DNA of 64,000 bases, from assembly GCF_037893015.1 (NCBI RefSeq), contig NC_133666.1, forward strand, positions 2,447,467 through 2,511,466, read 5' to 3'. This document shows positions 1 through 64,000 of this stretch, in pieces (positions within the stretch are counted from its first letter, which is position 1; each line of letters starts with the position of its first letter). Under the pieces are notes generated by a model. The model had not been told where the DNA came from. It saw only the letters and a list, made by a program, of their open reading frames with translations, and did not search any database. This stretch comes from Macrotis lagotis. Taxonomy: Eukaryota; Chordata; Mammalia; Peramelemorphia; Peramelidae. The position numbers and the translations under genes were made by a program.

Positions 1-184
1 CTCAGAGACCATCACCCTTGTACGATAGTATCAGATCTCTCATCATCTCTTCCTGGCAGGACCCAGCTCTCCCAGCATCCTGATAGTTCTCCTCCTGAGT
101 TGGTCATTAACATAGGGGGAGACACCCAGGAGTCTTCATTTCTTTCTTACCTTTCTTATCCTTTTATCAGGAATATAGTTTTTT

Positions 185-340
185 CCTTTATTTTCTTGTT
201 TTTTTGCAAGGCAAATGGGGTTAAGTGGCTTGCCCAAGGCCACACAACTAGGTAATTATTAAGTGTGTGAGACCGGATTTGAACCCAGGTACTCCTGACT
301 CCAGGGCCGGTGCTTTATCCACTGCACCATCTAGCCGCCC
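185..340 (-). repeat. tRNA-derived marsupial SINE (WSINE/MAR type)
   Basis: Antisense copy: on the + strand it begins with a T-rich tail then TTTGCAAGGCAAATGGGG and ends CATCTAGCCGCCC. It is flanked by a direct repeat of about 15 bp, CAGGAATATAGTTTT, at 169 and 341, so it is a clean target-primed insertion. Confidence 0.93.
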
Positions 341-375
341 CAGGAATATAGTTTTGAGAAACTTCTGCTAGTTTG

Positions 376-440
376 ACATAACCTAGCACCTAGCACAGTG
401 CCCTGGCATATAGTAGGCATTTAATAAATGCTTGTTGATG
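376..440 (+). repeat. 3' tail of an L2/MIR-type element
   Basis: The run CTAGCACAGTGCC...CATATAGTAGGCATTTAATAAATGCTTGTTGA is the characteristic shared 3' end of L2 and MIR elements. Only the tail is recognisable. Confidence 0.6.
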
Positions 441-539
441 GATCAGTTCATGATATGCATGGTTGTCCTAGCTGATACTCTCAAAAACTACAGAGAAACC
501 CTTTAGGGAAACTTCTAGGTTCTCATATTAGATCATGTT

Positions 540-1010
540 CTAAAACAGGTGTGGCCAACCTAGGACCTGCAGGTCTCAGCTCTCAGAACTCATTCAAGTG
601 GCCTCATATTGCTGTTTGTTGTGCCAGTTTTAGCACTGTATTCATGAATGGACATTGAATTCTGTATGGGGCCCTTGAGGGGTATTTGTTGAGCATTGTG
701 GTTCAGAAGAGCTTTTAGCTTGAACACCCTTGCTCTCAAATCATTACCTAATTCTTCAATGGTGAAGCACATTGCATTGGCAAGTTTGATATTATTGATG
801 ATCACAAGAGCAGGAAAGATGAGTGTGAACATCATGAGCAGATTGAACCAATATGGTGTGTTTAGCCCCCAATTTGATTTTCAATGGAAAATTTGGGAAA
901 GGGGAAGAAGAATCTGCTACAGTTGGTCCCATCGGTTTGGATTCATTGTGCAAACCCAGGAATCCTTTTGTAAGTATGTAAATCCCCTGAATAAAATGTG
1001 CTGAGGAACA
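540..1010. other. Unassigned stretch, possibly a hAT-like transposon relic
   Basis: The left edge (ACAGGTGTGGCCAACCTAG) resembles the terminal inverted repeat of some hAT-Charlie elements. The minus strand has an 81-codon open frame (590-835) and the plus strand a 102-codon frame (696-1004), neither with a domain I recognise. I cannot find the matching right-hand inverted repeat. It could equally be a degraded retrocopy. Confidence 0.25.
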
Positions 1011-1169
1011 AGCAGGAGAAATTTGGGACTAAATTATTTTTCCTCTGAACACATCTCTGAAATCACAGTTAAGTCAGTGGGAATGATGGAATGTTTCGTT
1101 TACATTTAACCTTTATTGGTACATACTTCATGGAGAAACCAAGGTGAATCGTTATTGGTCAGCATCAGG

Positions 1170-1315
1170 GTGGGTGTTCCTAGGATCAGGAAGAGACCTT
1201 AAAGGAAATCATCTAGTGTATCCCCCCGCCCATCTTACAGATGAGACCCAGAGAAATTTGAATGAGTGGCAGAGCTAGGATTCAAACAAACCCAGTACTC
1301 TTTATACCTGTCTAA
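1170..1315 (-). repeat. MIR-like SINE relic
   Basis: Antisense MIR features are present in order: CATCTTACAGATGAGACCCAGAGA, then GAGTGGCAGAGCTAGGATTC, then a degraded tRNA part ending near CAGTACTCTTTA. Much more diverged than the SINE at 1556. Confidence 0.6.
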
Positions 1316-1555
1316 CTCTAAAGATAGCAAGAGACACCTAATGAGAAGCATTGAAAATGCACTGAACTCCCGAGAAAAAAGGCTAAGAGATCAACCACAA
1401 ATGTGATTAGTGGTCTCAACGTCAGCTCCATCATTTGTCTTCCTTGAGCTTTACCCTTTACTTCTTTGAAATGAGTGGGTTAGAAAAGATTGACCTTAAG
1501 GGACCACCTTCCAGCCCTAATCAAATAGTTCACTTCATGTTTAAGAAATGCTTGG

Positions 1556-1700
1556 TGGCTCGGTGGATAGAGCACTGGCCCTGGAGTCAGGAGGACCTGA
1601 GTTCAAATCTGGCCTCAGACACTTCATAATTACCTAGCTGTGTGGCCTTGGGCAAGCCACTTAACCCCATTGCCTTGCAAAAAAAAAAAACAACCTAAAA
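1556..1700 (+). repeat. tRNA-derived marsupial SINE
   Basis: Sense copy from GGCTCGGTGGATAGAGCAC to CCTTGCAAAAA with an A-rich tail, lacking the first few bases of the consensus. Flanked by AAATGCTTGG at 1546 and 1701. Confidence 0.92.
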
Positions 1701-2022
1701 AAATGCTTGGACTTTGCATCCCAAAGGGTACAGGGAGTATATAGATTATAGAGGATAGAATGCCCCTCACTTTCCCTTTGCCCCTTTTCTAGAGTCTTGC
1801 TAAACATGGCTTATGTCTGGGATGGAGGAAATAAAATTCCATCCCTTTACCTTGTTTTATTCATTTACCCAATGAAGATGAATTGTCAAATAATTTTGTG
1901 TCCCAGTGGATTGCCCTTCAAATAGTACTGTGAAGTAGCTGGAAGATCCATAATTTATTTTCATGAAAATAATGCTTTGTCCTTAGCTAGGGAATTGATG
2001 ACTTCTTTTTCTCTGTGACCAG

Positions 2023-2100
2023 GTCCTGTCATTTGTGAAGAAGAATGTTCTTGTGACTGGAGGATTTTTTGGTGGCTTTCTTCTCGGCATGGCATCCTAA
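2023..2100 (+). CDS. FUNDC2: FUNDC2, last coding exon (partial gene)
   Basis: This exon encodes 25 residues, [20 protein letters not shown] then LGMAS and a TAA stop. From memory it is nearly identical to the C-terminus of human FUNDC2, a small outer-mitochondrial-membrane protein of the FUN14 family that binds PIP3 and is related to the mitophagy receptor FUNDC1. The glycine-rich hydrophobic stretch is the last FUN14 membrane segment. The acceptor is a pyrimidine-rich run ending CTCTGTGACCAG at 2022, phase 0. Earlier exons (transmembrane and LIR-containing parts) lie left of the window; I searched 1-2022 for the preceding exon and did not find it. Its place left of CMC4/MTCP1 and BRCC3, on the opposite strand to CMC4, matches human Xq28 order. 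Confidence 0.93.
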
Positions 2101-2710
2101 AGAGGCAGATCTTGATAACAACACTTTACATTTCCCACCTATGTCTTTCTTCAGGTTCAGTTGGGCCATTCTCTTAATTAGCAAATACATTATAGGAGCA
2201 GCATAACCCAAGTGGTCACAATCCTAGACGACTGAAGAAAACAGATGACCTCGCCTCATTTGTCTCCTCATTGGCCTTGTAGTTCTTTTGAGGACCTGCT
2301 TTGTAATTCATTAGCTGTTTTCTAGGCTATAAGATCAAGCTTTCTTTCCCTCCCTGTAAAACAGGTAATTGGGGAGAGATGTATTCTCAAACTCTAGCAT
2401 CAAACCCACTAAGTACTCTTCCTGCTGGTCCCTACCTACTATAATGTGTTCTGCCTTGTGGAAATGAATATACTTGCCCATTGACCACCAAAACCTCTGA
2501 TGCCTTGTGTCTTTTGTTCTTCCTTCAGTGGGTTTCAGAATGCAGAAATGTGGTATGAAAGTCATTTGCTTCACAGGTTTGGGATGCCTTCTACTTTTAG
2601 GCATCTCCACTTGCACCCAAGTCAGCCTTCATATTTTGAGTGTGGATGACAGTTAACTGAATTTAAAACTCAAGGCCTATCACTTAGAAAATCTTAGGTA
2701 ATAGAACAAT
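2101..2710 (+). other. FUNDC2: FUNDC2 3' UTR and flanking DNA
   Basis: Follows the FUNDC2 stop directly, so the first part is 3' UTR. I see no AATAAA or ATTAAA in this stretch, so the transcript end is not located. A minus-strand open frame at 2029-2211 is a shadow of the exon. Confidence 0.5.
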
Positions 2711-2940
2711 TTGGGGGCAGCTGGGTGGTTCCGTGAATAGAGTGCCAGACCTGGAGTCAGGAAGTCTCATCTTCCTGAGTTCAGACACTAGCTAGCTGTA
2801 TGACTGGGCAAATCCTGTAACCCTGACTTCCTCGGTTTCCCCATCTGTGAAATGAGCTGGAGAATGAAATGACAAGCCACTTCAGACTCTTTGCCAAGAA
2901 AACTCCATATGGGGACACAAAGACTCAGATATGACTAATC
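2711..2940 (+). repeat. Composite tRNA-RTE SINE
   Basis: Begins GGGGGCAGCTGGGTGG with a tRNA-like head. It continues through TTTCCCCATCTGTGAAATGAGCTGGAGAATGAAATG and CTTTGCCAAGAAAACTCC to the RTE-type tail CAGATATGACTAATCGACC. This second half distinguishes it from the short WSINE type. Confidence 0.8.
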
Positions 2941-2992
2941 GACCAAAATTAATCATTTGCATCATTCAGTGGTCTCTTAATGTCAGGTTCTT

Positions 2993-3488
2993 TTTTTTAA
3001 AGATTTTATTTATTTTGAGCTTTACAATTTTTCCCCCAATCTTACTTCCCTCCCCCCACCCCCCACAGAAGGCAATTTGTCAGTCTTCGCATTGCTTCCA
3101 TGGTATACACTGATCCAAATTGAGTGTGATGAGAGAGAAATCATATCCTTAAGGAAGAAATATAAAGTATAAGAGATAAGATCAGACAATAAGATATCAG
3201 GTTTTTTTTCTAAATTAAAGGGAATAGTCCTTGGTCTCTGTTCAAACTCCATTTTTTCTCTGGATACAGATGGTATTCTCCATCGCAGAGAGCCCCAAAT
3301 TGTCCCTGATTGTTGCCCTGTTAGTATGAGCGAGTCCATCATGTTTGATCATAACCTCCATGTTGCTGTTAGGGTATACAGTGTTTTTCTGGTTCTGCTC
3401 ATCTCACTCAGCATCAGTTCATGCAAATCCCTCCAGGCTTCCCTGAATTCGAATCTCTCCTGGTTTCTAATAGAACAATAGTGTTCCA
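2993..3488 (-). mobile_element. 5'-truncated LINE-1, 3' end only
   Basis: Antisense L1 3' UTR (TTATTTATTTTGAGC, then a C-rich CTTCCCTCCCC block) followed by the end of ORF2. On the minus strand the ORF2 end reads MEHYCSIRNQERFEFREAWR and continues through LHELMLSEMSRTRKTLYTLT, the marsupial counterpart of the L1 ORF2 C-terminus. Flanked by AATGTCAG(G/A)TTCTT at 2978 and 3490. Confidence 0.88.
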
Positions 3489-3502
3489 TGAATGTCAGAT
3501 TC

Positions 3503-3736
3503 TTTTTTTTTTTTTTTTTTTTAGGTTTTTGCAAGGCAAAAACTGGCTTTGCCCAAGGCCACACAGCTAGGTAATTTTTTTTAGGTTTTTTTTTTTTTTT
3601 GCAAGGCAAATGGGGTTAAGTGGTTTACCCAAGGCCACACAGCTAGGTTATTCTTAAGTGTCTGAGACTGGATTTGAACCGAGGTACTTCTGACTCCAGG
3701 GCCAGTGCTTTATCCACTGCACCACCTAGCCACCCC
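3503..3736 (-). repeat. Two antisense SINEs, nested or tandem
   Basis: A short head (T-run, TTAGGTTTTTGCAAGGC, to GCTAGGTAATT at about 3575) is followed by a second T-run and a full antisense SINE to ACCTAGCCACCCC. The whole is bracketed by TGAATGTCAGATTCTT at 3489 and 3737, so both copies sit in one target duplication. Confidence 0.88.
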
Positions 3737-4122
3737 TGAATGTCAGATTCTTGATCAAGCTCTTGACATTCTCTTTAACCGAAACAAAACAAAAAACCCA
3801 GCCTCAGTGAATGAATACTTCAAAACCAGGTCTTGAAAAAACTCTATTGTTGGCCTTGTGCTGGTTGGTCCCAGCAGATAAAGGAAGTTTAGAGCTTCTG
3901 AGAAAAATGGGAAGGCCAAGCTTACTGTTCCAAGATACTCTTCTTCAAATGGGACTTTCCGAGTCTCCTTTGTAAGTATATGGCAGCAGTTTAAACTACC
4001 CAAATTCATGACAGATGAAGCAAGTTCCTCCACCTCCTGCTTGATTCAGTGGTTATCTAGCATTCAACAAATTAGTAGGAAGTAATTTTACTGGCGGTCA
4101 GTTTTTTTATGTGCCAACGTGA

Positions 4123-4398
4123 CCCCTTGTGGCATTTGCTCACATTGCAAGGCCTCATGTGCAGTATTTGCAACTGAGAATTGAAACCATTCATGCCTGC
4201 ATTAGACAGGTTTTGATGCCACGTTTCCATGTTCTATACTCTGCTGTGGTAACTGCACTTGAAGCTGGAACATTGGAAGCATTTGGCCAGCTACTGAGTG
4301 AAATATCAGGTGTTCTTAAATCACATTGTTATGAACCATCGCTGGACCAGACAGAATTTTCTATAGGTTTTAGGCTTTCCCAAAGGAATAAATATTAA
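4123..4398 (+). pseudogene. Unidentified open frame, possible retrocopy fragment
   Basis: A stop at 4120-4122 is followed by about 91 open codons with no ATG at the start. It reads PLVAFAHIARPHVQYLQLRI..., then VLYSAVVTALEAGTLEAFGQ, and ends SQRNKY. The composition looks like a real helical protein rather than translated repeat, and the stretch matches no repeat family I recognise. There is no clear acceptor or donor flanking it. I read it as a fragment of an old processed pseudogene or a lost exon, but I cannot name the parent. Confidence 0.35.
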
Positions 4399-4789
4399 TT
4401 ACACTTAAGGGATCATAAAAATCCTACACTTGCCACCACAGTCTCTGGTATAATTGTGAAGTGAGTCAAAGGAGCACTGGCTGCCTTTAATGACTTGGCT
4501 TTAGATCCCTGTCTTTGATTTTGTTCAGAACATTTAGGAAAGAGGAAACTAACCATGGCATAAGGTATAACCAGCTTGCAAAAAAAAAATCATTAGATCT
4601 TCATTGTGACCCATCCCTTATACCCAATGAGAAAAGTTTAAAAAAAACCACCTTAACAAAAAGCAACCCCCAAATTTCATATCCCCAGCTGTCCCTCCCC
4701 CACCTTTGCAGAAAGGTTGTGCTGGAGCCAGTTTGAGCCAGCTCCTGAGAGTCACAGGTTAAGTTTTCAAGGTCATAATAATGTTTGTA

Positions 4790-4930
4790 TTTCATTTTCA
4801 AAGAAGACCACGACATCAGGGAGGTGATGCTATGACAAGCACATGAATTGGATTGGAATGGCGGGGCTGTGCTAAGTCATCAGCCTCACATTCTCCTCTG
4901 GAGTCTTCTGGGCCCAGTGGCCAGATTCCT
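4790..4930 (-). repeat. RTE-derived 3' half of a composite SINE
   Basis: Contains AAGAAGACCACGACATCAGG, GAGGTGATGCTATGACAAGC, then CACATTCTCCTCTGGAG. This is the reverse complement of the tail seen at 9600-9750. Confidence 0.75.
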
Positions 4931-5084
4931 GTCCTTTCTGAGCTTGTTCCATGTTAGTCCCCATCACAAACCTTGCATGATTACTAAATTGACTGACTTC
5001 CTGTCTTTGCAGAAGAAAATACATTTCCTGAATGCCCTGGTATCCAGGTTTCTCCCTCTCCCCATATTATGAATGCTCTCTTTA

Positions 5085-5220
5085 CTTCTGACTCAGGCAT
5101 TAATCTCTAGTTCCTTCCAAAGTGGTTCAAGTCCCACCTCCTACAGGAAGTCTTTCTTGCTTCTCTCTAAGCTGTTCACACTTATTACCCTCTACCCCCT
5201 GAAATGACTTTATATGTACT
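5085..5220 (+). repeat. L2 LINE 3' end
   Basis: CAAGTCCCACCTCCTACAGG followed by AAGTCTTTCTTGCTTC is the conserved L2 3' coding end. It stops where the next SINE begins. Confidence 0.6.
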
Positions 5221-5352
5221 TTTTTTAAATTTTAAGGCTATGGGGTTAAGAGACTTGCCCAAGGTCACACAGCTAGGCAATTATGTCTGAGGCTGGATTT
5301 AAACTAAGATCCTCCTGACTCCAGGGCCAGGGTATCCACCTACTTGCCTCCT
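5221..5352 (-). repeat. tRNA-derived SINE
   Basis: Antisense copy: T-run, GGGGTTAAGAGACTTGCCCA, GCTAGGCAATTATG, CTCCTGACTCCAGGGCC. The 5' end is eroded (GGTATCCACCTACTTGCC). Confidence 0.85.
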
Positions 5353-5937
5353 ATGTGTTTTCTTTTTGCCTCCTATAGGTTTAATGTTGCTCTCTACAAT
5401 AGAACCTAAGTTTCTGGAGGGTAGGGATAGCCAGGGCCCAAATGATTATTGATTGACTTAATGATTGTCCTAGGCCACAGTAAAGGGGTAGAGCAAAGAC
5501 TAGAACTCAGGTTTGATAAATCCATTGCCACTGGTACCTCCCAAGGCCTGGCCCCTAGGAATCTCCACTGTTGTGTTAGTGCTAGCAGTACCACCAATGG
5601 AAAAGACACAAGGGAAAAAATCTGATGAAAGAAGGATGGCCATGAGGCAGCTGAACTAAATTCATTTGCCCATCATATGATAGCTTAATTAGAGAACTAT
5701 AGAGGTTCAAGGAAAAAAGGAGCGGAATCGGTAACAAATGAAGCAAATAGCAAATAAAACAAATAATAGACCTCAATGGTTTCCTGTGTTACAAAAAATC
5801 CAGGAAAAAGGAATTTCTCTCAAATTAACTAGAAAATTCCTAAACCATGTGAGAATTAGCCTATAAAACACATAAAGACTTGGGGAAAAACACTAAAATA
5901 CACTTTAGAGCAATAAAGGAAACTGTAAAACAGTTGA

Positions 5938-6065
5938 TTAACAAACATTTATTAAGCACTTACTATGGATGAGGCACTGTACTAAACACCAGGGTTACAA
6001 AGAAAGACAAAAACAGGGTCATTGTTCTCAAGAAGCTCACAGTCTAATGGGGGGAGACACATACT
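5938..6065 (+). repeat. Old interspersed repeat (L2/MIR-like)
   Basis: AACAAACATTTATTAAGCAC, GCACTGTACTAAACACCAGG and CTCAAGAAGCTCACAGTC are hallmark phrases of an ancient mammalian repeat. The exact family is uncertain. The stretches 5355-5935 and 6070-6780 show no gene; 6531-6545 is a G-run. Confidence 0.55.
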
Positions 6066-6796
6066 AGATAGATACAAGGTAAATTGGAGGTCATCTCAGC
6101 GGGGAAGGCACAAGCAGTGGGGGGTGGGGGGTGATTGTAGAGACATTCATTGTTCATGGTTGGAACTGGCTGATAGAATACAAATGATATTACCTAAATC
6201 ATTTCCCCGATTTAGTGTTATATCAAACCACCAACAGGTATAAACCGAGTTACTGAACTGCAGTCCATCTGAAACATTCCTTTCTTGATCTTTGTTGACA
6301 TCGTCTTTCTCCTTGTTGACCTCCAGGTGCTTTCCCAGTTTCTGTAAGAACTTTGATTTGGGGCTTGGGGTCTTCCTCTCCAGTTCATTTGTGGTCAGCA
6401 ACCTCAGGAACTTTGATACTTATGTTGACGGTCCCTGAAACAAACCACATTCTCCATTCTTGATCTTTTTAACTCCAGTGAACTCGACAGCCTGGGCTGG
6501 GCTGATAAATGTTTAACAGTCAGCTCTCTGGGGGGGGGGGGGGGGATTATGTACAAGAGCCTGTCGTTAAATTTGCATCATTAACATTTTTCTCCACCAC
6601 TCAATCAAGAAAACAACCAATCCAGCCCTGATTTGTAACATTTGCTGATTTTTCCAGAACCATGGACAGCAGAAGGCCTGACCATCACTCTCTTAGATTT
6701 CTTTGGTCAGAAAACAAGATGTAAACTTAAGGGGTCAATTTGAAAAGGGTATTTTCTATGAGCAAAGCATTCAAAGACAGACTCTAAGAATGGCCC

Positions 6797-7120
6797 GTGG
6801 AGTGCAAAAATCAGGCCCAATTCTGGGGTATCTGTGATGGAAAATGCCATCTGTATGCAGAGAGAGAATCATGGAGCTTGAACAAAGACCAAAGACTATT
6901 ACCTTTAATTTAAAAAAAAAATCCATTATCTTATGTAATTTTGCTATCTCTTAGACATTATTTTTCTTCCTTAAGGATCTGGTTTCTCTCTCATCCCATT
7001 CAATTTAAATCAATGTCTACCAATGTCAAGGCTAACAGGCTATCTTCTGTAGGGAGTGAGGGGAGGGAAGCGAGATTAGGGGGAAAATTGTAAAATTCAA
7101 AATAAATTAATTAATTAAAA
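6797..7120 (+). mobile_element. LINE-1 3' UTR fragment, sense
   Basis: Sense copy of the L1 3' end: AACAAAGACCAAAGACTATT, TCTTCCTTAAGGATCTGG, GGAAGCGAGATTAGGGGG and an A/T-rich tail. AAGAATGGCCC is directly repeated at 6785 and 7121. Confidence 0.85.
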
Positions 7121-7582
7121 AAAGAATGGCCCCTGGAATTCCATTCTGGGAGGAATGCCAATGGTGATAACGAGTAGTTTATGCTGTCAGCACTCCCCTT
7201 GGATCATCTGCACCTCCCTGGAGCCACCCCAGCTTTTGATCTTCTTTGATTCCAGGCTTCCTGGACATCTTCATCCATGCCATGAATGGGAGGCCTCCCC
7301 CTCTCAGCTCCCCGTGATTCATCATTCCATGTGACCTCCTTGCATGCCAGAGATGATTGCTTTTCTCTGTGACTCCCCCCCCCCTTATATGCTAGGCACT
7401 TCATCAATGATTTCTCATTTAGCTGTCTTTGTGACTAAAGCCTTTTATCTTTTTAATTCTTTTCCTGTTTTCACTCTTATCTTATATCTCACTCTTTTTC
7501 ACGGTGCTTGGTCTTTGGCAGAGCCACCCTAGTGTGTGCAGGAGGGTGGGAGGTGGACCAATTTGATTTAAAATGCTTTGCA

Positions 7583-7749
7583 GGGGCGGCCAGGTGATGC
7601 AATGGATAGAGCACAGGCCCTGGTGTCAAGAGGACCTAAGTTCAAATTCAGCTTCAGACACTTAATACTTAGCTGTGTGACTATGGGCAAGTTATTTAAC
7701 CCCCCTGCCTTGCAACCCCTCCCCCCCCCAAAAAAATTGTAAAAAAAAT
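7583..7749 (+). repeat. tRNA-derived SINE
   Basis: GGGCGGCCAGGTGATGCAATGGATAGAGCA... to CCTGCCTTGCAA plus an A-rich tail. The target duplication is AAAATGC(T/A)TTGCA at 7570 and 7750. Confidence 0.92.
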
Positions 7750-7844
7750 AAAATGCATTGCAAAATTCATGCATTCACCTGAAGGACAGTGATTTAGTGA
7801 TGGAGATTTAGAAGAATTAGCTCACAACATTCATTTTTGCATGT

Positions 7845-8380
7845 TGACGATGATGATGATGGTGATGATGATGATGATGATGATGGATTGGATTGGAGTG
7901 AGGGGACTGGGCTAAATTCCCAGTCTCACTTTCTCCTCAGAAGCCATTTGGGTCCAGGACCAGATAGAAATTAAGAAGACTGGGATGGGAAGCAATCAGG
8001 GTTAAGTGACTTGCCCAAGGTCATATAGATAGTAAATATCAAGGGTCTGAGGCTGGATTTGGACTCAGTTCTCTCTTGACTTCTCAGACTTCTTGACTGT
8101 GTTCTATCCACTGTGTCACTTAGCTGTCCCCTGCCTTTCATTTTTTTTTTTAATTTTAGGTCAGGCAAAGGGATTAAGTGACTTGCCCAAGGTGACACAG
8201 CTAGGTCATTATTAAGTGTCTGAGGCTGGATTTGAACTCAGGTCCTCCTGACTCCAGGGCCGGTGCTCTATCCACCGTGCCACATAGCTGCCCCGTCTTT
8301 CCTTCTATTTTTTTCAGTAAGACAATAGGGTTAAATGACTTGCCCTAGCTAGGTTATTATTTTCTGAGGCTGCCCCTAGC
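7845..8380 (-). repeat. (GAT)n and antisense SINE cluster
   Basis: A (GAT)n microsatellite (about 7845-7885) runs into an antisense RTE-type SINE tail (GGATTGGATTGGAGTGAGGG, about 7885-7975). Then come an antisense SINE (about 7985-8130), a second (about 8138-8296) and a short third fragment (about 8300-8380). The GAT tract probably grew from the RTE tail. Confidence 0.8.
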
Positions 8381-8666
8381 TGCATAAGAAGTGTTGTGAT
8401 TTAGAACCTGGAACTGTACAAAGGTAAAATGCCTGAGCACATGTGGCTCACTTGCATGTTCTACAACACCATTCCATCCTCCACGATCTTACTGAAATCC
8501 AGGCTTGACTAGGTCATTCCTTTCCTCAAGAAGCTTCCATGACTCTCTGCTGCCTTTAGGGCCGATGACCAAGTCCTCTGTTGACATCCAAAGCCCTTCC
8601 CAGCTGGGTTCCAGTCTAGCTGATTACACAAGACTTTTCTTCATCCATGGAACACTACAGCTAGGT

Positions 8667-9250
8667 AAGGACAGTTAGATGGTGCAGTGGATAGAGCCCT
8701 GGTGTGGAGTCAGAAGGACCTGAGTTCAAATTCTGCCTCAGACACTTCATAATTACTTAGCTGGGTGAACTTGGGCAAGTCACTGAACCCCATTGCTTTA
8801 CCAAAAAAAAGAAGGAAAGACAGGGGGCATCTGAATGGCACGGTGGATAGAATACCGGCCCTGGAGTCAGGAGGACCTGAGTTCAAATTCCGCCTCAGAC
8901 ACTAGATAATTACCTAGCTGTGTGACTTTGGGCAACTCACTTAACCCATTGTGTTGCCAAAAAAAAAAGAATGAAAGGAGGACCTGAGTTCAAATCCAGA
9001 CTCAGACACTTCATAATTACCTAACTGAATGACCCTGAGCAAGTCACTTAACCCTATTGCTTTACCAAAGGGGAAAAAAAAAGAATGACAGGAAGGGGGC
9101 AGCTAAGCTGCACAGTGGTTAGAGCACCAACCCTGGAGTCAGGAGGACCTGAGTTCAAATCCAACTTCACACACTTAATAATTATCTAGCTGTGGGACCT
9201 TGGGTAAGTCACTTAACCCCTTTGCCTTAAATTTTTTTGAAAAACACAAC
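8667..9250 (+). repeat. Train of four same-strand SINEs
   Basis: Four sense SINEs follow one another: about 8667-8805, 8826-8960, 8970-9075 (head-truncated) and 9097-9235. They are joined by A-rich linkers containing AGAAGGAAAGACAGG, AGAATGAAAGG and AGAATGACAGG. The similar linkers suggest either repeated insertion into A-tails or local tandem duplication. Confidence 0.85.
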
Positions 9251-9436
9251 ACATAGCCTAAGTGACACTATAATGGGGTTCTGACCTTATAATTCTAACA
9301 TCAATCTAAAGATTACAATCACCAGAGGGTGTTTCCACAGTCTGTCTTGTCTTGTGTTGGGAATTCTCTCTTATCTCCAGGTCTTGAAACCTCATTACCC
9401 TAGGAGCCTCAGCTCCAGAGCTACCTCCTTCTAGGG

Positions 9437-9750
9437 CACTTAGATGGTGCAGTGCATAGAGCACTGGTCTTGGAGTCAGGAGGACAGGAACTCACATCTG
9501 GCCTGAGACATGTACCAGCTGTGTGACTGTGGGCAAGTCACTTCCCCCTGACTGCCTTGCAACCAGGGCCATCTCCAGCCGTCCTGATCCATATCTGACC
9601 ACTGGACCCAAATAACTCTGTAGGAGAAAGTGAGGCTGGTGACTTGGCATGGCCTCTCCCACTGAAATCTAATAAATGCCCTTGTCATTGCATCACCTCC
9701 CTGATGGCATGGTCTTCTTCGAGAAGGAAGGCCAACCATTGTTATTATGA
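9437..9750 (+). repeat. Composite tRNA-RTE SINE, near full length
   Basis: The tRNA head is GGCACTTAGATGGTGCAGTG. It is followed by CAGGGCCATCTCCAGCCGTC, ACTGGACCCAAATAACTC, GAGAAAGTGAGGCTGGTGAC and the RTE tail CTTCGAGAAGGAAGGCCAAC. This is the clearest full-length example in the window of the SINE whose tail is shared with RTE LINEs. Confidence 0.85.
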
Positions 9751-9825
9751 CCTCCTTCTAGAGACCTTTCTTGATTTCCCCAATTGCTGATCCCACTGCA
9801 GAATATTGTATATTGATTGATTGAT

Positions 9826-9968
9826 TGATTGAATGCAAGGCACTAGGGTGAAGTGGCTTGCCCAAGGTCACACAGCTAGGTCATTATGAAGTGTCTGAGG
9901 GCACATTTGAACTCAGGTCCTCCTGACTCCAGGGCTGATGCTCTAGTCACTGCGCCACCTAGCCACCC
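9826..9968 (-). repeat. tRNA-derived SINE
   Basis: Antisense: TGCAAGGCACTAGGGTGAAG through to GCGCCACCTAGCCACCC. An ATTG tetranucleotide run (9813-9831) sits at its tail. Confidence 0.9.
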
Positions 9969-10204
9969 TTGTTTATTTTGTATGCAACTGGCATTTATTC
10001 ATCAGTATTGCTCTCTGATAACATCTAAGCCCCTTGAGGACAGGGACTGTGGCACTTTTCTCTTAGTGACTATGGCACCCAACACAGTAACTAACATGGG
10101 GCAGGCTCTCCATACATGCTTGGTGATTAGAGACTGAATTTTGTACACCACAAATTTGTTAGCTCCATGAGGGCAGGGACTTTATCTTTTTCTTTGTCAA
10201 ATAC

Positions 10205-10350
10205 ACATATGGATAAGGAAACTGAGGCAAACAGGTGAGGTGACTTGCCCAGAGTCATACCACTTGTAAGTGTCTGAGACTGAATTTGAACTCAGGTCTT
10301 TCTGACTCTGTGCCTCGCATTCTTTTCACCACACCACCAGACTGCCCCTA
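10205..10350 (-). repeat. Old SINE (MIR/MAR-like)
   Basis: AAGGAAACTGAGGCAAACAG, GACTTGCCCAGAGTCATACC, then CACACCACCAGACTGCCCC. Diverged antisense copy. I see nothing in 10351-10800 apart from a G-run near 10780. Confidence 0.7.
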
Positions 10351-10804
10351 CAAGGAGTTCATGAAAAACTGGAATGGGATCAGTTGAGAGAAACAGGGAT
10401 GAGGCGACACCAAAGCACTTTGGGATTGGGGCCTAAGGCAACTGAGAGCTTGCCACAAGGAGAGTCTTCACTCCCAGCTTGATTAGGGCAAGGTTAAGGG
10501 TTGTTGGGATGGCATCCTCCAAAACAGAGACACCATATGGTTGAAGGGCAGGACTAGCTCTTGGGACCATTCCTCTTCTCCCAGGCTACCATCAGTTTCA
10601 GCTACACTCACATCAGTAACCCACCAAGGGTCAGCTACATTGCTGCTCATGTCCTAGAATCCTTGTCTCCTCTTCCTCCCCTTCCTCTCTTCCCTCCCAT
10701 TCTTGTTTCTCATCCCTGGCTCATCCCCCCATCTGATAGCTTGCTTCCCCATCCCTACTCCATAGCTGTGGAACATTTGGGGGGGGGGAATCCCAAATAC
10801 ATAT

Positions 10805-10944
10805 CGACTGGAAGTAGAGCCAAGATGACAGAGTGAGAAGAAGCACTGGAGTCTAACTCTGCCACAAAGATCTAGAGGATGCACCGGGCCAGATTAGGAA
10901 AAGCCAAAAAGTCACAATAAGCTATTTTCCAGCTCACAGAAGCC

Positions 10945-11002
<58 letters not shown>

Positions 11003-11765
11003 GAAGTCTTCAGATGCTGAGAAAAGGGTTGGCAGGAGTACAGTCACTCCAGCAGAGCTAGCACCCAGAGATTAAAATGGAGCTGAGACAAGACCTCAGA
11101 AAGAGATCCCCAAAGAACCCCTGAGCAAGTACTGGATAAAGGAAAGGGGAGATCTGGCAGCCTTGCTATCCACCACCTAATGTTGGATCACAGATCCAGG
11201 GAGAAGCCATGAGCATTGACCCAAGCTGAGTCCTGAGCACTGAAAGGTAGCTGTGTGGGTGAGTGATCGTCAGACTAAAGGGGAGCCCACAGTTCACTAG
11301 GGGAATCAGTAGCTATAAAGCTGGAAAACTTCTCATCAGGTCATTAGTAACTGAGTCAGTAGCATTCTACTATAATTCCCAACCGAGGATCCCCCCTCCT
11401 CAGACATCTCTCCCCCCATCCAAATACACAGAGTCCAAACTTAGTATCAAGTCTAAAGTCAGGAAGACTGGAAAAATTAGCAAAAGACAGAAAAGGAGAC
11501 TTACTACAAAGAGTTTCTGTGATGTTAGGGCAGTTCAAGGCACAAACAAAACAAGCAGGGTCTCAAAGAAAAATACAGCTGGGGCACAAGCCAAATAAGA
11601 ATTTTAAGAGGAGTTTTAAAAATAGCTTTAAAAAACTGATCTCAAAAGTCAAGTGGGAGGCATGGAAGAAAGAATGGAAAAAGAGGGAATAGCTAGGGAA
11701 GAAAACTAGGAAAAGAGAATTAGCAGCTTGCTACAAGAGGTTCAAACTTTTCCTGAAGAAAATGA
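10805..11765 (+). mobile_element. LINE-1/HAL1-type 5' region, sense
   Basis: Purine-rich sequence beginning AAGTAGAGCCAAGATGACAG, typical of L1/HAL1 5' UTRs, with an internal (GA)n tract at 10943-10997. It precedes a second 5'-UTR-like start near 11775, so this may be a separate truncated copy or a duplicated 5' UTR. A 111-codon frame (11263-11598) is low-complexity Lys/Ser/Thr-rich and not convincing as a gene. Confidence 0.5.
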
Positions 11766-11769
11766 CTCG

Positions 11770-14690
11770 AAGAAGATTCTGGGAAGACGGCAGTAAAGTC
11801 CAAACTTTCCAGATTTCCTCCACAAACAAGACAAAGAGCGGCCCAAGTAAAGTGTAAACACCTCCAGGCTGTCTTGGGAAGCCCTGGGGGCAGCTGGGTG
11901 GGAGGTAGCCTTAGCTTTGACTACACAAATTTAATCTCTGGGACTGGGATGGTATAGGGAGTGGGGCATCTGATTTGGGACACCAGACCCAGTTGTGCTG
12001 CCAAGACACAGTCCTGAGCAAGAAGGAAACAGCACACACCTGATAAGTACAGAAGCCGTGGTGCTGGGATATTACCGGTTGTGGGCGCTTATAGGAGAAT
12101 TGAGTTCTTGGTCTTGGTTCCAGGTCAGAAGGGAGAACTAAAGGTTCTCAGGGAGTAAAATCATTTACAGTACAGTGTATGGAGAGATCCCAACTGTGGC
12201 TTAGAGGGGAAAGGAGTCCAGAGTTGGGTCTAGGACAAGAGAGGCATCATCCCCCACACCCCTGGACTAGAGGAAAATATAACAACAAGCTCCTAAAACA
12301 AAACAAAACAAAATTTTTTTTAAAATGAGCCTGCAAAGAAGAAAGAACCCAACCATAGATAGTAACTTTGGGAATAGAGAAGACTGGGCTCATTTTCAGA
12401 GGAAGATGCTGAAGCAAACAAAACACCTCTCCTACCTGCAAGGAGTAAAGTCAGATGGCTACCTGTTCAAAAAGAATTCATAGAAGAACTCAAAAAAGAC
12501 TTTAAAAACCCAATAAGAGAGATTGAGGAGAAACCCAAACTAAAAATAAGAACAATTCAAGAAAAACAAGATTATGAAATGGGAGTCAAACAACTGGAAA
12601 TAGAGATTTAGAATCTTAAGGGAGAAAAAAAATACATGATTCCTTGAAAATTAGAATTGGACAAGGGAAAGCCAGCAAAGTTATAAGAGATCAAGAAATA
12701 ATACAATAAAATTGAAAGAATGAAAAAGAAGAGAATATGAAACATCTCATAAAAATGGATCTGGGGGCAGCTAGGTGGCACAGTGGATAGAGCACTGACC
12801 CTGGAGTCAGGAGGACCTCAGTTCAAATCCTGCCTCAGACACTTAATAATTACCTAGCTCTGTGGCCTTGGGCAAGCCACTTAGCTCCATTTGCCTTGCA
12901 AAAAAAAAAAAAAAAACATTAAAAAAAACTGATCTGGAGAACAGATCAAGGAGAGAAAAGATCAGAGTAATCAGACTACCTGAAAGCCATGATCAAAAAA
13001 GAGAATCTTTACACAATGACACAAGAAATAAGTAAAGAAAATTGTTCTGTAGTGTTAGAACAAGAGGGGGAAGTAGAAATAGAAAAAAATCCACCCAGCA
13101 TCACCTAAAAGAGATCCTAGGAGGAAAATCTACAGTAATATCATAGCCAAATCCTGAAACCTCTAGGTTAAAGAGAAAATATTTAGAACAACAAAAAAAA
13201 AACTAATTCAAATACAGTAGAGCCACAGTTAGAATTACCATGGGTCTTTGAACACTACATATTCAAGAGCAAAAGGATTGGGGCTGTGGCCAAAAATATC
13301 ATCTGCAGCAAGTTAAGCATAATCCTGAATGAAAAAAAATGGGCATTCAATGACTTGCCAGACTTTCAGGATTTTGTGCCAAAAGACCTTAACTTCGTTG
13401 AAAATTTGATAAATAAGATCCAAGTGAAATAAAAGGTGAACACAAAAGACTAATTACAAGGGACTCAAGAAGGACAAATTGTCTGCTAGCTATATGTGAA
13501 AACATAAATCAGATGTCCAAGATTGTCTTTAGTAATTGGGTAGGTTGGAAGAAAGATTGGGGTAGAGCAGAGTATGTTTTGATTCTAAAAAAGTAAAATG
13601 GTGTAAGAAAAGATAAAAAAGTAATTATCTCGTACAAATGCGGTTTGAGAGGAAGAACTGATAAAGAGCAATTAGCTGGGGGAGAAGGGCTAGTAGTTCT
13701 GCAATCCTGCTCTTATTGGGAATGGGTCCAGAGGAAACAATACATCTCTATATCTCTATATCTCTAAGGTACAAAAGCCTTTAAACTTGGAAAGCAATAG
13801 GAGGGGAAGAGGATAAGAAAAGTACAGAGTTCGAGGGGGGATAGTCTAAGTGGGGGTCTAGAGGGGTATGTGGATTCATGAGCATGGGATAAAGAGGGAA
13901 CAACATACTAGAAGGGCATAAAAGTCTTCTAAATTCATACAGAAACAAGAGGGCAAGGGGATGGGGGCAAGGGAGAGGACAAGGCAGGGATTCTTGGAGG
14001 GGTGTAGATTAAAGAAGAGTCGAGCAAGGTAGCCAGTAGACCATAAAGTGGAGGAGTGAGGGGGGGAGGAATAGGATGAAAAGAATAGTGAGGAAAATAG
14101 GAAGGAGGAAAATAAACAAGTGATTATAGCTTAGCATGTGAATTGGATGAATTCACCCATAAAATGGAAACAGATGCCAGATTAAAAGTTTGAATTTAAT
14201 ATGTTGCTTTCAGGAAATGCTATAAAAAAATGAGAGCAACAAGCATAAAATAAAGATCAGGAATAGAATGTATTATGTAAAAAATAAGTTAGACCTAAGA
14301 GAGATTTAGTTAAAAGAAAATGGGGGAACTACAGCATCTAGCAGCAATGTGAATATTGTTGTAGAGTATTTAACATTACTAGATGGTAGAAGGTTGGAGA
14401 CTGCTGTGGTGGGGGAATGGTGAGCCACCAGGGCTAGAAAAGTAAGAAATGACTTGGGCTTCTGAAAGAAGATCTTATCCACCTTCAGTGAAGCAGAGGA
14501 TAACTGGCCAGGCGGCTTGAAACACCGTCTCTATCACTTGCTCCTAAATAGATTTTCTTCATTGTAAAGTTCTTTTCTATTAAATCCTTTCCTGTGTTCT
14601 GTTGTGTACATGACAAGGCTTTTTTTTTCTTTTCTCATTTTGTATTTAAGTAAGTTTAAAATAAATTAAAAAAAAAATAAAGAAAAGAAT
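11770..14690 (+). mobile_element. HAL1-like (half-L1) LINE
   Basis: Starts AAGAAGATTCTGGGAAGACGG, an L1-type 5' motif. It passes a Lys/Glu-rich coiled-coil region (12470-12760: repeated GAAGAACTCAAAAAAG / AAACAACTGGAAATAG phrases typical of L1 ORF1). It then has a long A/G-rich 3' part with no reverse transcriptase and ends in AAATAAATTAAAAAAAAAATAAAG at about 14690. An ORF1-like head without ORF2 is the signature of HAL1. The reading frame is broken by stops. A SINE is inserted at 12765-12920. Confidence 0.6.
12765..12920 (+). repeat. tRNA-derived SINE inside the HAL1-like element
   Basis: GGGGGCAGCTAGGTGGCACAG to CCTTGCAAAAA. Flanked by the short repeat TGGATCTGG / TGATCTGG. Confidence 0.9.
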
Positions 14691-14885
14691 TCTTTGGAAA
14701 TTAGAACTGGTCCAATGGAAGCTAATGACTGAACCATCAAAATAAACAGTCAAAAGACTGAAAAAGATCAGAGCAAACAGGAACTAGCTCAAAGGAAAAC
14801 TAGTTGATTTGGAATCATGGGATTATCTCAAAGCCATGATTATAGATTGAGCCTAGAAATCATCTTTCAAGAAATCTACCCCCCC
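14691..14885 (+). mobile_element. Fragment of a second L1/HAL1 ORF1-like copy
   Basis: TTTGGAAATTAGAACTGGTC, GAAGCTAATGACTGAACC and CAAAGCCATGATTATAGATTG repeat phrases found inside the neighbouring HAL1-like element (12640-13000). Nothing recognisable follows in 14886-15225. Confidence 0.5.
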
Positions 14886-15229
14886 CCCAGCTCTCCTAGA
14901 AGCACAGTAGAAGGTGAGCTGACCTTCTATTCCCCCCACCTGTGGTCTACACAGCAGCCCAAGTGAACCCTGAGTACACCAACACATAAAGTGCAGGCCT
15001 CTTGACTACTACCTGTCCTTCCTTTCTTGTTCCTCCTGCTCAGTGTCATCATGGTGGTTGAGGTCCTTACCTTTTTGAGTATGTCACATGACACCAGACT
15101 GGCTATCTGGTGAAGCCTAGAAACTCTTTCTCAGAAGCATGTTTTGCACTGCATTAAATAAAGCCCACGGTTACACGGGACATATTGAGCAACAATTTAA
15201 GTTCCTAGACTGCAGGTGAAGAGGTTAAG

Positions 15230-15390
15230 AAACCCTGTGTGGGGGTTTCCAGAGGACCTGGGTTCAAATATTTAGTGTGCGATCCTGGGCAACTCACGTA
15301 GCTCCTCTCTGGCTCAGTTTCCATAAAATGACTTTGGACTTGCTGGCCATCCGAGGGCCCTTTTCACTCTAAGGCTGTGTCATCTGATCC
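15230..15390 (+). repeat. MIR-like SINE relic
   Basis: AGAGGACCTGGGTTCAAAT, GATCCTGGGCAACTCACGTAG, CTCTCTGGCTCAGTTTCC. Confidence 0.6.
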
Positions 15391-15713
15391 CTGGCAATAT
15401 GCTTAGCATGGAACACTATGGATTGCAGTTCTACATTGGTATCTTAGCTCACTCTTCATAAAGGTGCTAGTATATTGGCTACCTGGGATAAGTCCCTAGT
15501 AGGTGCTCAACAAGATGTCTTTGGCCTTCAGTCGCCTGCTCATGTGTTAGGCCTAGCCGGGGAGCCGCCCTTCCTATTGCCATTTTTCTTTGCAAATGTC
15601 CAGGAAGATTCTCTGTTCTACATGCTGGCCTGAGGAATGCGTTGCCATGGAAACACATCTTCCACAAATTGAACTAGCTGCCTCCAGGTATGGTAGAGAA
15701 CTGAAGCAGTGCT

Positions 15714-15714
<1 letters not shown>

Positions 15715-15767
<53 letters not shown>
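15715..15767. repeat. (CA)n microsatellite
   Basis: About 26 uninterrupted CA units. Several short open frames crossing it are artefacts of the repeat. Confidence 0.98.
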
Positions 15768-15769
<2 letters not shown>

Positions 15770-16428
15770 CCCAAGTAAAGTAAATGAGCCCCCTATTCTG
15801 GGGAAGACCACCAGTAAGCCTCCCCTCCTGTCCAGTGGTGAGCCAAAGCATGTGGTGGAGTAGAGTCATCCTCTCCACCTCAGCACCCAGCTGAGCAGTG
15901 GGCAGGATTTCTCCCTCCCACTATTCTTTTTCCCTTTTGCAGTTTTCTGACTTGTTCAGGTCTTCTTGTACACACATAGTACAAGGTCCTCATGGAAGGA
16001 GGAAGAACCTAAGAAGCCCACTGAGGCTGTCCCCCCCCTCCCCTCTTTCACAGTCAGGTGACCATCCGAGGCTTGACCCAGAAGACTGGAGGTAGAATTG
16101 GAGTTCCCCCAACAAGGGAATGCATTTCAGTCTTCCCTGCTTCCCTCCTGCTGGCTCTAGTGACCTCGATGGACTGAGCAATCCCAGCATACTGTATGTC
16201 ATAGCAATGCCAAGCATTTTCTCTCAATTGCCCATTCAGTGCCTCTCTTGGGGTCGCTGAAAGCTGCCCACTGCTCAGCTGGGTTTCGAGGTGGAGGGAA
16301 TGACTCTACCACATGCTTTGGCTTACAGCTGGACAGAAGTGAGGCTGGCTTACTGGTGCTGTCACACATTGGAGAATCCTCACCATCATGCCCAGCTTTC
16401 TGATTTGGGGTGTGTGTGAGAGACAGAT

Positions 16429-16470
<42 letters not shown>
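16429..16470. repeat. (GA)n microsatellite
   Basis: GA units with flanking GACAGA variants. The surrounding DNA (15800-17600) is unique-looking and fairly GC-rich, but I see no exon or recognised repeat in it. A C/G run lies at 17322-17331. Confidence 0.95.
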
Positions 16471-16472
<2 letters not shown>

Positions 16473-17639
16473 GACAGAGATAGAGAAAGACAGAGAGCAG
16501 GGTGGGGGGCATTTGTAAACCCAGTCCTGCCTGTGCCTTTAAAGTCTAGCCCTCTAAAATACCCCACTCTTGACCACTTTAGAATGGCACAGGAGCATGT
16601 CAGAGCTGAAAGGCATTCTGGAGCAGGCCACATCCATGTGGAGCGGGCCGCATCCATCAGCTGGGGAACCCAACTAGGAGACAGAAGCTTCTCCAGGTAA
16701 TGAGTTGAGAGGGGCCAGGGAACTGTGAATGAGAGGGCCTGCCTCTGCTCCTCAAACACATCCTGTCTCTGGATCCCCTGACACTAAGTAGTCCCTGTTG
16801 GAGCCAGGGGGACAGGCCCTCCTGGTTGGCCTGGCTCCTGCCTCCAGGACTCCAGTTCTGCCTAGTGACTTCATGGGCAGGCCCTCCTGTCTTCTCTAGT
16901 GGCCTCGCTTCAGCTGGCCTCCTCATTCCAGTACCTTCCCTCGGGGATGTCTTTCTGCCTCAGTCTGCTTGCCCAGGCAGTGGTTTTCCTCCAGTCTCCC
17001 CCATTTGATGAGGAGTTCTCAGAGGCCAGGGACTCCCTCTGACTTTGGCCTTGGCTCTCTTTGAAATAAGGACAAGGACTGTAGAGGAAAAGTCTGGCTC
17101 AGTATAGAGGCGCAGAGCCATTGGAAAACCCTCTGTCAAGTGGGCCCCTGGTGCCTCACCAGAGCCTCACAGCCAGAGACAGGCCACAGGCTTGGGCACC
17201 CCCCTCCTGCCCCCCTGCCCGTGGGGCCAGCTGCTCACCCCTGGAGGGAAACGGAGGCCACTGATTTTATCTCTGAGCTGGCTCCAGCACAGAGATCAAA
17301 GGAGAGAGCAGCTCTCCTGGGGGGGGGGGGCGCTTCTCTACCACCTGCCCTCATTTGGACTTGGTCTCCTCCTCCTTCCATCCTGCTCCACCTCCACCCC
17401 AGCCACCCGTGCTGCTGAAGAAAGGGGAGAAAATCAGCAACTACCACGAGTCCATGACTAATTTGGGGGCTCCCCTAGGCCCTCATTGCAGCCAAGCAAT
17501 CCTTTTCCACTTCCCTGAGTCACTATCTAACCCCCTAACTTCTATCCCCCTTTCTCCCCCTTTCCTTCTCTCCCCTCCTTTCTCCCTTCCCCACTTATAA
17601 CTTCTTCTCCCTCCTCCCCTCCCCCTTGCCCTTCTGTTC

Positions 17640-19235
17640 CCTCCTCTTCCCCTTCTTGCCAAAGCGAACCCCTCTCCCATCCCATCCCATCTCATCCCAT
17701 CCCACCTCCTGCAGCAGATAGCCCCTTCCACCATCCCCACTCAGCTTCAATTTCCCCCAGTCTACTGGTTCATTCTCTCCTGCTTACAAACACAGCCATG
17801 TCTCCTCTATTCCCAGTCCCACCCCAACCTTGAATCGGATCTCCCCATTCCATCTGTCTGTCTGTCTGTCTAGCTATAGCTCCTCTTTCCTGGCCTCACT
17901 TCGTGAGCACTTGCATTTCCTCTCATCTAATTCTCTCTGATCTGGCTTCCGGCCTCACCACTCTCTCCAGTTGCCAAATCTAATGACCTTTGCTCAGTCC
18001 TTTTTTCTTGACCTCCAGGAAGCTTTTGACACTGTAGAAGATCCCTCATTTTCCTTGAGACTCCCTGCTCTCTAAGTTTTCCTGACAGTCCTCCTTCCTA
18101 GCTGTCAGACTGCTGCTTCTCTCAGTCTCTTTGACTAGATGTTTCAAGCTGGAGGTCCCCCTTCAAGCCTTCTCTTCTCCCTCTCTGTGCCCTCACGGAT
18201 TCAGTCACTACTGAGAATTCTTTGATCTGTTTATCCAGCCCAAACTTTGCTCCTGACTTCTCATCTCTCATCTTTGATTACCGAGGAGACATCTGGCACT
18301 TGAACATCCCATAGATATCCTAAACTCAACAAGGTCAAAACTAAGATCATCTTTCACCCTCTTACTGTCCCTCTTACTGTCCAAGGGACTCCCATGCTCC
18401 CGGCTCTCCAGGCTCACTGCCCAAGGGGCACCTTCCATTCAGGCCCTCTTCACCTCATACTGGTCTCCCTTCTGCACTGCTCTCCCCACTGCAGTCCATC
18501 CTCCACTACGTTTCCAAAGTGATCTTTCTAAAGACCTGATCTGGCCCAGTCACTTGCCCACCCCCTTTCGATAGCCGGCATTTTCCTAACATTTGCAAAG
18601 CTTTTTTATTCTTGCAACCACCTTGGAAGGTAGGTGCTCTCACGATTCCGATTTTATAGAAGCTGAGACACACAGAGGTTAAGTGACTTATTCATGGTCA
18701 CCCAGCTAGTGTTGGAGGCCACATTTGAACCCGGGCTTTCCCGATTCCAGACCTGGCACTCTATCCACCATGATCTGGTCCTGCCACCTCCTTACCCAAT
18801 AAGCTGCAGTGGCTTCCTACAGTGTCCAGGATCAAAAACACCCACTGGGCTTTTCAAGTCTTTACCCCCTGCCCCCTTCCTACCTTTCCAGTCTTCTCAG
18901 ACTTGACTTCCCTCCCTAGGCTCTATGTTCCTGGACACTCCCATTTTCCCCTGTCTTACCTCAGGCGTACCTAGAGCTCTCTCCCTCCTCATCTCCTCCT
19001 GACTCCTTCAACTCTTAGCAAAAATCCCAACTCCTGCAAGAAGCCTTTTCTCGACTCTCAGCCTGCTAACACCTGCCTTAGGACCCCATCCCCAAGATAC
19101 CTCAGAGATAGGTTATTGCTAATGGTTGGTTGCCTATTGTCTCCCCCCTTAGCCTGGGAACTCCTTGGGGGTAGGCACCATCTTGTAACTACAGGGCTTA
19201 GCACAGAGCAAACTCTTAATCAACGATCGCCATGG
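17640..19235 (+). mobile_element. L2 (CR1-clade) LINE, 3' two-thirds of ORF2
   Basis: Sense L2. Around 17990-18060 the RT motif region survives as a phrase resembling FLDLQEAFDTVED (L2: DLSAAFDTVDH). Later landmarks are ACTCCATCCTCC-type text at 18500, CCAAAGTGATCTTTCTAAAG, CAGTGGCTTCCTACAGTGTC, CCTTCCTACCTTTCCAGTC, AACTCCTGCAAGAAGCC and the tail CTTAGCACAGAGCAAACTC. It is old and has no intact frame. A MIR-like element interrupts it at 18580-18775. Confidence 0.8.
18580..18775 (-). repeat. MIR/MAR-like SINE inserted in the L2 copy
   Basis: CAACCACCTTGGAAGGTAGG, CACACAGAGGTTAAGTGAC, ACATTTGAACCCGGGC and CACTCTATCCACCATG, with L2 text continuing on both sides (GACCTGATCTGGCCCAGTCA before, TGATCTGGTCCTGCCACC after). 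Confidence 0.75.
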
Positions 19236-19249
19236 TGGGATACCAGACT

Positions 19250-19375
19250 TGAAGTCAGGAAGACGAGAGTTGGAACTCAGCTTTTCATTTCCTAGCTGGG
19301 GAACCTCAGCCTTAGCCACCTCTCTGAAGCTTTCCCTTCACCTGAGCCCAGTTCATTTGTCAAATGAGGTAATGG
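19250..19375 (+). repeat. MIR-like SINE relic
   Basis: ACTTGAAGTCAGGAAGACGAG, CATTTCCTAGCTGGGGAACC, ATTTGTCAAATGAGGTAATGG. Confidence 0.6.
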
Positions 19376-19614
19376 ACACGAAGTCTTGATTCTTTTGGCT
19401 TTTGCATCACTCATTTCCAAAGATGGTCTCCTCTGTCCCCCAGAAATCAAACTGGCTCTTTTTGACAAAGATTAGAAATGAAAAACAATATTCTGGTAAA
19501 AAAAATATATAGACTGAATCTGATACTAAAAATGCAATACTCCACCTCCCTAGGTCCTCAGATGCAGTGAAGGGAAAGGATATTCTCTCAAGTGTTCTCT
19601 GGGGCTGAGCTTCA

Positions 19615-20130
19615 TCATACAAGATTCTTTTTTTTTTTTTTATTGCTCTTTTGGTTTCTCTGGTTGGAGGCACTGGGTTTAGTTTTGCTGACTACTCTCC
19701 ACTGTTTCTCCAGTTTTCAAAATTTCTCATACTCATCATTTCTTATGGTGCCATATTCCATTTGTGGAGGATCTCTTTAGCCCTTCCCAATCACTAAGGG
19801 CCTCATTTGTTTCTTCTGTTTGGATACTACAGAAACAACTGCTCTGAACGTTCCGATTGCCTGGTCTCCCTGGAAGGACATGCCTCGTATGGAATCTCTG
19901 GGTCAAAGGGTAGGGCCACTTGAGTTACTTTTCGGACAAAATTCCCAAGTGTTTTTTAGAATGGTCCGACCAATCCATAGCACCATTGAGGATGAATTTG
20001 TGGGCCTGGCTTTTTTTTTCTACAGATGCTCCGATGATGACTATTTCCATCATTTATCCCCTTCACCAATTTGAAACCTCAGTTTGTTTCGATTCACATT
20101 CCTCTGAGTAGTAGTGATCTGGCGAATCTT
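19615..20130 (-). mobile_element. Old LINE-1 3' end, antisense
   Basis: A T-run then TTGCTGACTACTC, TCTTATGGTGCCATATTCC, ACAACTGCTCTGAACGTTCC, GTATGGAATCTCTGGGTCAA. These line up in order with the younger antisense L1 ends at 41150-41500 and 46480-46800, but are very diverged. Confidence 0.6.
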
Positions 20131-20225
20131 TCATACAGTATGACTATCAAATCTAGTTGGATAGGTTGGAGTAGAGATTCCTACTTGGGCAGGGAGAGGA
20201 TTAGAAATCTCACAGGAGAGGGCAA

Positions 20226-20368
20226 CTAGGCGGTGCAGTGGATAGAGCACCGGTCCTGGAGTCAGGAGTACCTGGGTTCAAATCCGTCCTCAGACACTAC
20301 ATAATTACCTAGTTGTGTGGCCTTGGGCAAGCCACTTAACCCCATTGCCTTGCAAAAATCTAAAAAGA
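20226..20368 (+). repeat. tRNA-derived SINE
   Basis: GCAACTAGGCGGTGCAGTGG through CATTGCCTTGCAAAAATC. Target duplication AAATCTCACAGGAG at about 20205 and 20369. Confidence 0.93.
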
Positions 20369-20369
20369 A

Positions 20370-22510
20370 AATCTCACAGGAGGCCTTCTGATAGCAGTTC
20401 TGTGAAATCTTAGCATCTTAAAGTTGAAGTAAACCTTTTTAGAGGTCTTAAGGAACCAATTATTCACCTGTTCCCTAGAATAGAGTCCGTCCTTTCCTTC
20501 CAACCTTTACTCACAGAGTTCCTTCCCTTGGCCTAAAATACTCTCAACTGCCTCCCCTTCCAAATGACTCATCTGACCACTGAAATCCATGAAACTGAGA
20601 AATACAAAATGACTCTGAGCCTGTACAGCCATCTCCTAGTCCATAATGACAATGGTAGAGAAAGGGGCGGGCATTTTAAAAAGCAGTAAGCATTGGCACT
20701 TGAAATGTGAAATCTTTGTCTAATGACCAACAAATTAATAGAAAAGTCAAACTGATCTACATCCCTAGTACACATGATTCCTCTATGTTTGAAACCAGGA
20801 TGACACATAAAGATATATTTAAGTGAAAACAATGGCTTACAGATTTCCAACTTCTTTATTTGAAAGGAGCTCAAATGGTGGGAGGGAGGCACAAATAAGA
20901 GTGGGGAAAATTAGTTTCATCATGTGCCCAAAGGCAAGGAGAAGTATTTCCTGGAATACAAGAACTTTTTACACTGTACATGGCCTTCCAAAGAATTAGA
21001 AGGTACAAGAAGTAGAAAGGACTGATTTTTTTTTTTAAATGAAATTGTTATTTTAATAGGAAATGACTTCTCTATGGAGGAGTAATTTGAGAATCAGCTG
21101 ACTGTGCCAAGTCAGACCCATTAGAGCAAACATCAAAATCAATGCAAAATGAGGATACAGAGCAGAAGACACGGTGTGCAACTAACTGAAAACTAGGAAG
21201 CTCATGAAAGCCAAGCCTTGCCACCAATTGCCATGATTCCTTAAGAGACCTTTAGCCACTAGAACACAGTCACATCAAACACTTGATTTCCTTACTGAGA
21301 AAACGAAGAGCTACCTTAAGGTCTACAAAAGTTAAAAGAGCAAAAACATTGCAAACATTGCAAAACATTCGAGACTTGGAAGACAGTTGGCCTTTCCAGT
21401 TTACGTTGTCTCTCAGAACAATGAAATAGAACGGAGAAAATCATCCTTCAAAAGCTGTGGCTGGAGAACAAACGAAGCCAAAGAATTTCATGGTAAAAAC
21501 TGAATGACAGGAGTGAAATGGAAGAGGTTTTCAATAGTTTCCTTGGTAATCTATTCTCATCATTGGTGATCACAGACCATTAGGACTCTTCCCTGGAGTA
21601 AATTAAGGGTTCTAGAGGGATATGGCCCTGGGATCTACCCAAATACCAGGTGAAGAAAAGATCTAGAGGCAACAGGATTCGAAAGGAAGACAGGCACTCA
21701 TTTTAACAGTCCTAAACTGGCATATTCTAAAAGAATATAAAAAAGATCAGAGATCGTAGTACTATCCAAAAGGGATGACATGGACAGCAGTATTGAACTC
21801 GTCTACTTGTTTATTCTCTATAAAATAGCCTGCCTTTTGAGATGAAAACAAGAGAAGAATCAACAGTTTTTGCGCTTTTCGATAGTAGACTTAAAATCAC
21901 AGGTGACTGGGAAGCATTGAGAATTTAAAAAACCCAAACTGCCATTTATTGTCTGATCAAGACAAATGCCTTTGTTTTGATTAAACAAAATGTAGCCTTC
22001 AAATTTAGGGTTTGGGGGGTGAGGCTCCCCAGAGTATCATTCTGAAGCAAGATAATGGAAAGAGAAGACCCACTTGCCAAAGGCGTCAGGTGGACAGCAT
22101 CATGGAGGATGTCCCACTCACAGTAACTAAAGGTGATTTCTTCTAGCCAGATGATAAGCTTCTGTAGAAGCCCCCGGGAGATCAACCCCAGTGTGTTGTC
22201 ATGGTGTCAGGCTCAATTAGAAATGGGGGCTGTATTTTATGGTACCTATGTTTGGTTGCCTTTTTATTATTTTGTGAAATAATTCTCAGCTACGTTTTTA
22301 ACTGGTTCAGCTACAGTTGGGGATCATTACTCCCCAAGACACCTCTGTTTTCTTGGGCCTGGACCCCTAAAGGGTTCCCTGGATAAAATCTATAGTTATT
22401 TGCAGAGATGATGGCCTAGCAAATCATAGAGAAAAGAAAAAAGTGATGATTGAAAACTGTCTGTGGCTTGGATTAGGACATGCATTTGCATGGAATCCAC
22501 AGTTACTCCA
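20370..22510. other. Non-repetitive intergenic DNA, nothing assigned
   Basis: No recognised repeat, exon or RNA gene. Open frames are short. This is one of the longer repeat-free stretches in the left half of the window. Confidence 0.4.
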
Positions 22511-22667
22511 TTTATTTATTTATTAGGTTTTTGCAAGGCAATGGGGTTAAGTGACTTGCCCAAGGCCACACAGCTAGGTAATTATGAAGTGTCTGAGGTC
22601 AAATTTGAACTCAGGTCCTCCTGACTTCAGGGCCGGTGCTCTATGCACTGCGCCACCTAGCCGCCCC
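22511..22667 (-). repeat. tRNA-derived SINE
   Basis: (TTTA)n then TTAGGTTTTTGCAAGGCAATGG to TGCGCCACCTAGCCGCCCC. Well preserved. Confidence 0.93.
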
Positions 22668-22764
22668 ACTGAGTTCAGGTACTGCTGTTGACCAACACTC
22701 CTGCTCCAGTTTTAAATAGAACAAATGAGGGAAAATGAGCAACACCTTCAAAAGTCCTAAACGG

Positions 22765-22985
22765 CAAAAAACCCATCATGATAATAGCAGCGAGCATTTC
22801 TATACCTTAAGGTTTTCAAAGTGCTTCACATGTTATCTCCCTCAATACAACCACCCTTTGAGATAGGTGCTACTATCATCCCCGTCTTAAAGTTGAGGAA
22901 ACCGAGGCCTAGAGAGCAAGGGATTGGCTTTGGGGGTCCCACAGCTACTTCTTCCTGTTCAGCACCCTATCCACCAGGCCACCAA
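22765..22985 (-). repeat. MIR-like SINE relic
   Basis: ATAGCAGCGAGCATTTCTAT, CAAAGTGCTTCACATG, CTTTGAGATAGGTGCTACT and AGTTGAGGAAACCGAGGCC in the antisense MIR order. I see nothing assignable in 22990-23460. Confidence 0.7.
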
Positions 22986-23463
22986 CAATATTCTCACTGT
23001 TACAACAGGACAACAAATCCCAACACACAACACTCTCAAAATAATCAAAATCACAGATGCTTCAGAAAGGTAATGGAAAGATGGATGGTGGGTTACAGCT
23101 CATTTCCAGATGACTGGTGCATAAATAGATGGCATCAAAGACATATATGATTGGAAGAGATGGGCCCGTCATGTAATGAAAATGAAGTCACCCAAGTGTT
23201 GTACTGGCATCCATTAATTATCAAAATGATTTCTAGCACATCGTGCAGATCATCCAATAAAGGATTTGGGGGGAAAATCAATGAGAATTACAGATTGCAA
23301 AAGCATGGCTTGGTTGATGGAAGGGAAGAGCCGCATCAGAGATTAAAAAAATTCATCGTAGCATTATTCCATCTCACAACCATTCCTAAAGATCAATGTT
23401 TGTGAGATGATGCTAAAAGGATCATAGATTTAGAGCCAGAAGGGACGGGAGAGATCACCTGGT

Positions 23464-23640
23464 CTAATGGTTCTCAAACTTTTTATTCTCAGGATCTCTT
23501 TAGACTCTTAATAATTCTTGAGGTTTAGATGGGTTATATCTGTCAAGACTGACCACATTAAAGATTTCTAAGCTCTAGGATCCCCTGAGAGAGACTCGGG
23601 GAACCCCAGGGATCTCCGGACCCCAACTTAGAAGAACTAC
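23464..23640. mobile_element. MER5-like hAT-Charlie MITE
   Basis: Left end GGTTCTCAAACTTTTTATTC with CTCAGGATCTCTTTAGACTC and GGGTTATATCTGTC. Right end GGGGAACCCCAGGGATCTCC then AGAAGAACTACC. The two ends are imperfect inverted repeats and the flanks share TCTAAT, partly matching an 8-bp hAT target duplication. Non-autonomous, no coding capacity. Confidence 0.65.
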
Positions 23641-23863
23641 CAATCTAATCAAACTCCCTCATTTGGGCCTCACTGTCTGGCCCAAAAGCTGGAATCTGAA
23701 CCCAGATCCTGTGCCTTCAATCCCAAGGCTTTCCCCATTCTCTGACACTGCCTCCCTGGAAGGTATTCCCTTCTGCGATAGGATTAATAAGCTGCTGAAA
23801 TCAAGGAAATCCTTATGAAGAGACCATTCAGTACCAGACCAAAATATCTGCATTTAAAACATG

Positions 23864-23869
23864 TTTATT
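23864..23869 (-). terminator. CMC4: Probable poly(A) signal of CMC4
   Basis: AATAAA on the minus strand (TTTATT on +), about 230 bp past the CMC4 stop. It implies a short 3' UTR of roughly 250 bases. This is position-based inference. Confidence 0.5.
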
Positions 23870-24100
23870 TTAAACAGGTCATTTTTTTTAAAGTTTACAT
23901 TGAAACAAAAACATTTTTTTTCTTGTAATAGCTTGTTTCAAATTAGATGGTTTTTTTTCTACCTTTCTATCATTTGCCTAAGTGGCATATCTATTGACTA
24001 ACCTACAAGTGAATTTCCATTTGGCTTTTGTTGACTACCTGAGAAAACCTGTTCAGGAGACCAAATAAAATCTCCTGGATGGAAAACATGGAGCAGAAAT

Positions 24101-24249
24101 TCATTTGGATGCAGAGTTAAGCTTCTGCCTTTCTTCATCTTCCTTCTCAAATCCTGAACAGACAACAGATCTCCCTTTGGGGTACTGAGCACAGCACCTA
24201 CGCAACTCTTGGATGACAGCCTCACACTTAGACTCCATGTAGTTGTTGG
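24101..24249 (-). CDS. CMC4: CMC4, second coding exon (C-terminal part)
   Basis: Encodes ANNYMESKCEAVIQELRRCC then AQYPKGRSVVCSGFEKEDEE and ends in SASK, stop TGA at 24101. Joined to the exon at 26664-26721 it gives 68 residues, the length I recall for human CMC4 (p8 MTCP1). It carries the second CX9C of the CHCH fold (C28 and C38, followed by C39), plus C50. The family is imported into the mitochondrial intermembrane space and oxidatively folded; the precise role of CMC4 is unclear. The acceptor is TTTTTCAG on the minus strand at 24250-24251 and the first codon is split (G|CC, Ala20). The last residues are somewhat diverged from human, as is usual for this tail. Confidence 0.95.
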
Positions 24250-26663
24250 CTGAAAAACAAAGACTAATTCTATGAGAGAAAGTAAACTGAGCAAGGAGGG
24301 TGTGTACAGTTTGTGTTATTTGAAAACTTTTCCCTAGCATGACCCATTGGAAATAGTAATACTGACCCAAATTAGTGGGGCTGGGGAGTTATGGGGATAT
24401 GGGGGTAGATTGGGCTCTTCAGGATCTGGGGCAGGGAGATGGGAGAGGAAATGAAGGAGGAATCTAACCTAAAGCAATTCTTTTGGACATCCTTTCTTGT
24501 TACCAGATTTAGCTAATAATTTGAAACTACAATTTCTAAGAAAAAATGAGACAAAACGCTTAGCATCTACTCGTGTTATGAGACACCTCAATGGATAATT
24601 CTTTATTAACCCTGCAGGACAGTGTGGCTACTTTAAAATGATCTTCCAGTTATCTGCTGTTTTGGAGTCTCATTTATCTGTATGGGGGGGGGGGGCAGCA
24701 GCAAAACCTCAGATCCCTTTTCAGGAACTACTATATTGACTGGACAGTTTCAATTTTCTTTCTTTGATGTTTTTACTCTCAAGAACCGGGAGGGGGAGGG
24801 GAAGGAGAAAAGCCCAGAGTGAGCACTGAAACACAGAGAGCCCATGGATCAGTGCACTTGCCAATTTTCATGCCTGTGAGCTTTTCACCTTCATTTACTA
24901 GAAAAACCGGCAAATGCCTCAGAACTGCCCAGAAATTCATTTTTCTCACTAAATGGAATCTCCTAAGATTTATCTCCTCAGCAATTTTGCAGGCCTTGAT
25001 AAATCTCAGCAGACTTGAAGTATATTTATTAAACAGGAGAAAATAGGACTCGCCAAAGAGAGTGAAATATTCTATTTTAGGATTATGGTATGAGTTGAAT
25101 TCCATTTCACATTTTTTCCTTTCAAGTTGCAGGTGGAAGGCTTGATTTTCAGCCTGCCCTTGTTCCAGAGAAGGGCTCTTTGGAGTTACAGAGGCAGATT
25201 TCAGGGGGTCTCTGAACTTGGATGGGAGCCCGCCCCCCCTCTTAATTTTCACCACCCTCTAACTAAATTGGAACACTGCTTCCAATGATTATGGAGATGA
25301 CCAGAAGCAGAAATCTTCTGAGCCGGGATCTAAGACTTGACAGAGGTTCTAGAGAAGAGGGGTCTTGAAGCTGGTGCAGCTCCAGTTGGCTCTCCCTAGC
25401 TCCCTTCTAGAAAAGGGCAGACTAAAGAGGTCGATGGTGACTGGCTCCTCCTTTTTCTTCCCTCCCCTTCGCCTCCGTCAGGAAGGTGGGAGAAGAGGCT
25501 CCTTTAATTCTTGGCCTGTCTGGCCCGGCCGGCCCTGTGCTTGTGTATATTTATACATTGCACACACATGTGCACATGTGCATGGGTAGGCAGAGCCTGC
25601 ATACACATCATCATCTTACATCTAACCTATAGATTCAGAAAAATCTATAGCCTAGATAGAGACTATACATAAAGACATACTATATGTGTAGACGCCATAG
25701 ACGCTTGAGATATTACCCATATCATAGATACACAGACACAGGCTTTACGGGTCAGGGACCAAAAAAAATGGAGGAAAAAGTTGTCTTTCTTAACTTCTCA
25801 AAATTGGGGGGGGAGGGGGGAATCAAGGAGGTATGCCAAATCCTACCTAAATGCTTCATGAAATGAATTCCTTCTCAGAATTTCAGATCACCTATCTAGC
25901 AATTCTCATCTGCTTTGGACTGGTGTCCAAAGTCATCTCTCAGGTGAAAGAAGCCGGGTTTGAGTACAGAGGGGATGAGAATCAGGCCCAGGAAGGCAAA
26001 GTGCTCTCTTTCATGGGCCTTCCTTCCATCCAACCTGACTCAGAGAATTTTCTGCTGGGGGCATTCCGTAGCAGTTGGACAATACCTTCCCCTAGCCACA
26101 GCAGCTGAGGGATCTAGAACTCCGGTTTTCTACCTGAATCCCTCCCCTTGCCATGTTCAAGTGGGTTCTCAACCATAGGATAATGTCACCCATTTAAAAG
26201 CGGCCTTCCCCTTTTAATCCGCCATAGGGTAAGAGCTAAAACTGGATGGGCCCTTGGGGTTCTTAGCTAAGAAAAAACCCTTCATTTTATAGGTGAAGAA
26301 ACTAAGGTCAACAGGATTTAGGGATCTTGTCTAATATGCTTGAGTTAGAAAGTATGGGGGGGGGGGCCAGAATTTGAACTCGGGCCCTCTGACTCTAAAT
26401 CCAGTGCTTTTCCCCACTAACGTCATGCTTTATAAAATGTAGGTGGAAAAAGTCAAACTTGCCACTCTTTTTTTTTTTGAGCCATAAAAAGAATTATCCT
26501 TAGCTTCCACTGGTCATGTAGCCAGTGAAAGAAAAAGGGCAGAGACTGGGTATCACTATGAGACAAGTTAAATGTTAACTTGCGGATGGATGGGCTGACT
26601 CTTGAAGCTCATACACAAAATGGAAAAAAAAAATCACTAGAATAAAGCACCATATGTAAGTAC
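24250..26663 (-). other. CMC4: CMC4 intron between its coding exons
   Basis: A 2.4-kb GT-AG intron. It holds a G-run near 24684, a weak MIR-like relic at about 26288-26430 (GTGAAGAAACTAAGGTCAAC, GAATTTGAACTCGGGCC) and otherwise unassigned DNA. The 158-codon minus frame at 24779-25255 has no recognisable domain and ends in low complexity, so I do not call it a gene. Confidence 0.75.
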
Positions 26664-26721
26664 CTTGCAAGCATTTCTGTATTTCACAGGCTTGTTTCTG
26701 GCAGGGATCCTTCTGGGACAT
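26664..26721 (-). CDS. CMC4: CMC4, first coding exon
   Basis: Encodes MSQKDPCQKQACEIQKCLQ plus the first base of Ala20. It supplies the first CX9C (C7 and C17), with C12 between; human begins MPQKDPCQKQ. The donor is CAAG|GTAC. The acceptor is an excellent pyrimidine tract TTTTTTTTCTTGTTTTAG ending at 26733, so only 11 bases precede the start. An in-frame ATG lies two codons upstream (26727-26725, giving MDM at the N-terminus). I chose the inner ATG because it matches the human length and has G at -3. The upstream exon must be the shared MTCP1 first exon, because the acceptor immediately abuts the start. Confidence 0.93.
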
Positions 26722-26739
26722 ATCCATTAAAACTAAAAC

Positions 26740-27024
26740 AAGAAAAAAAATATGATTATAGAGTGTTTATTTTGCTTTCTCATCCAAAAAAAAATCTTTT
26801 CTGGCTCATAGGCTCTTATTTTTGCTCTTAATTTCTATACCCCTAACCATATGGAAACTTGGGGATTTTTTATCTACGATTATCACGCTGAACCCCTTCA
26901 TTACCGGAAATGTGTTCCCAAACCCTCTGCCCATTTAGAGGATGAGCAGACTGCATTTAGAGTACCAACCTCACTCGAGTAGGAAAAACAATGTTTTATA
27001 TTTACTTTCAGAACTGTTAACAAT

Positions 27025-27059
<35 letters not shown>

Positions 27060-28093
27060 AAACCAAAAAACCAAAAACAAAAACAACAAACCAAGCAAGA
27101 TGATCCCTCCATGGCCCAGGCTTTCCCTCCATCTGAAATGAAATCGAACTATTCCAGTTCCTTTGGCTTTAGCTCAGGAAGGCTCCTTAGTAAGGGGCAA
27201 TGAAATGCCTCCTTGGGAACTGGCAACCACTGAAAGGCTATTACCTGGGCAAAGGGCCTACGAACACCTACGAGTGGAGTCTGGAAAGTTTCCAAGAAAG
27301 TAGTTTGTTATTTCAAGCTAAAATATGGTAAACCAAAATCGAGTTTTAAAACTCCCTGAGACTTTGAAGACAGACAGGTGGCATTTCTGAAAGGGGAAAG
27401 GTCCTTGAAGACTGCGGTCCACCTGGGTGGTGCCCTTGCTCACAATTCCTAAGTTTTCAGTAGCTCCAAGTATGTCAGTGCTGGAATGGAAGACATGCAA
27501 GCAAAAAACGAGGATGTTTTTATGGAGGGAGAAAGAGGAATGCGAAGTTGGGGGAGGCAGGCGTGGGAGGGGGAAACCAAAAGAAAACCAAACAAAAGAA
27601 AACCAAACAGGTTGACTGCTGAAGGCTCCCTTCTAAGTCAGTACCAAGTCCTTGGTGATCAGGGCCTCTTTTCTGGAGGTGCTGCTTTTTGGGTGAGGAT
27701 GTCAAACGGAGGTTCTGACCGACGATGTCCATTAAAGATTCCACGGCACTTTCCAAGAGTCAGAGGTTTTAAGCTAGTTGTCCTGCCTCAATGACCACCT
27801 CTGGACTTGCCTTGTATCTACCTAACATTCCCCCTGCGGTTTGACAGTATTCTTCACTTTCCTTCCTTCCTAAACTGTCGTGCTGTGTTCTTGAACAGTT
27901 TTCACTTTTCCCCCCAAAGGTAGATGCACTTCAGTGCTGGGTGAAGTGATTCCCATATAATGTACACAACAAATGGACATATCTTCCTAGAATCCCAGCA
28001 CCTGGAAAACAAAGAGGACCATTAAAACTCAGAAGCCAGGAGAAGCTGCCCGAGGAAACGCCGGGGATAGAGCCAATAACCATATTTACCAGA
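26740..28093 (-). other. MTCP1 3' UTR / CMC4 upstream intron
   Basis: The region between p13 and CMC4 serves as p13 3' UTR in type-B transcripts and as intron in type-A transcripts, by analogy with human. It holds a 31-base A-run (27028-27058) and an imperfect AAAACCAAAC tandem at 27578-27608. I see no definite poly(A) signal for the p13 transcript. Confidence 0.5.
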
Positions 28094-28141
28094 TTAATCG
28101 TCAGGCAAGAGCTTAAGCAGCAGCTCCTCCACTCCCCTGAC
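28094..28141 (-). CDS. MTCP1: MTCP1 (p13), third coding exon
   Basis: Encodes VRGVEELLLKLLPDD and a TAA stop, matching the human VRGVQELLLKLLPDD end except for one residue. This is the last strand/turn of the TCL1 beta-barrel. The acceptor is TGTTTCACAG|GTCAGG at 28142-28143. Confidence 0.96.
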   Translation of the reverse strand, partial: VRGVEELLLKLLPDD

Positions 28142-28185
28142 CTGTGAAACAAAGAGAAAGAAGAAGAGAGTGGGCTCTCTCTGGG

Positions 28186-28262
28186 GCTCGCGTTTGCTCT
28201 CACGCTCGCTCTCACGCTCACTCTCACGCTCGCTCTCACACTCGCTCTCGCTCTCTCTCCTA
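28186..28262. repeat. 12-bp minisatellite inside a 166-bp MTCP1 intron
   Basis: About six copies of CTCACGCTCGCT and variants, grading into CTCGCTCTCTCTCC. It fills almost half of the intron between coding exons two and three of MTCP1 (28142-28307). On the transcribed strand it is a purine-rich AGCGAGCGTGAG repeat. Confidence 0.9.
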
Positions 28263-28307
28263 GAGGGGGTCTAAAGGAAATGGAGAACGAGGAGCCATAA
28301 TACATAC

Positions 28308-28478
28308 CATTAAGTGGTGCTCTATCTCCCATATCCTAGAGTTGTTATCCAGGTAGTGCTCCTCAGGGTACAGCTGCCACATTAGTGGTAGCTGGGAGGG
28401 AGGGAGATGACTGGGCCTGACTGCATCACTTAGGGGGACCTGTACCTGCTGCACTCGAGCCCTAAGGAAACTGGTCTC
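28308..28478 (-). CDS. MTCP1: MTCP1 (p13), second coding exon
   Basis: 57 codons in phase 0, beginning ETSFLRARVQQVQVPLSDAV and continuing PSQLPLMWQLYPEEHYLDNN to EIEHHLM. This is the core of the TCL1/MTCP1 fold, including the PLMWQLYPEE strand. Acceptor ATTTCCCCCTAG|GAGACC, donor ATG|GTATGT. Conserved to human MTCP1 across its whole length with scattered conservative changes. Confidence 0.97.
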
Positions 28479-28569
28479 CTAGGGGGAAATAATTGTGAAC
28501 ACTGAAACCAGACCCTCCCCAGAGCCTGAAAACGGAGAGAAACCAAGCTGATAGAAAATCGAGAGTTAC

Positions 28570-28677
28570 CTCTTCCACAAACGCAATCCACGTTCGCTGG
28601 TATTCATCCCGGTAGATACCTTCCTGGTGGACCCAGAGGTGATCAGGTGGGGCTCCCACAATGTCCCCTTCTGCCAT
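28570..28677 (-). CDS. MTCP1: MTCP1 (p13), first coding exon
   Basis: 36 codons, MAEGDIVGAPPDHLWVHQEG then IYRDEYQRTWIAFVEE, donor GAAGAG|GTAACT. The three exons join in frame to a 108-residue protein (human 107). MTCP1 p13 belongs to the TCL1 oncoprotein family, an eight-stranded beta-barrel that binds the AKT PH domain and promotes AKT activation; in humans it is activated by translocation in mature T-cell leukaemia. The intron to the next exon is only 91 bp. The 5' non-coding exon is not certain; a minus-strand GCG|GTGAGG at 32264-32270 in the CpG island is a plausible donor. CMC4 lies downstream on the same strand, and human transcripts for the two share the first exon. Confidence 0.97.
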
Positions 28678-28834
28678 TCTGGGTTCTGGGTTCCAATTCT
28701 AAGATTGCCTTTGTCCACCTAAGTCTGCAGCACCCATGCCCAGGACACAAGTGTGATTTCTGGGGTCTGAATGAATTCATGAGTGAGCTATTAGACCTGA
28801 AAGTCAACACTTGGGGCTAGAGCTCACCTAGGGT

Positions 28835-29028
28835 AGGGGTTCTTAACCAAGAGTCAGAACTGAACTTTCTGTCTTTCTTTTTTGTATTTCTTTTTATCAC
28901 CAAACATCTAGATAACCTGCTCTCCATAGAACTGGAATCCTCAGCCATCCTATTGAGCTGATCTTAAGCATTCAAAAGCGAGATTCTGACCAGACTGCCC
29001 AAGAGGTCCACGAAGGTTAAGAACCCCT
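28835..29028. mobile_element. Hairpin-ended MITE with perfect 14-bp inverted repeats
   Basis: AGGGGTTCTTAACC (28835-28848) and its exact complement GGTTAAGAACCCCT (29015-29028) bound a 194-bp element with CCAGACTGCCCAAGAGGTCC inside. The direct repeat CACCTAGGGT flanks both sides (28825, 29029). This looks like a non-autonomous DNA transposon, probably hAT-type. It lies in the first intron of MTCP1. Confidence 0.85.
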
Positions 29029-29039
29029 CACCTAGGGTC

Positions 29040-30835
29040 TGCTCAATGTCTTTTTTCAAAACCTAAAACGTAACGGTCGAAGCCCATTGAAAAGCAACCA
29101 CATTCACAAGGTAACACGGCAACGTCGCAATCTGGGGAGGGGGCGAGGGAAAAGCAGACCCTGGCCAAATGGTTTCACCGCCAAATGGCCCTGTGGCGAC
29201 AGACTGACCCCCACAGGACTTGCAGCGGGGCCCAACCCCATGGGTAGTTCCTGGGGATGGGGGAGGAGAGGACCATTCTCCAATCCCCTTCTCGGGCACT
29301 TGAAAGGACATGGGAGAAGCCCCTTGCCCTGACTTTTGTCAAGCAGCAGCATAGTGCAATGGGGGCATGAGGAAAGCTGGCTTTCAGTGCCAGAGAACTC
29401 TTGTTTCCTAACCGCCATGACCTGGAGCAAGCATTTCATCATTGAGGGGATTCAGGGGAGAAAAAAAACAGGCAGACAGATGGATAAAAGACAATACTTT
29501 GGCAACCCTAAAATTGTGTCATGCCATTCAGGAGACTGGCCTTCCCTTGAAAGAGATACGTGTATACAGTTGCCTTTTTGTAAAGAGCAAAAGTCACTTT
29601 AAGATACCCGAAGTTCTGATCTGGAGGCAACAGCCCAGTGGCAAAATTCAAGCTCTGGTGGACTCTTCCTTCCCCGCCCCCCACCTCAGCTAGAGAGACC
29701 CCAACAGAGGAATGCCTAATACTTACACTGCATTGAACTCCAATACCTCACTGGGTCCTTCTACAACAACCTTGTGAACTAGGTCTAAGGGATATCCAGC
29801 TTCCCATTTTCCAGATAAGGGAGTTAGGGAGATGCTGGCTCCTAGTCTTTCCTAAGTCCAAGCCTGTCTCCACTAGAGCAGGCAGCTTCTCCCTCCTGAC
29901 TGGATCCTGTGAGTGAGTAGGCTCAACAACTAATTCCACAGGCGTAGGCTCTGCTATCAAAAGTTGCGGCTATCGGTGCGCCAAGTTGAGTCTGAGCTTC
30001 TGATGGGGCGCCCCAGTGTGTTCAAAGACAACTGGAGACAGAAACCGGAGGGCAGAGAAAGCTGGAGACTGGAGATCAGGGAGTCCTGTGTGTTGAGGTC
30101 ATGCTTGTGGCCCTAAGAGTGCATGAGGACATCCTAAATGGTGAAAGTAAAGGAAGAAAAGCAGAGGGCCAGAACAGTGTTGGTGGGTGCCCACAGCTGA
30201 GCCAGAGAAGGCAGCAGGGAGGAAGAAATGCTAAGTGGGATTAAGAGCATCCAAAAGCATTCCAGCCCGAAGAGTCCTTAGAGGTGTCCTCTTGTCCGAA
30301 CCCATCACATTGGACTGGTGAGCAAAGTGAGGTCTATGGGAGGGAAGGTGATCTGCCTAAGGTCCCAGATGCAGTGCTGGGACTAGAAGCCAGGATTTCC
30401 GATTTCCCCACTGTTTATTCCATCATGTTAAGCTGCGTCTCCATGTAGAGGATGAAGACAGGTTCAAGAAGTTAGAGCCATTCAAGGAGGAGAGAGCCAT
30501 GGTGAATGACTAAGGCAAAGTGGGACTCTTTAGGGAAATTCCCCACTGTTGGAAAATTTCCTTTTCCCTGGACAATTCATTTGCGTTTTTGTGGTCGGTT
30601 GGACAATTAGGCAGCTGCTTTAAGTGGACAGGCTCTTAGCTATGGTGCCTAAGGTCTGACCATCAGATAGCCTTCTTTTCTATATAAAAGCAATCCTTTA
30701 AAATAGTTTTATTGAGTTGAATGAGTAGTCATTAAATTGGTCCCACCGAATTGATGATTGAGTCTGCCCCCTGCCCCCTCTGACAAATGTCTCTGTTTCT
30801 TTATTTCTCCAAGGACAGGTGATTATTTCATATTC
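29040..30835. other. Probable MTCP1 first-intron DNA with weak MIR relics
   Basis: Mostly unassigned. A probable antisense MIR relic lies at about 30285-30440 (CACATTGGACTGGTGAGCAA, GGTGATCTGCCTAAGGTCCC) and a weaker sense one near 29345-29450. Open frames here show no known domain. Confidence 0.45.
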
Positions 30836-30839
30836 CTAT

Positions 30840-30992
30840 GGGGTTTTGGGGGGGGGAGGGCGGGGGGCAGGCAGTGGGGTTGACTTGTCCAAGGCCACAC
30901 AGCTAGGGAATGATGCAGTGTCTGAGGTGGGATTTGAACTTGGGTCTTTCTGATTGTGGGGCTGGTGCTCTATCCACCGTACTACCTAGTTG
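30840..30992 (-). repeat. tRNA-derived SINE
   Basis: GGGGTTGACTTGTCCAAGGC, CACACAGCTAGGGAATGATG, GTGCTCTATCCACCGTACTA. A G-rich run precedes it. Confidence 0.85.
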
Positions 30993-32321
30993 TGAAATTA
31001 TTTCCTGGTCACCCAATGAGACATTATTCATTCAAGTTCTGAAAGACCCCCGCTACGTACATGCTACATGTCCCGAATGGTCTACAAGTGAGGAATAAGA
31101 AGGGACTGGCAGTGTGGCCCGTACTGATGCTATGGGTCTGCCACTTCTGAGGCTCGGCCTCAGAATCCCAGGATCCTCTGGAATATCTGTAAAGGGGTTG
31201 TCAGTAAAGTGAGCCTCCACCCCAAAAGGAGTCACCTCTGGACCAGGGCTAAGGAAGAATGGCTCTGGACGAGAAGCCAACGGAAAGCGGTGGGAATAGT
31301 GAGGGGCCCCGGGCAAAAGCCCACTTTGGGGTTCAGCTGTTTGTTGGTGCTACTGACCATAATCCTGAACAAGTGCCGTGGCATCTTTAATGAGCTCGTG
31401 TGCCCAGGATCTTGCTTTTTTCAGACAAGTGACAGAACCGGAAGGCTCCCCCCCCCCCCCCCCGCCTCGGGGGTCTGGAGTGCCAAGGCCGAAGCCCTTC
31501 AGGTGTCTCCCTTCCTCCCCCCTGTCCCAGCCCTCAGAGGGGCTTGGCATCAGGCCTTTGGGCTAGACACCCCCCCCTGCCCCTTTCTTAAGTTGAGCTC
31601 TGCTTCCATCTGCCGAGACAGTCAAGCAGCTGCCCCCCACTCCCCAGGCCCAGAGTGGCAGCCTGGGCCGTCGAGGCAGGCTAGAGCAGGGGGTGGTGCA
31701 AATCCACCCCCTCATCTGAGAAAAAGAGACCCGGGGGGGGGGCGGATTCCTCACCTCCCCGGGGGGAGGAGGGGGGGCCCGTTCCCGGCCCCCCCCCAAC
31801 ATAGCGAGGAGCTTCTTCCATAAAATCCAACAGTGCCACCTGCTGATCCCCGGCCCCGGCTAAGGAAGTCCAATAGATGGGCCTGCCTTCCCCCCCCCAC
31901 CCCCGTCTGTGTGTGTGGGGGGGGCTCCTTAATGTCCTGGGGGAAAGAGGGGGGCGTTTCGGGGTGGGGGGGGCGCCCGCTTCCAGAGCGCTCCGCGGGG
32001 GAGGGGCGGCGGGCCGGGAGGGCCGCACGAGGCCCGGCGCAAAAGCGCGGGAAGGGCGCTCGAGGGGTGGGGCCCTTGGCCGGCCTGGGAGGACGGAAAG
32101 TTCCAGAAGCGCCCCGGGGGACCCCCGAAGCCCTCGGGCTCCCGGCTCTGCATCCCCCGAGCGCCGGGGCCCGGTCTCGGGCCTAGCCCGGGGCCTGGCC
32201 GGGGGGCCCCCCTCCCCCGCGCCCCGGCCTCGGCCCGCCGCCGCCGCCGCCGTCCCCCCGCGCCCTCACCGCGCCGTCCGCGGCTAGGCCCGGGCCCCCC
32301 CCCTCCGCCCCCGCCCCCCTG

Positions 32322-32359
<38 letters not shown>

Positions 32360-32765
32360 GGCCGCCGCCCCTCTTCCCCCCAGGCCGCCTCCCGGCCGCC
32401 CCGCCTCCGCCGGCCCTCTCTCCTCCCCCGGGCCCGCCCCCCCTCCCCGGGGCCCGCCCGGGCCCGCGTCCCGCCTCCCCCCGGGGGCCGCCACGGACCC
32501 GTAGAGTGGCCGCTGCTCCGCCGCCGCCGCCGCCGAGCCGGGCCGCCGCGCTCTCTGCAGAGGCCGGGAGGGGCCGCCGGCCGAGCTCCGCTCCGCGCCG
32601 CGCCGCGTCGCTCCGCGCCGCTCCGGGGGGGGGGGGGGCGCCGCGTCGCCGCCGTCGCTCCTTCCGCCGCCGCCGCCGCTCGGGCGCTCGCCGGCACCGC
32701 GGGTCACGACCGGCCGCTCGGGCACTCGGGGGCGAGTGGCGGGCTGGGCACGCGGACGCCTCGGT

Positions 32766-32815
32766 AATAAAAGGGGGCGGGCTGCCGGCGCGCGCCCGAG
32801 CCAATCCAAGATGGC
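32766..32815 (+). promoter_or_regulatory. BRCC3: BRCC3 core promoter elements around the start
   Basis: AATAAAAGGGGGCGG (from 32766) combines a TATA-like ATAAAA with a GC box. GAGCCAATCC (from 32798) contains a CCAAT motif, and CCAAGATGGCC over the ATG resembles a YY1 site. If the TATA-like motif is used, the 5' UTR would be very short. The motifs are seen; their use is inferred. Confidence 0.4.
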
Positions 32816-32915
32816 CGTGCTGGCGGCGCACTTCCACTCGGACGCCTTCCTGGTGGCCCTCAACCATGCCCTGAGCACCGAGAAGGAGGAGGTCATGGGG
32901 CTCTGCCTGGGCCAG
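32811..32915 (+). CDS. BRCC3: BRCC3/BRCC36, coding exon 1
   Basis: 35 codons: MAVLAAHFHSDAFLVALNHA then LSTEKEEVMGLCLGQ, donor CCAG|GTGAGG. BRCC36 is the JAMM/MPN+ zinc deubiquitinase that cleaves K63-linked ubiquitin in the nuclear BRCA1-A complex (with Abraxas) and the cytoplasmic BRISC complex (with ABRO1). The catalytic glutamate (human E33) is E27 here, in STEKEEVMG. The start has A at -3 and G at +4. Human has a few more N-terminal residues. Exons in this window give residues 1-152; the coiled-coil C-terminal half lies beyond 64000. The body is clearly BRCC36 but more diverged from human than expected. Confidence 0.96.
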
Positions 32916-34221
32916 GTGAGGCGGGGGGCGGCCGCGGGGGGCGCCGCGGGGGGCAAGGGCGGCGGGCCGGACGCCTGAGCGCGCGCTGGCCCGCCCCCCC
33001 CCCAGCCGGGCCTAGCGGCCGAAGGGGGGAGGCGGGGCGCCTACGGGCCGAGGGGGGCCCCTTCTCCCCCCCCTCGCGCCCCCGACCCTTCCCCCCCTCG
33101 TCCCTGCTGCTTTCGACCCCCCGCCCCCGCGTCCCCCCCGTCCCCGCTCCTTCCCCCGCCCCCACCCCCGCAGTTGCAGCCCCGGGGGGGGGGGGGCCCA
33201 GCTCCCTTTGCGGCAGCCACTGGGGAGCTTTGCACCCCTCTCCCTCACAAGGCTCTGGGAAGCCGAGCCCTAGGCCAGATTTCGAGAGGGGAACAAGGAT
33301 TACCCGGGGAGCGGGAGAGGGCCGGGCCTGGCTCTCCCTGGGGTCCCCCCCCCCAGGCCAGGCCCAGGTCCGTCCCCAGAAATAAGGCAAAGAAGAAGGC
33401 AGCCATTGGGGGTGCTTCTGCACCCCATTCCAGAAGACTCCCGGCGGTGGCACAGCAGCAGCTCTTCCGCCCGCCGCCCAGCTTTCGGAGCCCGAGGCGG
33501 GCTATATTAGGGAGCGATGGCCGGGACTCTCACTCTCTCTCCTGAGAAGGCTCTCAGCCTCCCCGGCTTCTCCTGCCAAGCCCCCAGGCTACGCTCGCTC
33601 GGGCCCTTTCGGCCCATTTCCCGGATTTGTCTAATTGGTGGATTGCCCAAAGTGAATTCCCCCAGGCGGTTAGGACCTCTGGGTCTCCCTGCTCGACTTC
33701 CCATTGCCCCGCCTAGGCAGAATCGGGTCCAAGAGCACCCCCAAGAAGCCGAGTTCTCTCTTAGCACATAGTAGGGGGCCGAGCCAAAGTGCCTTCCGTG
33801 CCATGGAGGAGGGAAACACTGGAACCCTCCAAATAAAGAAAGCCTTCCTAAAATGCCAAGAGAGCACCCCCACCTCAGGGGAAAGACCGGGGAAAGCAAA
33901 GCAAAGCACGGCGGCGGCGGCGGAGGCGGAGGCTTGCCTCTTTGACCTCTACCTGGGCGCACTTGTGCTTCCCGCTTCCTTGGGGGACGGCAACCCGACC
34001 CAGCGGCCCCAGCTCCTTGCCAGCCCCTTCCCACTGACTCACTTCCACTTGGCCACTTTATTCCATAAAGCGGTTTGGGGGGAAATGGACAGAAAAAGAG
34101 GTGCCTGGTTACTTCAACACAGTCCTGGGAATGACAAGCCAGATGCTGAGAAGAGACCCCTTAGCATTGCTCCCTTTCCTTGTGCTCCTCCACTCGGGGA
34201 CCTGTGTAGACTCTGCCACTT

Positions 34222-34288
34222 CGTGGTTTTTTTGTTTTTTGCAAGGCAAACGGGGTTAAGTGGCTTGCCCAAGGCCACAGGGCTACAT
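34222..34288 (-). repeat. Truncated SINE in BRCC3 intron 1
   Basis: TTTTTTGTTTTTTGCAAGGC, GGGTTAAGTGGCTTGCCC, then a break at GGGCTACATCC. Only the tail third of the SINE is present. The rest of intron 1 (32916-34467) is GC-rich DNA without a recognisable exon. Confidence 0.85.
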
Positions 34289-34467
34289 CCTTCCACAGAG
34301 CTGCCTACATTTCATTTTGATGGAATGGAAGTTAGCCCCCCTTGCCTCATCTTCCTCCAAGTACAACATCCTTTCCTGGTAAATGTTTTTAGACGGATTG
34401 ATTTTTCCCTTCGGAAGTGGTCCTTGGCAAGCCTGGAGCTCACAGTTGCCTTTGGCCCTTTCTCTAG

Positions 34468-34587
34468 GTGGAACCCAACAAGATCGTCTCCATCCACTCT
34501 GTCATGGTCCTTCGACGCTCAGATAAGAGGAGAGATCGGGTGGAAATTTCTCCTGAGCAGCTCTCGGCTGCTACTGTGGAAGCTGAA
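34468..34587 (+). CDS. BRCC3: BRCC3, coding exon 2 (ends at a U12-type donor)
   Basis: 40 codons in phase 0, VEPNKIVSIHSVMVLRRSDK then RRDRVEISPEQLSAATVEAE. This is the MPN-domain segment aligned to human VRIVHIHSVIILRRSDKRKD. Acceptor TTTGGCCCTTTCTCTAG. The exon ends GCTGAA and is followed at once by ATATCCTTTTGG, with no GT donor at the conserved boundary. The 25-residue stretch between GLCIGE and this segment in the human reference form (NDDTRSDSKF...) has no counterpart in intron 1, so the protein resembles the shorter form I recall from chicken and frog. Confidence 0.96.
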
Positions 34588-35499
34588 ATATCCTTTTGGA
34601 AACGGTCTAACAAGGGAGCTTAGGGAAGGTCCAGGGGCTACCCTGAATCCCCACCCCCTTAGTCCTCCCCTTTGTCTGGTTAGGGACACCGCAAAGACAG
34701 AGCCCACTATGGGCTGCCCCCCCCCCCAAGGAGTGTGAGGGGATTGCCTGGAGCACCTGCGGGGGCTGGGCAGCTGCCCTCACACCTGCTGCTGTCCCCT
34801 GAACACCCTGAGTGAGCCTTGGGGATTTCTACAAGATTCTTCACCATCCCACTAAAGCTGTTCTAGAAGAAAGGGCCCAAGTGGTAAGGACAGGAATGAG
34901 GAAACAGCAGGGAGGAAGGAGCAGAAGCCATTAGAGATAGAAATCTCTCACAAGCTAGAAGAGAAAAACAGTTTGGAGGCACAGGGTTAATGGAAAAAGT
35001 GATCATGGGGAGGGAGTTAAAACAGTAAATGCTTTTTAAAAGCACATGAGCAATCCCACTTAATTTAAGAGCACAAGCCTCGATCACACACACATGTGCA
35101 CATCCACATACATAGCTACCTCCACAGCCATACCCACATATAGCTAAATACTTTCTCACTGTTCAGATTGGCCTCCAATCCTCTCCTTCATCATCTCCCT
35201 CCCATCTTACACAAAAACACTAAAAAATGCTGCTCAAGAAAAATCAGAATACTTTTGACTCTGCCACCAGTCAGGGCTGTGACCTTGGGCAGTTGATTAG
35301 AAGTTGCCAGACTGCCCCCGTGGGGAGAGACAACAGGGAATCTTCTACCCAGATGCAATTCCAGATTCAAAGTACAAAAAAGCAAAAGAGGGCCACAGCA
35401 TCCTCAGGGGTGTCATAGAAATTAAAAGCCCATTGGCAAGAAACATTCTGTACTCCCTCCTCTGATGTACCTCTCCCATTCAGGCTCTGCTGAGAAAGT

Positions 35500-36290
35500 T
35501 TGAGAAGATGTCCCTATCCCTAGGAGAGGAAGTAGATACAGTCCTTAAGAAGTCAAACCACAAAGGGGAAAAAAGACATGGGGTGATAGTGGGGCTAGAT
35601 GGATCAAGTTTTTGAGGATGGGAGAGAGACATGAGTATGTTTGTGGACAGGAGGGAAGCAGTCAGGAGATGGGGAGAAACTGAAGATGACTGAGAATGGG
35701 GATGAGAGAAAAAGGGACTGTTGGAAGAGATGGAATGCGGGGGGGTTGTTCTTGTGGAAGGACTGAGCCCCTTTTAGCGTGTGTGAAAGGTAAAGGACAA
35801 GAGTAGACCAGAAAGCCCTTGGAGTGACCCAACAAGAGGAAGATGGGAGCATGGGGTGCTCATGGCCTCAATTTTTTTAATGTGAATTATTGAGACAGGA
35901 TTCCCAGCTGAGGAGGAAGGGGAGCCTTGGGAGATGTGAAGAGGCATGAGAAACTTTGAAAGAGCTGCTGTGGACTGGGAGAGTATCATGATAAGGCAGG
36001 CAGAGTAGGATGGCTTGGCAGCTGTGAGGGCTATAAGTTTTAGTGAACCCCAAAATGCTCAAGTGATTTTCTCCATGTTGTTCAGGAGCATGTGGGTAGG
36101 AGCAAATGGAAGGAATGTTGGGAGTGATCCAAGGCTGAGACTTGGCTAGGAGTAAGCAGGGAAACATGATAAGGGCTTCAGGGACTCTAGGGGAGGGAAG
36201 GGCCGACTTGATCTTATTTATGAAGGAGTCAGGACAGGCAGAAGAGGAGGATGCGTGGTTAATGTAGAGAACTGAGGGAGGCAAGTGATG
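35500..36290 (-). mobile_element. Old L2 LINE fragment, antisense
   Basis: Read on the minus strand, the Ser/Pro/Leu/His-rich frame at 35877-36284 and the pyrimidine-rich phrases resemble the L2 ORF2 region upstream of the RT core (CTCATGTCTCTCTCCCATCC near 35615-35640). Assigned by resemblance to L2 text, not by intact motifs. 34600-35500 shows nothing assignable. Confidence 0.45.
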
Positions 36291-36436
36291 GGATGTCAGA
36301 CTTCAGACAAACAGTTCACTTTAGAAAAGGGAAGGCAGAAGGAGAGGAAAAGCCTATAGGGGATTTCAGAATTCCTGATCACAGAGCTGGGACATTGAGG
36401 GGTGATGACAGGATCAAGGATCTGTGACCTTCTTTA

Positions 36437-36591
36437 TTGATTTCTTTTTTCATTTTTGGGTTTATTGGCAAGGCAGTAGGGTTAAATGCCGAACGCCACA
36501 TAGCTACGAAATAGATGTCTGAGGCCGGATTTGAACTCAGGGCCTCCTGACTCCAGGGCCGTGCTCTATCCACTGCACCACCTAGCCGCCC
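36437..36591 (-). repeat. tRNA-derived SINE
   Basis: TTATTGGCAAGGCAGTAGGG to GCACCACCTAGCCGCCCC, flanked by CTGTGACCTTCTTT at 36422 and 36591. Confidence 0.92.
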
Positions 36592-37384
36592 CTGTGACCT
36601 TCTTTGTGCGTGGCTGAGGTGGGATGGAAGAGGAGGTCACCCCCTCTATGATTTCTCATTTTCTGATTTGCTGTTGTTGCTAACTTTGCCCATCAGATGG
36701 ATGAGATCAATCCTCAGGATTGCTTTCCTAGACATTCTCTAGTTATTAGTGATTTAGCTAATTCAGGGGGTGGTTCTCGATAGCTTGGGTTTCTTCCCTT
36801 GTTTATCGACTCTGCCCATCTATTCATTGGGGAGTGAATGGTTTTCATTCTTAGAAATTAGAATCAATACCTTCTATATCTTGAAAATGAGAGGAATTTG
36901 CTAGACAGTTAAATATTGCCATTTTAATCAGAACTGCCTTGGGTTTTTGGGGCAACAACTTTGCTCCCAGTCCATGTATCCATTTGGAGCTTCTCTTAAC
37001 ACATGATGGGGGGGGGGGGGCAGGGGTCTTGCTCTAAATCTATTTCCTGCTAGACCATTGGCCATTTTTCTCAGCATTTTGGGTCAGAATGGGGAATCCT
37101 GCCCCCCCCCCCAGAGTCAATATTCAGCTACCCCCTTTGTTTTGTGGTTCTTGTTGTCTCGCTGATCTGTTCTACTGATAGACCTCTGTTATTTTTTAGC
37201 TGTTCTGAAATTGTTTGAATAATTAACTAGGCCTCCCTCCTTCCCACTTTGGTGGGGGAAATTTTTTACCTTCTTATTCCTCCAAATGAATTTCATTTTC
37301 TTTTGTAGCTACCAAAGTAATCCTTGGGGAAGTTGATTTGTATGGCATGGGATAAGTTAATTTTGTTAGTAATCTTATTCTATT

Positions 37385-37620
37385 AGTTTGGCCTGTTGTT
37401 CAGTTTTGACTGACTCTGGACCCCATTTGATTTTGGGACAGACAAAGATACTGGAGTGATTTGCCATTCCAATTCTCCAGCTCATTTTACAGATGAGGAA
37501 ACTGAGGTAAACAGAGTTAAATGACTTTCCCTGTCACACAGCTAGTTAGTTTCTGAAGCTAAATTCGAACTCAAGTCTACCTGACTCCAGGCCTGGGGCC
37601 TGTCATGGCCTATCCCTGAG
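37385..37620 (-). repeat. Composite tRNA-RTE SINE
   Basis: GGCCTGTTGTTCAGTTTTGAC, TACTGGAGTGATTTGCCATTCC, CTCATTTTACAGATGAGGAA, then a diverged tRNA part. Reverse complement of the type at 2711-2940. Confidence 0.8.
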
Positions 37621-37647
37621 CAACGCAAATTTTCCAATATTTCAGTC

Positions 37648-37808
37648 TGTCATTTTTTTTTTAAGGTTTTGGCAAGGCAAAATGGGGTTAATTGGCTTGC
37701 CCAAGGCCACACAGCTAGGTAATTATTAAGTGTTTGAGGCCCTATTTGAACTCAGTGACTCCTGACTCTAGGGCTGGTGCTCTACCCACTGCGCCATCTA
37801 GCTGCCTC
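37648..37808 (-). repeat. tRNA-derived SINE
   Basis: TTAAGGTTTTGGCAAGGCAA to GCGCCATCTAGCTGCC, flanked by TCTGTCATT at about 37646 and 37807. Confidence 0.92.
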
Positions 37809-38374
37809 TGTCATTATTTCTGTAAACAATTATATTCCTAGAATTCTTGGGTATGTGTTTAGAGATAGATTCCCAGGTACTTTATGTGCTCAGTAAGTTT
37901 TTTGAATGAAATTTCTCTTTCTGGCTCTTCTGACTGACTCTTTGGGGTAACAGAAATGCCGATGGCTTATTGTGAGTTAATTTTCTAGTCTTCACATTTG
38001 CCAAATTTCTCATCTTGAAGAAGTTGTAGCTGTCTCTGTAGGATTCTCTAAGTATATTTTCGTGTCATGGACCAAAACTGATCATTCTGGTTTTTCATTT
38101 GTCTGTGTATTTTCTCATTTCCTGGTTCTCTTCCTATTGTGATAGCTAACATTCCTAGCTCAGCATCATAAAAGTTCTGATACTTAGACATCTTGGCTTT
38201 ACCCTTTATCTTATTGGGAAGGCCTCTCATTTACATGTGATGGGGAATCTGGCTTTGGGGGGGGTATGTATTTACCAGGGAAAGGTCATTTATTGCGGTG
38301 TGTTTGTGTGTGTATGTGTGTATGTTTTAACAGAAATGGATGTTGGATTTGATGAAGGTGCAGGCAATTTGGGG

Positions 38375-38630
38375 AAGCCCTAAGTCTGAATCCGACCTCA
38401 GACAATCCATAGCTGTGTGACCCTGAACCAGTTAGTCACTTGACCCTTCTGTGCCTCGATGTAAAATGGGAATGACACTTATCTCTCAGGGTGGTCAGGA
38501 GGAGAAAACTAGATCATCTCTGTCAAAAAATTGTGAAACCTGGTTACAAATACTATAAAATACTACTACTACTACTACTACTTATTATTATTATTATTAT
38601 TATTATTAATTAGGTCTATTCTGTTTATAG
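38375..38630 (+). repeat. MIR-like relic followed by (ACT)n and (TTA)n
   Basis: CTAAGTCTGAATCCGACCTC and CATAGCTGTGTGACCCTGAAC mark a sense MIR-like element (about 38375-38540). It is followed by (TAC)n at 38562-38581 and (TTA)n at 38583-38610. Confidence 0.75.
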
Positions 38631-38639
38631 ATTTCCCAA

Positions 38640-40725
38640 TCTTTTTTTAAAAATTTATTTATTTTGAATTTTACGATTTTCCCCCCTAATCTCGCTTCCC
38701 TCCCCCCACCCCCACCCCCCCACAGCAGGCAGTCTGTTAGTCTTTCCATTGTTTCCATGGTAGGCATGGATCTGAGATGAATGTGGTAAGAGAGAAAACG
38801 TATCCTTAAGGAAGAAAAGTAAAGGATATAAATATATAATATAGAAAATAGAAAATGTGAAAATAGAAAAATAGGGAGGGAAGCGAGATTAGGGGGAAAA
38901 CTGTAAAATAGAAAATAAATAAAATATTTAAAAGGAAAAAAAAGTATAAGAGATAGGAAAATCATATAATAATTTTTTTTTAAATTAAAGGTAACAGTCT
39001 TTGGTCTTTGTTTAAACTCCCTAATTCTTTCTCTGGATACATAATGGTATTCTCCATTGCAGACAGCCCCAAATTGTTCCAGATTGTAACCCTGATGGAA
39101 TGAGCGAATTCCATCAAGGTTGATCATCACCCACATGTTGCTGTTAGGGTGTACAGTGTTTTTCTGATCCTGCTCATCTCGCTCAGTATCAGGTCATGCA
39201 GATCTCTCCAGGCTTCCCTGAATTCCTGTCCCAGTGGTTTTATCTGCAAAAGCTTTTTAATTTAATGTAATCGAAACCATCTAGTTTGTTTTTAATGACG
39301 TTCTCCATCTCTTTCTTGGTCATAAACTGATTCCCGTGCCATAGATGTGACAGGTGAACTAGTCCTTGATCTCCTAGTTTGCTTGTAATATTGTCTTTTA
39401 TGTCTAAATCCTGTATCCATTTGGATCTTATCTTGGCATATGGTGTGAGGTGTTGGTCTAATCCAAGTTTCTTCCATACTAACTTCTAATTTTCCCAAAA
39501 GCTTTTATCAAAGAGAGCGTTTTTAGCCCAGAAGCTGGACTCTTTGTTTATCCAACAGTAGATTATTATAATCCTTTCCTGCTGTCTCTTTTGTACCTAG
39601 TCTATTCCCCTGATCTGCCACTCTTATTTTCTTAGCCAATACCAGACAATTTTGATTACTGATGCTTTATATCATTTTATATCAGGTAGGGCTAAGCCAC
39701 CTTCTTTTGCACTTTTTTAAATTAAATCCCTGGAAATTCTTGACTTTATTTCTTCATATGAATTTACTTACAATTTTTTTCTAACTCATCCAAGTAATTT
39801 TTTGGAATTTTGATTGATAGGGTGGTAAACAGGTAGTTTAACTTAGGTAGAATTGTCATTTTGATTATATTAACTCAACTTATCCATGAGCAGTTTGTAT
39901 TTGCCCAGTTTTAGAAATCTGATTTAATTTGTGTGAGAAGTGTTTTATAAGTGTTTTCAAAAAGTTTCTGAATCTGCCTTGGCAGGTAGACTCCCAGGTA
40001 TTTTATGTTGTCTGAGGTGACTTTGAATGGGATTTCTCTTTCTAGCTCTTTCTGCTGTTTCTTGCTAGTCATATATAGAAAAGTTGAGGATTTATGAAGG
40101 TTTATTTTATATCCTGTGATTTTGCTAAAGTTGCTAATTATTTCTAGTAGTTTTTTAGATGACTTTTTTGGGATCCTCTAGATATACCATCATGTCATCT
40201 GCAAAGAGTGAGAGTTTTGTCTCTTCCTTCCCAGTTTTAATTCCTTCAATTTCTTTTTCTTCTCTAATTGCTGAGACTAACATTTCTAATACAATATTGA
40301 ATAGTAGTGGTGATAATAGGCTTCCTTGTTTCACCCCTGATCTTATTGGGAATGCCTCTAGCCTATCCCCATCACATATAATGCTTGTTGATGGTTTCAG
40401 ATAGATACTGCTTATTATTCTAAGGAACAGTCCATTTATTCCTATACTCTCTAGTGTTTTTAATAGGAATGGATGCTGTATTGTGTCAAAAGCTTTTTCA
40501 GCATCTATTGATAAGATCATATAATTTCTGATAGGTTTGTTGTTGATATAATTGAGTATACTAACAGTTTTCCTAATATTGAACCAACCCTGCATTCCTG
40601 GCATAAATCCTACTTGATCATAGCATATTATCCTAGTGATAACTTGTAGTAATCATTTTGCTAAGATTTTATTTAAGATTTTTGTGTCTATATTCATCAG
40701 GGAGATAGGTCTATAATTTTCTTTA
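38640..40725 (-). mobile_element. LINE-1, antisense, with an internal deletion
   Basis: The 3' UTR and ORF2 end (38640-39225) are joined at about 39226 to ORF2 sequence that in other copies lies some 650 bp further in, so this copy carries an internal deletion. The minus-strand frame 40155-40604 shows RT motifs: [25 protein letters not shown] and [14 protein letters not shown] with the FADD catalytic box. A short sense L1 3' tail (GGAAGCGAGATTAGGGGG, about 38870-38940) is inserted inside its antisense 3' UTR. It is dead as a whole. Confidence 0.88.
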
Positions 40726-40732
40726 TTTTTTT

Positions 40733-41831
40733 TTAATTTTAGAAAGGTTTTATTTATTTTGAGTTTTGCAATTTTTACCCAATCTCGTTTTCCCTCCCAC
40801 CCCACAGAAGGCAGTATCTTACTCTTTTCATGAGTATGGATTGATCTAAGTTGAATGTGATGAGAGAGAAATCATATCCTTAAGGAAGAAACATATAGTA
40901 TGAGATATAACCAAATTACATAAGACAAAATTTTTTAAAAATTAAAGTTAATAGACTTCGGTCTTTGTTCAAACTCTACAGTTGTTTCTCTGGATACAGA
41001 TGGTATTCTCTATCATAGACAGCCCCAAATTGTCCCTAATTGTTGCACTGATGGAACGAGCAAGTCTATCAAGGTTGATCATCGCCCCCATGTTGCTGTT
41101 AGGGTGTACAGTGTTATTCTGGTTCTGCTCATCTTGCTCAGCATCAGTTCATGCAAATCCCTCCAGGCTTCCCTGAAATCCCGTCCCTCCAGGTTTCTAA
41201 TAGAACAATAGTGTTCCATGACATACATAGACCACAGTTTGCTAAGCCATTCCCCAATTGATGGGCATTCACTTGATTTCCAATTCTTTGCTACCACAAA
41301 CAGGGCTGCTATAAATATTTTTGTACAACTGATGTTTTTACCTTTTTTCATCCTCTCTTCAGGATATAGACCAGGAGCAGTATTGCAGGATCAAAAGGGA
41401 TGCACATTTTTGTTGCCCTTTGGACGTAGTTCCAGACTGCTCTCCAGAAAAGTTGGATGAGTTCACAACTCCACCAACAATGTATTAGTGTCCCAGATTT
41501 CCTACAACCCTTCCAACATTGATCATTGTCCTTTCATATTGACCACTCTGAGAGGTGTAAGGTGGTACCTCAGAGAAGCTTTCATTTGCATTTCTCTAAT
41601 CAGTAATGATTTAGAGCAATTTTTCATATGACTGTGGATCACTTTGATCTCCTCATGTGTAAATTGCCTTTGCATATCCTTTGACCCATTGTTAATTGGG
41701 AATGGCTTTTTTTTTTTAAATTTGAGTCAGTTCTCTATACATTTAGAAGTAAGTCCTTTGTCAGAAATACTACTTGTAAAGATTGTTTCCCAGTTTACTA
41801 CATTTCTTTTGATCTTGTTTACAGTGGTTTT
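40733..41831 (-). mobile_element. LINE-1, antisense, 3' part of a copy split by an LTR element
   Basis: L1 3' UTR (GGTTTTATTTATTTTGAGTT), then the ORF2 C-terminus (MEHYCSIRNLEGRDFREAWR on the minus strand). It runs to ACAGTGGTTTT, where the LTR element begins. The text resumes at 48745 with GTGCAAAAGCTTTTTAA, exactly what follows in the uninterrupted copy at 47095-47120. The two parts are one L1. Confidence 0.9.
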
Positions 41832-41835
41832 ATCT

Positions 41836-42499
41836 TGCTGAACCCAAAGAGCGAGCTGGACACCAGCATTGGATCAGTTTGGAGATCTTTCATGTCCCGG
41901 GGACTGCCTGGGGATAAAGAATCCCCAAATCAGACAATCTCTGAGTGTTCAGGAGATAGGGTTTTTCAGTGGGGTTTTTTTGGGGGTGGTGGTACTGAGA
42001 GCAAGCAGGAGACAGAAGCAAAGGCAGCAGTTAGATATATTTTCTTGTCATACTACTCCAAACATATGTAAACATGTGGTCCAGGATAGATAGGGGACTA
42101 GACAGAGTGGGGAAAGGTCAGGGTCTCTGTGTTCTGTCTGAACATGGTTCCTGAGATGGAGGGAGTCACATATTCCAGGACTTCCCATAGGTTTAAGGGA
42201 GTTGAATTTACTATCTTATGGTTCCAGCCTCATCTGGGGAGGGGGAGGCAGTCCTGGGAGGAAGCCGGAATTTTACAGATACAGCAAGATAATGAGATAA
42301 CCAGGGTGCTTTGTGAATCTTGGACAAATTTATGATATGTCGGTGACCCCCGGAGCCAAGCATTTGGGTCCTGTCAGATTATTTTCAGACCCAAAGGCGC
42401 TTAGCCAAAATTTTATTTCTGAGGAGTTTCTTGGGGCCCAGGAAGGTATCAAGGACCCCTTCTATATAGGGATTACACAAATATGGATATTGTACTTCA
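41836..42499 (-). repeat. Left LTR (3' LTR on the minus strand)
   Basis: 664 bp with TG...CA ends (TGCTGAACCC to GTACTTCA on +). It shares about 90% identity with the partial copy ending at 48740. Confidence 0.85.
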
Positions 42500-45400
42500 T
42501 TCCCCACTTTTTTTTCAAAATAACTCAAACCATTAAGTTATCCTCTTCATAACCTGGGTAAACATGAACTACAAGCATTTTTACAAAGCATCCAGGTATC
42601 ATCCTTACATCCCAATCCACCTTTCTCTTTAAGTTGTACAGACCAGCTAAATCAGAGATAAGACTCTTCTTAGAGAGGATCTACACACTCATACCACCCA
42701 ATGGTCTCCCTCCTTTTCTTTCAATGGAGAACATCTCCGCCCTGTGTCTCCTCTTAAGGAGAGGGGCCTAAGTAGGGGTGTCACACTTACAGAATCAAGG
42801 GGATGTTACCAAAAACAGATCCCCTGACTACACAATGCATACATAGGTGAGAAATGGTAGAGAGGAACTGGTCCAGTGTCTCTCCTCTCTTCTCTTCTTT
42901 CCTGGACACCTCCAATGTCCTTCTGCATCTCCTGAATCAGTTCTATAAAGTCCTTTCCAGCTCTGGTGACTTGTTGAGACCTTGTCTTCTGGTACAGAAC
43001 CTGCCTTAACGTTTTCCTCAGACCAAAACACAGGTTTTCCTCACAAGACAATGAGATTCTGGAGCTTATTACAATTTGCATTTTGCTTTATTGCCTTATT
43101 GCCACACATACTTCACTTTAACACAGTAAACTTCCATTAGTGTTGTACTACAGCAGCAAACCCCCAATGAGAATGATCATCCTGTCCTAAGCTTGTAACG
43201 TACATTCAACAATCCTCTTCATTCAGAGTACTCGGCATCTGGTTTAAAATCAAACAATCTTAGCCTTTGCTCATATTACAATAATGGCTCAAACATCCTT
43301 AACCAAAATAAAATTTTTCAAAATATTCCCAAATATACCATTGACTTTCCTTTTTCCTGTTTATCTGACTCGCCTTCCTTTCCTTAAACTAGGCCTTAAA
43401 ACTGATTATCCTAAGAATTTCCCATTCTTCTTCTTACCCAAATATCCCTTCTCAATAAAATTAAAGAAACTTAATTCCTATCTTAACTTGTAGCTGTTAG
43501 CAGTGTCAGAGCCACACACCAGACACACCTAACCTATCTCTGGCGAATAGATCCAGTTCGCCTAAAACTTTCTTTTTCTGATTTGCTTAGTAGCGGTACA
43601 GATCCAGGACATCAAAGGGAAATTCCCTTATAGGTATTGAATATCAGTGTCCAGGCAGAGGTCATGTGGGTAGTCAGATGTCTTAGGCCAGATTTATTCT
43701 TCCAGGTGAGACATTATCCAAATGTCATTCTGGGGAAATCAAGTCAGAAGGGTCCAACCTCAGGCCATACTGAGATGCTGCCCCTTTGGCTGCCCATCCC
43801 AGTCACCTGACACCTTGGCTTCTTTGGCTCCAAGAACATGACATTTACCCAGTAGCATTTCCTTTTGCTGACCATCCTGGTATCTGATATAAAAGAAAAT
43901 CAATTACAAGTCCCTGGATCTAAAATAGTTGTTTTACCTAATTAGATCTCCAAGTGAATCCACTTCACAATTTAGATTGGGGGGGAGGGTCACAATCAAT
44001 CAGCTCCCTTCCTTACACATAGATTACCTGTATGTACTCTGAGTGGCCCTGTCATTAGAATACATTAAATAGGGTTACTTTCTAAACATTCAAAAAGCAG
44101 TCAAGTTCTCCCAGGATCTGGAGTATCCCTTGAGAGATTTGAGCTGGAAAGGCAGGGCCATTGTCTGACCTGATTCCTAGCAGGAGGCCAAATCATGGAG
44201 GGGCTCATTCAGAATTTTTTAAACTACTTCCAAGGCTGTTTCATTAGCTTCTCCCCATTCTGAAAATGTGCCAACAAAACCCAGGAGATATTCACTACCT
44301 GCTGCAGGTGTTTTTACTGTCTCTCTGTTGTTTTTGTGATAAGAATTGTTCTGCCAGTTCCCCACCATCCTCCTGTTGCCTTCTTCTATCCCTTTTGATT
44401 CCCTGAAGGAATCTTCTGAGGGGGAGGTAGGTTGGTTCAGGGGGAGACAGAACAGGATTTTTCCATCTAGGAATGTTCATTCCCTTCCCTGCTCTTGTAT
44501 ACCCCCCCCCCCCGCTTTTGATCTAGCGAAGGGGGAACAGACAGGACCCGGTGACAGGGGTACGGGGATGGATTTGGGAATTTTGGGGAATTCAGGGGCT
44601 GAGGTCTCTAAATGTAACAAAACAGTAATAAGTGTACCACATGAAGAACTAGATTTCACAAAATAATCTGTCCATTATTACATTTATACCTGGACCTACA
44701 GATCTAGAGCAAGGTCCAACACATCATTTAAAAGTTCAGGGAACCCAGAGGGTCATGCTTTGATAATTTCCCTCATTAAAGCAATTGATCATTAATTCCA
44801 GCTTTGACATCATTACAGTCAAATAGGTTATATTTCCAAAAGCATATCACATGTTTGATAACACCCTTCAATCTTACTCATGATAAGTCATCTAATTAGG
44901 GATACCGAATTTTAATTGAAGGAAGAAATGTACAATTTAATTCTTTAAAATGTAAACATTAAATTCTTAACCTACGTGAAACATAAGGTTTTCATGCTGA
45001 CATCTCATTCTCTTAAAGCAACAGAAAACAACAGGTTCTCTGAAAGTTAACCTTAGAATGAAGTATCTTTTCCACACAAACCTCTTCTGAATTTTTGCTT
45101 TATAACTTATTTATCTCTTCTTCCAAATACACTTCTGTTTTCAAAATGAAGGATAAAGATTCTCCATGAATTTAGTCTTATGCCTATGATAATTTCAAAA
45201 GCCCGATGTACACTTTTTACCCATGACAGTGTAATATTTCCATAGATAATTTCTTCTTCTTAAATAATAGATAATAGGCTACATTGATCCCACATATCAG
45301 TATTCTCTTTCATAAACATGAGGTGAAAAACAAAGCCTTTCACAAAATCTCTGGGCCAAAATGACCTTGAGAGATATAACCTTGTTGGCAAGGTGTTCCC

Positions 45401-45815
45401 TAGGGTTTTTTTTTCCATAACCAATCTTTACAAATGTGGTAGATGAAACTTTAATTCATTCACAGTTTGTTATTACAAAACAATTTTAGTCTCAAAAAGC
45501 ATAGCTTAAACTGTTGTTATACAAAGTTGACTAAATTTCAATTACACATGTGTTCCCTGTTCCCTTTGCTCCCTAAAACTTTAAGATACAAAGAATTCTT
45601 AAGACCAATTGTTGCTAAAAAAAAAAAACCCTTCTTATACCTACAAGATTTTCTTTATACTTCTCTGAAATTCCAAAAGTCAAATTCAAATTAACTTTAA
45701 ATCATTTTCTTTTCAAAGCCTGAAAAGTTTGCAAATTCTTCTCATCTTTATCAGTGTAATTCTAAGTTCTCAGTGCTCTCACTTATAGCAGCTTAGTATC
45801 CTCATTGAGACCACC
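42500..45815 (-). mobile_element. Decayed interior of the LTR element
   Basis: Follows the left LTR after a polypurine tract. No gag, pol or env domain is recognisable in what is left, so coding content and family are uncertain; part could be unrelated DNA. Confidence 0.5.
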
Positions 45816-45990
45816 ATTTTTTTTTAGGTTTGTTTTTTTTTTTTGCAAGGCAAATGTAGTTAACAAGTGACTTGCCCAAGGCCACACAGCACACAGCTAG
45901 CTAATTATCAGGTGTCTGAGGCCAGATTTGAACTCAGGTATTCCTGACTCTAGGGTTGGTGCTCTATCCACTGTGCCACCTAGCTGCCCC
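45816..45990 (-). repeat. tRNA-derived SINE inside the LTR element
   Basis: Two T-runs around TTAGGTTTG, then TTGCAAGGCAAATGTAG to GTGCCACCTAGCTGCCCC. A short ACACAGC duplication sits inside. Confidence 0.92.
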
Positions 45991-45991
45991 C

Positions 45992-48180
45992 TCAGTGGTA
46001 GTTTTCAACAATAGTTTTTGTGCAGGGTATCAGGTATTACATTTTACATTTTTTCCCTCCCTCCCTTTTCCTTCCCCCTCACCCTGACAGAAGGTAATCT
46101 AATATAGGCTATACCTACATAACAATACTAAATATGATACTCGTAATTCTTTTTTTGTATGAGATAGTAAAATTACACAATAATATAATGCTTTTTTTCT
46201 AATTTTACTGTAATAGTCTTTGGTCTTTGTTCAATGTCCACAGTTCTTTCTTTAGATACAGACAGTATTCTCCTTTGCAGACAGCCCAAAATTGTTCCCG
46301 ATTGTTGCACTGATGGAATGAGCGAGTCCATCAAGGTTGGTCATCACCCCCCGTGTTGCTGTTAGGATGTACAATGTTTTTCCTGTTCTGCTCATCTCAC
46401 TCAGTATCCGTTCATGCAAACCCCTCCAGGCTTCCCTGAATTCCCATCCTTCCTGGTTTCTAATAGAACAGTAGTGTTCCATGACATACATAGACCACAG
46501 TTTGTTAAGCCATTCCACAATTGAAGGACATTTACTTGATTTCCAATCTGTTTCCACCACAAACAGAGCTGCTATAAATATTTTTGTTCAAGTGATGTTT
46601 TTGCCCTTTTTCATCCTCTCTTCAGGGTATAGACCCAGTAGTGGTATTGCTGGGTCTAAGGGGATGCACATTTTTGTTGCCCTTTGGGCATAATCCCAAA
46701 TTGCTCTCCAGAAAAGTTGGATGAGTTCACAGCTCCACCAACAATGTGTTAGTGTCCCAGATTTCCTGCATCCCTTGCAACACTGATCATTGTCATTTCC
46801 GGTCATATTTACAAGTCTGAGAGGTATGAGGTGGTATCTCAGAGATGCTTTAATTTGCATTTCTCTAATAAGTAATTATTTGGAGCAATTTTTCATATGA
46901 CTATGGATTTCTTTGATTTCCTCATCTGTAAATTGCCTTTGCATATCCTTTGATCATTTGTCAATTGGGGAATGGCCTTTTTTTTTTTTAAAATATGACT
47001 CAGTTCTCTGTATATTTTAGAAATGAGTCCTTTGTCAGAAATACTAGTTGCAAAAATTGTTTCCCAGTTTACTATATTTCTTTTGATCTTGGTTACAGTG
47101 GTTTTGTCTGTGCAAAAGTTTTTTAATTTAATATAGACAAAATTACCTAGTTTGTTTTGATTGATGTTCTCTATCTCTTCCTTAGTCATAAACTGTTCCC
47201 CTTTCCATAGATCTGAGAGGTAAACTACTCCTTGATCTTCTAATTTGCTTATAGTATTGTTTTTTATGTCTAAATCATGTATTCATTTGGATCTTATCGT
47301 GGTATAGGGTGTGAGGTGTTGGGCTAATCTAAGTTTCTTTCATATTAACTTGCAATTTTCCCAGCAGTTTTTATCGAAGAGAGAGTTTTTATCCCAATAG
47401 CTGGGCTCTTTGGGGTTTATCAGACAGCAGATTACTATAATCGTCTCCTGCTTTTGCACCTAGTCTCTTCCATTGTTCCACCACTATTTCTTAACCAATA
47501 CCAGGCAGTTTTGATGACTGATACTCTATAATATCATTTTAGATCAGGTAGGGCTAAGCCACCTTCTTTTGCACTTTTTTTCATTGAATCCCTGGAAATT
47601 CTTGACTTTTTATTTCTCCATATGAATTACTTACAACTTTTTCTAACTCGTTAATTTTTTGGAATTTTGGTTTGGTAGGGCACTAAGCAGGTAGTTTAGT
47701 TTTGGTAGAATTCTCATTTTTATTATATTAACTCGACCTATCCATGAGCAGTTGATGCTTGCCCAGGTATTTAAATCTGATTTTCTTTGTGTGAAAAGAG
47801 TATTGTAATTGTTTTCAAAAAGTTTTTGAGTCTGACTTGGCAGGTAGACTCCCAAGTATTTTATTTTGTCTGAGGTGACTTCAAATGGGATTTCTCTTTC
47901 TAGCTCTTTCTGCTGTATCTTGCTAGTCATACATAGAAATGTTGAAGATTTATGAGGGTTTATTTTATATCCTGCAACTTTGCTAAAATTGCTGATTGTT
48001 TCCGGTAGTTTTGTTGATGACTTTTGGGGATCCTCTAGGTATACCATCATGTCATCTGAAAAGAGCGAGAGTTTTGTCTCTTCCTTCCCAATTCTAATTC
48101 TTTCAATTTCTTTTTCTTCTCCTATTGCTGAGGCTAAAATTTGTAATATGACATTGAATAGTAGTGGTGATAATGGGCAA
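45992..48180 (-). mobile_element. LINE-1, antisense, inserted in the LTR element
   Basis: 3' UTR (46000-46250), ORF2 C-terminus (MEHYCSIRNQEGWEFREAWR), the EN/RT-distal part and RT motifs up to [14 protein letters not shown] and SPLLFNVILQIL (minus strand, 47643-48284). The uninterrupted reading of TGGTTTTGTCTGTGCAAAAG near 47100 is the template that proves the other L1 was split. The 5' end stops at the right LTR. Confidence 0.88.
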
Positions 48181-48740
48181 GGGGATAGGGTTTTTATAGT
48201 GTTTTTTGGGGGGGATACTGAGAGCAAGAAGAATCCAGAAGCAAAGATAGCAGTTAGATATATTTTCTTGTCATAGTACTCCAAACATATGTAAACATAT
48301 GGTCCAGGATAGACAGAGGACTAGATAGAGTGGGAAAGGGTCAGGGTCTTTGTGTTCTGTCTGAACATGGTTCCTGAGACAGAGGGAGTCACGTGTTCCA
48401 GGGCTTCCCACAGGTTTGAAGCAGTGAAATTTACTCTCTTATGGTTCCAGCCGCATCTGGGGAAGGGCAGGCAGTTCTGGGAGGACGCTGGAATTTTACA
48501 GATACACCAAGATAATGAGGCTAACGGGGGGGGGGGGGGGGGGGCTTTGTGAATCTTAGACAAATTTATTGTGTATCTATGACCCCCCCCCCCCAGTCAA
48601 GCATTTGGGGCCTGTCTGATTATTTTTGGACACAAGGGTGCCTAGCCAAATTTATATTTCTGAAGAGTTTCTTGGGGCCCAAAAAGGTATCAAGGACTCC
48701 TTCTATACAGGGATTACACAAATATTGATATTGTACTTCA
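48181..48740 (-). repeat. Right LTR (5' LTR on the minus strand), partial
   Basis: Matches the left LTR from about 41955 to 42499. The portion next to the L1 at 48180 is missing. Contains a 17-base G-run near 48526 and a C-run near 48583. Confidence 0.85.
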
Positions 48741-48765
48741 ATCCGTGCAAAAGCTTTTTAATTTT

Positions 48766-48927
48766 TAATTTTTTAGGTTTTTTTTTTTTTTGTTAAGGCA
48801 ATGGAGTTAAGTAGCTTGCCCAAGGCCACACAACTAGGTAGTTATTGAGTGTCTGAGGCCAGATTTGAACTCAGGTACTCCTGACTCCAGGACTGGTGTT
48901 CTATCCACTGTGCCACCAAGCCGCCCA
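48766..48927 (-). repeat. SINE in the split L1
   Basis: Well-preserved antisense copy with target duplication AAGCTTTTTAATTT on both sides. Confidence 0.95.
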
Positions 48928-49194
48928 TAAAGCTTTTTAATTTAATGTAATCAAAATCATCCAGTTTGCTTTTAGTGATGTTCTCCATGTCTTCCTTGGT
49001 CATAAACTGCTTCCCTTTCCATCAATCTGACAGGTAAACTATTCCTTCATCTTCTGATTTGCTTATATTATTGTTTTTTATGTCTAAATCCTGTATCCAT
49101 TTGGATCTTATCTCAGTATAGGGTGTGAGGTGTTGGTCTAATGTAAGTTTCTTCCATACTAACTTCCAATTTTCCTGGCAGTTTTTATTTTATT

Positions 49195-49346
49195 TTATTT
49201 AGGTTTTTGCAAGGCAAATGGGGTTAAGTGGCTTGCCCAAGGCCACACAGCTAGGTAATTATTAAGTGTCTGTGACCGGATTTGAACCCAAGGTACTCCT
49301 GACTTCAGGGCCAGTGCTTTATCCACTACACCACCTAGCTGCCCCT
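49195..49346 (-). repeat. SINE in the split L1
   Basis: TTATTTAGGTTTTTGCAAGG to CACCACCTAGCTGCCCC, with flanks sharing CTG(G/C)CAG and TTTTTATT. Confidence 0.95.
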
Positions 49347-49496
49347 GCCAGCAGATTTTTATTGAAGAGAGAGTTTTTATCCCAAAAGCTGGACTCTTTG
49401 GGTTTATCAAACAGCAGATTACTATAATCGTTTCCTGCTATCGCACCTAGTCTATTCCACTGATCTACCACTCTATTTCTTAGCCAATATCAGACA

Positions 49497-49652
49497 TTTT
49501 TTTTTAGGCTTTTGCAAGGCAATCGGTGTTAAGTGGCTTGCCCAAGGCCACACAGCTAGGTAAATTATTAAGTGTCTGAGACTGGAATTGAACCCAGGCA
49601 CGCATGACACCAGGGGCTGGTGCTTTATCCATTGCGCCACCTAGCCGCCCCT
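49497..49652 (-). repeat. SINE in the split L1
   Basis: TTTTTTTTTAGGCTTTTGCAA to GCGCCACCTAGCCGCCCC, flanked by TCAGACA followed by a T-rich stretch. Confidence 0.95.
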
Positions 49653-50935
49653 CAGACAATTTTGATGACTGATACTTTATAATATAATTTTAGATCTGGT
49701 AAAGCTAAGCTACTTTATTTTGTACTTTTTTTTTCATTAAATCCCTGGAAATTCTTGACTTTTTATTTCTCCATATGAATTGACTTACAACTTTTTCTAA
49801 CTCATTAAAGTAATTTTTTGGAATTTTGATTGGTAGGGCACTAAGCAGGTAGTTTAGTTTTGGTAGAATTGTCATTTTTATTATATCAGCTCGGCCTATC
49901 CATAAGCAGTTGATTTTTGCCCAGTTATTTAAATCTGATTTAATTTGTGTGAGAAGTGTTTTATAATTGTTTTGAAAAAGTTTCTGAATCTGCCTTGGTA
50001 GGTTAGACTCCCAGGTATTTTATACTGTCTGAGGTTACTTTGAATGGGATTTCTCTTTCTAGCTCTTCCTGCTGTATCTTGCTCGTCATATATAGAAAAG
50101 TTCACGATTTATGAGGGTTTATTTTATATCCTGCAACTTTGTTAAAATTGCTAAGTGTTTCCAGTAGTTTTTTGGATGATTTCTTGGGATTCTCTAGGTA
50201 GACCATCATGTTATCTGCAGAGAGTGAGAGTTTTGTCTCTTCCTTCCCAATTCTAATTCCTTCAATTTCTTTTTCTTCTCTAATCGCTAATATTGATATT
50301 GAATAGTAGTGGTGATAATGGGCACCCTTGTTTCACCCCGATCTTATTGGGAATGCCTCTAGCCTCTCCCCATTGAATATAATGCTTGTTGATGGTTTCA
50401 GATAGATACTGCTTCTTAGTCTAAGGAACAGTTCATTTATTCGTACACTCTAGTGTTTTTAGTAGGAATGGGGGCTGTATTTTGTGAAAGACTTTTTCAG
50501 CATGTATTGATATAATCATGATTTCTGGTAGGCCTGTTACTGATATAATTAATTATCCTAACAGTTTTCCTAATATTGAACCAACCCTGAATCCCTGAAA
50601 TAAATCGTACTTGGTCATAGTGTATTATCCTAGTGATAACTTGTTGTAATCAATTTGCTAAGATTTTATTTAAGATTTTGGCACCTATATTCATCAGGCA
50701 GATAGGTCTAGAATTTTCTTTCTCTGTTTTAACTCTTCCTGGTTTAGGTATCAGCACCATATTGGTGTCATAGAAAGTGTTAGGCAGAGTTCCATCTTTC
50801 CCTATTTTTTCCGAAGAGTGTAGAATTGGAACTAATTGTACTTTAAATGTTTGACAGAATTCACTTGTGAATCCATCTGGCCCTGGCGATTTTTTTCTTA
50901 GTGTAATATTACTTTTTCTAACCATTTTTTTGGCA

Positions 50936-51300
50936 AAGTTTTGAGTTTGACATTTTCTTCCCTCTGCCCCCGACAGAAAGCAATCTGATTAGGGGCTCTA
51001 CATTTATTACCAACATTCAGTTTCTTCTGATATCCCATGACATTTGTATATCCAAGCCACCACCCAATCAGTGGCTCCAACTCTCTGTTCTTTGATGGTA
51101 CAAAAATGACTGCTCTAAATGACTTTGTCAGTGACCTCTTTGGGGTGTAAGCCCCTAGTCATGAGTTGTCCTAGTCAAAGGGCATGGATGTTTTCATCAT
51201 TTTATTTGCATCATTCCAAATTGCTTTCCATCTGCCAGTATTTATTAAGCACCAACCCCTTGCTAGAGCTGGGCTAAGACAAAGATCCAGTATTCCTTAG
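50936..51300 (-). mobile_element. Very old LINE-1 3' end
   Basis: CACCCAATCAGTGGCTCCAA, AAATGACTGCTCTAAATGAC, CATTCCAAATTGCTTTCCATC, in the order of an antisense L1 ORF2 C-terminal region but strongly diverged. Confidence 0.45.
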
Positions 51301-51529
51301 GAAGGGAATAAAACATTGACATGGCCAAAGGAATGCCAGGGGATGCAGGGCAAGGCGGGATCAGAAGCAGTTGGCTGGATTCCCAAGAGTCTCATGGAGG
51401 AGTTGACAGTTGGAAGGAGGAAATCCAGCTTCTCAGATAGAGGTGAGGAAGGAGTGTGTTCCAGGCCTCTGCCAAAGGTGGGAGACAGGAGAAAATGACT
51501 TCACAAATGTGTTACTTGGTCTGTTTATT

Positions 51530-52025
51530 TATTATTAAGAGCTTTTATTCGATAATGATGTTATTATTTTTTATTGGGAGTTTTTATTTATCTTTAATTG
51601 GCCAATATCTACCTTCTCTTTTCCCCCTCCCTTTGCTAGAACTTGCCGGTCCAATTGAAAACATTAGAAAAAAATCACCCATCCGTTATACATGTCTAAC
51701 CTATCCAAACAAAGTTCTGTGTTGGCCAGTCCACAGAATCATGACACTCTCTCAGGAACTGGGGAACTTGTTTTGTTGTTTGAATCCTACTTGAGCATTC
51801 CACAACAGTTTTCTGTCATCATTTGTTCATCTGTTTCCCAATTTATGGACACCCCCGCAGATGCCTATTCTTTGCCACCTCAAAAAAGAGCTACAGATAT
51901 TTTTGTATAGCCTTAGGGTTCGTTTCTGACTTAGGACTTGTTTAGGGCTCTCTGAAGTTTCTCTTCCTCTAAAGCATTCTCTTCTCCTCCTCTTTCCTTG
52001 TTGAGCAAAATGGGTTTCTGCACCC

Positions 52026-52117
<92 letters not shown>

Positions 52118-53011
52118 TTGTTTTCCCTAGAATGAGAGTTTGAATAGAGAATGAGTTTCCAAATGGAGGCCACTCCCCTCAACACTCACCTCAACACTCA
52201 CCTCCTTATTTGTATAGATGTCACCTTGTATACCCTGATTATGTAAAAATAATTGTCCCTAACCTCCCTTTCCTACTTCTCTCTCTCTTTTCTTCCTCTT
52301 CTACCTGCCTCCCCCCACTCCCCCAAGTATATTCCTCTTTCTCCCTTCTTAAGCTCATGAAGACATAATAGAACCCAACCCCACCTGCACTTTGTCTCCT
52401 TGAGCTTCCTCTATGGCCCCTGGTCATGACAATTCCAGGAAATCCAAACAGATCATCTCCTCATATTTGATCGGAAGCAGTTGATCCTTGGTCAAGCCTT
52501 TGTCATTGTCGATTCCTATTTGCCTTTATGTGCTGCTCTTGAGTCCTGTATTTATAATTCAAAGTTTCTCCTCAGCTGTGGGCTTTTCATCAGGAATCCT
52601 TGGAAGTCTTCTTTTATTCCAGGTCCATTCCATCTCCCCCAACCCCTTCCCCATGGCATTATGCTCAACTTTGTTGGGTATGGTGTAGCCTTTGTTTTCT
52701 GGAATATCCGATTCAAAATTCCCTGCTCCTCAGGGTGCTGGCTTCCTAAATTGTGGTCCATGAACTGGGTGTCTCTGGCTGCCTGCAGTTAGTTTTGTCT
52801 TTTGCTCTGGTTATAATGTTCCTAGGAGTTTGCTTTGGAGATTTCTTTCAGGGGGTGGCTAGCAGATTCTCTTTCCAGTTTGCCCTCTGGTTCAGAGAGA
52901 TCTGATCACTTTTCTTCCCATATGATACCTAGCTTCTTTTTGTGCTCATGATGTTCAGGTAGCCTGATGATTCTTATATTTTTTTCTCCTTGGTCTGTTT
53001 TCCAGGTCCCC

Positions 53012-53053
<42 letters not shown>

Positions 53054-54330
53054 ATGAGATACCTTACACTTAGTAAATTAGTTTTTTTTTTTTTTTAGGT
53101 TTTTGCTTTTGTTTTCATTTTTCTTATTACCTTAGAGAATTATTGTTACCTGGCAAAGTTCTATACCTCTTGGGTCAACCTCTTCATTCTCTTTCCAGTT
53201 CTTTCTTCCACAGCTCTCATATCTTTTCCCATTTTCCCCTCTAGCACTGACCTTCCATTTCTAATAACTTTTTTTTTTTAGATTTTTTTGCAAGGCAATG
53301 ATGTTAAGTGGCTTGCCCAAGGCCACACAGCTAGGTAATCATTAAGTGTCTGAGGTCGAATTTGAACTCAGGTCCTCCCGACTCCAGGGCCGGTGCTCTA
53401 TCCACAGCGCCACCTAGCCGCCCCTCTAATAACTTCTTTAAAAAGAAACAGAAACCTCTTGCTTCATATCTTCCAGGAAGAGTTAAGTTTGTGCCCAAGC
53501 TGCAGTTTCTCTCTGAACCTTTGGTTGCAGATGTTTTGGAGCCCTTCTCTTCTGGCTCTTGAGCTTTCCTGCCATCCTAATAGTCCACTAAGGTGGAATT
53601 CTTTTTTGTTTTCCTTTTTTTGCAGCCTACTTCTGACTTCACAACTTCTGGAGGGAAGATCTGGGCAGGTCCTCTTGCTGTTCCTTTGAGTATGGTGTTA
53701 TCTAGGATCTCAGGAGCACCTTGAACTGGAGACCTACAAGCTTTTGGTGCTCCCAAAGGGATCTGATCCCGGATGAAGTCTGCCTGCTTTCTCTGCGCCG
53801 CCGCCCCCCCCCCCCCCCATGAGAGTTCCTTCACCTTCCTGATCTAGTTTGGAACAACAAGAAGCTTTCATCGGGCTTAGCCACAACCAGCCAGCTAGCA
53901 AACTGTATTGGTTCAAAGTGATAGAATTGTCAGCTCCCCTTTGGTTTGGGATGTCCCACTCTGGGACCCCAGCTGCCCCACTGCTACTGCTGTCTTCGGG
54001 ATTTCCTTCTTTCTCCACCCACTGGCTTTGACCTCTCTCCTCAGGAACATTATTCTTCTCTGCAGATTCCCTTCCTAGCCTGTCCTGGATCTGTGCCTCA
54101 ATTTTTGTCGTTTGCCAGGCTCAGGATTTGGTCTGGTGCATGTTTTCGATCTGTTTGGAGAAGAGCATGGAAGGGATCTCTCACCCACCCCTCTCTTCCT
54201 CCCAGTCTGCCTTCTTGCCTCTGTACTCTCCAAATATCCAGTAGCTGTTGTGGGCCTAGCGCCCTCAAGGTTGCCTGTCTGGGTATCATCTGTGTAGAGC
54301 ACGAGAGTTGATGAGTTCACTAAAAGAGGA
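51530..54330 (-). mobile_element. Old LINE-like element, antisense
   Basis: Phrases CCCAATTTATGGACACCCCC, AAGAGCTACAGATATTTTTG, CCTTGGTCAAGCCTTTGTC, AGGAATCCTTGGAAGTC and CAACTTTGTTGGGTATGGTG recur, diverged, in the same order at 59640-60710, so the two are copies of one family. Contains (CT)n/(TG)n at 52027-52114, a T-run at 53011-53050 and a C-run at about 53805. Extent to the right is uncertain. Confidence 0.5.
53266..53425 (-). repeat. SINE in the old LINE-like element
   Basis: Antisense copy with an 11-bp target duplication TCTAATAACTT at about 53259 and 53426. Confidence 0.95.
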
Positions 54331-56068
54331 TATAGAGAGGGGAGAGTGGGGGTGGGGGCTCAGGCCAGAGGCCAAGGCCTGGAGACTGATTAGTCAGGTG
54401 GCACCTCGGAGTCACTTCCATTTTCATTTCTCTAACTACTAGTGATTTTGAGCAGGGTTTTTTTCCCCCGATGACCATTGATGTTTTGGATTTCTATCCA
54501 TAATCTGGGTAATTTAGGCCACCGGTTGCTAAACTAAGCTGGCTGCTCCGCCAGCTAGGGTGTTAGGAGCTTTGGATTTTGGATCATTGAGTTGGAGTCC
54601 TGGCTTTGCAGTGAATCATTTGGGTAAAACTAGGCAGACTGCTTTCCCTTGAGGCCTCTGTTTCTTCATTTGCAAAATAGTGCTCCTTTGGTTTTGCTAC
54701 CATCTCTCTTGGGATTCAGATGCCAGAGGAAACTCTGATAGAGTCATAAGAACTTCACCAATGGGTAACTGGGTGGGCTTGGAAGCAAACTCCAGGAGCA
54801 GGGCCTCCATGACAAATTGGAAGTGGCCGATTCACCCTTTTCACAGATGCTGTGTCTCCCTTCTGGAAATTTGGGCCACCCCACAAACAAAGAAGGCTGG
54901 CAACTGTGGCTTGGGACTCAGAGACTCTGGCTTTCTCAGACTCAGATCACTTTGAACAGGGGAATCTCCGGGTCACAGTTTCCTTGTCTGTATACCAATC
55001 CATTTGGGCTAGAGAACCTCTGAAGTACATTCTGGCTCAAAAGCTAGGCTTAAATCCTGGCAGTTGCTCCTTCCTCTCCTGAGACCTGGTTTGGCCTCAA
55101 GCACCCACCCCAAAGTCATTACCTGCCTCTTCCACAGGGCGGGCAGGCAACTAGCTAGTTTTCGAGGAACCTGGTATCCTGGAATTAAGAGACTGTTGAA
55201 GGCTAAGAGGCAGATGATTAGAAAGTTGGGCCCTTTGCCTTGGCTTCCCAGGTCTCCTCTTCAAAGATCAGACTTGAGTTCTTGGCACATGTGCTCCTCA
55301 ACAGCCTTAGGATACCAAAATATTTGGGGTAACAAAGAACTGAAAACAGATTCGGTGCCCATCAGTTAACAAAGTGGTTAAACAGATTGCCAGAGAAACT
55401 TGGGGATACTTGTCTAAGAGAACAGAAGCAGGAAAATAGCCTAGCCAATGACTCTTGCAATGTATGGCTGGGAAAGGGTTAGGGTTAGCCTGAAGGCTGT
55501 GCCATCCTAGGGATTCATTATGGCCCTGAGGAGGGTTGAAGTGGGAAGGAAAGGGCTCCAGATTTGGCAGTGTCTTTCTGAAATCGTAGCTGGATTGACC
55601 TGAATCAATTGGATTAAGTTATGTGTAAATTCTTAGTCCATGATTCAGTCATAGTTCCGAGTGGTGTGTGACTGGCCTCTGTTCTACTACTGCCTGTTAG
55701 CTGTGCTAGCCTTGGGCAGAACTGTCCTCCTGCTGGCTCTGGTTTCTGTAAAATGTCTTCTGAGAACCCACTGAGGAAAGTCCTAGGCCTTTGAAAAAGA
55801 AGGCAACAGAGACTCAACTGGTCTACATCTGTAGGCTGGAGCCCCTGAGTCACTTAAGCCACCGAGGCAGGCCAAAGAAGGTCAGAGAAGGCAATGCCTG
55901 TGAGCTGGAACCCTAAACCAGACAATGAAAGGTGGTGGGTATGAATGCAAGAGTCCTTCAGGAAGCTGGGATCCTAGGAAAGACCTGGCCCCTTTGGGAC
56001 TGACCTGAAACCAGTCTTCAAGCTGTCCCTTCCACACACAGACCTGTGGTTTCTGCTTCGTCTAAAAT
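54331..56068. other. 3' part of BRCC3 intron 2, mostly unassigned
   Basis: One MIR-like relic (about 54570-54680: GAGTTGGAGTCCTGGCTTTG, TTTCTTCATTTGCAAAATAG). Otherwise no repeat, exon or RNA gene recognised before the branch site. Confidence 0.4.
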
Positions 56069-56085
56069 TTCCTGAACCATCTCAC

Positions 56086-56173
56086 AGATTGACTGTGCTG
56101 ACAGGTCGCTGCATGCAAATTGTGGGCTGGTATCATTCTCATCCCCACGTAACCGTGTGGCCTTCCCATGTGG
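56086..56173 (+). CDS. BRCC3: BRCC3, coding exon 3 (JAMM zinc-binding motif)
   Basis: 29 codons plus one base: RLTVLTGRCMQIVGWYHSHP then HVTVWPSHV and the first base of Asp105. This is the catalytic heart of BRCC36: H92 and H94 (HSH), S102 and D105 form HxHx10D, equivalent to human H122, H124 and D135, all intact. The acceptor is the U12 AC end described under the intron; the donor is a normal GTG-G|GTAAGT. Several otherwise highly conserved neighbours differ from human (GRPMRVV is GRCMQIV). Confidence 0.97.
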
Positions 56174-57254
56174 GTAAGTAGTGCCTGGCACCCGTCCCTG
56201 CTGAATCGATGGTGATTGAAGTGGTGGCTTGTGGCTGCTGATGTCACCGGCCTCCACTGACTCAGTGGAATGACACAGCTAAGGGAATGGTACTTTATGG
56301 GTATGGTGAAGATGGTTTTCCTGGACTTGCTGAAAATCAATTGGGGGAGAAGCCAACTTTAGCTTTGGATTAGTGGGAAATTTTGGCAAAATATAGCCAG
56401 CTTGTCCTGGCCAGAGGATCATGGGGTGGGGGTGGGGCAGAGGGGTGATGGGAGAAGGGAAGAGGGAGGGAGGGAGAGAGACAGAGATATAGAGGGAGAC
56501 AGGAGAGAAAGAGAGAGAGCTAGAGAGGGCTCCCAGAGCCCCAAGCTAGCCAGCCCAAGAGGCAGCTCTGCAGAGGACACCTGACCTTTGTCTGCTTTTC
56601 TACTTCTAATGCAGACAGAACACCTGATAATGAGACTAGATTTGTATTTTAGCCTAGAACTGGGATTTCCTCAGCCAGTTCTACCTGACTTCCACTGAGC
56701 TGGAGCCAGGATATGGTTCTCAAAGGCAGGAGAGTGGCTCTTTATCAGAGGTTCAGAGAAGATCCCCTAGAGCCCAAGCTAGTTCATGGAGGCCCAACAG
56801 ATCACATAGTACCCAGGTCTTCTGCCACCAGAGACCATGGTCTGGAGGTGCTCCCGCATGCTGTTCACTTAGCTGCACTTTTGCACCACCCTCCCTTGTT
56901 GCTCAAGAGATGATAGATGGCAGGGACAGGATGAGATAGATAGGTTTTCAGACTCGGTGGGTTGGCATAAACAAAGAAACCAGGGTCACCAAAGCCTTCC
57001 CAAAAGCCACCAAAGAAAGCTGAGAGAACTTTGGCCTAGATTAAAACTCCCCAACAGCAATCTTCTCTACCATCCTCTGAGTGAAGGTTTGACTTGGAAA
57101 ACTTAAGGAGTGAAATAAATTGGAATTCACGGCCTCTGGGGGAGGCCCTGCAGACTAACTGTTCTTAAGACTACTTCCAGGGCTATCGTTCTCTGATGTT
57201 ATGATCTGTGAGTGATAAGGTGTCATACAATGACCACATAAGGGAAAGTGAGTA

Positions 57255-57460
57255 CAGCCTTGCCAAGGCCTTTTTCTTATTTGATCCTGACAAGAACCCA
57301 GGGAGGTAGGTCCTGTTGTAATCCTCATTTTACAGATGAGGAAACTCAGGTCAAGGGGAGTGCCAGAAACTACAGAGCTAAGATTTCCATGCAGAGAACC
57401 TAAGGCCTTCTGACTTAAGAGACCTGAATTTTCTCCACCATGCCACTGGGTGTCTCGAGG
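57255..57460 (-). repeat. MIR-like SINE relic
   Basis: ACCCAGGGAGGTAGGTCCTG, CCTCATTTTACAGATGAGG, then CTTCTGACTTAAGAGACC. The rest of 56180-57250 is unassigned, with a GA-rich stretch at 56458-56530. Confidence 0.75.
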
Positions 57461-57889
57461 GTCCCTGAGCCCACATCCAGGGCCACATTCTTTAGCAGCT
57501 TCCTTTGTTTCCTTGCTTAGTCATCTCACTTTGTGTATGGAACAGCACCTTGGGGAGCACCCCTCTAGGAGATGAGTAACAGCATATGATATAGATGCTG
57601 TCAAGACATTGACACTAGTGAAACGCCTTGGCCTTTGGCATGGCCCTCCACTAGACCTCCCTAAATTGGATTTCTCCTTGAACACCTAGCATAGGCTTCT
57701 GCAAGCAAGAGATAGCCAACGAGTGCTTATGAATGTCATTTATTTATTCATTTTCCCAATGATACTTAAAGATAGTTGTTACTAGTCATTTTTGTAAAGT
57801 TCCCCCCCCCACCCCCGCTAAGCTAGCAAGTCATTATTTCAGTCACTGCGAAAGAAGAATCAGAACAAAAGGGAAAAGCCATGAGAAGG

Positions 57890-58590
57890 AAAAAAAAACA
57901 TCAACCAAATTTTTAAAAGTGAAATAGTCTGCTTTGGTCTGCATTCAGTCTCCATAATTTTTTCTCTGGATGTGGATGGCATTTTCCATTGCAGGTCTTT
58001 TAGAATTGTCTTTGATCACTGTATTGCTGAGAAGAGTTAAGCAGTGATCATCCCACAATGTTGCTGTTAAAGTGTACAATGTTCTTCTGGTTCTGCTCAC
58101 TGCACTCAGCATCAGTTCATGTAAGTCTTTCCAGGTTTTTCTGAAATCTGCCTGCTCATCATTTCTTCTAGAACAGTAATATTCCATCGCATATTCATAT
58201 ACCACAACTTGTTCAGCCATTCCCCAATCGATGGGCATCCCCTCGATTTCCAGTGCTTTGTTCCTATAAAGAGAGCTTCTATGAATATGCTTGTACATGT
58301 GGGTCTTTCCCCCCTTTTGGGGATCTCTTTGGGATATAGACCGGGTTCTGGATCAAAGGGTATGCAAGGTTTTATTGCCCTATGGCCGTAATTCCAAATT
58401 GTGCTTCAGAATGGCTGGATCAGTTTGCAACTTCACCACCGGTGCATTAATGTCGCAGTTTTCCCACATCCCTTCCAACATTGATCATTTCCCTTTTCCT
58501 TCATATTAGCCAATCTGATAGATGTGTGAGGTGTTAAGTTTTAATTTGCATTTCTCTAATCAGTTGTGATTTAGAGCCTCTGTGACTAGA
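57890..58590 (-). mobile_element. Old LINE-1 3' end, antisense
   Basis: The minus-strand frame 57945-58298 reads EYYCSRRNDEQADFRKTWKD then LHELMLSAVSRTRRTLYTLT, the ORF2 C-terminus. Older than the 41-kb and 46-kb copies but the same family. Confidence 0.8.
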
Positions 58591-58903
58591 GATAAATGCT
58601 TATTTGATAGCTCTTTTGGGAAACTAAAATCTCAATACTCTTAAATAGCAGTTTCTGAGTTAATGTGGATTTTCATTTTTTTAAAGTATTGATTTATATT
58701 TAGGTTACTTGAAAGGACAGAGGATAAAATTTCACCATTGCATTTTGAGAAATTCCAATGAAGTAGGACCCTGTGAGAGCCTTCAGTTGAGCATCTACTA
58801 TAGCCTGGCAGTATTGTATTCATCCCATCATTGAACCTCTTCAAGAGCTTTTGGAAAGACTATGGATGGACAGTTACGTTTTATTTCTATCTCTGATATT
58901 TAG

Positions 58904-58992
58904 ATATTCGCACCCAAGCCAATTACCAGATGATAGATGAGTGCTTTGTGGGAATCATTTTCTCCTGTTTTGTTGAAGACAACAGCGACAAG
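58904..58992 (+). CDS. BRCC3: BRCC3, coding exon 4
   Basis: Two bases complete Asp105, then 29 codons: IRTQANYQMIDECFVGIIFS then CFVEDNSDK, aligned to human VRTQAMYQMMDQGFVGLIFS. It completes the MPN core after the catalytic Asp. Acceptor CTGATATTTAG, donor AAG|GTATGT. Frame is continuous with exons 3 and 5. Confidence 0.97.
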
Positions 58993-59519
58993 GTATGTTA
59001 TATGTGGCGACAGGGGAAAAAATCCTAGCTGGGTGGTTTTGAAGTAAAAAGTTGCTATTCTGCTGCGATTTCTTTTTTGAGTTTCTAAGTGATTCAGATC
59101 TTTTCCAGTTCTCATTCCTCTGAGCCTGAGCTGGTCTCGGCAAAGAGAGATAAGTTTCCACTTCATGCTTTTTTCATGGGAATCAGACCGTTGAGGCTGC
59201 CCAGTTAGCATCTACCTCAAAGCCTGCTTCAAGGCTCATCATGTCTGCACAGCTTCTTGAAGTTGAGCCTAGAATGCTCCTCTCTGGGTAGGACTTGTCC
59301 ACTAGAATTCCATGTCATCAGCCAAGCATTTGGGACTCTGCTTTTGTCCTCTGTGTGCCAGATTTGGTCTGCCTTCTTGTCTGGGGTAAGCCAGACTTGT
59401 GGTTTCTTTGGCTTGGGGCATTCTTTGATATGGAAACCTTCCCGGCAGTATAGAGCAGCAGCAGTTCACCTTGGATGGAGTCTTGGAGATTAAACAGTGG
59501 CACTGAGAGGCCACTGAAA

Positions 59520-59585
59520 GTTACCAACCAGTTAAGTGACTCGCCAATAGGTGTCCAAGCTGGGACTTGAACCCAGATCTTCTTG
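59520..59585 (-). repeat. MIR core relic
   Basis: GTTAAGTGACTCGCCAATAG followed by GGGACTTGAACCCAGATC, an antisense tRNA/core fragment. Confidence 0.5.
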
Positions 59586-59639
59586 TCTCAAGAGTAGTCA
59601 CAGTGTCTCTCCTTATGGTGTTTATGCTCTTTTTTACAT

Positions 59640-60710
59640 TGAATTTTTTTAATGAAACTTTTTTTAAAAAAATCTGCCTTTCTCCTTCCCACCCTCATAT
59701 TCCACTTGAAAGAAAAACAAAAGCCCAGTTACAAACATGTAGTTGAACAAAATCAATTTCCATGTTGTCCAAAAAGGGATGTAGCTACTTCTGTGCTTGG
59801 GCTCTACCTCTCTGAAAAGACATGGGCCATGTTTCACTGCGAGTCCTTCGGAATCCAGGTTGGCCAGGATCGGCATTCCCAATGCTTCCAAAATTGATTA
59901 ATTTTATGATGTTGCCAATACTTGGAGATGGTTTTCCAGGGTTGGCTTGCTTTACTCTTCAGACAGGTCTCCTCTGGTTTTTCTGCGACCATCTCCTTCA
60001 CAGCACAATAGGATGCCATTGTCTTCCTATAATACAACTTTTCCCAATTGATGAGTCTTAGCACTTCCTCACTTTCCTCTTATTTGCCATCTCAAAAAGA
60101 GCTTTGGATAGTTTAGAAGTCCTTCTTTAGACTTTGTTTTGTTAGGATGATTTCTCACTTCACCTAGCCTTCCTCTAATTCCCCCTTCTCTCCCCCCCCC
60201 CCCCCTTCTCTCATTACCTTGCTGACTACCCAAGGCGAGGCTACAAGGTGGTTTTCTCAAAGCTGCTTCTTCCTTTCTTCCCCTAGTATGTTGCTCTTCT
60301 CCTTTATTTCCATTCTTCTTTTAAGGTCAAGCCCTAACAAACCACTCCTAGGCCTTGATTCCCTCTATAACCCCTGACGATGCTAGGATTTAGAGGGGAC
60401 ATGTGCATTATCTCCCCTTTATTAGAATGTAAACAGTTTGTCATGGTTTAGGCCTTTGTGATCATTTGGTTCCTTTTTTACCTTGGTTTCTCGAATGCCT
60501 GTGCAGGAACTTGAAAGTTTCTACATAGCTCTGGGTTTTTTCCCTCGGGAACCTTTGGAAATCCTCTATTTCCTCAAATGAGCCACTTGCCCTCCTATTA
60601 TATTATCCTCAGTTTTGCTGGATAAATTCATCTTGGTCTCAAGCCCATCTCCTATGCCTTCTGAATATCATTTTCTAAGCTCTTTGCTGCTTTGCGGTGG
60701 GTGGGTGGGT
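59640..60710 (-). mobile_element. Old LINE-like element, antisense (second copy)
   Basis: Same family as 51530-54330: CCCAATTGATGAGTCTTAG, AAAAAGAGCTTTGGATAG, TTTAGGCCTTTGTGATCATT, GGGAACCTTTGGAAATCC, TCAGTTTTGCTGGATAAATTC. A C-run lies at about 60191. 60700-60850 resembles another decayed SINE (GGTACGACTGTGGCTGTTTG). Confidence 0.5.
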
Positions 60711-60896
60711 GGGTGGTCCTCATCTTACGTCATGGAAGAGGACCAAACTGGCATTGCTCTGTTGGAGACAAATGACAGCAGGTACGACTGTGGCTGTTTG
60801 GCCCAATCTGAGCCTGGAAGATGGCGCTGCAGGTCGGGCACGGATAGTCCGGGGGACATCGTTTTGAGACTCCTTTCTCCCTTTTGATTTCTCCAG

Positions 60897-60952
60897 GCTG
60901 GCCGTTTACTCTATACTTGCTTCCAGTCCATTCAGAGCCACAAGAATGCTGA
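60897..60952 (+). CDS. BRCC3: BRCC3, coding exon 5
   Basis: AGRLLYTCFQSIQSHKNA plus two bases of a Glu or Asp codon, aligned to human TGRVLYTCFQSIQAQKSSE. Acceptor TTTGATTTCTCCAG, donor GA|GTGAGT. The next human exons (SLHGPRDFW..., which is optional, and YERIEIPIHIVPH...) were looked for up to 64000 and not found, so they lie beyond the edge. Confidence 0.96.
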
Positions 60953-63900
60953 GTGAGTATCACAACCCCATGTAGACACATGGCATCCATTTGGGGCCTA
61001 GTAGTTTCTCTTCCATTTTTTCCCCTCAAGCAAAGCTGCTCAAGGAACACTTTAGACCACCTTCATCCAGAATCATCCCTGAATTGATGGTGCTACGAGG
61101 AAGCTTGAATCCCATAACCAGCCTGAGAATAGAACTTAACTCGTAGAGAGAAGCAGCCCCCTAGTGGAGTGCTGAGGACCAACTTTGGATCAATGGGGGC
61201 ACGAGGGGGGGTGGGCGGGACACTGGGCCAGGCATGTTTTATCACCCATTTGCTGACAGGAAAGGGCATTTCTCCACTGAAAGTTTTCTCTATCACTGAG
61301 AGGCCAGGTCCAGACCCAGAACCTTCCCATCACATCAACCTTACCCTTTCCCTTCATCCCTTCAGCATTTGTGGATTCTGGCCTAGCAGAGCTATAAACT
61401 GGCTTTCAGATGCCCAGTTTCTTCTCAGAGTCAACTTATTGATGAATGAACCCTTGCTCTCGGGTGGCCTACTTCCACATGTTCATTGGGTGAATCTGTC
61501 TTATGGGGGAGTGACTCTTTCCATAAACTCTGATTTCTTGACATAGTTTTAGAAGAAAGGAAAGAACATGGGCTTTGTCACTTGGCAAGATTACCATAAA
61601 GGTTGGGCTGCCAATTCTGTCAGTGCTGAAGGGCCTTCTAGAACCATAAACCGGAGGGTTGGATAGCTGGGGGAGGGATAAGGGGAAGGAAGAGAGGAAC
61701 AAATGGGGACAAGACAAGCAGGGGGTGGGGGCAGAAGAATGAGTATTCCCTTTTAGCCTGCCTTGCTTTGCCTTCACTGTCTAGGTGAAGCAGCTTTGGA
61801 AGAAGCAAGTTACTGGGGTTTCAGAGCTGTAGGAAGCCAGATGCTCTGTTTCAAGATAGCAAGAATGTCAAATGTTCAGTATTGGAGTTAGCAACATCAA
61901 GTGCCTGTGCAACCAGTCATTTTCCCCTTGCTCTTGTAATGGTTCTTTTATCTTCCCTTCATTAATAGTCTAGTCAGCCTCAATGTGTGTGGATTCCCTT
62001 GTCACTCTAGGCTTGTGGTGGCCTTGGCATGCATAGGAAAGGTTTCAAAGGGTGCTGACTAGCTCCTCTCTGGAGAACTCTGGGTAAAACCTGAACAAGA
62101 AGCCCTTAGCCCGCCCTAAGAAAGCCTGGCATCTGGTAGTGGAGGAAGCATTGGCACCAGTGGAACCCTGGAGAGGACCAGCTTTGGCAAGCAGTTTTGG
62201 AGTTCCTCAGTTCGACAGACACTCTGGATGCTGACCCAGAGAGGCAGCGGGTGGATGCCCGCAGCTGGAGCTTCAGAAGGCCATTGGCTCAGCACACTCC
62301 CACCACGGGAGGCTGCACCTTGCCTCCCTGGAGGAAGTTAGTGAGGGTTTTGAGCAATCTGCTAAACTGTGAGGAAGACTTGAAGTTTGAATCATCTGCA
62401 GTCTTGGAGTTCGGAAGGGGCCAAGTTCGTCAAGAGTTGGAACCCCACTGAATTGGAGGGGGGTTGGCTAGCTACCAGACTATTTTGAAAGGGGTAGAGG
62501 GACTGTTTCATGACTTTCAGGCAGATCCTTCTGCCACCAGAGTGGAGGCTGGACTGGAGTGAGGAGAGGCTTCAGGGAAGGGGACTGACTCAGTAGGACA
62601 CTGGGATGCTGGGGCTCTCCACAGTAAGAGTGATGTAGGTGGGAAAGAAAAACAGATCATTACAACCCAGAGAAAGAGCTCCAGCAAGTGAAGAGGTCCT
62701 TAATGGCCACAGGGGTTTGAGGTACCGCAGATTCACTGGGCCCTCCTCCCTTCCCCCAGGCTCCTTAGATGCCCCTTCAGGGTCTGTGGCAAGGCGGAGG
62801 TTTGGGGAGGGGTCCAGGGCCTACCTTGCAGAGTCTGCCTTTGGGGAGTGTGGGGGAGGTCTTGTGTTGGGGAGATGGTTTCTGATCAAGGTGGTAGAGG
62901 TCTTTGTAGGAGGTGGTTTAAGATGGCTGTCTTGCCTGGTCATCTCCATTGAACTTGGCCCAGGGGTGAGAGCATGGCCAAGGTCTAAGTCAAAGCCAAG
63001 AGGGAATATTTGAAAGGTGCAAAGAAGGTTACGAGGACAGGATTTGAACAGTGCAGAAAGCTGACCAGAGTTGTTTCCGTTGACAGTGTTTCTTTCCTAT
63101 GCCTACAATTCCCTGCATCAGTAGGAAGGGGGGACAGGGATGAGTTTAGTTTTGAACATGGGGAATATTTTAGAGATAGATGCCCAGTGGACAAATGGAG
63201 AAGAAAAATTGGAGCTCACCAGAGGGATTGGGACAGGAGAAGAGAATCCTCAGCTCCCATGCTGAGGGCCGTGAAATAGTATTGAGGGTGCCGAGAAGAA
63301 GGTCCTGGCCAAGCCTAAAGGGACACCTCCCCAGATTAAAGTCTGTGATCTGGAGGAGTAGCTAGCTAAGTGGGAGGAGAATCTGAGGAGTCTGGTAGCC
63401 CCAAAATGGGAATGGAAAAAAGGTAGTTGGATGGGGCCCTTTGTTTTTCATGTAGTTTCTCTTCAGTCTTTTCTTTTCCAAGGAAATTATTTAAGGAGCT
63501 CTTGGAGTTGAGTTTTTAGCCCAGAGAAAGTGTATTGGGCCATTCAAATGGAAAATAGGAGGCAATTCCAACCCATTTGTCTCTCCCCAGGACTCTAATC
63601 CTGGTCAAAGAACAGTGAATCAATTAGCAATTGAAAGAGAACCTCTTTTGAATTGGGTGGGGAATTTGGAGATCTCTGAGTTGGAGGAGTGGCAGACCAG
63701 ACCCGGCCTGAGCTCCAGGGACTCCCCACTCCTAGTGGAAGGTGGGCATACCCACATGCAAATGGAGTTTTTCCTACTTGTGGAGGTCAGGAGCGACCTC
63801 TACCAAACAATTGTAGGTCAAAGGTCCAGGTGAGGAATAAAATCCCAGAGAATTTCAGTTCTGACCCATATCCAATTTAGGCTGGGCTTATGTGGTTGGT

Positions 63901-64000
63901 CCACTGAGTTCAAATCACCTCTTAAGTTTGGTTACGGCCACATCTGGCAAGCCGAAAGGACCAGTGGTAGACGGTTTTTTGGTCAGCTAATTCCAATAGT
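60953..64000 (+). other. BRCC3: BRCC3 intron 5, 5' part
   Basis: No exon, RNA gene or confident repeat recognised. Open frames such as 61169-61546 and 62639-63013 have no domain and no flanking splice logic. Confidence 0.5.

What the first reader, a model, noticed from the sequence alone, without database searches (positions are those of the whole stretch)
34588..56085. A 21.5-kb U12-type AT-AC intron in BRCC3
The intron opens with ATATCCTTT, a complete match to the minor-spliceosome AT-AC donor. It closes with a one-mismatch branch site TTCCTGAAC placed about 10 bases before an AC end. Joining the flanking exons restores the BRCC36 MPN domain in phase 0, whereas no GT-AG choice does. AT-AC introns are a very small class, and this one sits immediately before the exon carrying the zinc ligands, so catalytic activity depends on minor splicing. 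I do not know whether the same intron is annotated as U12-type in other vertebrates.
Basis: partly seen in the sequence, partly recalled or inferred. Interest (0 to 1): 0.88.

Follow-up and report, generated by a model that had tools for sequence, protein, structure and literature searches.

The report
Minor-spliceosome intron in bilby BRCC3
The rare-type intron in this greater-bilby DNA-repair gene is real, but BRCC3 was already on record as carrying such an intron in people and plants; what looks newer is that the bilby also has an intact intronless copy of the gene that would not need that splicing step.

Summary
Intron 2 of BRCC3 (34588-56085, 21,498 nt, phase 0) starts ATATCCTTT and ends TTCCTGAACCATCTCAC; the gene's other six introns are GT-AG with poor matches to the U12 motifs. 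The eight-exon model translates letter for letter to the NCBI Macrotis lagotis BRCC36 record. One clause is overstated: a GT-AG pair (34605/56087) also keeps the frame, at the cost of a 5-residue insert. That BRCC3 has a U12-type intron is not new: U12DB lists it as one of only two U12 introns orthologous between human and Arabidopsis (PMC2831892). I could not check the AT-AC subtype elsewhere.

'Catalytic activity depends on minor splicing' does not hold for this genome as stated. G000 also has an intact intronless 261-codon BRCC3 on contig C5 encoding the canonical protein: 236 of 261 residues match turtle, against 184 of 261 for the window gene. It groups with seven other marsupials' proteins, apart from a fast-diverging clade that holds the window gene. 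Retroposition is a known route of vertebrate U12-intron loss; this looks like another case, with both copies still open. Expression is untested.

The parts
32811..32915 (+). BRCC3 exon 1, coding part (start codon to CAG|gtgagg; carries the EEVMG segment with the catalytic glutamate, role recalled)
   Evidence: translation equals P0003
34468..34587 (+). BRCC3 exon 2, ends ..EAE in phase 0
34588..56085 (+). Intron 2, U12-type AT-AC, 21,498 nt, phase 0
34588..34596 (+). U12-type 5' splice site ATATCCTTT (9/9)
56069..56077 (+). U12-type branch site TTCCTGAAC (1 mismatch to TTCCTTAAC)
56084..56085 (+). AC 3' splice site; an AG follows at 56086-56087 and would shift the frame if used with the AT donor
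56086..56173 (+). BRCC3 exon 3 with HSHPH and WPSHV zinc-site segment
58904..58992 (+). BRCC3 exon 4 (completes the SHVD motif)
60897..60952 (+). BRCC3 exon 5; exons 6-8 lie beyond the window end (window-equivalent 64404-64535, 66228-66271, 69028-69179, i.e. in L018)

Best explanation
This is the ancestral, intron-bearing BRCC3 gene of the greater bilby (Macrotis lagotis), next to MTCP1/CMC4. Its intron 2 is most likely the ancient, conserved U12-type intron of BRCC3, here with AT-AC ends, excised by the minor spliceosome: U11 and then U6atac (recalled) recognise ATATCCTTT, U12 pairs with TTCCTGAAC, and cleavage is after CAC. That joins the exon ending EAE to the exon carrying HSHPH and yields a JAMM/MPN+ K63 deubiquitinase. 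Shown: motifs, frame, and identity of the model with the public predicted protein. Inferred: splicing in vivo, and that this is the same intron as the one in U12DB. A reverse-transcribed copy, joined at this same junction, sits intact and intronless on another contig and encodes the conventional, slowly evolving BRCC36. So this genome encodes one BRCC36 that needs minor splicing and one that does not. Which one does the cell's main work is inferred only from conservation.
For: Motifs and frame. Full 8-exon model equals the NCBI protein P0003 over 261 of 261 residues, with six GT-AG introns and one AT-AC. U12 snRNA at 144.3 bits, U4atac at 114.4 and U11 at 115.3 are present in G000. U12 status of BRCC3 in human and Arabidopsis: PMC2831892 passage. 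Intronless copy: one frame of 261 codons, absent introns, DNA similarity to the window gene and its downstream 50 kb confined to exons plus many interspersed-repeat matches. Marsupial C5-type clade 8 of 8 rows and window-type clade 4 of 4 rows, both 100/100. Beside MTCP1/CMC4.
Against: No RNA reads were available. U6atac was not confirmed (six searches, none answered). The branch-to-AC distance of 9-10 nt is a little short; the AG two bases later sits at 11-12 nt. A GT-AG pair keeps the frame with a 5-residue insert. The NCBI model may itself rest on protein homology, so it is not independent of the frame argument. The tree does not place the two marsupial clades as sisters, but does not reject it (p-AU 0.419), and its bootstrap had not settled.
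Confidence: 0.88

Rival explanations
1. The intron ends AT-AG: splicing goes to the AG at 56086-56087, or both acceptors are used, giving an unproductive isoform.
For: AG follows the AC directly; branch A to this AG is 11-12 nt, nearer the published optimum of 11-13.
Against: It shifts the frame and loses HSHPH; AT-AG combinations are described as disfavoured (PMC3584512 passage); the C5 copy and the 11 other marsupial proteins fetched all keep EAERL without a shift.
Confidence: 0.05
2. An ordinary GT-AG intron (34605-56087) is used instead of, or besides, the U12 pair: a twintron-like overlap adding ISFWK between EAE and RL.
For: The frame stays open to HSHPH.
Against: The donor ACG|GTCTAACA is poor by the U2 consensus as I recall it; the insert is absent from P0003, the C5 copy and the 11 other marsupial proteins fetched; it would leave the 9/9 U12 donor and the branch site unexplained.
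Confidence: 0.03
3. The intron is AT-AC but is removed by the major spliceosome.
For: U2-type AT-AC introns exist (PMC2831892 passages).
Against: The U2-type AT-AC introns discussed there have G at +5; here +5 is C, the donor is 9/9 U12-type and a U12 branch site is present.
Confidence: 0.02
4. The window gene is a decaying copy whose splicing no longer matters, because the intronless copy has fully taken over.
For: 19 of 156 columns invariant in the 29 other sequences are changed only in the bilby window gene; terminal branch 0.45 against 0.058-0.069 in three other marsupial copies of its clade.
Against: Open frame over 261 codons, GT/AG or AT/AC at all 14 intron ends, EEVMG/HSHPH/SHVD kept; dN 0.19 against dS about 1.4 between the two bilby copies, although dS is near saturation and this averages both lineages.
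Confidence: 0.15

Closest known systems
BRCC3 U12-type intron of human and Arabidopsis (U12DB; PMC2831892)
   Same: Same gene, U12-type class, reported as orthologous across animals and plants.
   Different: I saw only the passage, not the U12DB record, so the exact position and the AT-AC or GT-AG subtype there were not compared.
AT-AC (A-type) minor introns, e.g. IPO5 intron 21 (PMC8280824)
   Same: U12-type with AT-AC ends; here with the ATATCCTT donor and U12 branch motif.
   Different: 21.5 kb long, branch-to-3'ss distance at the short edge. BRCC3 has 0 occurrences in that paper's main text; its datasets were not seen.
Retroposition of U12-intron genes, e.g. CCDC16 (PMC2831892)
   Same: An intronless copy removes the need for the minor intron.
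   Different: In CCDC16 the intron-bearing alleles were lost; here both copies are still open.

Membership tests
U12-type (minor) intron, AT-AC subtype | 5' splice site ATATCCTT | tested here: met
   ATATCCTTT 9/9 at the exon end
U12-type (minor) intron, AT-AC subtype | branch site close to TTCCTTAAC near the 3' end | tested here: met
   TTCCTGAAC, 1 mismatch
U12-type (minor) intron, AT-AC subtype | branch A to 3' splice site distance 11-13 nt (optimum) | tested here: inconclusive
   9 or 10 nt to AC
U12-type (minor) intron, AT-AC subtype | AC 3' end with frame and gap-free family sequence restored | tested here: met
   0 of 25 nearby GT-AG pairs do so without inserted or replaced residues
U12-type (minor) intron, AT-AC subtype | dependence on U11/U12/U4atac/U6atac in cells | not testable with these tools
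   snRNA genes U12, U4atac, U11 found; U6atac search unanswered
BRCC36 (JAMM/MPN+ K63 deubiquitinase) | MPN domain with EEVMG glutamate and HSHPH..SHVD (roles recalled) | tested here: met
BRCC36 (JAMM/MPN+ K63 deubiquitinase) | K63-ubiquitin cleavage | not testable with these tools
   needs an enzyme assay
Retrogene (C5 copy) | intronless, exon-only similarity, other contig | tested here: met
Retrogene (C5 copy) | poly-A tail and target-site duplication | tested here: inconclusive
   one run of 12 A at +1122 from the start codon; no search made for target-site duplications

The most novel reading that the evidence does not exclude
Australidelphian marsupials carry BRCC3 mid-way through escape from the minor spliceosome: an autosomal intronless retrogene has taken over the conserved K63-deubiquitinase role, while the X-type parent keeps its ancient AT-AC intron but diverges, very fast in the bilby, perhaps towards a new or sex-limited role. 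If so, BRCC36-dependent DNA repair in marsupials should resist loss of minor splicing, unlike in eutherians.
Probability: 0.35. Interest if true: 0.55.

Novelty: new member of a known kind. Interest (0 to 1): 0.33.

Why it matters
The intron alone adds one species to a known, anciently conserved case. The pair of copies is more useful: within one genome one BRCC36 needs minor splicing and one does not. That offers a natural control for asking whether BRCC3 intron retention contributes to minor-spliceosome phenotypes, and it may be a live example of the retroposition route by which vertebrates lose U12 introns.

Tried and rejected
Considered and rejected: that the window copy is a processed copy or a stray duplicate (it has seven introns and MTCP1/CMC4 beside it); GT-AG alternatives at the junction (25 pairs tried, 3 keep the frame, none gap-free; before that call I had judged by eye that none kept the frame, and that was wrong); that motif rarity alone proves the case (it does not). 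A path search for splice sites failed and was replaced by boundaries set from the sequence and checked against P0003. My confidence in the best explanation went from 0.90 to 0.88.

Literature. I looked for BRCC3 minor-intron data, an AT-AC statement for BRCC3, or a BRCC3 retrogene. I saw no report of a marsupial BRCC3 retrogene, but most papers found were seen as listings only (entirely so; one search listed 20 of 67 and one search listed 12 of 52; PMC2258195 was not opened). Passages were seen of PMC2831892, PMC12475092, PMC8345071, PMC8280824, PMC3584512 and PMC11239497; of PMC7367187 the outline with abstract and sections 17 and 18. In the passages of PMC12475092 and PMC8345071 nothing says that BRCC3 splicing depends on ZRSR2. 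A paper whose DOI I recalled is not held.

Not answered or open: FUN14 synteny and U6atac. No opossum (didelphid) entry was named among the 120 best rows of any of the three protein searches (730, 2057 and 2138 proteins passed the threshold), so the age of the retrocopy beyond the Australidelphian ancestor is open; clustering may also hide such entries. The tree used 29 hand-picked proteins of the 195 then listed, plus the C5 translation; left out among marsupials were P0041 (wombat, window-type, altered C-terminus) and P0123 (a second Petaurus isoform).
Full report
WHAT IS THERE. The stated ends are exact. Upstream exon 34468-34587 reads VEPNKIVSIHSVMVLRRSDKRRDRVEISPEQLSAATVEAE; downstream exon 56086-56173 reads RLTVLTGRCMQIVGWYHSHPHVTVWPSHV and one further base. 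Joined, they match eight PDB sequences, all BRCC36/BRCC3, at E 9.6e-33 to 8e-20, and the Pfam JAB model above its cut-off. With 50 kb of downstream sequence the gene has eight exons and seven introns. Its translation is identical to P0003, recorded by NCBI as BRCC36 of Macrotis lagotis on a contig of 704,739,007 bases, the same length as C9 here. Six introns are GT-AG; intron 2 alone is AT-AC.

CLASS OF INTRON. Donor ATATCCTTT has 0 mismatches; the other six donors have 3-7 to the nearer of the two U12 forms. The branch site has 1 mismatch; the best in the other six introns have 2-4. Only 3 of 63,991 plus-strand positions carry the donor word, and 6 of 2,892 AC ends carry a branch match in range, so finding both at ends fixed by protein homology is not chance. 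The distance from branch A to the end is 9 or 10 nt, just below the 11-13 nt optimum quoted in PMC3584512. An AG follows the AC immediately; used with the AT donor it would shift the frame. None gives the gap-free sequence seen in P0003, the C5 copy and 11 other marsupial proteins. U12, U4atac and U11 RNA genes are in the genome; U6atac could not be searched because the tool did not complete. For scale, 14% of U12 introns catalogued in opossum and 26% in human are AT-AC (PMC7367187 section 17), so the subtype is a minority but not exceptional. Mean intron length of both classes tracks genome size (section 18), so length alone is no mark of novelty.

ALREADY KNOWN. PMC2831892 states that of more than 200 Arabidopsis U12 introns only two are reported by U12DB to have orthologous human U12 introns, in EXOSC5 and BRCC3 (passage). 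I did not see the record itself, so subtype and exact position in human remain unchecked here; that it is the same intron is an inference. I found no held text giving BRCC3 retention data under minor-spliceosome loss (searches; passages); supplementary tables could not be read.

THE SECOND COPY. A protein search of G000 found one further clear BRCC3, at C5:219782756-219783211 minus strand, as a single open frame at 73% identity; the four remaining matches outside the window gene were 29-43% identical MPN relatives. The frame is 261 codons without introns. DNA similarity between its surroundings and the window gene is limited to exons and interspersed repeats. Across the junction it reads GAG GCG GAG CGC CTG, so the mRNA it was copied from joined EAE to R as the AC reading predicts. 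It lies in a CpG-rich block (CpG observed/expected 0.70-1.06 in 250-bp steps from 250 bp upstream to about 1 kb downstream of the start codon, against 0.34-0.37 further upstream), and all 261 of its codons end in G or C. Among the 120 best of 2138 protein matches none was identical to it; the best were 97%. It may be unannotated, or hidden by clustering at 90%.

WHICH COPY IS CANONICAL. The C5 protein shares 236 of 261 residues with turtle, mouse 245 of 261, the window gene 184 of 261. In a 30-row tree the C5 copy joins seven marsupial proteins (koala, wombat, Dromiciops, tammar, Petaurus, devil, Trichosurus) at 100/100. The window gene joins proteins of Sminthopsis, koala and Petaurus at 100/100, with a terminal branch of 0.45 against 0.058-0.069. 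Koala and Petaurus thus have both kinds, as the bilby does. Contigs are 78 and 90 Mb long for the koala and Sminthopsis window-type copies, and 275-540 Mb for five of the seven C5-type copies, which suggests X and autosome; the Petaurus window-type copy (4.4 Mb) and the wombat (6.8 Mb) and Petaurus (59 Mb) C5-type copies do not inform. Bilby has a compound X formed by fusion with an autosome (PMC11239497 passages); C9 at 705 Mb, ninth in the list, would fit, also an inference. MTCP1 and CMC4 lie upstream on the minus strand (28,097-28,668 and 24,104-26,721), the neighbours I recall from human Xq28, so the window holds the parental locus. Sister grouping of the two marsupial clades is not recovered but not rejected (p-AU 0.419); long branches make the position of the window-type clade unreliable.

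IS THE WINDOW COPY STILL A GENE? It keeps an open frame, GT/AG or AT/AC at all 14 intron ends, and the catalytic motifs. Of 156 columns invariant in the 29 other sequences, 19 are changed only here. The same count is 1 of 138 for each of the three other window-type copies, 0 of 137 for the C5 copy, 4 of 141 for Xenopus, and 2 of 139 each for tenrec and Polymixia (those backgrounds are smaller because they include the bilby row). dN 0.19 and dS about 1.4 between the two bilby copies argue against neutrality overall, but dS is near saturation and the retrocopy's extreme third-position composition distorts it. Relaxed constraint after retroposition, X-linked fast evolution and a new role all remain open.

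HOW IT WORKS AND WHAT IT CHANGES. The window transcript needs the minor spliceosome to join the EEVMG half of the active site to the HSHPH half. The C5 transcript, if made, does not. PMC2831892 reports that retroposition accounts for three of eight vertebrate losses of U12 introns, with CCDC16 losing its intron-bearing alleles afterwards. Marsupial BRCC3 looks like the same route seen before the parent is lost. This is a new example of a known process, not a new process.

Noticed in passing
L009:1171-1956 (-), G000 C5: All 261 codons of the intronless BRCC3 copy end in G or C (GC3 1.0; window gene 0.67), inside a CpG-rich block.
   Followed up: partly
   Followed up: yes
window 40155-40604 (-) and 47643-48284 (-): Open frames with reverse-transcriptase-like [10 protein letters not shown] text inside the AT-AC intron, probably LINE-1 remnants (named from memory).
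   Followed up: no
window 34588, 41674, 46943 (+); 19575, 38821 (-): ATATCCTTT occurs five times where shuffles give 0.8; the two extra plus-strand copies lie inside the intron and could be cryptic U12 donors.
   Followed up: no
window 34605 and 56087: A GT-AG pair overlapping the U12 pair keeps the reading frame with a 5-residue insert, a twintron-like arrangement by sequence.
   Followed up: partly
just after the BRCC3 stop, window-equivalent about 69180-69430 (L018): Downstream sequence is a run of imperfect short repeats (gtattaaagtggcccag-like) before AATAAA.
   Followed up: no
G000 C2:237027573-237027721 (L025): A second, weaker U12 snRNA-like copy (82.2 bits against 144.3), perhaps a pseudogene.
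   Followed up: no
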